A DNA stretch of 64,000 nucleotides, from assembly GCA_947462335.1 (NCBI GenBank), contig OX381707.1, positions 34,771,618 through 34,835,617 on the forward strand. The letters are read 5' to 3'. This DNA comes from Harmothoe impar. Lineage: Eukaryota; Annelida; Polychaeta; Phyllodocida; Polynoidae. Shown piece by piece: positions 1 to 64,000 of the stretch. The notes under the pieces were generated by a model. The model ran no database searches. It saw nothing but the letters and a program-made list of their open reading frames with translations, and was not told the origin of the DNA. A program made the position numbers and the translations under genes. How positions within the stretch are numbered: position 1 is the first letter of the stretch; each line of letters opens with the position of its first letter.

Positions 1-990
1 AGACCTTTGTTACAAGTCTGTAGGGCCTTCCTTGATGAAAATGAGCCAATTAAGTCGCAGTGTAATCAGCGAAATATCCCCTCCCAGCCAGATACTGTTG
101 AGCCAGGCGATTGTCGATACACATTTAATACCATACCTTTTAATCTTCTGCAATTAGAAACAGATCCCTGTCGTATATTATCTCAATTAGTTTTGATGGC
201 CAATGTCCCGCATCAGGATCTCACGTCCAGATTCTATTCCCTGTCTGCCTCCCCCGGGGGCGTGGCTAGTCGGGCCAGTAATTGTCGGTTTACATCAGTC
301 CCAATGTAGCCGCCGGGCCAGCGTTAATTATAGGCAAACAGAGCCCATCACCCTCCAGTACCCAGGACAGGGGCCAACAGTATGACTGGCATCCCCTCAC
401 TTTGAAACCAAACCAAGTTCCCCTGATTATGACGCCTACTTCCTATCGCCGCTTCCAGGTCTGTGGGTGAACCAACCGTCCTTGGGCTTGGCGGCCAACC
501 TTAGCCAGCAAACAGTAGTTGTGGCGGGGTTTACCTAATGTGGTTTGGTTTAATTTATGATTGGGTGTCCTGAGTGGGTGGCAGGGTGGGGACTCTGATG
601 ATGGGGTATGGGGTGCTGGTTGGGGGGAGTGTTGGCGGGTGGAATGCAGGCTGGGCTGGGCGGGGTGGGTTTCAGTGCTGGGGTAATCCTATTCGTGCCG
701 GGCTGACGGTTTAACCGGATCATGGTCGGGCGCATTAGAAGTTCTATTAGAGGCAGGTCTAACATGCCGAGGAGCAGGCCGCCGGGCGAATGTTCACCCG
801 ACTTTAATCACATCTGGATCATCAGTGGGCTGCTGCCAGCACCATGCCGTGTTCCCCTCCCCCAATCAAACCCCACCCACCACCCTACCCTACCCCCTCC
901 TCCTCTCCCTGCCCCAATCTATAACCTAACTGTCTCTGTCAACAATCTACACACCATGCCGCCGCTACTGCCACCTCCACTCTAATAAGC
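1..990. other. Non-coding single-copy sequence, no gene recognised
   Basis: No frame here resembles a known protein. An open frame at 7-309 runs in from the window edge without an ATG start and matches no family I recognise. The stretch around 140-200 has AT-rich homeodomain-type cores (CAATTAG twice), which could mean regulatory DNA, but nothing in the window tests that. GT/GC-rich low-complexity sequence at 545-720 gives open frames in several registers and is not coding. Confidence 0.5.
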
Positions 991-999
991 ACCGCACCC

Positions 1000-1455
1000 T
1001 GCCAATATTACACATAACTCACAGTGCTGTGCCCTATCTCAACGCACACTGACATTCCCATACTGTTAATGCACACTGCCACCCCTATCCTGCCAATGGA
1101 CACTGCCACCCCTTATACTGTCAACGCACACACTACCACCCTACTGTCAACTGAGACTGACATCCCTGCTGTCACCTTACACAGCCACTCCTACTGTCAA
1201 CTGACACTGTTGCCACTACTGTCAACTCACAAGGACATTCCTATACTTCCAATGTATACAATGCCATCCCTACACTGCCAATGCACACTGCCACCCCCTT
1301 TAATGCACACTGCCGCCCTTATACAGTGCTACCCCCTGCTGTCAACTCTGACTGCCATCCCCCACTTAGCACTGTCACCACACTTTCCCATCCCTACTGT
1401 CAATTCACGCTGCAATCATTTTGTTGACAATGCTATTCTCCGCCTTCCGTCTACC
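1000..1455. repeat. Degenerate minisatellite, about 27-bp units
   Basis: The words CACTGCCACCCC, ACTGTCAA and AATGCACACTGCC recur with variable spacing of roughly 24-30 bp, so this is an old, diverged tandem array. It keeps a 148-codon plus-strand frame open (1024-1470), but the predicted peptide is only a Pro/Thr/Leu/His-rich echo of the repeat. I do not call it a gene. Confidence 0.6.
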
Positions 1456-2190
1456 GACACTAATCAATAGACACTCACTCCATAGTTAGTGTATACTTTT
1501 ATATCAAGCAGCAAGCGCAGTTCCATAATAAAGCCCCCCCCCCCCCCCCAATGTCTGTCTCCCAGGCAGACTGCAGCTGCAGAGCCTCCTGCTGCTCATG
1601 TTATCACTAGCACCCCTATGTCCTAGCACCAATCAGCTTCCCTAACCACAACCGTAAACACCCCACCCTCCTACCACCCTACCATCCTACCAATCCTACC
1701 ACTGGCGGCAAGCTGCTGATGTTGCCCCTGCCGATCCACTGCAGCCTTATCAAAATCATCAGCCTCGAAAAATAATTTAATAAATTCCCCACTAACCGAA
1801 TTAATACGACCTTGGGTTAGTCCTTGGCCGCCGGTGGAGGGCCACTTGGAGGGTGGTGGCGGTAGTGTGGATTGGGATGGGTTGGGGCACTGGGGGAGGG
1901 GTGGTGGTGATGAGAGAGGTGTTGGAGAAGAAGAGTTGGGGGGGATGGGTAAGTCTAGCGGCTCCACCACACAGCAGCAGGGAGGGATGGGTGGTGGACG
2001 AGCAGCTCACGAGCAGCTCGTTACTGACGAGCTGTGACAACCCCCCCCCCCCCGCCACACACACATACACACTACCTACCCAGACCTCCCACCCACTCTA
2101 TGTCTGCTTCCATACCAGACATGCCACACTCCATGGTGAACATAATTTTAGGTATAAATTATTAAAGTTTGGGTCATTTTTTCAATAGAA
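1456..2190. other. Non-coding stretch with two poly-C tracts
   Basis: Contains C16 at 1534-1549 and C13 at 2041-2053, G-rich low-complexity DNA at 1840-1990, and two adjacent copies of GAGCAGCTC at 2000-2008 and 2011-2019. Open frames on both strands follow the G-rich composition and match no protein I recognise. Confidence 0.5.
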
Positions 2191-2191
2191 A

Positions 2192-2300
2192 ATTAACACA
2201 ATTTAATACAGATATCCCAGTGATGAAAAGGTAGGAATTCCTGCAAAATTAGGACAAGTGGTATATCTCTGCAGGATATCCTAGCATGCTCATGCTCCCC
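2192..2300. repeat. Dispersed repeat, GGAATTCCTGCA family, copy 1
   Basis: The segment shares words and their order with three other places: 4448-4500 (ACAATTTGATACAGATAT versus ACAATTTAATACAGATAT here), 32965-33030 (GGAATTCCTGCAAAA, then CAAGTGG) and 47430-47510 (TAATTTAATACA, then GGAATTCCTGCAGAA). The copies are diverged and no ends can be defined. It is probably an old transposon fragment of unknown class. Confidence 0.45.
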
Positions 2301-2310
2301 ACACCAACTC

Positions 2311-3289
2311 ATTACTCCTGTGTTGTCGAATAGTCCTGTCGAACCAGCAATCTGTCGAATTGTCCTTTTCCCCCTGAAACCCCCTCCGATACAAGGCCCC
2401 ATCTACTCTTCCTTTCCTGTGAAATCATCCCACACCTGTCATTCACCCCCTCACGTCCCCCTCTTACCCTCCGTCTTCAGTACCCCGGCCTGTCCCCTCC
2501 ATCCCCACGTCAGAGCGACTCGTCTCTTGTCGAGCTGCTCCTCAAACCCCATCCGTCACCCATCAACTTTTAATACTGTCTCGCTCCTTATGGCTGGTCT
2601 CGGCCCGCCCATGCCCCACCCGCCTGCTGAGGGCCCGGCTCGGATTAAGTGCTTCCATTTCTGAAACAATCTGCCGTCGAATCTAACCATTTCCTGCCCG
2701 ATCGACGCCGGGGGTAGAACGTGTCTGGAGGGGTGGTGCCGATGGTGGTGGCGGTAGTGGTTGGCGAGAGTGTGAAGGGAGTGTGTGTGTGTGGGGGGGG
2801 GGGGGAGCCTCTGGTTAAGGCACAGTCTCCCGGTGCCATATTGATGAGCAATGACAAAGCATCACGATAGCGGCCGACAATAAACATGGCGGTAATGACC
2901 GTATTCGGTGCCGCATTCCCACACCGAGCCATCACGCGCTCAGCCCTGCCGCCTTAATAATGTTAACTACCACCCCCAGCTTATATCCAACCCCCAACCC
3001 TCCACACCACACACCCACACCCACTGATATTAAGTATGGTAAGCTAGCACCAATTTGCCACAGACACCCCTCCCAACAAACAGGGCCCGACGTCGTAAAT
3101 TTCTCTCTACCCCCCCCCCCCCCCCGCGGTCCAACTTCTCATGTCCCTTGCTATCCTAGCACAGGGTATCGATTCCTGGCAACGGGAATTTTATATCACA
3201 AACGGAGGAGGAGCTAACTCGTTAGCTGGGTTTAGCTGGGACCTTCCGGTTCTCTTACCTATACCTTCCCGCCACCAAACTATATAGGG
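2311..3289. other. Non-coding stretch, homopolymers and low-complexity DNA
   Basis: G13 at 2793-2805 follows a short GT run, and C16 lies at 3110-3125. GAGCTGCTC is at 2532-2540. No frame with a recognisable domain. Pro-rich frames at 2320-2664 and 2960-3217 reflect C-rich composition. Confidence 0.5.
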
Positions 3290-3460
3290 CACTAGCGGGA
3301 TATGTCTTAGACCCATGAAATACCCCCCCCCCCCCCCACACCCATTGTGGAATTATTAGGGGTCAACTAGTAGTACCCATGTGATATTTGTAATCAGTGC
3401 TTATCTAGCCACTACTAGCTCAAGCATTAGTAATGGCCGCGCCCATTAGTCAATAAGCTG
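3290..3460. repeat. Dispersed repeat shared with 39430-39580
   Basis: Both places contain, in the same order, a GCGG-ATA start, a homopolymer or variable section, ATTG-GGAATT-TTAGGG, an AGTACCCAT or TGGTACCCAT word, TATCAGTGC or AATCAGTGC followed by CTATC, TACTAG, TCAA and AATGGCCGC. Divergence is high. This copy carries a C15 tract (3323-3337) at the variable section. Ends and class are unknown. Confidence 0.5.
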
Positions 3461-4087
3461 AGCACTGATCCTATCACATTGCCATATTAGTTCAACTCCC
3501 TCTCCTTAAGAGATCTAAACCCTTCTCCTGAGGCACAACCCTTGCCCCACTTACAGTAATGAAATAAACGCCTTTTAATGGAAATACAGCTGGTGTATAT
3601 TACACAATCCCTACACTTCAAGTATTGTGATTTGGGTAACACACATCATCATATAACCTCCATGTGTTCATCCCTTTATCCATATCACCACCACAACCCA
3701 ATATCCTACGAGTAGAGGGAGTCTATAACGCAGAAACTCCAATGTGAGCCAACAGTGAGCTACTCAACGACTAACAAATTGCTCGATTGCAAACTCGCAT
3801 GAGGAGGTCGTATCGACCTCTTAACCCCATTAGTAAGAACACGTTCAGCCTATCTGCCTCCCAGGGCGATTCAACTCGGGCCACACTGGGCATTAAAATA
3901 CATTAAATTGGAAAATGTTTCTGTTTTTTCCTGAACGTTTTACCGCTATTATTGATAAGTGCCTCTGGGGAAATATGTTATATGAGTTTGAAGACGTAAT
4001 AGTTTCAAAGTGAGATGATGGGCGAGCTTTGGCTTGTTAACTATAATCATGTCGATACTAGTTTTTTCTATTTTTTGTTAGTGAGTT
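3461..4087. other. No feature seen
   Basis: Single-copy AT/GC-mixed sequence with no open frame over 60 codons, no tandem repeat and no inverted repeat that I could find. Confidence 0.4.
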
Positions 4088-4200
4088 TCCTTTGAAGGAT
4101 AAAACAGTGCTTTAGTGGGTTATGTCCTTTTTCGTCACGGTGCCTGAATACAGCCCTGGCTGGTGATTTGCCAGTGGTGCATTCATGCATCATGCCGTTC
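4088..4200. mobile_element. TTAA nested-palindrome MITE, half copy
   Basis: Matches the left half of the family described at 26929-27188: an end resembling CCTTTGAAGGATAAAACAGTGCTTTA, then the inner hairpin with CAGCCCTGGCTGGTGATT, CCAGTGGTGCATTCATGCATCATGCCG. The right half is missing, so it is a truncated or decayed member. Confidence 0.6.
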
Positions 4201-4215
4201 CTTGATTGGAATGGT

Positions 4216-5921
4216 ATCTCCCGATGGGTATAATTCGAGTTACTTATTGAAATGGTTAACACCTACTACTAGTAACTTGGCTTTGAGGTTTTGATCTACC
4301 AGGAATTCTCAAACCCTAATCCAATTGATCACACCGAAGCCATTTACCTGTTCGTCAAATGCTACGAAATGTAACAGTACTTAAATTGTGAGTATGGTGT
4401 AATATCCATTTTAGAGTTCGAAGGGAAGATATGAGAGCCTGCCATACACAATTTGATACAGATATACAAGTATTGGTGGAACACTTCAGCATGTTTGTAC
4501 TCTACCTGTCGGACTTCATTACCATTGGTGTAAACACTAGGACGGGGACTCACCTGTGGGAAGAAAGGAAATATTTAGTTCATGTGGTAATACACTAGTA
4601 TAAAGTATAGCAGGTTTATAATACATCCAGACATTGAAGTTAATATGGCAACACTGACACGACAGTAATAACTATATTCAGTCTATGATTAGTGTACATA
4701 CAGACATTAAATATATGTTTTACGTACGAAAATATCGGGCTGTGTTATGTTTCGTACATCTGATAAAGCAAAGGTGTGCCTATTTGAGTTGAATCAGAAG
4801 TAAAAACATTGATCCGTAGTTCCATTGATGTCGACGCAATATGAATTAGAATGAGCGTCAGTGAATTGCTCACTAGAGATTGTCGCCGCTCTAAAAGAGC
4901 AAATAGCTCAGTGGGGGTTGCTCACATTGTGAAAATGATTAGCTCAGGTTGTGGATGAATTGCTCGTCTGGAGCGGGGGAAGTCCTCATACTGGGTCTGT
5001 ACTGCTCACAGCAGGGGGGAGTCCCTCACCCACTGAGTCGCTCCGACCTGCTCATCATTCCGTGGCTTTACGGGCTGAGTGGTGGCCCACAGAATGGGCG
5101 CCTGATGATGTGGCGGTGAGGAGCCTGGGGCCAGGCCCCCGAATCTACATTTAACACGAGCTGCTCGCACACAGTCGCCATTTGGGGATCAGACTCTAAA
5201 CCTCCAGTCACCACACAACGCCAAATTGCTCGCTTCATTCTGCCACACTCCACTGCCATGGAAGAGGTGCTGGTTTGCTGCTCAGTTGATTTTTCCTTTT
5301 CCTTTAAATTTATTTTCTTCTTTTGTGTGGGAGGGTACGTAGTACTACTGCGCCGCTGCTGTTCATAAGCAGTGACCGTGGGCGAACTGAGGAGAGGGAG
5401 AGAGGGTGAGTAGGGGGTATGGGGTAGGGGGTAAATCTGGCGCATAGAGAAACCAGGACAAGGTCCTTCTTGTGCTATGGCCTCGGCTTCCAGCTGTATC
5501 AGCACTGAGGCGATACTTCCAGGAGCCCTGGAGCCCATGTCAGAATAGATTTAGTCTTCTGGGGACCCTTAAACCAATTTAACGGCCGCGTCCTGCCATC
5601 TGGGATGTGTGTACGCGCCAGGGAAAGACGAGTTCTGCTAAGCGTTCTCAATTTGTGTCAAACATTATGAAATAGGTTTAAATAAAGACATCAAGATGAC
5701 TTGGTTATTCATTCTAATGGGGAGACACACGCAGTTCTGTCATTGTATGTAAACTATGTCCACTTAATATATCACCTACATGACAATATTGGTGCAGTAC
5801 TGTAGAATAGGTTGATCCACTCCGTTAAGCATAGTTTATAGATATCCAACTCTTATTTCTTTATATTGTAATCTCAGAACACACACTGGTGCCTAAAGGT
5901 AAGAAATACATCTAAGGCAGG
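4216..5921. other. Non-coding stretch
   Basis: A second, short member of the GGAATTCCTGCA dispersed family lies near 4448-4500. At 4855-4990 several TTGCTC/GAGCAA and TAGCTCAG words cluster. GAGCTGCTC is at 5158-5166. The 156-codon minus-strand frame at 5068-5538 has no recognisable domain and includes a Lys/Glu-rich low-complexity run. No gene called. Confidence 0.45.
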
Positions 5922-5971
5922 GTCATATTCGTATTATACACTCTTGGTGAGTGTATAATACCACATATGAC
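5922..5971. repeat. 50-bp near-perfect hairpin
   Basis: GTCATAT and GTATTATACACT pair with AGTGTATAATAC and ATATGAC around a 7-base loop, with a small asymmetric bulge between the two stem segments. The 12-bp inner stem is perfect. Possibly a short MITE remnant or a structured RNA. The sequence alone does not decide. Confidence 0.6.
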
Positions 5972-6850
5972 ATTGGGATTCATATTACTCCCCATATTGC
6001 ACTTTCCTCATATCAGCGCTGGGGATGCGTCTATATTGACGTAGTCGCGGGGTTGTGACGTGTGACTGGCGGTGTGTGGGTAGGGACCCCCTGATCTCTC
6101 CCTCCTCCCCCCCCCCCCCACCCTACCATGCTGAGACAGGTCAGGTTGCTTGGCCGTCTGTTTACCGTGGCATATTTGTGGTGGTAAGCTGAGCCCGCTG
6201 GGTATGCAGCCAGCAGTATGCAGAAGCATACCCCGACATCCTAACGTCCGTGACACCGCACCGCTACCTCCACCCCCTCACGTCCTCTGCCCGTCATCCC
6301 ACCCCACGCTATACCCCGACCTACTCCAGCCCCAGCCAGAGCCGCAGACATGCCCTCAAGGCTAGACATCTTTCTTTGTCATAGATCCTATTGCTGCTAT
6401 CTAGCATTAACATAAACACATCTGCTACCCCTGTCGCTTAGATTTCTTAGTCATCATATGTTTGTTAACTCCGATTGCTGCTAATTTGTACTAATTTGTA
6501 GCGAGGAAAATCCTGATTTCCATCTCTCATCACATTCAAATGTCCTCTGCATAAAGTTTGATATGATATCATTATATCGTTTCCTCCGGTTGGTAGATGG
6601 ATTGGGTGTCTTGGGGGGGGGGGGGGCTGGAGGTTTACACATACAACAGTAGTAATCACCCTAAAGACCTCCAGGCACAACGTTTCCCCCAACCAAAAGG
6701 GATCCAAGGCACCAAGAGCGTGCATTGCTGTCGGCAAACCCCGATCAGGTGCTCTCAGCCGCTTTCTAAGCAATCTGGCGACTGCAGAGGGTGGGCGAGC
6801 CTGTAGCCCCAGACAGTGAGCTTCTTGTGACCCGCTGCACAAGGGATATA
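5972..6850. other. Non-coding stretch with C13 and G14 tracts
   Basis: C13 at 6107-6119 and G14 at 6613-6626. The 191-codon minus-strand frame at 6465-7040 runs half through the neighbouring MITE and has no domain, so it is rejected as a gene. Confidence 0.5.
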
Positions 6851-7107
6851 GTCCTTTAAGGGCAGCATACTGCTTTATTACTGCACTATGCCAACGGTCG
6901 TCACAATGCATGAATGTAGCCCTGGAGAGTGACTTGGCAGGGCTGCATTCTGGGGCGATACCGACCCTACCAAGGTGTATCAACCCTGTATAGTCGACAC
7001 GACACATACACGAAGCACTGACGAGTAACCAGTGCCGCAATTGTCCATTATGACGACCATGGGCATATTACATTATATTACAGCATCATGCGGCCCTTAA
7101 AGGGTTA
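6851..7107. mobile_element. TTAA nested-palindrome MITE, full length
   Basis: Starts TCCTTTAAGGGCAGCATACTG and ends GCGGCCCTTAAAGGGTTA, with both inner hairpins recognisable: AATGCATGAATGTAGCCCTGG at the left, and a diverged right one. About 257 bp. The flanks are not clean TTAA on the left, suggesting age. Confidence 0.8.
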
Positions 7108-7474
7108 TCATTGGGTGGTCCTGCTAGGGTTGAGCTGCTCAGGAGCTGCTCCCAACTGTTGGGTGCGGCGGCTCCCAACTGTTGGGTGCGGCGTGAGACG
7201 CTGGTCAGCTATTGATCACACACAGATTGCTTCTCTTACACTGGGTGTCAGGTTAGACGCAGACCGACACCCAGTCATGTCCTCCTTCCTACAGCTGCTG
7301 ATCTGCTCGCTACTCACGAGCTGCTCGTCATCAGGGGTCAGCAGCAGCTGCTCGTCATCAGCTGCTCGTCATCAGGGGTCAGCAGCAGCTGCTTGCCCCA
7401 CCACCATGTACCAGCTGTCCTGACTTGCTCCGAGTCACCCAAGAGCTGCTTATGGCAGCTGTAGTTCACTCAAA
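7108..7474. repeat. Cluster of GAGCTGCTC words and short duplications
   Basis: GAGCTGCTC occurs at 7132, 7143 and 7318. CTCCCAACTGTTGGGTGCGG is duplicated in tandem at about 7150-7193, and TGCTCGTCATCAGGGGTCAG is repeated at about 7322-7390. The duplicated unit contains CAACTGTTG, a Myb/E-box-like near-palindrome. No gene seen. Confidence 0.6.
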
Positions 7475-7566
7475 TAACCATTTAAGGGTAGCATAGTGCT
7501 TTAATACAGTATGCATGACTATGAAGGGCATAGTGTACTAAAGCATTATGTGGCCTTTACAGGGAT
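7475..7566. mobile_element. TTAA MITE, internally deleted (92 bp)
   Basis: Keeps the outer parts only: TAACCATTTAAGGGTAGCAT at the left and GGCATAGTGTACTAAAGCATTATGTGGCC before a final CTTTACAGGGA. Both inner hairpins are gone, which shows the outer repeats can persist without the core. Confidence 0.7.
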
Positions 7567-8072
7567 ACGCCTTGCAGGTGTGGAGAACCCACTGCTGCTA
7601 TGTACTCCTAATGTCCTAATGCATTACGGTATTATATTGAAGGAACATGGAAGTGCTACATTGTCTGTATCTTATTATGCGAGTTCTATTCTATTTCGAG
7701 ATACTCTAAAGAGAACCAATATATTCAATTCTGTAAAGGCACTTTTGTACTCAAAACAAGGCACTACAAAATAGAAAGGAAATTTGAACTAAAGCAAGCT
7801 TCTTTCCCCCAACGCTATATAGTCGTCCAGCTATTCCTTTGTCTATTAGCTGGTGAGTGCACTCCTCGGCCTTTTCCTAGAGAGTCACTCAAACAATCAC
7901 TCGGCAGTTACTGCTCACAATGGGCACTGATTGTTTCCTCGTCTGCCGTGCACCGCCCGTCTCCCCACCCCAGCATTGACATTGAGCCGGGCATTACAGG
8001 CCTACAATCACAGGGGACACGCAGTGGGTGGCCACACTTCAAAACCATTTTGTTGCAATTCCCGCTCCGCTC
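7567..8072. other. No gene recognised
   Basis: An 87-codon plus frame at 7511-7774 begins inside the deleted MITE and has no domain. Otherwise single-copy sequence. Confidence 0.4.
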
Positions 8073-8350
8073 TTAACCCTTTAAGGGCCGTATGTTGCTT
8101 TAACGGAAGAAGATATCCTCAGTCGTTATGATGCGTGAATTCAGCCCTAACGAATAGCGAGTAATTCGCCAGTGCAGCATTCAAGCATCATGCAGACATT
8201 ATTGAGTTGATAACACTCCTGAAAGGTCATGCCGATGATGCACTATTGCAGCCTTGGCGAGTACTAGACGCACTAGGGTTGCATTCATGCACCATGGTGA
8301 CGAATCTTAACCTAATGTATTAAAGCGGCATGCTGCCTTTGGAGGGTTAA
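8073..8350. mobile_element. TTAA MITE, full length, TTAA on both flanks
   Basis: TTAA at 8073-8076 is followed by CCCTTTAAGGGCCGTATG. The right end is TGCCTTTGGAGGG followed by TTAA at 8347-8350. Both inner hairpins are present, the right one eroded. TTAA target duplication with CCCTTT ends is what piggyBac-type elements leave. Confidence 0.8.
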
Positions 8351-8833
8351 GAACCTCAAGAACTGTTAGCTGGTTTATCTCAGTACCAGATGTGCCCCTC
8401 CCCGTGGTGTGTCCCAGCCGCCCCACCCTCACCTGTTACACGCACATTTGGCTGCAATTAGCACCGGCCTGTTTTACCCGACATCAACTCCACCTGCCTT
8501 AATAACTGGTTATTGTCCAAAACTTTCTTCAACTATTCCTAATAATATTTCTGGAATTTCCTCGTAATTTCACTTCTATAGCCCGAATCCCAAATCGCGT
8601 TCGGTCCCGTGCGAGAAGGTAAAACCGGACTAATCAGCAGGACAAGAAAGCCGCAAATGTCCTAGCAAAAGTTTTAATTTGACTAACCACGAAAATTCAA
8701 CAAATGGTAATTCCTCTCCCACCAATTGCCATGCGAATTGCAGACGAGCTTCTTCTGGTAAAATGTCTCAGTCCCAGTGGCAGGCCGTATGCAGTGATCA
8801 GAAAGTGTAAAGTCGGCACAACTGCAGCTTTGG
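8351..8833. promoter_or_regulatory. Candidate regulatory patch (weak)
   Basis: Contains AATAACTGGTTATT (8501-8514), a near-palindrome with a Grainyhead-type AACTGGTT core, and AT-rich homeodomain-type words such as GCAATTAGC. This is motif reading only: no reporter, accessibility or cross-species evidence exists here, and such words occur by chance. Confidence 0.2.
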
Positions 8834-9034
8834 TTAGCCCTTTTGAGGACCGTGTCCATGACCTTTGTCGTCATGATGCCAGTACGGCATACAAGCATCA
8901 TGCCGACCCTATGGAATTAATACAATCCTGAACAGTCGCCACGATGCATGAATGAGTAGACTCGCCAAGACTGCACTCATGCATCATGACGACAGAGGAC
9001 ACATTAACACATTATGCGGCCTTCAAAGGGTTAG
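8834..9034. mobile_element. TTAA-family MITE with TTAG flanks
   Basis: TTAG at 8834-8837 precedes CCCTTTTGAGGACCG, and CTTCAAAGGG precedes TTAG at 9031-9034. The matching 4-base flanks on both sides suggest a real insertion into TTAG rather than the usual TTAA. The inner left hairpin is shortened and the right one intact. Confidence 0.75.
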
Positions 9035-10179
9035 CAAGTGTAAACCCGCTATCAGTCTGGGATGCGGGTAAGTTGGGGATTACTGCAAGATTGGATTGGG
9101 TTGGGCCAGTTATTACTATCTGAGGGGCTTGTGGACAAGTTGTCGGAAGATTGGCTGAGTGGAGGGGTCTGATTAGGAAGATTTTCCCTGTCGACACATC
9201 GATGGTTGAGGAGTATTTGAAACTCTGTTCAGGTTACAGCTTTGTTAAGATAACGGCCATATATGGGAGAAAGAAGCAGACAATGTGTGAGTATAAACCA
9301 CCGGGAATTTATTTATACTTATTAACCCTTCATCACTGGATCTCTGGTAACTTTTTGTGCAATATGTTGGCTTACAGGGCAGACGGGGTTAACCCATGTT
9401 ACTTATTACCGATATTACAAACTTATCTTTTGGGTCTAAGTAACTGTGGTCTATGCCCGGGTGTATACATATATATCCGTATCTAGTAGAGATCTGTTGT
9501 GAAGTCCCATCCCTGTAATTGTATGCAGCAATCTAATATACACACGGTGTATATCTATTTGACTTCTCCATGGGGAAAAAAATCATCGCATCTAGTCGTC
9601 TACTGTAAGAAGCTAATATCGGGTGTAGTCACAAAAAGGGGTCGACTCAAGGAGAAGATGACCTGACCGCCTGAGCTGGTGGCGAGTGTCAAAAACATGT
9701 GTGGTGTGGTGAGCAGCTCTAAGAGTGGCTCAATGATCGATCCAACCAGACGTCCGGGCCGGCGACTTACTGAAGGGGTGCCAACTGTCTCATCCACTGT
9801 GCAAGTGTGATTTCTATGGTTCAGAATCGAGTATACTACTCCAGTCTTGGTTTATTTGAAGAACAAGGAGAGACGTATATAGATAAAGGCCCACAACAGT
9901 GGAGTCTGGTGTATGGGTCTGTGCATATTGGTTCTTAACGAATTAAGCCTGTGTCGTAGCACACGGGGCTGTGGATACGACCCAAGGTCCAACAATTGAC
10001 CAACGATGTAAAAATATAGACGCATCCCCAGCGATAATATGAGTAAAGTGGGCCTTTACATTTATTACACATCGAATCAGTGATGCCAGAGGGCATGGAA
10101 TATAGCTGCACTGTATTTGCGGCGATATCAGTACCTATGCATAGTAACTCTGGTATCGACGATGTGATAACCTATAACC
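9035..10179. other. No gene recognised
   Basis: GAGCAGCTC at 9711-9719. A 111-codon plus frame (9151-9486) and a 65-codon minus frame (9600-9797) have no domain or recognisable composition. No repeats found. Confidence 0.4.
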
Positions 10180-10224
10180 TATTAGTGCTGCAGCATTGGA
10201 GAGCTAGGAGCATTATTTCTGGCG

Positions 10225-10430
10225 ACACCCATCACCAAAAAAGACTAAAGGTCACTATATACCACTGGAAAGCTCTGATCATGGGCTTTTCAGATATGGT
10301 GAGTATTAAAGAAAAGGTTGCGAGGAATCCAAGATGGCCGCCAAAATCCAAGATGGCCGCCAAAATATCAGAATTCCATCTCCAATGACCTAGATATGGC
10401 TTAGAATACTTTTTTAACACTGCCTACCCC
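10225..10430 (+). repeat. Foldback left arm, outer single-copy block
   Basis: Begins ACACCCATCACCAAAAAAG and includes a doubled CCAAGATGGCCGCCAAAAT. The reverse complement at 14790-14986 is almost base-for-base the same, which explains why the same 62-residue translation appears on opposite strands at 10232-10420 and 14791-14979. That translation is a by-product of the repeat, with no evidence of coding. Confidence 0.8.
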
Positions 10431-10770
10431 CCCTAATTTGGACCCAAGGAATTCAATGGTTCTATTGGTTTGTTTCTAAGACAGCTGGTTGCTTAGCAAC
10501 AACTGTTCTAATTGTTTATCTGCCTAGCAACACAGTTTTCCATGGTCCCAAGGTTGATTACAACCATACTTACCCCTTTAAACTGGACCCAAGGAATTCA
10601 ATGGTTCAATTGGTTTGTTGCTAACACAGCTAGTTGCCTAGCAAAGACTGTTATTATTGTTTATCTCCCTAACAACACATATTTCCATGGTCCTGAGGTT
10701 CATTATCAACAAGCATGGCAACAACTAAACAAACTTGATCCAGGCTATTATATGGTTCTAGGTTGATAAA
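10431..10770 (+). repeat. Foldback left arm, about 145-bp tandem units (2 copies)
   Basis: Each unit contains GGACCCAAGGAATTCAATGG, TTGCTTAGCAAC or TTGCCTAGCAAAG, and CCATGGTCC. Two units are present here against four in the right arm. Confidence 0.75.
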
Positions 10771-10782
10771 GAAACAAGCTCT

Positions 10783-11290
10783 GTGGACCCTTCAATTAGC
10801 TCTTGGGACCCCTTCAGCAGCTCTCGAGACCCTGCAAGCAGTTCTGGGGACCCTCTAAGAGGCTTTGTAGGACCTTCCAGTTGCTCTGGGACCCCTTTAG
10901 TGACTCTGCGGAACCCTTCAGCTGCTCTGGGGACCCTAAAAGGGGCTCTGTGGACCCTTCCAGCTGCTCAGTAGACCCCTTCAGTGACACTCGCGACCCC
11001 TTCAGTGACTCTGTGCACCCTCCAAGCAGCTCTGGGGACCTTCCCAGAGGCTTTGGAGGCCCTTCCAGTGACTCTGTGAACCCCTTCAATGACTCTGTGG
11101 ACCCCATCAGGGGACCTCTGCAGTAACTCCCTAGACCCTTATAGTGACTATGGGCACCCCTTCAGTGACTCTGTGGACCCCTTCAGTAACTCTGGGGACC
11201 CTTCCAGCTGCTCTGTGGACTCCTTCAGTGATGCTGGGAACCCCTTCAGTGACTTTGTGGACCTACCAAGCGGACCCCTCAGGATGCTCT
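10783..11290 (+). repeat. Foldback left arm, 21-bp minisatellite
   Basis: Consensus unit close to GGACCCCTTCAGTGACTCTGT, about 24 copies with point variants. Because 21 is seven codons, frames stay open on both strands (translations are heptads such as DPFSDSV and SLKGSTE). These are not evidence of a gene. Confidence 0.85.
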
Positions 11291-11332
11291 GTTGACCTGT
11301 TTATTAGCTAGGAGGTATACATAACAGCTAGC

Positions 11333-11444
11333 TACCCAGTGGGCACAAAAGGCAGTTCAATGTTGAGTCAACGTTGAAACAACATTGAATCAACATTGTC
11401 AACCAGTTTTCAATGTTGATTCAATGTTCTGTGCCCACTGGGTA
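11333..11444. mobile_element. 112-bp palindromic MITE with TACCCAGTGGGCACA ends
   Basis: Perfect 15-bp inverted ends TACCCAGTGGGCACA and TGTGCCCACTGGGTA enclose a core of repeated CAACATTGAATCAAC-like words that are themselves mutually complementary. TA at each end would fit a Tc1/mariner-type target. From memory, similar ends occur in MITEs of other aquatic animals; I could not check this. Confidence 0.8.
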
Positions 11445-11450
11445 CACAGA

Positions 11451-11600
11451 CAGAGGTCTACAATAATCTGTCTGAACGTCAGGTTTCTCCATGAGTGGTG
11501 CAATGGATCGTATCACACGAGGCGGAGCCGAGTGTGATGCGATCCAATGCATCACGAGTGGAGAAACCAGGAGTTCAGACTGATTAGAGTGGATCTCTGT
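11451..11600. mobile_element. 150-bp palindromic element (GTTTCTCCA hairpin)
   Basis: Left CAGAGGTCTAC, TCTGTCTGAAC, GGTTTCTCCA and GATCGTATCACAC pair with right GTGTGATGCGATC, TGGAGAAACC, GTTCAGACTGA and GATCTCTG. The tip is GAGGCGGAGCCGAG. Three more GTTTCTCCA or TGGAGAAAC words at 11688-11790 suggest a related fragment next to it. Confidence 0.7.
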
Positions 11601-11865
11601 ATTTATTTCATGTGATTCTTGATTAAATTCATCAAAATATGCAATTAAAGATTGGGTTTCATAGCTATTTTGGTGACGTCATAGTGGAGAAACAGCCCTT
11701 GGAGAATGAGCACCAGTTTCTCCACGGGGGTGTGGAGAATGGCCATTCTAGTACTTAAGCATAGTAACTTTGTTTCTCCACATGGAATAAATGTGCATGG
11801 CCCCTAAGGGCCCTTGAGCTTCTAATGGTTGGGGATAGGTATTGTAATAAAACTTGGTTGATTAG

Positions 11866-11990
11866 GGACCCTTCCAGTGGCTCCCATCAGCTCTGTGGAC
11901 CCAGTTAGCAGTACTGTGAACCCTTCCAGCGGCTCTGTGGACCCTTCTAGCGCCTCTGTTGACTGCTTCTGTAACTCTGGGGACCCTTCA
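11866..11990 (+). repeat. Detached piece of the 21-bp foldback minisatellite
   Basis: Units such as CTCTGTGGACCCTTC reappear after a 570-bp interruption that contains the two palindromic elements above. The simplest reading is that the left-arm array was split by later insertions. Confidence 0.6.
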
Positions 11991-12040
11991 GCTACAATCT
12001 GGATACTGAGGGCGGCTGTACAGTCGCCCTAGGTACTGGC

Positions 12041-12338
12041 GAAGATGATCTAATCATCCCTGATATAGGGGAAGATGATCTAGTCATCCCTGATGTAGAG
12101 GAAGTTGATCTAGTCATCCCTGGTATAGGGGAAGATCATAGTCATCCCTGGTATAGGGGAGGATGATCTAGTCATCCCTGGTATAGGGGAAGATCATAGT
12201 CATCCCTGGTATAGGGGAAGATGATCAAGTCATCCCTGGTAAAGGGGAAGATCATAGTCATCCCTGGTATAGGGGAAGATGATCTAGCCATCTCTGGTAT
12301 AAGGGAAGATGATCTAGCCATCCCTGGTATAGGGGAGG
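12041..12338. repeat. 30-bp minisatellite in the foldback centre
   Basis: About ten units of GGAAGATGATCTAGTCATCC with a CTGGTATAGG linker. Some units have lost 3-4 bases (GGAAGATCATAGTCATCC). GATGATCTAGTCATC is close to palindromic. The minus-strand frames through it are repeat-derived. Confidence 0.85.
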
Positions 12339-13110
12339 AGTCTTCCTTGGTACCAGCAAAGAGATTTTCAGAGCTAGTAGACATCTACTAATGCCAGGGT
12401 ATGCATACCAAGAGCCTGTCTGGGTGTTTACAGGGCTAGAGGTGGTCGTAGAGTCAGCAGAGGTGTTCACAGAATCAGCAAAGATGCACTCACAGCCACC
12501 TGAGGTGCCACCACCAGGTAGGGGACAGGAATACCTTATTGGGACGTACCACTTTTGTGGTACAGTCCTATCAAGTAGACCATGCCAGTATTGTGGTACT
12601 GTGCATGGTACTGGGGCGAGTGATCATTAGGCCATGACCATGAGCCCATGGCAGGGGCTGCAGCTCCCTCAGTACCTTATCAGTAATCCCAGAACAATGG
12701 GTACTATCTATACAAACACTGAGGGTATGGGTTGGGGAGGAAATCCCATTTTTCCTCATGCTTTTCCCAATTTGTGACCTTACCATTCCATAGGGAGATA
12801 AAACCAAAACGTAGAGTGATACATAATTGCCTAGGCTACTACTCTGTATGTATATATACATCAGCAAATATAACTGAAAATTCGGAAATGGATTTAGCTG
12901 GGTCTCTGTAAGAGTATTTTATGAAAGTGGCATGTTCAATGCATGATATTTGAATAAATATACATGATTGAAATTTGCAAATTGGCTAGTGTGTAGATAC
13001 AGATATCCTCTTTCCAATGGTACCATACATGATATAGAATACATTACCACTATGAGAGAAATCTCATGTATATGCTTATATACACTGATGCTACTTGGTA
13101 GGTCATAATA
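12339..13110. other. Foldback centre, single-copy, no transposase seen
   Basis: A 79-codon plus frame (12391-12630) has three cysteines and histidines near its end but no recognised domain. A 98-codon minus frame (12571-12867) has none. If the element has a coding remnant it should be here, but I cannot identify one. Confidence 0.4.
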
Positions 13111-13162
13111 CTAGTACGCCCTAGATGGTGAGTACAAGTACAGCTCATTTAGGGCGTACTAG
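13111..13162. repeat. Inverted repeat next to the right arm
   Basis: CTAGTACGCCCTA and TAGGGCGTACTAG, a perfect 13-bp inverted pair separated by 26 bases, just inside the right-arm array. Confidence 0.7.
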
Positions 13163-13214
13163 AATAGTGGTTCTGGCCCCAACCTGACCACAGTGTGCAG
13201 AGGTACTCCTGCAA

Positions 13215-14160
13215 TCACCGTAAGGGTCCCTAGAGCTGCTGGAAGGGTCCCAAGAGCCACTGAAGGGGTCCCCAGACCCACTGGAACGGTCCATAGAGCC
13301 ACTGAAGGGGTCCCCAGTGTCACTGAAGAGGTCCACATAGTCACTGAAGGGGTCCCCAGACCCACTGGAACGGTCCACAGAGCCACTGAAGGGGTCCCCA
13401 GACCCACTGGAATGGTCCCCAGTGTCACTGAAGGGGTCCACAGAGTCACTGAAGGGGTCCCAAGAGCCAGAGCAACTGGAAGGGCCTCCAAAGGCTCTGG
13501 GAAGGGTCCCCAGAGCTACTGAAGGGGTCCAAAGAGTCATGAAAGGGGTCCCCAGTGTCACTAAAGGGGTCCCCAGAGCTACTGGAAGGGTCCCTAGAGC
13601 CGCTGGAAGGGTCCCAAGAGCCACTGATGGGATCCCCAGACCCACTGGAACAGTCAACAGGGTCACTGAAGGGGTCCCAAGTATCACTGAAGGGGTCCAC
13701 AGAGTCACTGAATGGGTCCCTAGAGTTAAAGAAGGAGTCCACAGAGTCACTGAAGGGGTGCTCATAGTCACTGATAGGGTCCAGAGAGTCACTGCAGAGG
13801 TCCCCTGACCCACTGATGGGGTCCACAGAGTCATTGAAGGGGTTCACAGAGTCATGGAAAGGGCCTCCAAAGCCTCTGGGAAGGTCCCCAGAGCTGCTTG
13901 GAGGGTGCACAGAGTCACTGAAGGGGTCGCGAGTGTCACTGAAGGGGTCTACAGAGCAGCTGGAAGGGTCCACAGAGCCCCTTTTAGGGTCTCCAGAGCA
14001 GCTGAAGGGTTCCGCAGAGTCACTAAAGGGGTCCCAGAGCAACTGGAAGGTCCTACAAAGCCTCTTAGAGGGTCCCCAGAACTGCTTGCAGAGTCCCAAT
14101 AAGAGCCGCTAAAGGGGTTCCAAGAGCTACTTGAAGAGTCCACAGAGCTTGTTTCTTTAT
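13215..14160 (-). repeat. Foldback right arm, 21-bp minisatellite
   Basis: About 45 units, reverse-complement of the left array. Reading inward from the outer side, the variant units come in the same order as on the left for most of the left array, then this arm continues for roughly 20 further units. The 229- and 217-codon minus-strand frames are products of the 21-bp period. Confidence 0.85.
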
Positions 14161-14164
14161 CAAT

Positions 14165-14789
14165 CTCATGACACAGAATAACCTGGATCTAAGGCTGTTT
14201 AGTTGTTGAAATGCTTGTTGATAATGAACCTCAGGACCATGCAAATATTATGTTGTTAGGGATATAAACAATGAGAACAGCTCAACCAGCTGTGTTAGCA
14301 ACAAACCAATTGAACCATTGAATTTCTTGGGTCCAGTTTAAAGGGGTAAGTATGGTTGTAATCAACCTTAGGATCATGGAAAACTGTGTTGCTAGGCAGA
14401 TAAACAATTAGAATAGCTGTTGCTAAGCAACCAGCTGTCTTAGAAACAAAGCAATAGAACCATTGAATTCCTTGGGTCGAATTTAGGGGGGGTAGGTATG
14501 GTTGTAATCAACCTCAGGACCATGCAAAACTGTGTTGCTAGGCAGATAAACAATTAGAATAGCTGTTGCTAAGCAACCAGCTGTCTTAGAAACAAAGCAA
14601 TAGAACGATTGAATTCCTTGGGTCGAATTTAGGGGGGGTAGGTATGGTTGTAATCAACCTCAGGACCATGGAAAACTGTGTTGCTAGGCAGATAAACAAT
14701 TAGAACAGTTGTTGCTAAGCAACCAGCTGTCTTAGAAACAAACCAATAGAACCATTGAATTCCTTGGGTCCAAATTAGGGGCGGTAGGC
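14165..14789 (-). repeat. Foldback right arm, about 145-bp tandem units (4 copies)
   Basis: Units start near 14225, 14350, 14495 and 14640, each with GTTGCTAGGCAGATAAACAA, AAGCAACCAGCTGTCTTAG and CCATTGAATTCCTTGGGTC. The inner three are nearly identical and the innermost is diverged. Confidence 0.8.
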
Positions 14790-14986
14790 AGTGTTAAAAA
14801 AGTATTCTAAGCCATATCTAGGTCATTGGAGATGGAATTCTGATATTTTGGCGGCCATCTTGGATTTTGGCGGCCATCTTGGATTCCTCGCAACCTTTTC
14901 TTTAACACTCACCATATCTGAAAAGCCCATGATCAGAGCTTTCCAGTGGTATATAGTGACCTTTAGTCTTTTTTGGTGATGGGTGT
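14790..14986 (-). repeat. Foldback right arm, outer single-copy block
   Basis: Reverse-complement partner of 10225-10430, with few differences. It ends GGTGATGGGTGT, followed after a short diverged stretch by AGTGCTGCAGCACT. Confidence 0.8.
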
Positions 14987-15022
14987 TCAGCTAATTAGCC
15001 TTCAGTGCTGCAGCACTATATA

Positions 15023-16050
15023 GCATGCACAAAATGACCATACATCATAGATCAGAATTGAGAGGTGGTCTTGTCAGTTGGAGCCCCATGGAACAGGCGG
15101 TCACCACCAGCTGTTTTTACGATAATGCCCCTTGGTGGTGTATTTTTAGATCAGACCTATTGGAGGACGCGTGTAATAAATACACAGTAGGTCTGTGGTA
15201 GAAGGTCGGTGCTAGGTGAGTGTCGACAAGGGGATGAGTGCTTTACTATGAGTTCACGCGGGCTCGTGAGAGAAGAATGCACTGGTTTCCTATATCTAGG
15301 CTTTTCTGGGCTTTGTCCAACGTGAAGATATATCCAAATTATATGATATAACACCGATGCCGGATGGATTTCCCCAGGAAACCACATTCACGCCAGTTCT
15401 CCAATTGCACTGTTTACTTTTAAATTCTGGGATGAATTAAATGGGGAAAAAAACATGGACAGTAAAACCACCTGATATGTACTACACTTCTGAGTTCCCT
15501 TATTCTCCATCGATCCGGTAAAGAGTAGACATAATAGCATTATAGGAAGACGAAACACATAGAAAAGATATACGTTCAACAGCCCTGTTTCAACGATTCT
15601 CAGAGAAACTAGCGTGGTTTCCTTTGAAAAACTGAGACTATGCAGTGTGACTGAGCACCTGTATGTGTCTGATTTTCATGTCTAATTAGTGGATCCTCTA
15701 TTACAATACCACACACAAAATGAGTTCTGAATTAACTTGCCTAACAATTAGCATCAAGCAATAATTAGGAAACTATTTAAGAAGTATCGTGAAATAATTA
15801 TCACAGATTTATTTTGGTGAGTATAAAAAGCCTTAAATTCATGGGGAACTTAGCAGCCTTTGACGCATGTAGATGGCTCCAGTAAGTTATTGAAATACAA
15901 AGACTAGATGATGCTATAATCGGAGTTATGTCTCTCTGTTTTTAAGAGAGCTTCTATACGTGTTCTGCCAACGAGCTGTACACAATACCCAATTAATATT
16001 CATGTGTGTTTAACTATGGGGCTACTTTATAGCTTCCCTTGTCCTTTTTA
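15023..16050. other. No gene recognised
   Basis: Two minus-strand frames of 76 and 63 codons (15157-15387, 15388-15579) lack domains. AT-rich single-copy sequence follows. Nothing else found. Confidence 0.4.
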
Positions 16051-16793
16051 TAAGGACTCTCAGCACCCAAATTGCAATAAAACAGTTTGAGGGGTATACT
16101 TCCAAGGAAATGTGTTAAACCTGTACATATTATACATCAATTGAACCATCTATAATAGCTTTATCAAATTCCTTCAATTATTTCTCATTTTAGTAGCCAT
16201 GGAATGTGGATGGAACAAAAACGTTCCATTTTCAGCCTCTTTTTTTTCCAACAGCATTATGGGATGGAAATTGGACAAAATTCTTAAATTTCTCGATTGA
16301 AAACCAAAATTCATGTCTATACCTGGGGTCCTTTTTTCTCTTTTCCTGATATTCCAATTATTAAGGCCTACACAGCTCTTCAAAGTTGCATAGTTAGCTA
16401 AAAAGTGGGTGATAATAGGGGTAAATAGCCATTTTTACCATTTTTTAGTAACTATGCAACTTTGAAGAGCTCTGTAGGCCTTAATAATTGGAATCTCAAG
16501 AAAAGAGAAAAAAGGACCCCAGGTATTGACATCAATATCAGTTTAAAATAGTTAAACCTTAGGAATATGTCCATTTTCCACCCCATAATGATGTTGAAAT
16601 GAAAAGAAGATAAAAAGGAACGTTTTTGTTCCATTCACGTTCTACAGTGATGAAAATTGCAAATAATGGAAGGAAATTGATAAAAGTATTATAGATGGTT
16701 CAAATGATGTATAATATGTAGAGGTGTAACACATGTACTTAGAATTAAACCCTCATAACCGTTTTAGTGCAATATGGGTGCTGAGAGTCCTTA
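16051..16793. mobile_element. 743-bp foldback hairpin element
   Basis: Starts TAAGGACTCTCAGCACCCA and ends with its complement TGGGTGCTGAGAGTCCTTA. The arms stay complementary almost to the centre (AAAGTTGCATAGTTA pairs with TAACTATGCAACTTT near 16382-16462), leaving a loop of about 40 bases around 16405-16440. Arms are about 350 bp, with scattered mismatches and small indels. No coding capacity. A transcript would form a long double-stranded hairpin. Confidence 0.8.
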
Positions 16794-18070
16794 AGAGTCA
16801 AACTAGTCATTCTGAAATTGAGAGTAACCATAAAACCCACGTGAGGAAATTGGTGAGTTGGCCTGCTCTACACGAACACCCTAGGTGTGGCGTGTGGCTG
16901 TCGGCGAGGCTGTGGTGAGTCCGTAATGTCAGCAGCACAGCACCCCCCCCTCCCCACCCCCAGCCCCGATTCTAACCTGCCCCTTACCCCCCCCCCCTCC
17001 CTTCACTGAACCTCACTGATATCTTATGCACGGCTCTCCTCACTCGATTCATCACATGAACGTGGCGTCGCTCTGCTGTAAATATCGGCGACCAGGGCTT
17101 TACAAGACGCCAAGACGGGATGGCGGCGGCGGGGAGAGGGGGTTTAGTATGAGTGTGGTAGCAAGGGTCAGTGGGGAGCTCGGGAGGTGTTATTCGCAGT
17201 GGTTTGATGTCTTTGGAAGGCCGTGGGCAGTCTTTCCGTGTCTGGAGTGCGTTGTAGTGTTTGCGTGGGGCTACGATGGGAAGGTAGATCAGACGGTGTG
17301 GGGGCTTTGGGCTGTGTGTGGAATATGTGCAAAGGGACCGGGGGTTTTCTGTAGGGAGGTCAGAGATGCAGCTTGGGAGGCGTGAAATATTCAGAAGCTG
17401 GAGCACTCTTGTGTTTGGGGTTTATCCACTTAATGATATCCAGGCACCCAATTCTTGATGTGTCCCTAAAGCATTATCTCCATGCCAACTAATTTCAGGT
17501 CAATGAATAGTTGTGTCCTTTTTGGCCCTACTCTAAGAACATCTTTCATTTTTTGTCCTTTTTTGGGGGAGGGGGGGGAGGGGTGGAAGAGGAGGGGCGC
17601 TTTCAACGAATTTGTGCTATTTTTATTAACTGAAATGATGATTAACGAAGAGAATCGACCTAGCTAACCTAATTTAGTATGCCTAATCTACGCAATAAAT
17701 CCTCAGACATGGCCCTAACAATCTATGTGAACTCTAGATACCTACTCCACACATACCTGCAACTCTGTCTCAACCACTACCCCACAACTCCAGTCACCTA
17801 CCCTATACCAAAATCCGCCCACACTGCCCATACCCTCACACCTACGACACCCTCCGCACCCACAGTTCGCCGCGCGGTGACCAGAAATCACTAGAGGGGC
17901 ACACAGATAACAGAACCTTTCTTTATTTTATCTACGCTGGCGGCGAGTGTCTATTCCGATCACAGGCCGCGCTTCTAACAGATCGTCCCCGCGGCGCGGC
18001 ACCACGCATGCCCGACGCGCCGCTCCATCAAGCAAGAGGGCGGCCATTTGTCTGTGGTGTACCCGTATTT
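16794..18070. other. Non-coding stretch, one CpG-rich patch
   Basis: Overlapping frames of 119 (plus, 17026-17385) and 140 codons (minus, 16984-17406) occupy the same GC-rich DNA on opposite strands. Neither has a domain I recognise. 17865-18060 is CpG-dense (GCCGCGCGG, CCCGCGGCGCGG) and also contains AGGGCGGCCATTTG, so it could be a promoter or conserved element, untested. Confidence 0.35.
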
Positions 18071-18074
18071 AGTG

Positions 18075-18585
18075 CGTTCACACAAACTCTAATGACCTTC
18101 TCGGTCCTACTCCACACAAATTCTAATGACCTTCCCTGCCCTACTCCACACAAACTCTAGTGACCTTTTCTGTCCTACTCAACACAAAATCTTATGACCT
18201 TCCCTGTCCTATTCCACACAAACTCTAATGACCTTCTCTGTCCTACTCTACACACACTGTAATGACCTTCCCTGTCCTACTCCACATAAACTCTATTGAC
18301 CTTCCCTGTCCTACTTCACACAAACTGCAATGACCTTCCCTGTCCTACTCCACATAAACTCTATTGACTTTCCCTGTCCTACTCCACGTAAACTCTATTG
18401 ACCTTCCCTGTCCTACTCCACATACACTCTATTGACTTTCCCTGTCCTACTCCACACAAACTGTAATGACCTTCCCTGTCCAACTACACACAGACCCTAT
18501 TGACCGTTCCTGTCATACTACAGACAACCCCTGATGACCTTCCCTGTCCTAATCTACACAACCCCTAATTAGTTTCCCTGTCCAG
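18075..18585. repeat. 34-bp minisatellite, about 15 units
   Basis: Unit close to CACAAACTCTAATGACCTTC followed by CCTGTCCTACTCCA. Units differ by point changes and the array decays towards 18585. Confidence 0.85.
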
Positions 18586-20573
18586 GCATGCAGCAGCTTG
18601 ACAGTTGTTTCCCAACTTTATTTGAATGCATCTATATCAGTCACTTCCTTCTGAAATATCCTTGGCTCTAGTTTGGATCTTTGTTAGTGGATAGAGGGGG
18701 ATTGTGAGAGGGGTTCTACGTGTAAACAGGCTCTAAATGAGACCAGCAGCTGGACATTTGTCCCCCCAGACCAGCCCCGTCCGGGCCTGTCCCATACAGG
18801 CCTCACAACCCTCTGCCAGGCTAGGCCGCACCATAAATTCGCCAGCCTGGCTTATTCCATTTCACGGCTGACTAGCGCCTGGCGGCTGCCGCTGCAGATC
18901 GATATGAACTATTGGTTGCTCGCCGGGAGATACACAGCCGCAAACATGTCCCCTTGAGGTGGCAGTGATGACCAGTAGGGGGGTTGGGGGTGGGGGAGGG
19001 ATTAAAGGGGTTGGGGGTTACCAGGCCGACCGACTGGCTGACCGTACCCCAGTCTGGGTTACTTCTCAGCCCTCCTGCTCATGTATCACCCCAGAACCTA
19101 GAAATATCAATCCTCCCAATGCTCACATCGACTTTAGCCTGTGTCCAGTCACTGGCTTCTTGGTACTAGAGAAGGAGGTGTACCGTACTGTTCCGTGTAA
19201 GTACCCCTGCCTTAATAGATTTGGAGCCCTATATACAAGACAGGCGTGCACAGGAGATCAGATTTCAGGGCTTAAGAACGATTTCAATACTGCTCTACCC
19301 TTGGCGCTTATACACACAATACAGGCGATTATGCAAACCCAGCGCTCAAACTCGACGATAGGCATATATCATAGACACAGGGACCGGTCTAGGGGTGGTG
19401 AATAGACAAATCGCACTGTGAATCTGTGACCCGTGCAGTGCCATTGGTCGGTGAGGGCAGCATCGACTTAAGGCTAAGGCCGACTGGTGGATGCCTGGGA
19501 TGAGTTGTCATACCCATACTGTGACATGCCATAGAGTGATGTTAGTGGGTGCTTCATCTGCCTATTGCAGCCAGCACCGCCGCCTTATATCACAACATGA
19601 CGTGTTACTCGGCACTCCAAGGCCTCAGGACGTACCCGTTATGACGTCATCAATCATGGCCCTTATTATGGGCTGGCACGTCATGTAATCTAGTCATAGA
19701 AATATCTTATCGGCCTATACTCTCATTACAGGCTTCGTGTATGGCATAGTTAACACATCCTTCAGTGCATCTATCATCAGATTAATAGATATGATTAAGT
19801 TACTGCAGCATAAATTGCAGCATCTATGTGATAAACAAGACTGTCCTTGTGCTATTCGCGCCTAGTACAGATCTCATAACAATGTCATAGGCCTCTAGTT
19901 ACTGTGCAATGAATGTATGTCGATAAACAGGCACATATCCATCTAGGCATATCCATCATAAGGATATCCATCCTTACATGAATGATCATCGTCATCATCA
20001 GGTGTATGCGGTAGTTCTTATATGGCTGATTTAAACGGTCAAAAACAAAAAATTCCAAGAATAAATAGACTCATGATTTCCATTATGTCTTTTTCAGATA
20101 ATAGGGATAGAATATCACACGACAATATCATGCAGGCCACAATAAAGTTGTCCGGATGGAATAGAGGCAACACGTGCCACCACCCAACCCTTAATCACCT
20201 CTAGCAGAAGGGATCATGGTCGGTAAAGAGGACATTGCTCCATAATAGTATCATGAAACCTGGATTACATCTGTCCTTACGAGGGCCTCCCCCATTATTA
20301 ATAATGCGTTTTGTGTCATTGATTTTGTGACACATGCGACTTTCTCAAATGGGGGCCTCTCAATTTCCATTGTGGCTGCACTTGGCTACCGGGCAGCAGC
20401 TCGGTGGGATTTGGATGAATCATAGCAGGGCTGCGCTACCAACGAGGGGAGCATGTCGTAAACAACCGCACTAGCCGCCAGCAACCTAATAGTATTCTGA
20501 CAACGGGCGTCGTATCTCATCCTGACGCTGAGCGAGCAGCATGTAAAACTGACCGAAATTATGAGCTCTTACT
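18586..20573. other. No gene recognised
   Basis: A 148-codon plus frame (18959-19405) has a Gly-rich low-complexity start and no domain. Other frames are short. No repeat found beyond short simple sequence. Confidence 0.4.
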
Positions 20574-20806
20574 TTAACGCTTTAAGGACCGCATACTGCT
20601 TTAATGTCATTGGCCGATATGTTGCATGAATGCAGCCCCAGCGAATAACTCGCCAGAGCTACGTCCATGCTTCATACCGACCCTTCGGGTGTGTATCAAC
20701 CCCTTATAATGTAGCCCTTGCGAGTTATTCGCCAGGGCTGCATCCATGCAATATGATGACCAAGGGCATATTGCATTAATGCACTATGTGGCCCCTAAAG
20801 GGTTAA
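20574..20806. mobile_element. TTAA MITE, full length, TTAA flanks
   Basis: TTAA at 20574-20577 then CGCTTTAAGGACCGCATACTG. The right end is TGTGGCCCCTAAAGGG then TTAA at 20803-20806. Both inner hairpins are well kept (GCGAGTTATTCGCCAGGGCTG in the right one). Confidence 0.85.
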
Positions 20807-21452
20807 TTCCACCGCCAATGGCAGAGGTATTCAATTTTAACGTTTTTGTGATTTATGTCAATTAGAGACTGACTGGTGGCTGAATTGGTTCACACGTTCA
20901 TGTTGATGATTACGGAATGTAATATAATACTGAACATAGCCCAACGTCCAACATCAATGATCTATATAGCTTTATTCATAGGCAGATATATACAACAGCC
21001 ATAGATTAATTCCCCTGGGCTTTATCTCAACTGTTATTACATAGGCATATATATTCCAATTAGTTGGTCATTTCAATATATACTCTCAGTCCATCCCTAA
21101 GGCTTAAAGTCACATTAACAACGAGTGAATCCTATAATAGATGCATTACTATCAACAGGCAAATGAGGTAAGAAGTACACGCTAAATATACAGTTCCATC
21201 TGCCTCCTCTGCCTGCTACATTAGGGACAAAAGAAGTGCCACTGCTATGGTGTTTCACTAAACGTGGGCAACCCTGTAGTAAAAATCACAACAGCGCTGG
21301 GACAAAAAGTGGATGTGATTGACTAGGTTTAAACCGTCGACACAAGCTAACACGGATAAGAAGGTGGAAAAAGAAAACACACACGGCCCCTGCTGTGAGG
21401 GGAAATGGGTGGCATCAAGGCCGGTCTAAATATAAGCACGCTGAGGGTATAG
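20807..21452. other. No feature seen
   Basis: AT-rich single-copy sequence with no long frame and no repeat that I could detect. Confidence 0.4.
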
Positions 21453-21653
21453 GGTAGATTCACCATGAGTCGGACACATGCATAGAGACGGACACTGAAA
21501 TCTCTAGTTATCTATGTACGATACGTTTTCTAGTGTTTCTTTTTAGGGACTTTAATTTTACAATTATAAACAAATAAATATATTAGAATGCTTGAATATA
21601 CAGAAATTCAAGTGCCTGTCTCAAGGTATGTGTGCGGCTCATGGTAAATCTAC
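21453..21653. mobile_element. GGTAGATTCA MITE, copy A
   Basis: Begins GGTAGATTCACCATGAGTCG and ends CGGCTCATGGTAAATCTAC, an inverted pair with few mismatches. It shares the ends and inner words (GTGCCTGTCTCAAGGTATGTG) with the element at 22793-23009. About 200 bp, AT-rich core, no coding capacity. Confidence 0.7.
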
Positions 21654-22792
21654 GCTATAGCATGGGGAGCCCAAGTCAGGGAGCAGCAGGAGAGGGGTTA
21701 AGCGAGCTGTGGCTACTATGGATGCATATCACACCATGAACTGGTAGAAGGCTGTCGGCGGCCCATCGGCCTGTCATTTGTTATGTAGCCGGAGTCGGCC
21801 TTATTTGTGGTGGGCCGCGTGGCTGCTACCGTTTGGAACCCACCTGCCCAGTCTCAAACCCCCAGCCCAATGCCATGCTATGGACTGGGAGCAGACCTTC
21901 TCTTGACTTTCACACCATTTTGGTGGCACAAAATGTGTGTATTGGGCAATACACACCCAAATACAGACACATTGTTATCTAGATCAAATGGGGGCAATGA
22001 AGGCTACTGTGTATTAACGCCGTTATTTGAAAGGGGTAATTAAAAGGTGTGTATTGGACCTGATGGCTGATTGCTCCCAGGCTATCCAACTGGTAGTAGG
22101 ATAGACGCTGGCCGATGCTGCACCAGCCCGACGCCTCCTCCTGGGTGCCTCCAGGCTGCTGACAACCTGCAATTTGCACCCCACCCGCCCCTCCTATATC
22201 CAATCACAAGTCTCACTGTTGGGGCTCCCCAGGGACGCCCCCCGCCAACGCACTTTCCACCTCCTTTTGTAAAATATTTTGTCATGAAAAGTAGTTGAAA
22301 ATTTAAGCGATTTGCAGTGTTTTGTTTTCTGTTTGGTAAGAAAGGCTGTTGTGGCCGTTTAGTGACTGGCGGGTGTTTGTGAGTGAGAGGATGGCTGATG
22401 AAGTTTTGCTGCACTCATCTTTTATTAAAGGACCCATCCTGGGGCCTGTGAAGAGTTTTTAGATGTGTAGATGCTGGCGGGGGCTCCCTGGCTAGCCCAG
22501 TGGCTGGTGGTGGTGATGGGGAGGGGCACCTTGCAGTGTTTACCTCCCTCTGCTGGAGACTGGACACTGAAGGCTTGGATCCATACCACGGTCAGTGCTG
22601 GAGCAGGGAGTGGGAGAAGAGCGGGAGCACATCGACGTACAACCTCATTTACCTTACAACCCTATTCATGCCGCACCAGCACTATTCAGCCTACAACTCC
22701 ATTCACACTACAACCTTATTTACACCAGAGTAGCACCCCCACATCAACTACAATTACTGCAGGGCCCATCCCATTACAGCCTCAGCAAATAA
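21654..22792. other. No gene recognised
   Basis: Several overlapping frames of 60-110 codons on both strands, all low-complexity or without domains. 22630-22790 has weak repetition of CCTACAACTCCATTCA-like words. Confidence 0.4.
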
Positions 22793-23009
22793 GGTAGATT
22801 CACCTCGAGTCAACCACACACCTGGACCCTGACATTTGCATTTGTAGTGATATTCAATCTTGCTATTATCATCTGTTTATGTATAATAGAACAATGTGCA
22901 TGTTACTCTAACTGATAAAGGACAACTCAAGAGCTTATAATTCAGGATCCAAAAATACAAATACAGGTGTCTGACTCAAGGTATGTGGTCGACTTTGGAT
23001 GAATCTACC
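22793..23009. mobile_element. GGTAGATTCA MITE, copy B
   Basis: Begins GGTAGATTCACCTCGAGTC and ends GACTTTGGATGAATCTACC. Inner words GTCTGACTCAAGGTATGTGG match copy A. Two copies 1.1 kb apart with shared ends define a family. Confidence 0.75.
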
Positions 23010-23459
23010 CTGTATAGCCCTGTTAGATCGTCTCTCTTCACCTAGAGCAATGTTAAGCCTATACCACGACCTGTCTAACCCTCATACCACCACAGCGGTT
23101 CTGGCACTTATAATGTACTCCCAAATCCCCAGATATGCCCCCTATAAGCCCAACCCATGCTAACAATTACCAAACCGACCATAAAAGTCTCCCACCCCCA
23201 GGACCACCAATATAAGGCACTCTACCCATGCTCAGTACACTTGTCCCCGACATCAATTCCCATGTCCACTGCGTCACTCATCCCTACTCATTTACGTGTG
23301 CATACAACCCCGATACCCGCTGCACCACGTCCGCCGCTACTGACCACAATGGTCAGCTCGGCCCTGACCAAACAAATCCCCACAAACCCCCATCCTATGT
23401 CCCTCCCCCTCGGCTCCTACCGCCCCCAAATACCACCACCCTATTACCCCACAACTGTC
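23010..23459. other. C-rich non-coding stretch
   Basis: Low-complexity CCCCA/CCAC-rich DNA keeps long Pro/Thr frames open (for example 23157-23756). No domain, no gene called. Confidence 0.4.
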
Positions 23460-23645
23460 ACACTTTCCGACCCATTTCGCGTGTCGCCCGGCGCCCAATC
23501 CGCCGGCCCGGCCGCCGTAAAAAACGTGTGTAATTCCCGGCACTGGCCGCGTCGCTCCTTGTTGAACCGGCCCGACCTGACGGCGCCGCATTGTGACGCG
23601 CGCAAATTGAATTTCGGCGCGAGCTGGGCGCCGACCCACGTCGTG
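23460..23645. promoter_or_regulatory. CpG-dense patch
   Basis: A sharp local rise in CpG: TTTCGCGTGTCGCCCGGCGC, CGGCGCCGCATTGTGACGCG and TTCGGCGCGAGCTGGGCGCC. It contrasts with T/C- and G-rich flanks. CpG retention could mark an unmethylated promoter or enhancer. No start site or gene next to it can be shown. Confidence 0.3.
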
Positions 23646-24110
23646 GGGCAGTGGGAGGGGTGGTGGTGGTTGGTGGGGGAGGAGTGGTATAGAGGATGGA
23701 CTGGAGGCTGGCTCACTGAGGGACATGAGGGCTGCCTTGGATTGGCCGAGGGGTGACTAGGGGGTGAATGGGTATAAGGGCAGGTGGAGGGGATGGAGGG
23801 GTGGGATGGCACCAGAACTAAGGTTGGGGGGGGGGGGAGAGGGAAAAGCCGAGCAGGTAGAGGAGCAGATATGGCGGGGTCGGTGGTATGTGTGAAAGGC
23901 TGCTGGGTAGCAGGAGGTGTGGGGGGTACATATTAAATCTGCCTGGCTGCTGAAGAAGGGAGGTGTAGCAGGGGAGGATGTGGGGGCAATAGCAGGGGAG
24001 GATGTGGGGGCAGTGGCAAGGGAGGGGTGGCAGTGGCAGGGGGTTGGGGCGGCAAACTCCTGCCCCCCAAATACCGGATTGTCTGATCACATCCCCAGCC
24101 CTTCCCGCCC
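23646..24110. other. G-rich low-complexity stretch
   Basis: GGTGGTGG, G12 at 23826-23837 and repeated GAGGATGTGGGGGCA at about 23960-24010. Frames on both strands follow composition only. Confidence 0.5.
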
Positions 24111-24113
24111 GGC

Positions 24114-24190
24114 TGACCTTCACCTTGACCTTCACCCTGACCTTCACAGCAGCCCGTAAATGGCCTCACCGTGACCCCGACTGACCTCTG
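24114..24190. promoter_or_regulatory. Cluster of nuclear-receptor-type half sites
   Basis: TGACCTT (AAGGTCA on the minus strand) occurs at 24114, 24126 and 24138, exactly 12 bp apart. TGACCCC and TGACCTC follow within the next 50 bp. AGGTCA with a 5-prime A extension is the half site of several nuclear receptors. The 12-bp spacing could equally come from a short tandem duplication. Confidence 0.35.
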
Positions 24191-25244
24191 CCCCAAAAGA
24201 CGCCAATAAAGCGCCACCTGCAGGGAGCAGGGCGCAGCGTCTAGCTCTAGAGATCCAGGGGCCTTGGGGGGTAGAGGGGGGAGACAGGGGAGGCCAATAC
24301 TGCCTTCAAAGGTTGGCAATAGGTGTTCGGCTACTAACCCTGTCATCCCCCATCCGCTCTCCCACGCAGTCTCCTCCCTTCTACTACTGTGCCCAGGGCT
24401 ACATTCACCGTCCACCGACGGCACGCGCCTTTACCCACCCCCTCCCACACCCACATTATACATACTCACTGCAGGGGAGATGGTCGTGGGAGATATCTCA
24501 TGGACGCGCGGCCATTAGAGATCCGACGCCGATCAAAGTGGATCTCAGAGGGTTCGCCTGCTCCCCAAGCGCAATGATATAAGCGATAAATGTACACAGG
24601 GGTCAGGGTGTCGGCGCGTTTATACCCCGCGCCGCAGCCGCCACGCTCAGCCGCCACCTCCACCGCCGCCAAACCCATCACACACCCACACACCCACACC
24701 CCTCTCACCCCTCACTACTCCTACCTTCTACTCCACGGGCTGGCCCTGGGGGAACGTTCACACCTGACGCCGCCTATTTTGGAGGTTTTTTTCAAGGTCC
24801 TGACCCCTACTCCCTGTCACTATTCTGAGCAAATCCGCCTGTGAATTAAACACTGGGCCACGTTTCATCACTTAACCCAAAGCCCCATCCTCCCGCCTCA
24901 AACCCCCTAGCTGGTGACGTCATTTGTGAATGTTCCCCAACCCCTCTACGGTTTTTCTGATTGGATGCGTGCACTGCCTCTTGGACAGGCACACCATAGA
25001 AACAGGAAACCATCCAAGGCTGAGCGTATAGTACTAGATGGTCCATGCTAATGGTTCCGCCCTCCACGTGAGCAGCTCTGAGCAGCTCCACCAGAGCAAC
25101 TCCTACACCTCACTGCGTGAGGGTCTAGGGCTGACCAGTTTGACTGTAGTGGGAGTTGTAGTAGTACAAATGTATACAGTAATGCCCAAATGTTGACAGC
25201 ATAGTGAGTGTAAAAGCTGAATACCTACATTTCATGGAACTGAG
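24191..25244. other. No gene recognised
   Basis: GC-rich with many short overlapping frames on both strands. GAGCAGCTC occurs twice at 25070-25088. No domain or repeat family identified. Confidence 0.4.
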
Positions 25245-25816
25245 CACCACTGTGTGTTAAGTCACTAAGTAGTGTATGGGGATGCCCCTATGAAACAGGC
25301 TCACTAGTGTACCACTGTATGTTCAGTAAGTGAGTAGTATACGGGGATGCCCCTATGAAGCGGGTTCAGTAGTATACCACTGTTCAGGCAGTAAGTAGTA
25401 TATGGGGATGCCCCTATGAACCAGGTTCCGTAGTGTACCACTGTTCAGGCAGTAAGTAGTATATGGGGATGCCCCTATGAACCAGGTTCCGTAGTGTACC
25501 ACTGTTCAGGCAGTAAGTAGTATATGGGGATGCCCCTATGAACCAGGTTCCGTAGTGTACCACTGTTCAGGCAGTTAGTAGTATATGGGGATGCCCCTAT
25601 GAACCAGGTTCCGTAGTGTACCAATGTTCAGGCAGTAAGTAGTATATGGGGATGCCCTTATGAACCAGGTTCTGTAGTGTACCACTGTTCAGGCAGTAAG
25701 TAGTATATGGGGATGCCCTCATGAACCAGGTTCCGTAGTATACCACTGTTCAGGCAGTAAGTAGTATATGGGGATGCCCTTATGAACCAGGTTCCGTAGT
25801 GTACCACTGTTCAGGA
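25245..25816. repeat. 61-bp minisatellite, about 9 units
   Basis: Units carry TTCAGGCAGTAAGTAGTATA, TGGGGATGCCCCTATGAA and CCAGGTTCCGTAGTGTACCA. The first two units are diverged, the rest nearly identical, and the array stops abruptly at 25816. Confidence 0.9.
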
Positions 25817-26147
25817 TGCCCCCTGGGGATTTACTACATTTCAAGAATCGAACTGTATTGTAGCAAACACAAAACATCAATTTAGATTTGTACAGGTATT
25901 ATTTATATAAATGTCCCTCAATGTAAGAGGTGTTATAACGCATAACTACATGGTGGATTTAGAGCATTAACAGCAATGTCTGTATCATATTACTGCACAC
26001 GTAAATGAGCAAAAACGACTTCTATTAAGCACCAGCTGGCAATAAGCGGGTTAAATCGATTTTTGATTCTGTTGACGAAATTAATCTCTTCTCTAGAGTC
26101 ATCTGACAGTTGACATTAAAGACAGAGGTTCCATGGAAGTAGACAAT
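25817..26147. other. No feature seen
   Basis: AT-rich single-copy sequence with no long frame. Confidence 0.4.
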
Positions 26148-26349
26148 TTAACTCTTTTAGAGGCCCCATAGATGTACCAAGCAGTTGGTCGTCATAATGC
26201 ATGGATGCAGCCCTGGCGAGTAACCCGCCATATCTACATCGTCATTCCGACCCTTCATGCATGTATCAGCTCCATAGGATTGGCATTTATGCGTCACAAC
26301 GACAAAGCCCATAGTACATTAAAGTATTCTACTGACCTTAAAGGGTTAA
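26148..26349. mobile_element. TTAA MITE, eroded left end
   Basis: TTAACTCTTTTAGAGGCC at the left, ACCTTAAAGGGTTAA at the right. The left inner hairpin (ATGCATGGATGCAGCCCTGG) is kept and the right is worn. Confidence 0.7.
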
Positions 26350-26928
26350 GTGCTATAGTCAGTAAAAAATAACTGCTTTGTCAGCACCTGGCCGACCAAG
26401 GCAGCTGCACAAAGCCCTGCTGATTTACTGTCACTATTCTGGGAGACATTATTGTGCTGCCATTCTGGTTTTATCGTTTCATAATTCTAGTAGATGGAAT
26501 TCAATCGTTGTCTACCAGAATATTTGAGTTCTAGTATGAACAGTCGTTACCAGTAACAGTCGTTATTGCCGAGACAGTAGATAATTCAAATCTCCCTGTC
26601 ATTGCAAACAGCATTGCTATCTCGACCTGCTGGTTTATTTGGTTTAAAATCCAAGATCTGCCTGTTTTAGCACAGGTACTCAGATTAGCACAGGTCCCGT
26701 TTCAGGACAGGCTAGAAAAGGGTACTAAAAGAATACCAACCACAAAATATTCATCTCAAATAAGCAAGGGTCTGTGCAAAGGCATCTATGTAATAACTTA
26801 ATGCCCTTGTTGTGACTAGGCCATGGTGATACTCAGACTGACACAACCATTTGTACCTCTCTCCTTCCTACAGTGGGCAAGCATTAGTCGCCGCACCTTC
26901 TAGTGCCTACAACAACTCTTTTATCGTC
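26350..26928. other. No feature seen
   Basis: Single-copy sequence with no frame over 60 codons. AGCACAGGTAC and AGCACAGGTCC recur near 26670-26700 but do not form an array. Confidence 0.4.
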
Positions 26929-27188
26929 TTAACCCTTTAAGGGCCACAGAGTACTAGCTTCAATGAAGTATGCACTTGGTCGTCATGACCCATGGATGCA
27001 GCCCTGGCGGGTCTACTCACCGATGCTACATTCAAGCATTATGGTGACCCTACGAGGTTCATAATTATAAACCCTGAAGGTTCGGCATGATGCTTGAAAA
27101 CAGCACTGGCGAGTGCATACATGCATCTATGCAACTAAAGGGTATACATGTAATAAATTAAAGCACTATGCGGCCCTTAAAGGGTTAA
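26929..27188. mobile_element. TTAA nested-palindrome MITE, type copy
   Basis: TTAA at 26929-26932 then CCCTTTAAGGGCCAC. The right end is GCGGCCCTTAAAGGG then TTAA at 27185-27188. Family structure compiled from the members here: outer ends CCCTTTAAGGGCCGCAT; left inner hairpin from TGCATGAATGCAGCCCTGG through CGAGTAACTCG to CCAGTGCTGCATTCATGCA; a central CCGACCCT and AGGGTCGG pair; then a right inner hairpin nearly the same as the left. Because the right half is roughly the reverse complement of the left and each half is itself palindromic, the element can fold as one long stem or as separate hairpins. TTAA flanks and CCC ends fit a piggyBac-type non-autonomous element. No coding capacity. Confidence 0.85.
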
Positions 27189-29061
27189 CCACACACAGGC
27201 TGGGTGGTGGTGAAGGGCTCTGGAGGGGCTGAGAGCCATATAATGGCTGCCATCCCATCTGAGGTCATTACGAGGGTGCTCCACGACCAGGCCAATTCAT
27301 TAAGCCTCATTAATATGCAATTAGCGCCGGGCGGCCAGCCCCGCATCCCTCAGGTGAAAGGGGGGAATATTATGAGGGTGGAAGGGTAGAAGAGGACGTC
27401 AGGTAATGCTATTGTCAGTAAGCAGCTGCTATCAGAAGAAGGGGGGGGGGGGGCAGGACACTCAATTATCCTGTTATCATAGACTAGGCTCATACTGTAA
27501 TAGGGTATGGGTCCTCCATTTCATGGGATCATTTGGAAGAGGATTTTTATAAACAGTATGAAATACTATAGGGTTAATATTTTCATATCTTCTCGTTCTA
27601 CTTTAATCAAATCTAAATTGCATTTGCATTTATTTAGTGCATTTGTTTTGAATATGATAATGCACCTTATTATAGTAAAGCTTAGGATCGACTACCCTGT
27701 TGATGTCATTATGGTCGGATGAAAGCAAAATCATTTACCGGTAATCTATAGGGATCTGAAAATGATCTGGTGCTTCCTTAGAGGGTACTAGATTTTATCG
27801 GGATCCACACCCGGCATTATCAGCTGGCCAAGCACACCCCCGATGCATTACTGTACACAGCACACCTAGTCTACCATTGTCGAATAACGACTGTCAGTGT
27901 CTAGGTATAAGGTTCCAATTATGACAACACCCCTCCCTACCTGCCCCCAATCGGCCATGAGTTTATACACTGACAAGGAAGTCCCCGTCACCCCGCCGAC
28001 TGTACCCCCGCGCCGTGATATAATCAAAAGCGTGTTTACCCCATGTTGCTCTGTGGTGAGTGATTGATTTCTGTAAGCCTCTGAATGCCACTGTCTAGCC
28101 TCTCCCCACCCCCACCTCCCCTCCCCTCTCCACATCAGTGAGGCGGGCTGGGAATCCCTTCAAAGCGTCTCCATCCACGGGGAAAAGAGGGTGTGTAAGT
28201 TGGGGGGATGGTGGGTCCAGTAGTGAATGGCGTCTACGTGTATATACGAGGTCAGTGTTACATCGTTTCTGACATCCTCCTTGGTCTGCCAAGTCGATGT
28301 TTTGTCAATGGAAAAGGTCAGGAGGAACAAACTGCTAGCATTTAATTAAAAGGAAATTGGAGAAAATGGAGGCAAGTTCTCCCTTGCTTGAAAAATGAAA
28401 TAACTGAATATATATGGGTGGGCTGCAGGAGAAAGGAAGCTTGCAAGGATGGTAATGACCTTGCGGCGTGCCTCAGGAGCTCCTTCAGAGTTGGGGTCAC
28501 CCATTGAATCACATGTATATATTATGAAAGTAGGGGTAGGTAATATACACCAGGGGTGCAACCCTGGGAGTCTAGAAATGGCTCTAGGGGCCACAGCACA
28601 TAGATTGAATCATATCAGAAAAGAAGGATCACTGTGGAAAGCTACTACAATAGAACAAGCTCCTCTCTTTAATCATGTGGTTCCTCTGCTCAATACTGAC
28701 AGTGAATGACTCACCAGTGTTGTGAATCAACCTACTACGCCATGTAATCCCTTCTAACCATAGAGGCAGGCGTTTAGCTGACAACTGTTATTTGATTTCA
28801 AGCAATCCGCTCCTGTATAAGCAGCCAGTGCTAATCCTTGTTGTTAGCGGATCCTATGGGAGCTCGGGCTAAACCGTACATGGTCATGTGACACTTATTC
28901 CCACTGTGTGTGGGGTATGACATGGGTCTGGAGGAAGCACTACAGACTGTATCCAACCCCCAGGGTGGCTGACAGTAATAATATCATTAACATGCAGGAA
29001 TCGACTTAAAACTGCTCACCACCGCCTCTCATCCAACTACAGCAGTTCACATAGGTTATGG
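27189..29061. other. Non-coding stretch, one AT-core patch
   Basis: 27260-27345 contains GCCAATTCATTAAGCC and CATTAATATGCAATTAG in a GC-rich surround, typical of developmental enhancers but unproven. G13 at 27441-27453. Frames of 60-90 codons on both strands (27866-28292, 28346-28709) have no domains. Confidence 0.35.
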
Positions 29062-29194
29062 TTTACACTTTAAGTGTTGCAGAGTGGTTTAATATGCTAT
29101 GCCCGTGGTCGCCATGATATATGAATGCATCATGCCGACTCTCCAGAAGTCTATCAAGCCCATATTGAATCGACATAAAGCTTGAAAGGGTTAA
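29062..29194. mobile_element. TTAA MITE, internally shortened
   Basis: Left end ACACTTTAAGTGTTGCAGAG, right end AAGCTTGAAAGGGTTAA. The centre keeps GAATGCATCATGCCGACTC but only part of the hairpins. About 133 bp. Confidence 0.65.
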
Positions 29195-31049
29195 TACCAT
29201 AATTGTCACCGGGGCAGTGTGCCAGACTGTATAAGTTGCGTTTTTCTAAATGATTCATTTTGTTGTATCAAAAAGGCAAACACATTATATTGTTTGTGTT
29301 TCAATACCAATATTGTGAGTGGGAAGCTCACTTATTGCCGACTGCTCATGAAGTATTCACTTGTTATAATATCCACTCCACTTACTAAGCAGCATCCCAT
29401 GTAATGTAGATATGATTGATGATAGCTCACACAAATTGTGGTAGAATTGTCGACTGGGATGTCATTTGTCATTATTATACAGAATGTTAGAGCCAATATA
29501 GTTTGGCCATGCTTAGTGGACAGTTGTAATATTGAATCGGGACAGATTTAGTACCTATTTATTTATGTTGTACTTCTTTCTGGTCAATTTATACCTACCG
29601 GTACTGTGGTTGTTATTGAATCTCTACATTCCCCCCTTTTTTTAAACCAAATTGCCACTACTGGTGAATCCATTATTGGTGTTAAATCATTTTCAATTAC
29701 ACTGACAGATCTGTTAATGTGTTTTCCACAACTACTTCCGCTAGAGAACCCAACCATCCCCAGTCCTTATCATACGTGAGCCAACCTTTCAGTTAATAGC
29801 GGATCGCTGCCTTGTTTAATTTCAATGAGAAGAATTTATAAATATTCATCCCCGAAATCCGGCTCGGCTAAATTAATCTGAATTGGGCAAGTACCGTTTA
29901 AAAAGGGGCTCCGCTTTGCAGGCAACGTGAGAAGGGGTGAGTGGGGGTATTAGCGATGCTCAGATGTGGGGGCAACTTTAGCAAACGGCCAGTGACAACA
30001 AAAGCCTCTGGCATAAAGCGTTGTCAACCTGGCCTGCTGAGTGATGAATTCCACGCTTACCACCATGGATCGATCATTGCGCTGCCTCTTTGAAATTTTC
30101 AAATTGGCGGCGCGCCAAATTAGCAGAGGGGACGTGGGTGCTGAAATAGGGATGGTGCCGGGTGATGGTGGTGTGTGAGTGTGTGTGTTCAGGAGGGGGC
30201 AGATACAGGGGAAGGGGGTGTGTAGATAGACAGTAGCAACAATCATGTGCGCCTCCCATACCCTACAGGGAAAATAAGATTTCAGGAGATCGCAGATAAA
30301 GGAAATTAGCGGGGGGAAATTGAGCAATGGCGCTGGTCTGAAAGAAGCGATAGTCCCCAAGGCTAATCACTGGTGACACAGGCTGACAGGAGTGTGTGTA
30401 GGTAACCTTAGTGGGTCCGGTAACTGGGTTGTGTCCCCCCTGATGGAACAACACTGCACCCGGCCTCACCCTGCCCCTCCTGCTTTGTCGCCCACTAAGG
30501 ACGGCCTTGATTGTCCCGCTCCATCGGCTGTGACGGCTGCCAATGCCTGTCTCCGTCCCCTCCTCCTGTGTCCCCATACCACTCCTATACCCAGTACCAG
30601 CCGACAGCGTACTGCATAGAACTGCCTATAGGACCCTGGAGGGAGCAGCGCTGGTTAGGGTGGTACACACTGAGAAGAGCTGATATGACTGGCACAAACA
30701 TGTCCCCTATTTGTACCCATCAAGGTATGTCTTATCTGTGATTACAAGGGGACAAATTCAAGGATTTTACGGCAAAGCCGTAGTGGCTTTGGGTTTTATA
30801 GGATTGTTATGAACTACAGGTGAGAAAACGAGGGGGCATAGATTTATAATTTTTGGTGTTTCTGGGGTTCTTATGCAATTCAAGTTTGATGGTTTGCAGC
30901 AACACTGCATGGCCAGTCAATTACATGCACTTAGCTAAATCTTTTTGATTTTTATTGGTTTTACTGCAGCTGGTATAACAATAGAATCCAATATGTGCCA
31001 ATGGAATCAAATAGGTACCAATGCAACTCCATTGATGCCTATGCAAATA
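29195..31049. other. No gene recognised
   Basis: 29800-30130 mixes AT-core words (AAATTAATCTGAATTGG, GCGGCGCGCCAAATTAGC) with GC-rich DNA and could be conserved non-coding DNA. A 136-codon minus frame (29950-30360) and a 104-codon one (30263-30577) lack domains. Confidence 0.35.
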
Positions 31050-31576
31050 TCATCTTGGCAGCCATCTTGAAAATTACCTGGATCAAAAAATCGGAGCCTA
31101 CAAATGGATTCTACACCCCAGAAAACCCTATTATACATGTGTCATACAAGGAAATCAGACAATCTTGAGTTTTTGGTGGCCATCTTGGCAGCCATCTTGG
31201 AAATATCTCCGATTGAAAATCTGAGCCTGAAAATAGATTCTACATCCCAGAAAACCCTACTTTCCATGTATCACACAAGGAAATCAGACAATCTTGAGTT
31301 TTTGGTGGCCATCTTGGCAGCCATCTTGGAAATTTCTCGGATTGAAAATCTGAGCCTGAAAATGGATTCTACATCCCAGAAAACCCTACTATCCATGTAT
31401 CACACGAGGAAATCAGACAACCTTGAGTTTTTGGTGGCCATCTTGGCAGCCATCTTGGAAATTTCCCGGATTGAAATTGTGAGCCTGAAAATGGATTCTA
31501 CATCCCAGAAAACCCTATTATCCATGTATCACACAAGAAAATCAGACAATCTTGAGTTTTTGGCAGCCATCTTGGC
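31050..31576. repeat. 129-bp tandem repeat, four units
   Basis: Unit starts recur at 31104, 31233, 31362 and 31491, exactly 129 bp apart. Each contains TGGATTCTACATCCCAGAAA and two nested CATCTTGGCAGCCATCTTGG words. As 129 is 43 codons, a 179-codon plus frame stays open across the array and into the following purine tract. Differences between units mostly change the amino acid, which speaks against coding. Confidence 0.9.
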
Positions 31577-31900
31577 AGTCAGAGGGAGGAGGAGGGGGCA
31601 GAAGGAGGGAAGGCAGAGGAAGGGCAGAGGGAGGAGAAGGTAACAGGAAGGAGGAAAATGGGGTAGAGTTGGGGGGGAGGGGTAGATGGGGTAGTAGGAG
31701 GGGGCATAGGAAGGAGGAGAGGGTAGAGGGAGGAGGAGAGGGCAGAGGGGGGAGGAGAGGGCAGAGAAAGGAGGGAGGAGGAGGAGAGGGCAGAGGCAGG
31801 AGGAGGAGAGGGCAGAGGCAGGAGGAGGAGGAGAGGGCAGAGGCAGGAGGAGGAGGAGAGGGCACAGGGAGGCACAGGGAGGAGGAGGGGGGCACAAGGA
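31577..31900. repeat. Purine tract (GGA/GAG-rich), about 320 bp
   Basis: Almost pure A and G on the plus strand, built on GGGAGGAGGAG and AGAGGGCAGAGG words. Such tracts can adopt triplex or G-quadruplex structures. Open frames on both strands are compositional. Confidence 0.9.
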
Positions 31901-32519
31901 GGACTTGTGATGGCCTTCCTTTAAAGACTGTAAAATATTATTTCAGGGTTGGTGCATGTGTGTGTGGGGTGGGGGAGGGGTAATTATGTTGGACTTCACA
32001 GTTTGTCTTTGGGCGGGCTTGAGTGATTTCAAGAGCCACCCTGGACCCACTCAACTTCTAGTATAGGTCCTGTATGTGCATAGTATGGGAATTGGCATTG
32101 ACATTGACAGCTTGGCTTGGCATGGGAGTCAATAGTTATTAGGCTGGTGCCTATCCTTGCCATTGACAGCAACATTAGAGAACTCAAAATATGGCTGTTC
32201 ACAAGATGTCTAGGCCTTACCACAAGGCACATTGGTTCAACATGTAGTAACTGAAAGCAAGATCTAGGATAAATTAGTCTTGCACACACCTGCAAGGACA
32301 CATGGGGATACCAGTCCTAGCAGGGTTTAAGGGCCAGCTAGGGCTATATCTAACAATGAACAAGGGGGCCTATGCTAGTCTTTTCTTGTCAAAAATCTAA
32401 ACCCTCCTCTGTGGTGCAAATGGCTTTGGGGACAAGGTCCCAAAGCCAATAACCACAGCCGGCGAAATTTAAAATGGCCGAAATCTAGATTCCTATAGGG
32501 CCTGAGCGGAACTGGAACT

Positions 32520-32633
32520 GGTTGCGGCGGTCCGCACTGATAAGCTAGATACAACCTTGTCCCTGGAAGTGATGGTTATCCAGGGACAATGTCCCATTCA
32601 AGATGTGTCTAATCAGTCGTTGTAACCGCAACC
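32520..32633. repeat. 114-bp imperfect hairpin
   Basis: GGTTGCGG at the left end pairs with CCGCAACC at the right. At the tip TTGTCCCTGGA (32557-32567) pairs perfectly with TCCAGGGACAA (32579-32589). Between them the stem is partly paired. It looks like an old short inverted-repeat element. Confidence 0.6.
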
Positions 32634-32964
32634 AGCGACATTTAACATGGTGGACTGACTGGGTATGAGTCTATATGCCTGTATATCTTGTCGGCACCTT
32701 GGGTGCGGAACTGTTACTGTTCCTAGACATGCACGGGCTAGGTGACGATACCTCTTAACCTACAGGGACATGACATTTGACAATCAGCTTCTTGTTCACT
32801 CCATGCAACTATTCAAAATGCTTAAACTCAGTCTTCCGCGAGGTAACCGCCTCTCTTTATAAATACACGGTTAGTACAGAATTTGAAAAAAAAAAAAGAC
32901 ATCATTATATGTATGCAATTCTGGTCAACCTTTTGTATGACATTGACATGGTCTAATAAATACA

Positions 32965-33030
32965 AACGTTTTGGAGGGAAAACAGGAATTCCTGCAAAAG
33001 CATGGCAAGTGGCATGTCTGACTGCATCGA
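32965..33030. repeat. Dispersed repeat, GGAATTCCTGCA family
   Basis: GGAATTCCTGCAAAA, then GGCAAGTGGCATGTCTG, matches the order of words at 2230-2275. Confidence 0.45.
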
Positions 33031-33792
33031 GTCCATGGGCGTGGCAGTGCAGTCTATAGCCCACGCTAGGTCTGACCCACATGCCTGCGGCCTGGTTATG
33101 AGGCATGGGAAGCAGGGGAGGTAACATGTCTATGGCCATGTTTACCTCCCACTGGTGCCCTTGGCCGCCGTGTGACCGCCGCCTGCAGGCTACAGTAGGC
33201 ACCGGCTGACTTGTGCGGCACCAGTCGGGTTGGTGGGTGCATGACGTGTACAACACCACAGGCGCCCTGGGGGCTGTTTCAATATGAAACCTGTGCACCC
33301 CCACACATTTTATATAGAGTCCTGGATTCTTTTTCATGGGGGCCGCAAATACTTTATGGAGGGTACCCAACTAGCATATAAAGCATTTCCCGGCAAACCA
33401 CATTAAGCATTTACGGGGGTCCGCAAATGTTTCGTAATCTGCGGTGAAACAGCCTCCTGGGGTCGGGGCGGGGGGAGGAGAGGGGTGGAGGACAGCAGGC
33501 CCTGCTGGCGAGTGGGAAACTGCCAAGCATTGTCAGCCGCCCGATCGATAGAACCAACACGTTCGATAAATCCAGTCAAATCGCATCGGTGGACGTTGAC
33601 CCAAATATCAAAGAACCAGACCCACTTCTCCCATCCTTCTCCCCAGTGCCCCAGCCCCTCTCACGACACGTCATCCTCTGCACCCAGCCCCCCCCCCCTC
33701 CTCCAGAGCCAACAAGCCATACGGTAAGCCTCAGCCCTCCTCCCACACCCCCTTCTGTTATGGATGCAGTGCCGTCTTCTCACATCCTCATA

Positions 33793-33986
33793 TTAGCCCT
33801 TTAAAGGCCGCATGCAGCTTTAATCTCCTTGGTCGCAGTGGTGCATGAATACAGCCTTGGGAAGTTAATCTCATAGGGTCGGCATGACGTGTGAATGCAG
33901 TCCATGCGAGCGACTCGCCTGGACTGCATTTATGCATCATAACGACCAAAGGCATTAATGCAATTTGCAAGTCCTCAAAGGGTTAA
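33793..33986. mobile_element. TTAA-family MITE, TTAG left and TTAA right
   Basis: TTAGCCCTTTAAAGGCCGCATG at the left, CAAGTCCTCAAAGGGTTAA at the right. The right inner hairpin (GCGAGCGACTCGCCTGGACTG) is clear and the left is shortened. Confidence 0.75.
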
Positions 33987-34027
33987 GGTTATATCATGAC
34001 TAGATCTTGCACCCTGCCTCTAACTAA

Positions 34028-34133
34028 CTGATCATTCCCGATGTGGAGGGGTTGGGCCGTGGGATCACTGCCCGAGGCCGTAGGCCGAGGGCAGTGATCC
34101 TAGGCCCAAACCCGACACTGAGGGGCTGATCAG
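34028..34133. repeat. 106-bp hairpin with GGATCACTGCCC inner stem
   Basis: Outer arms CTGATCA...GGGTTGGGCC and GGCCCAAACCC...TGATCAG, inner perfect stem GGATCACTGCCC/GGGCAGTGATCC, tip GAGGCCGTAGGCCGAG. A second hairpin with related words, CACTGGGCAGTGATC against GATCACCTGCCCAGTG, lies at 34231-34266. Confidence 0.75.
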
Positions 34134-34230
34134 GGTTCTACCAAAGCAATTTTATGATAATTTATACCATAATAATTTGGAAATAACCTTATATTGACAC
34201 AAAATTCTGTCCCACCCAAACAAAAAAAGT

Positions 34231-34266
34231 CACTGGGCAGTGATCTGTCAGATCACCTGCCCAGTG
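34231..34266. repeat. 36-bp hairpin related to 34028-34133
   Basis: CACTGGGCAGTGATC pairs with GATCACCTGCCCAGTG with one bulged base around a TGTCA loop. It shares GGGCAGTGATC with its neighbour, so the two may be ends or parts of one element. Confidence 0.65.
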
Positions 34267-34497
34267 CCTCGTTTTGGTTAACATAGGTGTCAATGGGATC
34301 ACCCTGCCCAGCTGCCCACCGCTGTGGTAGAACCATTTTTTACAACTTCATAGCACACACACACACAACACGTTGCAGAACTGCGGATGTACCGAGTACA
34401 CGTGTATAAGTTAGCTGCGCCCTCATGCTAGTTCTGTCCTCCTGAACCTTCCTGCTTAGTTTGACATTCAAGTCCAAGATCGTCCTTACACAGGGCA

Positions 34498-35295
34498 TAC
34501 CCGGGGCCCTAATCTGATATAGGCTGAGGGATGGGAGAGGGACACATTGACATACAGTACAAATGTACAAGACAGGCATTACACGGGGCCCTATCCTGAT
34601 GTAGGCTGAGGGATGGGAGAGGGACACATTGACATACAGTACAAATGTACAAGACAGGCATTACACGGGGCCCTATCCTGATGTAGGCTGAGGGATGGGA
34701 GAGGGACACATTTACATACAGTACAAGACAGGGCCTTACATGGGGCCCTATCCTAATGTAGGCTGAGGGAGGGGAGAGGAACACATTGACATACAGTACA
34801 AGACAGGCCTTACACAGGGCCCTATCCTGATGTAGGCTGAGGGAGGGGAGAGGGACACATTGACGTACAGTACAAGATAGATCTTACACAGGGCCCTATC
34901 CTGATGTAGGCTGAGGGAGGGGAGAGGGACACATTGACATACAGTACAAGACAGGCATTACACGGGGCCCTATCCTGATGTAGGCTGAGGGAGGGGAGAG
35001 GGACACATTGACATACAGTACAAGACAGGCCTTACATGGGGCCCTATCCTGATGTAGGCTGAGGGAGGGGAGAGGGACACATTGACATACAGTACAAGAC
35101 AGGCCTTACACAGGGCCCTATCCTGATGTAGGCTGAGGGAGGGGAGAGGGACACATTGACATACAGTACAATACAGGCCTTACACAGGGCCCTATCCTGA
35201 TGTAGGCTGAGGGAGGGGAGAGGGACACATTGACATACAGTACAAGATAGGCCTAACACGGGGCCCTATCTTGATGTAGGCTGAGGGAGGGGAGA
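34498..35295. repeat. 74/82-bp minisatellite, about 11 units
   Basis: Units contain GGGCCCTATCCTGATGTAGG, CTGAGGGAGGGGAGAGGGAC and ACATTGACATACAGTACAAG. The first two are 82 bp because of an extra AATGTACA-type insertion after TACAGTAC; the rest are 74 bp. Minus-strand frames (34340-34784, 35044-35259) are repeat products. Confidence 0.9.
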
Positions 35296-35804
35296 GCGAA
35301 GGGCTGCTCTCATCCATAAGTCAAGTGGCGGTCATGGAGACATCAATATGGCGGTCGATTTTAATAAGCACTTGGGATAAGACTAGGCGGCAGTAAAGAA
35401 GCCATGATGATAAGTAGTAGTGAGGACTCGGGTGATGTTATTGATCGCCGCTGGTTGCTGAGTCTGGGTCTGGAAGGACACCAGCGAAAGGACACCAGCA
35501 GGCACACGCCGGGACCCAGCGACGACGAGGACACATCGCTTTTACCCGGCAAGACTAACGTGGTAATAATACGGCTACCGACAGTCATCGGCAACAAGCG
35601 GCAGACGTGCTCAAGGTGACGCCGCCATGACAGCACACGTCTGTCAAGGTTACATGGCTAGCATTTCTTAACATGGGTCTCTATAACATGCTGCAGCAAT
35701 GCACATGTCGAGTATCACATGGCCAGTGGTACTCAACACATGGAGTGTTCACACTTGTATGAATCATATTGCTTCTATTCTAACTATATAACGATAAACT
35801 TGTT
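35296..35804. other. No gene recognised
   Basis: Overlapping 71- and 91-codon frames on opposite strands at 35361-35636 with no domain. Confidence 0.4.
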
Positions 35805-36010
35805 TGGTGTATCCTGCCATATTGGCTCCTATCTCATCCAAGCCCCACCCTGATCTCACTACTGATACAGAGTATACGATATATAACTGCCATATTGTCT
35901 ATTATCTCATCCAAGCCCTACCCTGATCTCACTATACCGTATACTTTATACCATGCTATATTGGTTTATATCTCATCCAAGCCCCACCCTGGTCTCACTA
36001 TACTATAGTA
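35805..36010. repeat. Short tandem repeat, three units of about 80 bp
   Basis: TATCTCATCCAAGCCCCACC followed by CTGATCTCACTA recurs three times with a variable TA-rich linker, and CCATATTGG or GCTATATTGG precedes each. Confidence 0.75.
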
Positions 36011-36147
36011 TAGGGACACCCTGGAACAGGTAATGTTAAGGGACACCGTCACCAGAGGTACCAGTCGTCCCTTTATAGGGGCCTAGCGCAACCTTACATG
36101 TGCCAATGCACCACATGACCTGTCTGGTGTTAGAGAAGTCTTAGTAG

Positions 36148-36400
36148 TTAGCCCTTTAGTGCAGCAGTCATTTAATGTGTTACACCGGTTGTCGTCATGA
36201 TGCATGCCTTAACGAGTCACTCGCCAGTGCTGCATTAGCTCTGATTTTATTGAACCATGAGCGTATGGGGTTGATACACTCCCGAAGAGTCAGCATGATG
36301 CATGAATGCGGCCCTATCGAGTAGACTAGCTAGGACAATTTTTACGCATCAGGACGACCCAGGGCATAACACATTGAATCACTATGCAGCCTTAACATGG
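36148..36400. mobile_element. TTAA-family MITE, full length but worn
   Basis: TTAGCCCTTTAGTGCAGC at the left and CACTATGCAGCCTTAACATGG at the right. CATGATGCATG, AACGAGTCACTCGCCAGTG and GTCAGCATGATGCATGAATG place both inner hairpins. Confidence 0.7.
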
Positions 36401-37417
36401 CTTTGATAAATATTGAAGACCTAGTAGTTAGTATAAAATCAATATGGGTTGTTTAACTGTTGGTTATCACTATCACATATAATGTCATGAATGTACAACC
36501 TAATCAATTTGGCGTATTGCTACAGAACACGTCATGTGTACACATAATGTATTATACTGCAGTAAACTGTCCATAAACTGACAGCTATAATTATATCCTA
36601 CGATATTAATATTGGCCAACACAGTGATACTCACATTAATGTCATTAGTGATGATAAGAGCACTTAGATATGGGTGTCAACATGCCGTTTACATTGTATT
36701 TTAGTACTGGAATTGTCATTTATTATTGGCCATGGCCACCCAACACAATACTTGAGTTGTCAGTGCCCGGGTATGGTTTCCAGTGGTGTGGTCTTTAACC
36801 GGGTGTTTATTGACCAAGAGCTAACGGAGGTCACAGACATCAATACAGAGATATCCAATGCATATCACATGTGGTGATAAAAGCTGACTGGATTGACCGC
36901 TCCCAAGTCCAACATCTGACAATGTACATCTGACAATTGACATATTATTCTGAGATCTTGATATATGGGTGAATTTATGGGTAATATATAAATGTGGTAA
37001 CACATTGGTATAGTAGGCAAACACATGAATTTACTTTTCCCAAAATAACAATTTTCCCTCTTTGTATGAAAACAACATATACTTGGCATTGTAATACGGC
37101 GTGAATATTTCCACACTGACAATGGGCTGGGGGGGGGGGGGGGTTGTCAGATGAAAACAAGGCGTGCTATGGATGTGTCAGGACATAACACTATTGACAT
37201 TGGCGCCGCGCCAATAATCGATACATAGCTGACAGGTACACCACGTGAACCATACTTACAGGTAGAACTGATATCCTGTATTATTACACTCTAGATCTAT
37301 GCGACAGCCTGCCAAAAGGGTTATTTGTGCACCCTGCACAAAGGTCCCTTTCTGCAGATCATGCTACATCTGAACACATGCTTGTGTGTATATGACTGTG
37401 CTCCACCCTGTGTGACC
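36401..37417. other. No gene recognised
   Basis: Three overlapping minus frames of 60-85 codons (36821-37160) without domains. G15 at 37129-37143. Confidence 0.4.
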
Positions 37418-37623
37418 GCTTATCACTTTAATGTGCTTTGCCCTTGGTCATCATGATGCATGAATGCAGCCCCGGTGAGTAACTCGCTGGGTGCTACATT
37501 CCTGCATCATGGCGACCCTCCGCGGGTGAATAGTATAAACCCCATAGGTTGAATGCAGCACTGGCGAGCTACTCGAGTAAGGGCACACAAAATTAAAGGC
37601 ATATGCGACCCTTAAAGGGTTAA
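37418..37623. mobile_element. TTAA MITE, left end lost
   Basis: Right end is ATATGCGACCCTTAAAGGGTTAA. Both inner hairpins remain (GATGCATGAATGCAGCCCCGG; GAATGCAGCACTGGCGAG). The left outer repeat is reduced to CACTTTAATGTGCTTTGCCC. Confidence 0.75.
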
Positions 37624-39429
37624 GTTAATACAGCCTGTATGTGAACTAGCTATACTACATCTCATTATTAACTATTATAGAATCATGTAGCGGAATGTAG
37701 ACCAGCGCACCCTTGGACCACCCAGAATCTCCCCATCCCCATCAACATCAATAATCGATAGGACACTTGATATGCTGCACTAGGTCAGTTCTGTAACGTG
37801 CAGGGCTGACAGATTAGGCTCTTACTGCCAGTTTATGGTCGGTGAACTGTGCTCTTATATAAAGGATGACTCCGTATTATGCCATGCACTAGAATGTACC
37901 GATCGCACCGCTGATTATTAGCTAATTAACGCATCGCTCTATCGACGTATGTGTCCTTATGTCAGTAGCCGTATTGTTAAATACAACCCCACCCCGTTCA
38001 TACTACAGTATCCATACCCCGATACTGAACGTGGGGTTTCATAGGGGAACTAAATACGAAAAGGAAAATATGTCATAAATAATACATCCATGACTTATAG
38101 AGTACCCGGGATATGTTTTTTTTTGGTTGAAGGACTCTTAGCCATATTCAGCCCTTCAAGGGCCCTGCCTATAACACCATACATTTTATAGAGTACCTGG
38201 AGCTCAAGCCTTGAAACTGTTAAGACCCTAGCACAATATCATCTCCAGCAACAATATCCACTATACCGCCAACACCGTTAAAACTACTTGTCGGTAATAC
38301 AAGGGGGTAATACCCAGGCCTACCTGACTACTAATCCCCCTCCTCCCCTGCAGTGCAAAGGGAACCCCCCACAGTCTCCCACATCCAGTCGGCACCCCAC
38401 GTGGTGAGTGCCTCACCAAACTCTGGCATGTCGTGAGATAAACCTCATCGATGCCACTAATCGATGACCTAGAGGGGCATCCTTTTGATGTTGGGGCCAA
38501 CTTTGCCGGGAAGGACTATGGTCTGGGCATAGTGAGGCGAAGAAGGGGGACGTGGGAGGAGGAGGGTGGATTGGCAATGTAACGGCTATTGACTACATCC
38601 GCTGGCTGGTGCTACCAGTGCAGTGGTGGTGGTGGTGGTTGGTTGGTGGTAGGTGGTGGTAGGTGGGTGTGCAGGTACTGGAGGAGGCCTGGAGAAGGTG
38701 GGCTGAGGCTGCCCAGACCCAGGATGTTGGCGCATTAATGAGGTGTAACCACGTTAATTGTTAATCCAATAATGTAAGACTTGGTAAGATGTAGGCCTAG
38801 AGGCTGCATACTATAGGGAAACTGTGGATATGAAGCAGAACATAGCTATGATCGGATACACTTTTCTTTCTATATTTTTCTCCAGTTCTTTTTTAAAAGC
38901 ATTTTGGTCAACAATATTTTAAAATGTAAAATTTTGAAAATGTTATGGTCGGCCCCGTTTTGCTAGGCAAGTTAGGGTGACCAGAAACGGATATTTCTTT
39001 AGGCCTGAAGGGGTGTAGATGGGGCCTATGGTGTTTATGTCCAATTTATCCATCTAATGTCATGTTTTTTTTAATATACATGTACTAGTATTCGTGTGAC
39101 AATGGCCCCATGCCCTACCCACACTAGATACCTGCAGCCCCGACTATTGCCTGTGATGCTGAGAGACTGTATGGCTGCTCAGGACTGCTCCCACCTACTG
39201 GAGGAGGTCAGCCTACTGGCCTAGGTGAGCTGTCAGCTCCACTGGTCACCTGCCTGCTGGACAGGTGGCTTCACCCTGGAGGAGGGACGGGCCGGGTATC
39301 AGCTACACCCGCACACGTGTCCCCCTGTCACCACCTGACCGACGCTACACGGATCACGTGACATGAGCTGGAGGAGGGGAGGTGTAGGGGGGGGGGGGGG
39401 TACGACTTAATATCCCCTCCACGGTCTGA
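37624..39429. other. No gene recognised
   Basis: GGTGGT/GGTAGG low-complexity DNA at about 38620-38680, G14 at 39387-39400, otherwise single-copy. A 79-codon minus frame (38261-38500) has no domain. Confidence 0.4.
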
Positions 39430-39580
39430 TGCTAGGCGCCTAGCGGAATACATTTTAGGCCGATGAGATGATTCCCCGGCCTTCATTGCGGAATTCTTAG
39501 GGTGTAGCTGGTACCCATCATGACAACTGTTATCAGTGCCTATCACGCCAGTACTAGATCAAATAATGGCCGCCCACATT
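39430..39580. repeat. Dispersed repeat shared with 3290-3460
   Basis: Second member of the family with TATCAGTGCCTATC and AATAATGGCCGC. Its counterpart in the downstream duplicate, if any, would fall in the N gap. Confidence 0.5.
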
Positions 39581-40439
39581 AGAGGTCCCGCTAGTCAGGA
39601 ATACCGGGCACCCCGACCTCCAAGTATCTCCTACCCGTTCCAAAAGGTTATGACATTCACCATTGAGATATACAGCGCACTGTGAATAATGTGTGACGGG
39701 GCCAGATATTCTAAGAATGGCAGTCCTATAGGATAGAGCAGACGTGGGGACCTTGGCAATTCCTCTGTAAGCCCTTGAAACATTCCCTTACACCGGCCGG
39801 GTACTGGCTGGAAGGGGATCAGTCGGTAATCGGCCTAGGATGATCCTCAGCTGACTGATGCATGTGGGGGAGGGGTCTGGTCTGGATTTAGTAAGTGGGG
39901 GTTACAGATTGACTTGTGGGTATATTGTTGGGTGGAGGTTTTGGGGTGGTGGGTATTGGTCAATCAGGTTAAACGTTAGTGGTGGGAGTGGGTCATATTG
40001 AGATTAGAGGCAGGATTGAGTTTGACCCGAGTGTCCCTCTGTAAGATTCTGCTGTGGGGTTTACGTCTGTGTGCAGTGATAGGGAGAAGGGGGGGGGGGG
40101 TAGCTGAGATAATCCAGGCCTCATCTTACAGTCCTAGTTAATCTTCCTCCAGCCCTGCCTCATCCCCATCAGGTGGTCCTGATTGTATCCTACCCCCCTT
40201 CCCCCACCCCCGCCCATTCATTAACCATTCAGGCACCACAGCCCTACCCCTCCTCCTACAGACCCCACCAGCGTCCAGGCTACCCCATCATTACTATAGA
40301 ACCACCATCAAAGGCCCCCAGGGCGCTACCAATTTTCTCCCAAAAAGTAACACCTAAGTGGAGAAAAAACACACAAACCAATGTTTCCGAAATCCCCACG
40401 CAAAAAGAGCTTAAAAGCAATGTTAAAACATAGAAATTA

Positions 40440-40870
40440 TTATGGAACGTGATCGCGCCATTAATTCCATTCTGGCTTAGTTTTTTTACGCTAATTACCC
40501 CGAACCTAAGGCTATTTAATAAGAGAGGTGGAATAAAACCCTGATGTCACTATAGTGCGTCCTCATCAAGGCCTATTTACATAGCATTTTAAATGTGATG
40601 AAATACATGGTCAGCCGACGGAACTTAAGTCCAAGACCGGGGCCCTGGCTTTCAAAAGTGTCAATTATTTCACAATGGAAAGACTGGAATAATTGACATG
40701 TCTCCGCGTGGTTCATATCGACTGGCGCTACCCGTTTTATTAAGGGACAGCGCAGGAGCCTGCTCCCCCGCAGGGCAACCAGTATGGTATTGCGTCCAAT
40801 ATTTCCTCTGCCGTGGGGCGTTGGGGCTCCTAAAGGAGGGAGCTCTCCTTAAGAATGCAGTGTGTGGAGA
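40440..40870. promoter_or_regulatory. Candidate conserved non-coding block
   Basis: About 430 bp differing from 55500-55926 at only a handful of bases. It holds AT cores such as GCGCCATTAATTCCATTCTG and GCTAATTACC, and an inverted pair TGTCAATTATTTC (40659-40671) / GGAATAATTGACA (40686-40698) with homeodomain-type cores in opposite orientation. Low change plus this composition suggests regulatory DNA, but two copies alone cannot prove constraint. Confidence 0.3.
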
Positions 40871-41179
40871 GGATTAGGTATACGGTGCTATAGGTGGGGT
40901 TATGGGGTGCCCCCCCCCCCACACCCCCTATCCTCTATACCTGACCACCTCCCCATGTGCAGGAGAGAGGGAGATCAAACTCTACACCATACCTCCCTAC
41001 CCACAGGCCAGCACAGCTCCTCCGACTTAAAGCGTCATTCTCATTAAAACTCCACCACCATCCATTAATTAGAATTTAGACATGGTGCCGTGTGTGTGCG
41101 GGGGCGTGGGTTGTTTTGTTTGGGGTTGTAAACAAGACCTTGATGAGGGGTATTTGTTTGTTAAAACGGTCAGAACCTG

Positions 41180-41490
41180 GGACAAATATACAGTAGAAAG
41201 GTAGATATAAGTGGGGTGTGTATAGGTATACGCACAAAAGAACAGCACGTATAAAGGCTATACAATATATACAATATATATTATGATAATAATGTATACC
41301 CTTATACCTACTGTACGTTAAAACAGTAGGTATAAGGGGTATATAATATATTATACCTGCCGTTCTACTGTACCTATTACATCTACTAGTATACACATCC
41401 CTTATATCTAGAGTAGGACAGTAGGTATAATGGGGGTATAGGTAGTGTAGAACACTATGTATAAAGGGTGTATACAGTATAAGGGGTTTG
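41180..41490. repeat. AT-rich internally repetitive segment
   Basis: GGTATAAGGGGTATA-like words and their complements recur. CTTATACCTACTGT (41301-41314) and ACAGTAGGTATAAG (41323-41336) form a perfect 14-bp inverted pair. The copy-2 equivalent (about 56250-56550) differs by several small indels. Minus-strand frames here are repeat-derived. Confidence 0.65.
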
Positions 41491-41784
41491 GGGTAGGGTG
41501 TAACAGCAGGAGGAGGGGGAAGGGCCTTGAGCCAGGAGGGGTGGCAGCAGGGAGAGAAGTGGTAGCCATGATTAGGCGGTGTGTTGTGGCAAGGGCTGGC
41601 GGGGATGGACCATCTTTCATATTACTGTCTCACCGCTCCGTGATCCATCCCAGGTCTGTGCTGCCTCATACCCAACCAACAACTAGGCCCAACAAATCGC
41701 ATGTTTCCAGTCACCCAACCCTATCCTCTGGGGGGGGGGGGGGGGGGGGCATCTTCATCTCTTTTTTTAGTCATTTTTTTAAAG

Positions 41785-42259
41785 TTAAAGCGGCTGGTGC
41801 ACCCAGCCTTTACTGTTGCTAACGGCGTGGCCACTAGCAGGCCTTATATAATCAAGAAACCAAGCTCCTCCAGGCCTGGTCCAGACTTTCCCCTTCCTCC
41901 AGGGTTGTCTCCTCCCCCATCCACCATTTCTTGGCTGTTTTGTTGGCTATATGTGTTAAATCATAACATTACATAATATAGACACATTATAATCTGTCCA
42001 TCTCTTTGTAGATGTAACCCACCCACTCCTTATGACACCTCCTCACAGCAGGAGGTCTGAGCTGCTCCCAAGGATTTTGGGGGCAGATACCACCTGCTGT
42101 GACCCCTGCTGAGCAGAATAATTGTAGATACCTTTCATCTTCTGCCTGGACTTTGACCTAAGATTATGTAACCCATCATAACCTTAGTACCTGAATCACC
42201 CACAAGAGGGGGTGTCAATGTGAGCAGCACTAGCGACTTGGGTGCACCAGCACCTTTAA
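41785..42259. mobile_element. 475-bp transposon insertion present only in copy 1
   Basis: Ends TTAAAGCGGCTGGTGCACCCA (41785-41805) and TGGGTGCACCAGCACCTTTAA (42239-42259) are inverted repeats with 2 mismatches in 21. At the matching place in copy 2 (near 56830-56845) the sequence passes directly from TTTTTTTAAAGT to the shared A-rich stretch, so copy 2 is the empty site. AAGTTAAA occurs at both edges, and TTAA lies at both ends. The target duplication is therefore ambiguous (TTAA, or an 8-9-base AAGTTAAA). It has no convincing coding capacity (frames below 120 codons, no domain), so it is a non-autonomous element. Confidence 0.85.
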
Positions 42260-42289
42260 AAGTTAAAAACAAAACACAAAAAAAACTAG

Positions 42290-43414
42290 AACCGAAGAAG
42301 GGTGCGAACCTACCTAGCTTTTTTCAACATGTTACCAGAATCCCCCCGCCCCCATTTGGGCAAGTGCCTTAAACAACAAAGCTTGCTATGCCTACAGGAT
42401 AGCACATTTATAATACAGACCCATTAATAAATTCTGTCTCTTGATACAAATTCCCAATATGATCTCTCTCATGCGCTTTCAATAAATAGAGCGAAAGGAG
42501 AATACTCATGTTATTTCTTTTTTTACCCTATCTAATCCCCTTCCTATCGCCATATTGCTTAAGTCAGAGAGTACACAGAGAGGGGGCATGCTTTGGCCGT
42601 GGCAGCACACAGAGGCGTCGTGTGAGGAGGGCGGACGTGTGGGAGGGTAAAGGAGCCACTCTGAGCACCTCACAAGTTCAAACAGACTGAGCACTCTGCT
42701 AGTGCCTAGTCATCACCTCACTTTCAACAAGCCAAGCTGCCTCCAAACCAGGACCACCCTTCTACTCTAAGTCTCAGAGGCTGCACACTCAACCCCCTGT
42801 CTATTCTGTCCTGAGAGGAGGGCTGGTGCCACCTGTGGCGGTCAATTACCTCTCTGTACTTATACAGCCATCCTTATCCATAGGTGGATAATGTATTTTA
42901 ATTCATGTGACTGGGTTGATTCAAGGCCCGAGTATCTGCTTGGAGATTGATGTATTACTAAAGATTTGAATCCCTCAGAGAGGCTTTCTGATCACTCCTC
43001 TGCTATAGAATGCCCTCTGTCGTCTTGCACTCATAAGTCCTAGTTTGCTTGCCTTGTAAACATGTCACCACTACAATACCTGTTTCCTGCACACGTGTTC
43101 CAGATGTTATACAGTATCAGCATACAGCCAAATAATACTATCAACTTGGGGCGATAGGCTATATATACCCACATGTATCTATAGCTTCTTTTGAGTGTAC
43201 AGAAGCTAGGGGTAGCACTTACTAGTAACTTTGATGTCTTGGCAGGGAGTAGAGTATACAACCCGCCCCAAGGAAAGCAAGGCATACACACATGACTGAA
43301 GACAGCCTCTAAATGAGCAGCTCACTTGGCTTCCCGGGAGTCGTTATCACCTCGGGAGTGGGTAGGATTGCTTTTGAGGAAGACGGACATATTACCTAAA
43401 GTGGAGCTGAACAG
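42290..43414. other. No gene recognised (copy 1)
   Basis: Short frames only. Sequence around 42541-42860 is almost unchanged in copy 2. GAGCAGCTC at 43315-43323. Confidence 0.4.
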
Positions 43415-43646
43415 TTAGCCCTTTAAGGACAGCACAAAACTTAAATACTTCAATAAACAGTGTAAGAGGCCAGTGCTGCATTCACCCATCATGACGAACC
43501 TTCAGGCGTGTGCATGTACCAACCCCATAGGGTCAGCATGATGTTTGAATGCAGCACTGGCGAGTTATTCGCCGAGGCTGCATTCATGCATTATGACGAC
43601 AAAGGGCATAATTTATTAAAGCACTAGGCGGCCCTTACAGGGTTAG
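43415..43646. mobile_element. TTAA-family MITE with TTAG flanks (copy 1)
   Basis: TTAG at 43415-43418 then CCCTTTAAGGACAGC. The right end is GCGGCCCTTACAGGG then TTAG at 43643-43646. The right inner hairpin (GGCGAGTTATTCGCCGAGGC) is intact and the left shortened. Present at the same place in copy 2 (57992-58223), so it predates the duplication or allele split. Confidence 0.85.
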
Positions 43647-43799
43647 GGTAGCATTTATTGATGTAGGGAGTGGCTCTGGTGAGCAGCTCACTGTAAATGG
43701 TATCACTGCGGCACAGGCAGCCCCTCAGACGTCATAAGTAGGTCACACTAATATCAACACACAAGTGGTTCAAGACAGGGGGGGGGGGGAGTAACACTA

Positions 43800-43890
43800 G
43801 TTTAAACCACAGCGGAGGGGTAAGACAAAGGAGGTCGCACCTTGGTTATTCCGCATACCCTGACATAACCTTACTGCTGTGGTTTAAAAC
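43800..43890. repeat. Hairpin with GTTTAAACCACAGC arms
   Basis: GTTTAAACCACAGC (43800-43813) pairs with GCTGTGGTTTAAAAC (43876-43890). Copy 2 has it at 58377-58467. Confidence 0.7.
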
Positions 43891-43907
43891 AGATACAAGT
43901 AGACAGT

Positions 43908-44021
43908 GGTTATGAAAAGGGGAGTAGGATTAACCACAGCAAACCGGTAGGGCGACTTAGGCTTCGCCTTCGTCTGCCCCCACCAGGCTGCTGTGGTTAC
44001 TTCTATTTACCTTTCATAACC
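43908..44021. repeat. Hairpin with GGTTATGAAAAGG and TAACCACAGC arms
   Basis: GGTTATGAAAAGG pairs with CCTTTCATAACC at the outside, TAACCACAGC (43931-43940) with GCTGTGGTTA (43990-43999) inside. The core contains GACTTAGGCTTCGCC. It shares AACCACAGC with the preceding hairpin, so the two may be one composite element. Copy 2 is at 58479-58591. Confidence 0.7.
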
Positions 44022-44500
44022 TTAGTCTATCTGTTACATAACCATGTTAAAACGGTTATACAACCATATGACGTTCTATTATCAACATCCTAGTGTATTG
44101 ATCGCATGGTGACCTCGCCCTCCCTTTGGCACTCGCTTATCCTTAACCTAAAAGCACGGGATAATATAAATCCTGAAGCGCCCAAGCCTAGTACGGCACT
44201 TCCCAAGCTAACCAGACCACCATACACTACTGGGGTGTTTATAATAAAGCGTTATATTTGGTTTTATCGAGAATACCAAAAAACATAGGTCAATCTCAGT
44301 TAACACAAACTGCCCCAGTGCTTGTTGCAGGGCAACTTTATTGGAATCTCTATTGTCGATAAATACAGCCATCTCTCGTCTGAGATGAGCTATATGTAGT
44401 TGATGAGCCATAACTGACCTGGGACTGAGTACGGTTTGATGTGGCATACAGGGATATTCACAGATGTTAGAGCACAGCGCTATTACTCCTCCTCGGCAAC

Positions 44501-44746
44501 CTAACCATTTAAGGGACGCATAGTGCTTATTGTACTTGGTTGACATTATGCACAAAAGTAGTCCTGGCCAGTAACTCGCCAGTGCTGCATTCATGAATTG
44601 GTTGATGCACTTCTGAAGTATTGGCATGATGCATAAATGCAACACTGGAGAGTAAGTTAATCACTAGGGCTATAATCATGTACCATACCGAGCAAGGGCA
44701 TAGTGCACATAGTAAAGCACCATGCGACCCATCCTCAAAGGGGTAA
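44501..44746. mobile_element. TTAA MITE, worn (copy 1)
   Basis: CTAACCATTTAAGGGACGCATAG at the left, ATGCGACCC...CAAAGGGGTAAC at the right. Inner GTAACTCGCCAGTGCTGCATTC is clear. Flanks no longer match. Confidence 0.75.
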
Positions 44747-45706
44747 CTCAAATGTTAGTATTTATAGCCCAAGGTCCTAAACTGAGCTGAGCAGCTCGGA
44801 GTAGCTCATAAACCGCTGCGAGCTGCTCACCCACCTTAAACCGGCCAGTGTTTTTACACACACCCCAAGGTGCAATAGCTGACGAGGGCCGGCGGGCGGA
44901 AAGGTTGGGAAGGTTAGACCCCAGCGCAGCAGAGCTTTATTTGTATTCTTCACCACCACTCGCGATCCAATCCCAGTTGAACCTATCACCCCATAAAGAA
45001 TTTCTTCTCTGATAGGCCTGGGTGTCCCCTAGCCCCTCCTCATCTCCCCGGCCGTATGGCATCGTTATATCACGGCAAAAGAGCAGGCACCGGCCGGCCA
45101 TGGTCGCCTGAGGGACGCATTTGTTTATTACTACCTCCACCCGCTAGAGATCCATATTGCTAGTAATTATAAATTGATTTATGAACATCATGCTCCACTT
45201 ATTTTTTACTAAGCCTTTCTTCTCCTTTCCAGTGTTTAGCGGAAGACATGTTGCCCATGGGCTTGAGGGTGGGCGGCTGTAAGCATATTATTAACGAGCG
45301 TGGGAAGAGTGATGTTATCAATACCAAAGATGTATATATGTGTGTGTGGAGGGGAGGGGTGTAAGAATTAAGCCTGAGATATTGATTGGTACTACATGGA
45401 CACATGCCACTTAGCGAATGTCTAATTCGGAAAGTTCATGTAACATGCTTCTAGTGTAGGTCAAGGGCATGAGTCGAGGACACAATAAATCACCAATTAA
45501 ATCCACCCTCACCTGCCCCCATCTCCCCCAAACGCATATTAAGAGTGCATTAAAACCCGTCAATACACTTAACCCCCATCCCCCCTCACCCCCTCAACCA
45601 AGGCCCCACAAAGTAGGTGTGGTGGGGTAGTGGTTACTGCCAATCTGGTCATCAAGCATAACTTACACTCGGCGTATGTGTATGGGGGCGGGGAGAGTGT
45701 ATCATG
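44747..45706. other. No gene recognised (copy 1)
   Basis: GAGCAGCTC at 44789 and GAGCTGCTC at 44820. Minus frames of 67-70 codons (44777-45140) persist in copy 2 with a frameshift-like change in one of them, so coding is unlikely. Confidence 0.4.
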
Positions 45707-45814
45707 GGTCAGCATGATGCTTGAATGCAGCACTGGCGGGTCACTCACCAGGGCTGCATTCATGCATCATGCCGACCAATCCCATATCACATTAAAGCAC
45801 TCTGCAGCCCCTGA
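45707..45814. mobile_element. TTAA MITE, right half only (copy 1)
   Basis: GGTCAGCATGATGCTTGAAT, GCAGCACTGGCGGGTCACTC and CATTAAAGCACTCTGCAGCCC correspond to the right arm. No left half. Confidence 0.75.
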
Positions 45815-46109
45815 AGCCTCAGTGTAGCGGCCATGGCCGTGCTGGATGGAGCAGGCAGGTAGATGAGGTCATGTCCGGGTGCTGGTAAGTGTAGGGGGTT
45901 GTAAATAACTCAGTGCTGCAAGACGGATGACCTCTTACTAGGCCAGGGCCCTGCTGCACGGCCGGGTAGAGTGACTAGGTGCTGGAGGAGGGACGCTGGG
46001 TGCAGACAGCAGCGGCTGGTGGTAGTAGAGGCAGGGTTTGGCAGCCATGTGGCTGAGCTGGCAAAGCTCACACAGCTTCCAGCACCAGTATGGAGTCATG
46101 GATTGAATT

Positions 46110-46391
46110 TGAATTATTCAAAACATTACCGTTGAATTAGCTTCAATTTGTTATTTTTGTACCCCATTTTATTTCGAACTGGCCTCGCAAATATTAGCCT
46201 AGAGAGTGGATTCCACTCTAGCCGATTTATTCCCCGATAACGACCCGACCGGGGCCGGATGGAAAATCAGAGGTTTTTATTATCTTGAATATTTCAAATT
46301 GTCCATCCAGTCCCGGCCAGGCCTTCATCTGGAAAGAAATCGGTTACAGTGGAATCCAGCTTTAAATCAATGGATTGAACAGGAAAAAGGA
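46110..46391. other. AT-core region with an open frame, not coding
   Basis: A 159-codon frame begins at 46206 and runs to 46685. In the first third, the comparison with copy 2 shows six amino-acid-changing differences (for example Tyr to Asn, Tyr to His, Leu to Phe) and one silent one. That is not what selection on a protein gives, so no gene is called. Confidence 0.5.
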
Positions 46392-46720
46392 CAGCATAGG
46401 ACAGCATATGCTGCTGCTATTGTGTGGCATTGTAAGATGCCCTTGTACACGCCTGTGTTACGTCCACCATTGTGTCTGACAACTGCAATCAGAACGGGTT
46501 CATCGCAAGGCCGCGGCTCGAGTTCCATGGCGACAAACGCAATTCATTTATTTCATAAAAGCCAACGCCACGAACACTTGGCTGATGTTCGATGGCCGCC
46601 TGATCAGGAATTCACCTCACAATGCCGCTCCTCTTCAATAAGAATGCCTATGAATAAAAGAAACACTTCTGGAATCGAGCCCTGAAATCGAGGGGCTGCT
46701 GCTCGAGAGGCAAAGAAATG
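46392..46720. promoter_or_regulatory. Block identical in both copies (about 330 bp)
   Basis: I find no difference from about 60985-61305 across this stretch, while flanks on both sides differ. It contains CAATTCATTTATTTCATAAA, GTTCCATGGCGACAAACGC and TGATCAGGAATTCACC. It could be conserved non-coding DNA or a gene-conversion tract. A coding reading is not supported by the neighbouring pattern. Confidence 0.35.
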
Positions 46721-46775
46721 TGTCTTTTTGCACGTGCTGTGACAATGGAGCAGTGCTGTGTCCTTGTGGGGATGG

Positions 46776-47001
46776 TTAACCCTTTCACTGCAGCTATCGA
46801 AGCAATTTCAATTTTTATCGTTATGCTAAACTAATATCCCAATGCTGCATTCATGCATCATGGAGATCCTGCAGGGTTGATTAATACACCCCTGGAGGGT
46901 TGGCATGGTGCAGCAATGCAATGATACCAGAGAATAACTCCTGCGTTGGTGCATGCATAATGATAAAACAAATTGGCATGATGCGGTCGTTAAAGGGTTA
47001 A
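46776..47001. mobile_element. TTAA MITE, TTAA on both flanks (copy 1)
   Basis: TTAA at 46776-46779 then CCCTTTCACTGCAGC. The right end is GCGGTCGTTAAAGGG then TTAA at 46998-47001. Inner ATGCTGCATTCATGCATCATG is retained and the rest eroded. Confidence 0.75.
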
Positions 47002-47615
47002 CATTGGTAGGACTCCCTGCAGTAATCTCCAGCCACCTTGTTAGCCACACAGCACTCTGTCCCCCATCTCACTAGTCTCTAAGCCTCTTAGCCACACGGA
47101 CCGCTGACCCAGACTGCTGCCGGCTGGTGAGCTGCACATTATCTCCTTTTCAGATATAGTCACTTGTTTCCACTGCCCTGGGTCTTTGTCTCTGAAACCC
47201 TACCTATAATATGCCCCGGGTTGATTGAAGTAGGTGAGTGAGTGTAGAGGCTGTTGTCTGTATGATGTAGTCCCATCACATGGTATAAACACTTCTATTT
47301 GTAATGAAGCCCATAACCATACCCTTCTCTGACTCCCAACTATTGGACAGGGCCTGAATTGTGTATCAGAGACGCAACTCTCAGTCAACAAAATGTAGGA
47401 AATCTTGATAGTTTGGTCAATTCTCTGTAGGAAATTGATATAATTTAATACATGAATTCTCGCTTAAAAGTGGGAATTCCTGCAGAAGTAGATTGGTAAT
47501 ACACAAGCCCACTAACTCACACAGTTGATATATGAGATCAGTTTCCAACATTGCAAACACATACACATACAGTGCTCACAGTTTCTCCACCCCGAGCACC
47601 TTCACTTAAATCTCA
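47002..47615. other. No gene recognised (copy 1)
   Basis: Includes a member of the GGAATTCCTGCA dispersed family at about 47430-47510. Confidence 0.4.
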
Positions 47616-47880
47616 CCAGTATAAACAATGCAGCCCTTCACATTCCCACGTCTAAAACAACGCTACCCACCAGTCTCCAAATTCTACTTCCGCTTCGGTT
47701 TAATAGACGACCGCACCGCCGCAGTCCAAACTGGGGGCGTTTCCAATTAAAACATTCCATTCCCAGGGTAGCCATGACACCTGACTTGTTTACCTCCAGT
47801 GTGCTAAAGGCCACCGGTTCGTCACCCAGACTACAACATGAGGGCTTCATGACAAAGTAACCAATGTACTCAACTTGCTG
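47616..47880. other. Slowly changing block with a 40-codon frame
   Basis: Only two substitutions versus 62210-62475. A plus-strand frame ATG at 47629 reads about 40 codons (Arg/Tyr/Phe-rich, containing RYPPVSKFYFRFGLIDD) to a stop. Of its two differences from copy 2 one is silent and one changes Pro to Ser. It is too short and unrecognised to call a gene. Alternatively it is regulatory DNA (GGCGTTTCCAATTAAAACAT). Confidence 0.25.
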
Positions 47881-48654
47881 AAGCTATCTAACTATTCAGT
47901 AAAAGTAATGGTATATACACCAGCAATATAAACAGTATAGAAAAGTAATCTGGTTCTTATCTTAAGTCTCTTTTCAGTGCAAACACTAGCATTCCCATGG
48001 ACAACACTTTGCCAATAAGGATTAACATTTAGCCAGTGACTGGGTTGGTAATAGGATTTGGTGTTGGTGCTGGGGCTGAATAGGTAAGCTGTATTGGTGA
48101 GGCAGTGCTGGCCATAACCAGGGCTACTGCCAGGGTTTTGTGATGGCCGGACCTATGTGACCTGACTACTAGGTGATCTGCTTATAGACAGGAAATCAAC
48201 AACCGTCCCCAGCGCCCTCCACCCTCCCACCCCACCCAAACCCAGGACGACGACCTCGCCCCACACACCCCCACCCAACCCCACACCCCAACCCAGCCCC
48301 AGGCCCGACCGGACAGGCAATAGATCATACATCCCGTAGCAGTGCTACAGCCCCAATATAGCCAGCCGGCCAGCCTGCCTGCAGCAAAATGGCACTTGTT
48401 ATATTCAGGTGGTTTAAACAATAGCAGGGGTGGTGATTCTAATCATGAGTGTAGTGGGTTAACACATTCCTGGATTCGTTTCATCACTTGGTGCTTACTG
48501 AAATGCTTTTTTTTTTTGATGCATCATATTTCCATTCATGCATAATATTTGTAAATTAGAAGGTACATGAATATTTTCCTCATCTCTTGATACATGTACT
48601 ACATTGTGTGCATAGGTCAAATGTACCAGGACTCTTTTATGTATACACTACAGG
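47881..48654. other. No gene recognised (copy 1)
   Basis: C-rich low-complexity DNA at 48205-48300 differs in length from copy 2. Nothing else found. Confidence 0.4.
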
Positions 48655-49130
48655 TACATGTTCCTCATGTCTATATACTACTTAAAATGCAACTACCAGG
48701 GACTGTTCCGATTTCTATACACTATTTACACTACAAGTAGCAGGATCTGTTCCCATTTCTATATACTACTAACATTACATCTAGCAGGGCCTGTTCCCAA
48801 TTTCTGTTCATTACATGTACTTACACAGCAACTACCAGGGTCTGTTCCCCATTACTATATACTACTTACACTGAAAGTAGCAGGGCCTGTTTCCCATTTT
48901 TATATACTACTTACATTACATCTAGCCGGGCCTGCTCCACATTTCTATATACTACTTCCACTGCTGCTCAATGTATGTTCCCCATTTCTATACACTATTT
49001 ACCCTGCAAGTACCAGGTCCTGTTCCCCATTTCTATACACTACTTACACTGCAAGTATCAGGGCCTGCTCCCCATTTCTATACACTAGTTACACTGCAAG
49101 TACCAGGGAATCACTACTTACGATACATGT
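48655..49130. repeat. 45-bp minisatellite, short allele (copy 1)
   Basis: Degenerate units of TTCTATATACTACTTACA...AGCAGGGCCTGTTCCC lead into three cleaner units with GCAAGTACCAGGGCCTG at about 49006, 49051 and 49096. Since 45 is 15 codons, a 193-codon frame stays open. It is not a gene. Confidence 0.85.
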
Positions 49131-49273
49131 TCTATATACTTCGATATCAATGAACATACAGGGAATAATCTACTACATAGGCCTACGGGGCATAATCTAC
49201 TACATACAAGACATTCACTTGTCCACAGATAATATCTAAATTGGACAATATAATATAAGGGAAAACTGCCTCC

Positions 49274-52200
49274 CAACTGCTGAACGCCATGTGATCGGCT
49301 CATATCATATAGCCGCCAGCCCCTTCACACTCGCATCCAATATTCTTATGGTTATGGTTCAACATATAAGTTGAGGGGCCTTCTCCTACTTCCTACACCC
49401 ATATACAATAACACAGGGCCGATATTAACAGTGACATTGGCAACACATCACGGCCGAGTGGCGGATACAGGGAGGCAGAGATTGCTAGTAAACAACATCT
49501 ATGTCTGCCGCTTATTGAGCAGCTCCAGGCCTGAGCAAAACGTGGGGAGTAGCTCACGGCACCTGCACTTCACACTCATTCGGTACGTCACCTGCGTTCT
49601 AAAGAAGACGCGAAATAAGGGCGTTTTTTCATGCATTTTTAATATCCTTGGGTTTCCAAATAAGGGGCCATTTTCACAGGATCTTGAGAAAAGGGGTATG
49701 CCATCTTCATAACACTAAAGAACACACCTGCTTTCTATGATAATGGGGTGTTTATTTTGCCTCTAAAAATCCCATGTTTTTCTGGAATAAGGGGTGTTTT
49801 TAACTAGTAATTCAATGGTTTAGGAATGTTTTTGATGAATGAGAACGCGGGTAACGTCCCCTTTTTATACTGAGTGCAGGGGGGGGGGGAGTAGCGACAG
49901 TGGTGCACCCTGTAGGGGACCCATCCATATAACCTAGCACCAATCGGAGTATCTACTTCCAACCTTCTACACTGCAATTAACACAGTGCTCAATTTGTCT
50001 TTTAATGAATCTAAACTAAATGTCGTCTGCAATCGGCTCAAATATAGAACCCGCCATCCAGCCTCAGTCTATGTCTTTCTACCCCCCACACCCCCTCTCA
50101 CTTCCCTAGTCGTGCCGCTATAAAATCCTATCACGGCCTTTGGGGGCTAATGGGAACCGAGAGAATGGGGACCAGGGGAGGCAGGAGAAAGGGGACCATG
50201 GATGGAATAAACAAGACTTTATTCATACTAGATTCATTCCCGTTTCAACATGCGAGGGAAAACGAGCGAGAGGAGATCGTGATTGGTAGTGTGAGAAAGA
50301 GGGGCTGTGTTCCTCCAGAGGGTAAAGCGGCGAGGAAGGGGGTGGGGGCAGGGGCTGTGGAGGGGCCTGCTGCGACGACGCGGCCGCGCCATGAAAGCCC
50401 AGCTCATTGCCTCCAATATCGCCCATCTACGTGCCCGGGCACCTTAAGCCGGGATTATTCCGGCCGCTGCTATAACTTGTAGGAAATAAGGCGGGCGCTG
50501 CTGACACCTACGGGGGCGGCCCGGCCCGGGGATGAAAGCTCGTCGCGCTAAATAAAATATGTGCCTGCCAAAAATCTTGGCGGGCGCGCGCTGCGGAGAC
50601 GGCATAATGCACCCGTATAGGGCGAGCATTGACCTTCCTTCCCGCGGCGTGGCGCTGGGGGTCGGGGGAGGAGGAGGCTGTGGGAGGAGGAGGGGTGTGT
50701 GTGTGTGTGTTGAGGGGGGGGGGGTGAGGAAGTGGGAGGAGAGGGTTCCCTCTACCCGTCCGTGCCCGGCCGCCCAAGGTTGCTGCCAGGGTGAGGGGCC
50801 ATCCAAGGCCCATAAAATCTCGGGCTATCTTTGGTTTTATACCGGCTTTGGGACCGGGATGAGGGTAGGAGGCAGGAGGCAGGAGGAGCAGTGGCAGGAG
50901 GAGGAGGGTGGGGCGGTAGTGGGGTACTGGCCGATGGGTTAGATGCAGCAAGCACTGGGTGCTATGACCCGGCAGGCGCGCCGCCCATACCGTCGGGTGT
51001 TTATCTCTGCGACTGGATGAGGTTGGGGACCAGCGTTTAATGCTCGAGTCATGGTGTGGAGCTGCTCCCCTCGCCAACCGAGCTGCTGCTTCACCTACCC
51101 CCTCTGTTATAGCGAGCTGCTCCAGCTGCTGCTCCCCTACACCTGTTCCTACCCTACCCCTCAACACAAAGCCCCCTGAGGCACCAGTCTGTCCCCATCA
51201 GCTCCCCAGCTGCTCCGAGCTGCTCCCCTCGTCTATCCAGCTGTTGGTCCACAACAACAACTATACCCTCTGTGCCCTCAGCTGTTTTCCTAACCCAAGA
51301 TGCCCCTACCCTGCCCCTGACCTCTACCCACCTTCAGCCATCACTGCTGCATCTGTACCCAAATGTCAAAGTTTAAACTAAATAGTATCTAGCTTTTCAT
51401 AATCCCAACCTTCTATCTCTAATACGAAGCTATAGCTTTAACACATCTATTCAATTCTCCAATATGCATTGTCCTTTGTGGCTGAGCTGCTGGACAAGGC
51501 CCCCCACCCCAGCCCCTGTCCACGTGAGCTGCTCATGTGCCTGCACCCGCCCCCAGTGTCCACCGGCTGCTGACCGTAGATTGCTAACTCTGTATAACAG
51601 CTGTACCAAGGTGAGTGTGCACGGCATCAAGTGGCTGCCTTCCTGGTGTAAGCAGTATATGGAAAGGTGCCAACGTGTCAGGCAGCACGGGGGGCTGCTG
51701 GTGTCGATACCCCCACTGGGTGTTGGCTGGCGTCTACATCCTCCTACATCTCAGCCTTAGCAGCTATCAATATGATATTACCAGTAGAAGTGGTAGTGGT
51801 GGTAGGGCTGATACTGTATCAAGAGGCCTGCTTTGTGATCTGGTCTTGTAACTGCGCACCACTTCCCTCATACTTTAACACTGTAGGTGTTGAGGAATGT
51901 GTCGCTGACCGGGAGGACGGTGGCTTCTCAGTATGATCTGTTATCTCCCTACTACCCACCCCCTCCCGGTGTGTTGTTATCAAGACATATCCATGCCATC
52001 AGGTTATACTGAGTCAAGGTGCTGCACAGGTGAGATGATCATAGGGTCAGGGTCACCTGAGGAGAAGTAGGTGATTTAGACCCTTGAGTCGGTGGTGCCT
52101 GCCCACCTGCTCACTCAGCAGATAAGTGGCTCAGGTGGATTGCTGGAGCACCCCCCCCCCTACACACACACCACACACACACCTCCCTATCTAATAGTGA

Positions 52201-53639
52201 GCAGTTATACATCGTTAACAAAGGCTGTTCTCTGTTCCCATACGGACAATACAGGGCTGGGGGCGTGCTGCATGAGGCGGAGTGTATAGGCATGTTAGCA
52301 CGCCCACACACACACACACTCCTCACACAACTTAACATAGGGCTTAATACACTGAGCTACTCTGAGCTACTCATGATAACAGAGATAACAGAACAACATC
52401 ATCATTATCAAGCACAATGTAGTAGTACAAGTAGCAAGCTGTCCTCTGATTCCTGGCGCCGCCTGCCTCCTGCATGCAGTCCCTGAGGCCCAGGCTCCTC
52501 CTATCCACCACCACCACTCCATGCTCCAGTAGGGAGACTGTGGTCCCGACCAGGCCTACTCCTCCACGCGCCAGGTCCTCCATGGCAGGCCGGGAGGATG
52601 AGGCGGGCGGGCGGCGCCGGTGTCCTTCCGGGCGCCTCTCCCGGGCCCAGGGCAAGCAGAGGCCGGCATTTAGGGAGCAACACCTACACGTCAAGGTCAA
52701 GTTTCACGGAGGGACTTACCTGGCATATGACTTGGAACTGTGCCGGCTGCATCGTTCAGTTTTCCCCCTTTTCCTATTAGCTTTAGCTCTTACTTGACAA
52801 AAACCCAACAATGAATCCTGCCCCCAGTCAGCCAGGCCCCGGACCCCGTCGTCAATGTATGCAGCTAGCCCGAAACGTAACCATGGCAACGGGGCGGCTC
52901 ACATAATAAGCAGAGGGGTGTGAGGTGGGTGGTCGGGGGGGGAGGAGGCAGAGGGGGTACAGAGCCTACAGCATCTCCCACAGCAGGGGAGTTGGGTGAC
53001 AAGAGGGGCAGGGAAGGGGGTATACACTGCAGAACATATGGACTAAATCAAACCAGGTAATACCTTGCTACAACCAGGTGTGGTTGCAACCAGATGCAGT
53101 TAAGCAGCCGCTGTGATTTCCCCAGGAATAAGCCACTATTGTCCCCCTATCTCCTGGTCTGGCTGCATCCCACCTGCCACCCCTCTGCGTAGGGAGAGTG
53201 GACTAGCCCGCCTCATCCCGCCGGAGGAAGCCCGCGCCGGTCCAGTGACGGGTGTGCTGGCGGCCCGTGGTGGGGCCAGGAGGAGGGATACCTCCTTACA
53301 CATAGCGCCTACACAGCCCTGACTGCTATACTCATGAATCCATCAGGCATCTAAGTCGGGTATTAAGAGAACCCCTGAAAAGGGATTCGATTCATACCCT
53401 GAAAACCCCCATTCAGAGTGTCTATTGAAAGTGGAGAGCAGTTTGAAAGCCTTATTTTCAGGGAAATGCCTCACCATGCCATGTCTGCATGCTGCACATC
53501 GTGCTGTGTGACGTGTGTCCGGCTAGTTGACGGCACGTCAGGGACGTAGCAATGCCCTGATATGCTCACAGCTGCTCAGATTAACAATGCTTTACTCTGG
53601 GTACTCCTATCTGCGGTACAAGTCTTTGGTAGGCAGTGT
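49274..53639. other. Single-copy spacer between the two copies, no gene recognised
   Basis: GC-rich at 50330-50680 and 52450-52660 with many overlapping compositional frames, including a 219-codon minus frame (50508-51167) that is Pro/Leu/Arg-rich with no domain. GAGCWGCTC words cluster at 51059-51534. Homopolymers: G11 at 49879, G11 at 50714 and C10 at 52151. TCAAGGTCA (52691-52699) is a perfect NR5A/ERR-type site by sequence, significance unknown. Confidence 0.4.
50370..50660. promoter_or_regulatory. CpG-dense patch
   Basis: CGACGCGGCCGCGCC, GGGGGCGGCCCGGCCCGGGG and GGCGGGCGCGCGCTGCGGAG, interleaved with AT cores (CGCTAAATAAAATATG). CTTGGCGGGC resembles an E2F site. It could be a promoter or enhancer, but no transcript evidence is available. 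Confidence 0.3.
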
Positions 53640-54224
53640 TGAGCTCACGTGCATATGCAGTACTAGAGGTGAGATGAGCTCGTATCTGCAGTAGGTGAGA
53701 CAAGCTCCGATCTGCAGTACTAGAGATGAGATAAGCTTCAATCTACAGTAGGCCTACCAGTGGTGAGATGAGCTCCAATCTGCAGTACTATACTGGTGAG
53801 ATAAGCTCTCCCATCTGCAGAACTATACTGGTGAGATAAGCTCTCCCATCTGCAGTACTATACTGGTGAGATAAGCTCTCCCATCTGCAGAACTATACTG
53901 GTGAGATAAGCTCTCCCATCTGCAGAACTATACTGGTGAGATAAGCTCTCCCATCTGCAGTACTATACTGGTGAGATAAGCTCTCCCATCTGCAGTACTA
54001 TACTGGTGTGATAAGCTCTCCCATCTGCAGAACTATACTGGTGAGATAAGCTCTCCCATCTGCAGTACTATACTGGTGAGATAAGCTCTCCCATCTGCAG
54101 AACTATACTGGTGAGATAAGCTCTCCCATCTGCAGAACTATACTGGTGAGATAAGCTCTCCCATCTGCAGTACTATACTGGTGTGATAAGCTCTCCCATC
54201 TGCAGTACTATACTGGTGTGATAA
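53640..54224. repeat. 35-bp minisatellite with GATA sites
   Basis: From 53786 about 12 near-identical units of TACTATACTGGTGAGATAAG plus CTCTCCCATCTGCAG. Each carries AGATAAG or TGATAAG, both matching the GATA-factor consensus WGATAR. Earlier units (53640-53785) are diverged and mostly read GAGATGAGCTC, without the GATA word. Further point variants are TGCAGTACT against TGCAGAACT. Confidence 0.9.
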
Positions 54225-54552
54225 CCTAGCTACGTTGTATCTACATATTGTGGACCAATGTCATAGGCTAACTACATGTCTTACAAACACATTGGATGCA
54301 GTTCTTAGCACTTCAGTATTCGCTCTAATCTTCTTTACATAAATCGATTGGGGCTTCATGTACGGGTACAAGTGTACCTGTATTTGAACCCTAGCTGTAA
54401 TAGTGTATATGGCTGTGTCTCACGACCTTGGGCCAATGTTTTCATCTCTGACCGGGTGCCAGCTCTGGCCGGCCTGAATAAAAACGGGTTATCTAGGGCA
54501 GATGATGATAGAATTTGGCTGAAAAGGTCAATGGACGTTATAACTCTTTGAA

Positions 54553-54752
54553 NNNNNNNNNNNNNNNNNNNNNNNNNNNNNNNNNNNNNNNNNNNNNNNN
54601 NNNNNNNNNNNNNNNNNNNNNNNNNNNNNNNNNNNNNNNNNNNNNNNNNNNNNNNNNNNNNNNNNNNNNNNNNNNNNNNNNNNNNNNNNNNNNNNNNNNN
54701 NNNNNNNNNNNNNNNNNNNNNNNNNNNNNNNNNNNNNNNNNNNNNNNNNNNN
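54553..54752. other. Assembly gap, exactly 200 N
   Basis: A run of 200 N. The round length suggests a placeholder or nominal gap. Copy 2 of the duplicated segment starts at its right edge. Frames crossing it are meaningless. Confidence 1.
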
Positions 54753-55499
54753 GGGCCAGATATTCTAAGAATGGCAGTCCTATAGGATAGAGCAGACGTG
54801 GGGACCTTGGCAATTCCTCTGTAAGCCCTTGAAACATTCCCATACACCGGCCGGGTACTGGCTGGAAGGGGATCAGACGCTAATCGGCCTAGGATGATCC
54901 TCAGCTGACTGAAGCATGTGGGGGGGGGGGGGGGGGTCTGGTCTGGATTTAGTAAGTGGGGGTTACAGATTGGCTTGTGGGTATATTGGTGGGTGGAAGT
55001 TTTGGGGTGGTGGGTATTGGTCAATCAGGTTAAACGTTAGTGGTGGGAGTGGGTCATATTGAGATTAGAGACAGGATTGAGTTTGACCCGAGTGTCCCTC
55101 TGTAAGATTCTGCTGTGGGGTTTACGTCTGTGTGTCGTGATAGGGAGAAGGGGGGGGGGGGGGGGTAGCAGAGATAATCCAGGCCTCATCTTACAGTCCT
55201 AGTTAATCTTCCTCCAGCCCTGCCTCATCCCCATCAGGTGGTCCTGATTGTATCCTACCCCCCTTCCCCCACCCCGCCCATTCATTAACCATTCAGGCAC
55301 CACAGCCCTACCCCTCCTCCTACAGACCCCACCAGCGTCCAGGCTACCCCATCATTACTATAGAACCACCATCAAAGGCCCCCAGGGCGCTACCAATTAT
55401 CTCCCAAAAAGTAACACCTAAGTGGAGAAAAAACACACAAACCAATATTTCCGAAATCCCCACGCAAAAAGAGCTTAAAAGCAATGTTAAAACATAGAA

Positions 55500-55926
55500 A
55501 TTATTATGGAACGTGATCGCGCCATTAATTCCATTCTGGCTTAGTTTTTTTTACGCTAATTACCCCGAACCTAAGGCTATTTAATAAGAGAGGTGGAATA
55601 AAACCCTGATGTCACTATAGTGCGTCCTCATCAAGGCCTATTTACATAGCATTTTAAATGTGATGAAATACATAGTCAGCCGACGGAACTTAAGTCCAAG
55701 ACCGGGGCCCTGGCTTCCAAAAGTGTCAATTATTTCACAATGGAAAGACTGGAATAATTGACATGTCTCCGCGTGGTTCATATCGACTGGCGCTACCCGT
55801 TTTATTAAGGGACAGCGCAGGAGCCTGCTCCCCCGCAGGGCAACCAGTATGGTATTGCGTCCAATATTTCCTCTGCCGTGGGGCGTTGGGGCTCCTAAAG
55901 GCGGGAGCTCTCCTTAAGAATGCAGT
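55500..55926. promoter_or_regulatory. Candidate conserved block, copy 2
   Basis: Counterpart of 40440-40870. The homeodomain-type inverted pair is preserved base for base at 55724-55736 and 55751-55763. Confidence 0.3.
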
Positions 55927-57991
55927 GTGTGGAGAGGATTAGGTATACGGTCCTATAGGTGGGGGTATGGGCCCCCCCCCTCCCCACATCCTCTATACCT
56001 GACCACCTCCCCATGTGCAGGAGAGAGGGAGATCAAACTCTACAGCATGCCTCCCTACCCACAGGCCAGCACAGCACAGCTCCTCCGATTTAAAGCGTCA
56101 TTCTCATTAAAACTCCACCACCATCCATTAATTAGAATTTAGACATGGTGCCGTGTGTGTGCGGGGGCGTGAGTTGTTTTGTTTGGGGTTGTAAACAGGA
56201 CCTTGATGAGGGGTATTTGTTTGTTAAAACGGTCAGGACCTGGGACAAATATACAGTAGAAAGGTAGATGAAAGGGTTGTATGAGTGGGGTGTGTATGGG
56301 GATACGCACAATAGAACAGCATGTATAAAGGGTATACAATATAGATTATAATAATAATGTATGCCCTTATACCTACTGTACGTTAGAACAGTAGGTATAA
56401 GGGGTATATAATATATTATACCTGCCGTTCTACTGTACCTATTCCATCTATACACATCCCTTATATCTAGAGTAGGACAGTAGGTATAATGGGGGTAGAG
56501 GTAGTGTAGAGCACTATGTATAAGGGGTGTATACAGTATAAGGGGTTTGGGGTAGGGTGTAACAGCAGGAGGAGGGGGAGGGGCCTGCAGCCAGGAGGGG
56601 TGGCAGAAGGGGGAGAAGCGGTAGCCCTGATTATGCGGTGTGTTGTGGCAAGGGCTGGCGGGGATGGACCATCTTTCATATTACTGTCTCACCGCTTCGT
56701 GATCCATCCCAGGTCTGTGCTGCCTCATACCCCAACCCACAACTAGGCCCAACAAATCGTGTTTCCAGTCACCCAACCCTATCCTCTGGGGGGGGGGGGG
56801 GGATTTTCATCATTTTTTAAAGTCATTTTTTTAAAGTAAATAGAAGAAAAAAAAAACACACACAAAAAAAAGAAGGGTGCGAACCTACCTAGCCTTTTTC
56901 AACATGTTACCAGAATCCCCCCACCCCCATTTGGGCAAGTGCCTTAAACAACAAAGCTTGCCTATGCCTACAGGATAGCACATTCATAATATAGACCCAT
57001 TAATAAATTCTGCCTCTGGATACTAATTCCCAATATGATCTCCCTCATGAGCTTTCAATAAAATAGAGCGAAAGGAGAATACTCATGTTATTCCTTTGTT
57101 ACCCTATCTAATCCCCTTCCTATCGCCATATTGCTTAAGTCAGAGAGTACACAGAGAGAGGGGGCATGCTTTGGCCGTGGCAGCACACAGAGGCGTCGTG
57201 TGAGGAGGGCGGACGTGTGGGAGGGTAAAGGAGCCACTCTGAGCACCTCACAAGTTCAAACAGACTGAGCACTCTGCTAGTGCCTAGTCATCACCTCACT
57301 TTCAACAAGCCAAGCTGCCTCCAAACCAGGACCACCCTTCTACTCTAAGTCTCAGAGGCTGCACACTCAACCCCCTGTCTATTCTGTCCTGAGAGGAGGG
57401 CTGGTGCCACCTGTGGCGGTCAATTACCTCTCTGTACATATTCAGCCATCCTTATCCATAGGTGGATAATGTATTTTAATTCATGTGACTGGGTTGATTC
57501 AAGGCCCGAGTATCTGCTAGGAAATTGATGTATTACTAAAGATTTGAATCCCTCAGAGAGCCATTCTGATCACTCCTCTGCTGTAGAATGCCCTCTGTCA
57601 TCTTGTACTCATAAGTCCTAGTTTGCTTGCCTTGTAAACATGTCACCACTACAATACCTGTTTCCTGTGCACGTGTCCCAGATTTATACAGTATCAGCAT
57701 ACAGCCAAATAATACTATCAACTTGGGGCGATAGGCTATTTATACCCACATGTATCTATAGCCCCTTTTGAGTATACAGAATCTAGGGGTAGCACTTAGT
57801 AGTAACTTTGATGTCTTGGCAAGGAGTAGAGTATACAACCCGCCCCCAGGAAAGCAAGGCATACACACATGACTGAAGAGAGTCTCTAAATGAGCAGCTC
57901 ACTTGGCTTCCCGTGAGTCGTTATCACCCCGGGAGTGGGTAGGATTGCTTTTGAGGAAGACGGACATATTACCCAAAGTGGAGCTGAGCAG

Positions 57992-58223
57992 TTAGCCCTT
58001 TAAGGACAGCACAATACTTTAATGCTTCAATACACAGTGTTACACGCCAGTGCTGCATTCACCCATCATGACGACTCTTCAGGCGTGTGCATGTACCAAC
58101 CCCATAGGGTCGGCATGATGTATGAATGCAGCACTGGCGAGTTACTCGCCAAGGCTGCATTCATGCATTATGACGACAAAGGGCATAATTTATTAAAGCA
58201 CTAGGCGGCCCTTACAGGGTTAG
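57992..58223. mobile_element. TTAA-family MITE with TTAG flanks (copy 2)
   Basis: Orthologous to 43415-43646, with TTAG on both sides. Its inner hairpin is better preserved here (GGCGAGTTACTCGCCAAGGC), showing that this copy kept the more palindromic base. Confidence 0.85.
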
Positions 58224-59088
58224 GGTAGCCAATTATTGATGTAGGGAGTGGCTCTGGTGAGCAGCTCACTGTAAATGGTATCACTGCGGCACAGGCAGCC
58301 CCTCAGACGTCATAAGTAGGTCACACTAATATCAACACACAAGTGGTTCAAGACAGGGGGCGAGAGGGTAACACTAGTTTAAACCACAGCGGAGGGGTAA
58401 GACAAAGGAGTTCTCACCTTGATTATTTCGCATACCCTGACATAACCTTACTGCTGTGGTTTAAAACAGATAGACAATGGTTATGAAAAGGCGAGTAGGA
58501 TTAACCACATCAAACTGGTAGGGCGACTTAGGCTTCGCCCTTGTCTTGCCCACCAGTCTGCTGTGGTTAATTCTATTTACCTTTCATAACCTTAGCATAT
58601 CTGTTACATAACCATGTTAATTTTAAAACGGTTATACAACTATATGACGTTCTATTATCAACATCATAGTGTATTGATCGCATGGTGATCTCGCCCTCCC
58701 GTTGGCACTCGCTTATCCTTAACCTAAAAGCACTGGATAATATAAATCCTGAAGCGCCCAAGCCTAGTACGGCACTTCCCAAGCTAACCAGACCACCATG
58801 TGATCAATACACTACTACTGGGGTGTTTATAGTAAAACGTTATATTTGGTTTTATCGAGAATACCAAAAAACACAGGTCAATCTCAGTTAACACAAACTG
58901 CCCAGTGCTTGTTGCAGGACAACTTTATCTGCAGTTCTATTATCGATAAATAACAGCCATCTCTCGTCTGAGATGAGCTATATGTAGTTGATGAGCTATA
59001 ACTGACCTGGGACTAAGTACGGCTTGATGTGGCATACCGGGATATTCACAGATGTTAGAGCACACTGTTATTACTCCTCCTCGGCAAC

Positions 59089-59334
59089 CTAACCATTTAA
59101 GGGACGCATAGTGCTTATTGTACTTGGTTGACAGTATGCACGAAAGTAGTCCTGGCCAGTAACTCGCCAGTGCTGTATTCATGAATTGGTTGATGCACTT
59201 CTGAAGTGCTGGCATGATGCATAAATGCAGCACTGGAGAGTAAGTTAATCACTAGGGCTATAATCATGTACCATACCGAGCAAGGGCATAGTGCATACAG
59301 TAAAGCACCATGCGACCCACCCTCAAAGGGGTAA
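59089..59334. mobile_element. TTAA MITE, worn (copy 2)
   Basis: Counterpart of 44501-44746 with a few substitutions. Confidence 0.75.
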
Positions 59335-60294
59335 CTCAAATGTTAGTATTTATAGCCCAAGGTCCTAAACTGAGCTGAGCAGCTCGGAGCAGCTCATAAA
59401 CCGCTGCAAGCTGCTCACCCACATTAAACCGGCCAGTGTTTTTACACACACCCCAAGGTGCAATAGCTGACGAGAGCCGGCGGGCGGAAAGGTTGGAAAG
59501 GTTAGAGCCCAAGCGCAGCAGAGCTTTATTTGTATTCTTCACCACCACTCGCGATCCAATCCCAGTTGAACCTATCACCCCATAAAGAATTTCTTCTCTG
59601 ATAGGCCTGGGTGTCCCCTAGCCCCGCCTCATCTCCCCGGCCGTATGGCATCGTTATATCACGGCAAAAGAGCAGGCACCGGCCGGCCATGGTAGCCTGA
59701 GGGACGCATTTGTTTACTACTACCTCCACCCGCTAGAGATCCATATTGCTAGTAATTATAAATTGATTTATGAACATCATGCTCCACCTTTTTTTACTAA
59801 GCCTTTCTTCTCCTGTCCAGTGTTCAGCGGAAGACATGTTGCCCATGGGCTTGAGGGTGGGTGACTGTAAGCATTATTATTAACGAGCGTGGGAAGAGTG
59901 ATGTTATCAATACCAAAGATGAATATGTTTGTGTGTGGAGGGGAGGGGTGTAAGAATTAAGCCTGAGATATTGATTGGTACTACATGGACACATGCCACT
60001 TAGCGAATGTCTAATTCGGGAAGTTCATGTAACATGCTTCTAGTGTAGGTCAAGGGCATGCGTCGAGGACACAATAATTCACCAATTAAATCCACCCTCA
60101 CCTGCCCCCATCTCCCCCAAACCATATTAAGAGTGCATTAAAACCCTTCAATACACTTAACCCCCATCCCCCCTCACCCCCTCAACCAAGGCCCCACAAA
60201 GTAGGTGTGCTGGGGTAGTGGTTACTGCCAATCTGATCATCAAGCATGACTTACACTCGGCGTATGTGTATGGGGGCGGGGAGAGTGTATCATG

Positions 60295-60402
60295 GGTCAG
60301 CATGATGCTTGAATGCAGCACTGGCGGGTCGCTTACCAGGGCTGCATTCATGCATCATGCCGACCAATCCCATATCATACTAAAGCACTCTGCAGCCCTT
60401 GA
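60295..60402. mobile_element. TTAA MITE, right half only (copy 2)
   Basis: Counterpart of 45707-45814, truncated at the same place, so the truncation is older than the duplication or allele split. Confidence 0.75.
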
Positions 60403-61369
60403 AGCCTCAGTGTAGCGGCCTTGGCCGTGCTGGATGGAGCAGGCAGGTAGATGAGGTCATGTCCGGGTGCTGGTAAGTGTAGGGGGTTGTAAATAACTCA
60501 GTGCTGCAAGACGGATGACCTCTTACTAGGCCAGGGCCCTGCTGCACGGCCGGGTAGAGTGACTAGGTGCTGGAGGAGCTGGGTGCAGACAGCAGAGGCT
60601 GGTGGTAGGTGGTAGGTAGTAGAGGCAGGGTTTGGCAGCCATGTGGCTGAGCTGGCAAAGCTTACACAGCTTCCAGCACCAGCATGGAGTCATGGATTGA
60701 ATTTGAATTATTCAAAACATCACCGTTGAATTAGCTTCAATTTGTTATTTTTGTCCCCCTTTTTATTTCCAACTGGCCTCGCAAATATTAGCCTAGAAAG
60801 TGGATTCCACTCTAGCCGATTTATTCCCCGATAACGACCCGACCGGGGCCGGATGGAAAATCAGAGGTTTTAACCATCTTGAATATTTCAAATTTTCCAT
60901 CCGGTCCCGGCCAGGCCTTCATCTGGAAAGAAATCGGTTACAGTGGAATCCAGCTCTAAATCAATGGACTGAACAGGAAAAAAGACAGCATAGGACAGCA
61001 TATGCTGCTGCTATTGTGTGGCATTGTAAGATGCCCTTGTACACGCCTGTGTTACGTCCACCATTGTGTCTGACAACTGCAATCAGAACGGGTTCATCGC
61101 AAGGCCGCGGCTCGAGTTCCATGGCGACAAACGCAATTCATTTATTTCATAAAAGCCAACGCCACGAACACTTGGCTGATGTTCGATGGCCGCCTGATCA
61201 GGAATTCACCTCACAATGCCGCTCCTCTTCAATAAGAATGCCTATGAATAAAAGAAACACTTCTGGAATCGAGCCCTGAAATCGAGGGGCTGCTGCTCGA
61301 GAGGCTAAGAAATGTGTCTTTTTGCACGTGCTGTGACAATGGAGCAGTGCTGTGTCCTTGTGGGGATGG

Positions 61370-61595
61370 TTAACCCTTTCACTGCAGCTAGCGAAGCAAT
61401 TTCAATTGTTATCGTTATGCTAAACTAATATCCCAATGCTGCATTCATGCATCATGGAGATCCTGCAGGGTTGATTGATACACCCCTGGAGGGTTGGCAT
61501 GGTGCAGCAATGCAATGATACCAGAGAATAACTCCTGCGTTGGTGCATGCATGATGATAAAACAAATTGGCATGATGCGGTCGTTAAAGGGTTAA
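61370..61595. mobile_element. TTAA MITE, TTAA flanks (copy 2)
   Basis: Counterpart of 46776-47001. TTAA at 61370-61373 and 61592-61595. Confidence 0.75.
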
Positions 61596-63244
61596 CATTG
61601 GTAGGACTCCCTGCAGTAATCTCCAGCCACCTTGTTAGCCACACAGCACTCTGTCCCCCATCTCACTAGTCTCTAAGCCTCTTAGCCACACGGACCGCTG
61701 ACCCAGACTGCTGCCGGCTGGTGAGCTGCACATTATCTCCTTTTCAGATATAGTCACTTGTTTCCACTGCCCTGGGTCTTTGTCTCTGAAACCCTACCTA
61801 TAACATGCCCCGGGTTGATTCAAGTAGGTGAGTGAGTGTAGAGGCTGTTGTTTGTATGATGTAGTCCCATCACATGGTATAAACACTTCTATTTGTAATG
61901 AAGCCCATAACCATACCCTTCTCTGACTCCAAACTATTGGACAGGGCCTGAATTGTGTAGCAGAGACGCAACTCTCAGTCAACAAAATGTAGGAAATCTT
62001 GATAGTTTGGTCAATTTTCTGTAGGAAATTAGTATAATTAAATACATAAATTCTCGCTAAAATGTGGGAATTCCTGCAGAAGTAGATTGGTAATACACAA
62101 GCCCACTAACTCACACAGTTGATATATGAGATCAGATTCCAACATTGCAAACACACACACATACAGTGCTCACAGTTTCTCAACCCCGAGTACCTTCACT
62201 TAAATCTCACCAGTATAAACAATGCAGCCCTTCACATTCCCACGTCTAAAACAACGCTACTCACCAGTCTCCAAATTCTACTTCCGCTTCGGTTTAATAG
62301 ACGACCGTACCGCCGCAGTCCAAACTGGGGGCGTTTCCAATTAAAACATTCCATTCCCAGGGTAGCCATGACACCTGACTTGTTTACCTCCAGTGTGCTA
62401 AAGGCCACCGGTTCGTCACCCAGACTACAACATGAGGGCTTCATGACAAAGTAACCAATGTACTCAACTTGCTGAAGCTATCTAAGTATTCAGTAAAAGT
62501 AATGGTATATATACCAGCAATATAAACAGTATAGAAAAGAAATCTGGTTCTTATCTTAGTCTCTTTTCAGTGCAAACACTAGCATTCCCATGGACAACAC
62601 TTTGCCAATAAGGATTAACATTTAGCCAGTGACTGGGTTGGTAATAGGATTTGGTGTTGGTGCTGGGGCTGAATAGGTAAGCTGTATTGGTGAGGCAGTG
62701 CTGGCCATAACCAGGGCTACTGCCAGGGTTTTGTGATGGCCGGACCTATGTGACCTGACTACTAGGTGATCTGCTTATAGACAGGAAATCAACAACCGTC
62801 CCCAGCGCCCTCCACCCTCCCACCCCACCCCCCACACCCAGGACGACGACCTCGCCCCACACCCCCCACCCAACCCCACACCCCAACCCAGCCCCAGGCC
62901 CGACCGGACAGGCAATAGATCATACATCCCGTAGCAGTGCTACAGCCCCAATATAGCCAGCCGGCCAGCCTGCCTGCAGCAAAATGGCACTTGTTATATT
63001 CAGGTGGTTTAAACAATAGCAGGGGTGGTGATTCTAATCATAAGTGTAGTGGGTTAACACATTCCTGGATTCGTTTCATCACTTGGTGCTTACTGAAATG
63101 CTTTTTTTTCTTGATGCATCATATTTCCATACATGCATAATATTTGTAAATTAGAAGGTACATGAATATTTTCCCCATCTCTTGATACATGTACTACATT
63201 GTGTGCATAGGTTAAATGTACCAGGACTATTATGTCCTATTATG

Positions 63245-63860
63245 TATACACTACAGGTACATGTTCCTCATGTCTATATACTACTTAAAATGTAACTACC
63301 AGGGACTGCTCCGATTTCTATACACTACTTACACTACAAGTAGCAGGGCCTGTTCCCATTTCTATATACTACTTACATTACATTTAGCAGGGCCTGTTCG
63401 CCATTTCTATTCACTACTTACACAGCAACTACCAGGGTCTGTTCCCCATTACTATATACTACTTACACTGAATGTAGCAGGGCCTGTTTCCCATTTCTAT
63501 ATACTACTTACATTACATCTAGCCGGGCCTGCTCCACATTTCTATATACTACTGCCACTGCTGCTCAGTGTATGTTCTCTATGTCTATAAACTATTTAAC
63601 CTGCCCTGCAAGTACCAGGGCCTGTTCCCCATTTCTATACACTACTTACACTGCAAGTACCAGGGCCTGTTCCCCATTTCTATACACTACTTACACTGCA
63701 AGTACCAGGGCCTGTTCCCCATTTCTATACACTACTTACACAGCAAGTACCAGGGCCTGTTCCCCATTTCTATACACTACTTACACTGCAAGTACCAGGG
63801 CCTGTTCCCCATTTCTATACACTACTTACACTGCAAGTACCAGGGAATCACTACTTACGA
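63245..63860. repeat. 45-bp minisatellite, long allele (copy 2)
   Basis: Six clean units with GCAAGTACCAGGG starting near 63608, 63653, 63698, 63743, 63788 and 63833, against three in copy 1, plus the same degenerate lead-in. The 133- and 134-codon frames are repeat products. Confidence 0.9.
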
Positions 63861-64000
63861 TACATGTTCTATATACTTCGATAGCAAAGAACATACAGGG
63901 AATAATCTACTACATAGGCCTACGGGGCATAATCTACTACATACAAGACATTCACTTGTCGACATATAATATCTAAATTGGACAATATAAAACTGCCTCC

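Follow-up and report, generated by a model that had tools for sequence, protein, structure and literature searches.

A very probable non-autonomous DNA transposon with Foldback-like layered arms, and its dispersed family in the genome of Harmothoe impar

The window analyzed here, a 64,000-nucleotide stretch of the genome of Harmothoe impar, contains near position 10,180 a long inverted structure with arms of tandem repeats. We asked whether this structure is a transposon or a satellite that was duplicated locally in inverted orientation. The latter explanation is suggested by the satellite-like character of the arm units, by the richness of the window in minisatellites and by the failure to find a further copy of the structure inside the window.

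The inverted arms (10179–11262 paired with 15023–13653) are identical at 1007 of 1053 aligned sites. Identity is about 99% at 10229–10628, about 89% at 10629–10828 and again about 99% at 10829–11128, being lower past that point. Three layers in mirror order, reported from the sequence alone as a single-copy end block, 145-bp units and 21-bp units, were found in both arms. The left end block (10183–10422, plus strand) contains the left-type subterminal stretch (TTGGAGAGCTAGGAGCATTATTTCTGGCG), and the right one (14785–15018, minus strand) a shorter, right-type stretch; these stretches, situated directly inside the outermost 13 bp, are unlike between the ends (left 10196–10231, right 14987–15003). 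A short repeat, AATCCAAGATGGCCGCCAA, is present in 2.2 copies at 10326–10366 (plus strand), with a mirror copy at 14845–14885. The left arm has two units of 145/146 bp (10442–10731, plus strand) and the right arm four (14187–14769, minus strand). The 21-bp array of the right arm occupies 13214–14148 (minus strand), and that of the left arm is divided into two parts (10777–11296 and 11866–11996, plus strand) by a spacer, which carries a 452-bp insert (11336–11787).

A search of the host genome (1.51 Gb) that allowed up to 2 mismatches found 299 left-type termini and 193 of the right type; reversed controls gave 0. The search with the end block yielded 872 first-look candidates, 40 of which were scored; these, including the window's own 2 ends, were 98–100% identical, were distributed over 14 contigs and contained 8 inverted pairs approximately 3.9–4.8 kb apart. 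The left terminus was present in 20/20 fetched loci and the right terminus in 18/20. Because the copies were fetched by their likeness to the window's end block, with 40 of the 872 candidates scored, similarity from copy to copy is biased upward. A separate subfamily of right-type termini lacking a listed partner was considered and not retained, as the lists show mismatch-free places only, so that partners may be hidden, and the partner of one such terminus (L034) was found. The absence of other genomic copies sharing the same ends had been set beforehand as the outcome that would refute the transposon reading, and with hundreds of termini found the reading survived; the same search supplied other copies and their target duplications, while a coding relative was not established.

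Comparison of copies placed the element at 10183–15018 (4836 bp, TAGTGCTGCAGCA...TGCTGCAGCACTA; the termini recur in the fetched loci), with a 3-bp target duplication, TAT, at 10180–10182 and 15019–15021. The limits first proposed, 10180–15022, were thus correct within one base. The element starts with TAGTG and ends with CACTA; TAGTGCTGCAGCA, which is partly palindromic, proved to be the element's own end in comparison with other copies. Two other candidates for the duplication, the 12-bp direct repeat AGTGCTGCAGCA and CTATTAG/CTATATAG, were dropped since other copies show 3 bp. Both flanks were read in 19 elements (the 20 fetched loci and the window copy, minus L019 and L023, for which the second end was not obtained), and an identical 3-bp duplication was present in all 19. 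In the table of flanks, which counts 8 elements in both orientations, the 3-bp flanks matched in 27/27 rows, compared with 2.85 on average and at most 10 in 20,000 shuffles; a longer duplication, of 4 to 8 bp in register, was seen in 0/27 rows. The middle base of the duplication was A or T in 19/19 elements. The duplications lean to TWA, with T as the first base in 12/19 and A as the last base in 12/19, the complete TWA being found in just 6/19 (3 TTA and 3 TAA).

The same two kinds of terminus recur by the hundred throughout the genome, the flanks differ, and 3-bp duplications occur in 19/19 elements; together these refute the satellite explanation, which retains practically no probability. 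Thus, we are highly confident that 10183–15018 represents a recently inserted DNA transposon with Foldback-like arms, non-autonomous and presumably of the cut-and-paste type, belonging to a dispersed family of a eukaryotic host. The nearest fetched relative of the window copy, L009, lies on a separate contig within an unlike target duplication and differs from it by only 35 mismatches over 4825 sites; the family has therefore moved recently.

The number of 145-bp units per arm was 3+3 in 14/19 elements and 2+4 in the window copy and L009. In most copies the 21-bp layer was strongly unequal between the arms, as judged by counting its motif separately on the two strands. As a general rule, homogenisation of the arms within each element was not supported: the nearest arm was the partner for only 11/38 arms, ties included. 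Same-side arms of sister copies were often closer than the partner arm, so a large part of the pattern is accounted for by shared masters that spread recently. Since the family is young, numerous and variable in unit number, the growth and loss of units and exchange between arms should be traceable in one genome.

The 452-bp insert, which carries two MITE-like hairpin sequences (11333–11444 and 11450–11600), was missing from 11/19 complete copies, 2/19 being too deleted to judge. The stretch 11788–12072, leading into the middle domain, was present in 17/19 complete copies. The middle domain (11997–13213) gave no protein match and contains a 30-bp minisatellite (12041–12336); minisatellites abound in the window as a whole. 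The central region had been described as devoid of a recognisable transposase, and a six-frame Pfam scan of 10101–15102, which gave no family at the cut-off, agrees with this. An Rfam search of the window gave no match, and a protein search with the ORF of the 21-bp array gave no result. Neither the prokaryote collection, searched with one DNA pattern, nor the viral collection, searched with two, gave a result; the same was true for the end-block peptide in both collections.

Complete or partial reading of seven copies longer than 5 kb established neither an autonomous copy nor a source of transposase. Unrelated ORFs were found in four of the seven. The copy C2:34095274-34106940 contained a pair of ORFs (972 and 505 aa), non-LTR-like by eye; C8:15734105-15739943 contained a 343-aa ORF, Penelope-like by eye, with a GIY-YIG match that was sub-threshold only; the 9.9 kb read of C6:21900575-21917634 contained an unrelated 1377-aa ORF. 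L023, L032 and L033 contained extra or repeated DNA with no ORF longer than 111 aa outside the family sequence. No Pfam match to MULE or P-element and no Mutator-type transposase domain were found in the window copy or in the scanned parts of L029, L036 and L038; in the remaining long copies, the analysis covered ORFs only.

The 13.6-kb copy C6:67677140-67690759, flanked by GAA/GAA, contains an intact 1022-aa ORF between the family's ends. Its position, its coding-like codon-position composition and its 36 matches in the genome (counting itself) would suit the transposase of the family; we nevertheless regard this assignment as improbable. The ORF is enclosed by a 21-bp inverted pair, TA(G/A)TACTAGCATTACCAAAGC, with one mismatch and with CTAG beside both copies, and this pair starts within a few bases of the place where family homology ends; the region therefore has the appearance of another transposon nested in this copy. 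Even so, the family sequence does not return beyond the right copy of the pair, as clean nesting would require. Other matches of the ORF were at best 49 and 51% identical, besides one 55-aa fragment at 75%, and by eye none was situated within 100 kb of a terminus, among the termini listed. The 1022-aa protein had no Pfam match, a best E of 0.18 against PDB, one match far under the cut-off in NCBIfam, and no result in the prokaryote and viral collections; an AlphaFold2 model of residues 385–830, computed without an alignment, had a mean pLDDT of 37 and was not used. Most likely, the ORF belongs to a second, nested transposon.

As for the superfamily, we see an even chance that the ends belong to one known for 3-bp duplications (AcademX or PIF/Harbinger, for example) and that its autonomous element was simply not found. 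In the accessible parts of their descriptions, the target duplication is 3 or 4 bp for AcademX and 3 bp for PIF/Harbinger; the 3 bp of our element agree with both, and the lean to TWA also fits. The PIF/Harbinger duplication takes the form TWA, however, which the element shows in full in only 6 of 19 cases, and the TAGTG...CACTA termini were not matched to any described family. Target duplications of hAT and of the P superfamily are 8 bp long, in contrast to 3 bp here. CACTA/EnSpm elements start with CACTA and finish with TAGTG, whereas our element has TAGTG first and CACTA last. It is rather doubtful that the family represents a DNA transposon group with a transposase of an undescribed superfamily, having TAGTG...CACTA ends, a 3-bp N(A/T)N duplication and independently evolved layered arms.

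For the preferred reading, a non-autonomous transposon, the following course can be proposed. A transposase produced elsewhere would recognise the ends (TAGTGCTGCAGCA...), excise the element and insert it where an N-(A/T)-N target had been cut with a 3-bp stagger; the 3-bp duplication would result from repair after joining. The number of arm units may alter through slippage or unequal exchange between units. The repeated units are possibly extra binding sites, by analogy with Galileo, for which such a role is reported.

Foldback-type elements are a descriptive group, and both mirror-order repeat arms and dispersed copies with target duplications are present in our family. Drosophila FB and sea-urchin TU also have repeat layers in their inverted arms; their duplications are approximately 9 and 8 bp, respectively, and their unit lengths are other than those of the element. 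From the sequence alone, a match to FB, TU and Galileo had been proposed: the likeness holds for the layered-arm architecture alone, the duplication being 3 bp as against the 7 bp of Galileo (PMC3573991). Galileo, in the accessible text, shares long arms with tandem repeats differing in number between arms, but belongs to the P-element superfamily and has repeats of approximately 210 bp in its F subfamily (PMC3573991). Tetris of Drosophila virilis similarly has flanking, tandem-repeat and inner domains with a non-coding middle, a variable unit number and, as far as its accessible description goes, no known autonomous copy; its units of approximately 220 bp and duplications of 8–10 bp set it apart by description (PMC4079207). 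Tm1 of root-knot nematodes, according to the accessible text, resembles the element in composite arms and in terminal stretches unlike between the ends, and is distinguished by 13–15 bp units, duplications of 8–10 bp, mostly 9, and a Mutator-type transposase (PMC3169594).

Layer order, long arms, unequal unit numbers between arms and a non-coding middle are thus common to our element and the known Foldback-type groups (FB/MULE, Tm1, Tetris, Galileo). True membership in any of them is nonetheless very improbable: a 3-bp duplication stands against 7–10 bp (8–10 bp in FB and Tm1, which are Mutator-type), the scanned stretches gave no MULE or P-element match, and no sequence or transposase link to FB, Galileo, Tetris or Tm1 was found. 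In the accessible text of the Galileo paper, long composite arms are described as a trait on which different transposons have converged (PMC3573991). The same layered plan, combined here with a 3-bp scar and in Galileo, Tetris and Tm1 with one of 7–10 bp, speaks for convergence, and layered arms seem to be favoured independently of the type of transposase.

We searched the host assembly (1,511,831,793 bases, 736 contigs), in which the window occupies C4:34771618-34835617, with window positions 10225–10430 and obtained 872 candidates at first look. Of these, 40 were scored, two of them being the window's own ends; they had 98–100% identity, lay on 14 contigs and included eight inverted pairs about 3.9–4.8 kb apart. 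A pattern search allowing at most two mismatches identified 299 termini of the left type and 193 of the right type, and had no hit with the reversed control patterns. Twenty regions were fetched (L-numbers), so that 21 loci including the window were read. Both ends were placed in 19 of these, which form the basis of the 3-bp counts; the fetched stretches of L019 and L023 did not yield a second end, and these two loci were omitted.

The elements start with TAGTGCTGCAGCATT (CAGTG in L009) and end with its mirror image (GTGCTGCAGCACTA in the window), and the stretch inside the terminus distinguishes the left from the right end consistently across these copies. An apparent 4.6-kb element at C12:17977850-17982444 has two right-type ends, not one of each. 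The search, which had been proposed in the sequence-only reading together with a check of target duplications, revealed many other copies with the same ends; a 3-bp duplication was identical on both sides in 19/19 elements. When eight elements were entered in both orientations, the 3-bp flanks matched in 27/27 rows, whereas 20,000 shuffles averaged 2.85 matching rows and never exceeded 10; none of the 27 rows matched over 4 to 8 bp. In all 19 elements the duplication had A or T as its middle base; position 1 was mostly T and position 3 mostly A (12/19 each). The shared ends and identical flanks set the bounds of the window element at 10183–15018 (4836 bp), flanked by TAT.

Blast and repeat searches confirmed the layers in mirror order—end block, 145-bp units, 21-bp units—described from the sequence alone. 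The inverted arms (10179–11262 and 15023–13653) matched at 1007 of 1053 aligned sites, with a patchy identity of about 99% at 10229–10628 and 10829–11128, about 89% between these and lower past 11129. The outermost layer of either arm is a single-copy end block containing 2.2 copies of a 19-bp repeat (10326–10366; mirror copy 14845–14885). A 129-bp tandem array at 31051–31578 has a unit carrying CATCTTGGCAGCCATCTTGG, a near-match to this repeat. The second layer consists of 145/146-bp units, two in the left arm and four in the right, and the third of 21-bp units (left, 10777–11296 and 11866–11996; right, 13214–14148). The first left-arm 145-bp unit reads as a fusion of right-arm units 1 and 3, pointing to the gain or loss of two whole units. 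The repeated units could act as additional binding sites, as reported for Galileo (PMC4079207, PMC3573991). The obvious candidate for such a site is the near-palindrome GTTGCTTAGCAAC (or GTTGCTAAGCAAC), which four of the six units of 145 bp carry and which has no match in the remainder of the window. No Pfam family reached the cut-off in six frames of 10101–15102, in agreement with the earlier statement that the centre has no recognisable transposase; neither an Rfam family in the whole window nor a further copy of the element within the 64 kb was found.

The 145-bp units were arranged 3+3 in 14/19 elements, 3+2 in L010 and L017, 2+3 in L012, and 2+4 in the window and L009. The 21-bp layer was strongly asymmetric, with motif counts on each strand of 6–8 versus 33–64 in 11 elements; counts ranged from 15–29 to 6–47 in the window's subfamily (window, L009, L010, L016–L018) and were 0/0 and 1/13 in L021 and L022, both of which are short. 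At 11336–11787 this subfamily carries an insert of 452 bp containing two hairpin sequences (in L018 at least partly); the insert is missing from 11 copies, L021 and L022 not being judgeable. The closest of the fetched copies, L009 on contig C14, had 35 differences from the window in 4825 sites and four length differences, one of 21 bp. L009 has a different duplication (GTA), and the family therefore moved recently. The nearest relative of an arm was its own partner in just 11/38 arms, ties included; constant conversion between arms is therefore not required.

Long copies were located by pairing listed mismatch-free termini by eye, and seven copies above 5 kb were read, wholly or partly. Unrelated ORFs were present in four of them: a non-LTR-like pair in the C2 copy, a Penelope-like ORF in the C8 copy, a 1377-aa ORF in the 17-kb C6 copy, and a 1022-aa ORF with a NADAR-domain ORF (Pfam match, L036:7722-8999) in the 13.6-kb C6 copy, which is flanked by GAA/GAA. 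The extra DNA of L023, L032 and L033 contained no ORF above 111 aa. The L034 copy has TTA on either side (read by eye). A second NADAR ORF was seen by eye at C2:34095200-34107020 (L030, L031), beside an apparent non-LTR retrotransposon gene.

The 1022-aa ORF (L036:2828-5893) is intact, has a coding-like GC content by codon position (0.507, 0.331, 0.433) and far exceeds the longest ORF in 300 shuffles (189 aa). Located inside a family copy, it might be taken for the family's own enzyme, which we regard as improbable. Around the ORF lies a 21-bp inverted pair with CTAG at either side, and this pair begins within a few bases of where family homology stops; behind the pair there is no clean return to family sequence. 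Pfam gave no match and PDB nothing meaningful. Scoring 45 of 116 genome candidates gave 36 matches including the ORF itself (20–100% identity), the best others among those scored being 49 and 51%, besides one 55-aa fragment at 75%. We read the ORF as belonging to a second, nested transposon; its product is probably the transposase of a distinct and diverse lineage of DNA transposons not covered by Pfam.

A predicted 65-aa protein from a 7,525-bp ENA contig (P0001) matches the translated left end in 31/43 residues. Its residue 1 aligns with GTG at 10185, within the terminus, residues 1–22 contain a single difference, and the similarity stops ahead of the 19-bp repeats. A relative of the left end is thus present in another sequenced sample, its reading as a protein probably being an accident of gene prediction. 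P0002 (5,990-bp contig) shares only the opposite end of the P0001 protein and has no alignment to the window.

Elsewhere in the window, minisatellite arrays were very numerous (58 overlapping Tandem Repeats Finder rows, e.g., 18079–18583, 25255–25815, 34490–35296 and 53694–54224), and no clear exon emerged when codon usage was scanned crudely across the 64 kb. Positions 39699–49253 and 54753–63990 form a direct duplication some 9 kb long (long pieces 94–96% identical), accompanied by a run of N at around 54.5 kb; the duplication possibly represents two haplotypes set side by side by the assembler.

The window element is a non-autonomous DNA transposon, probably of the cut-and-paste kind, whose arms are of the Foldback type. 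Harbinger elements follow a TWA target rule, which 13/19 family duplications violate. Duplications of 3 bp are reported for PIF/Harbinger (PMC2213677) and of 3–4 bp for AcademX (PMC10045372; iMITEdb). Among the matches listed in the open-licence literature on Foldback-type elements and 3-bp duplications, titles and abstract openings named neither this family nor the combination. The Foldback-type assignment of the sequence-only reading holds for the architecture, since Tetris, Galileo and Tm1 are constructed in a similar way, but does not extend to the target duplication: it is 3 bp in this family, whereas Tetris has 8–10 bp (PMC4079207), Galileo 7 bp (PMC3573991) and Tm1 8–10 bp (PMC3169594), and for this reason we do not file the family with them.
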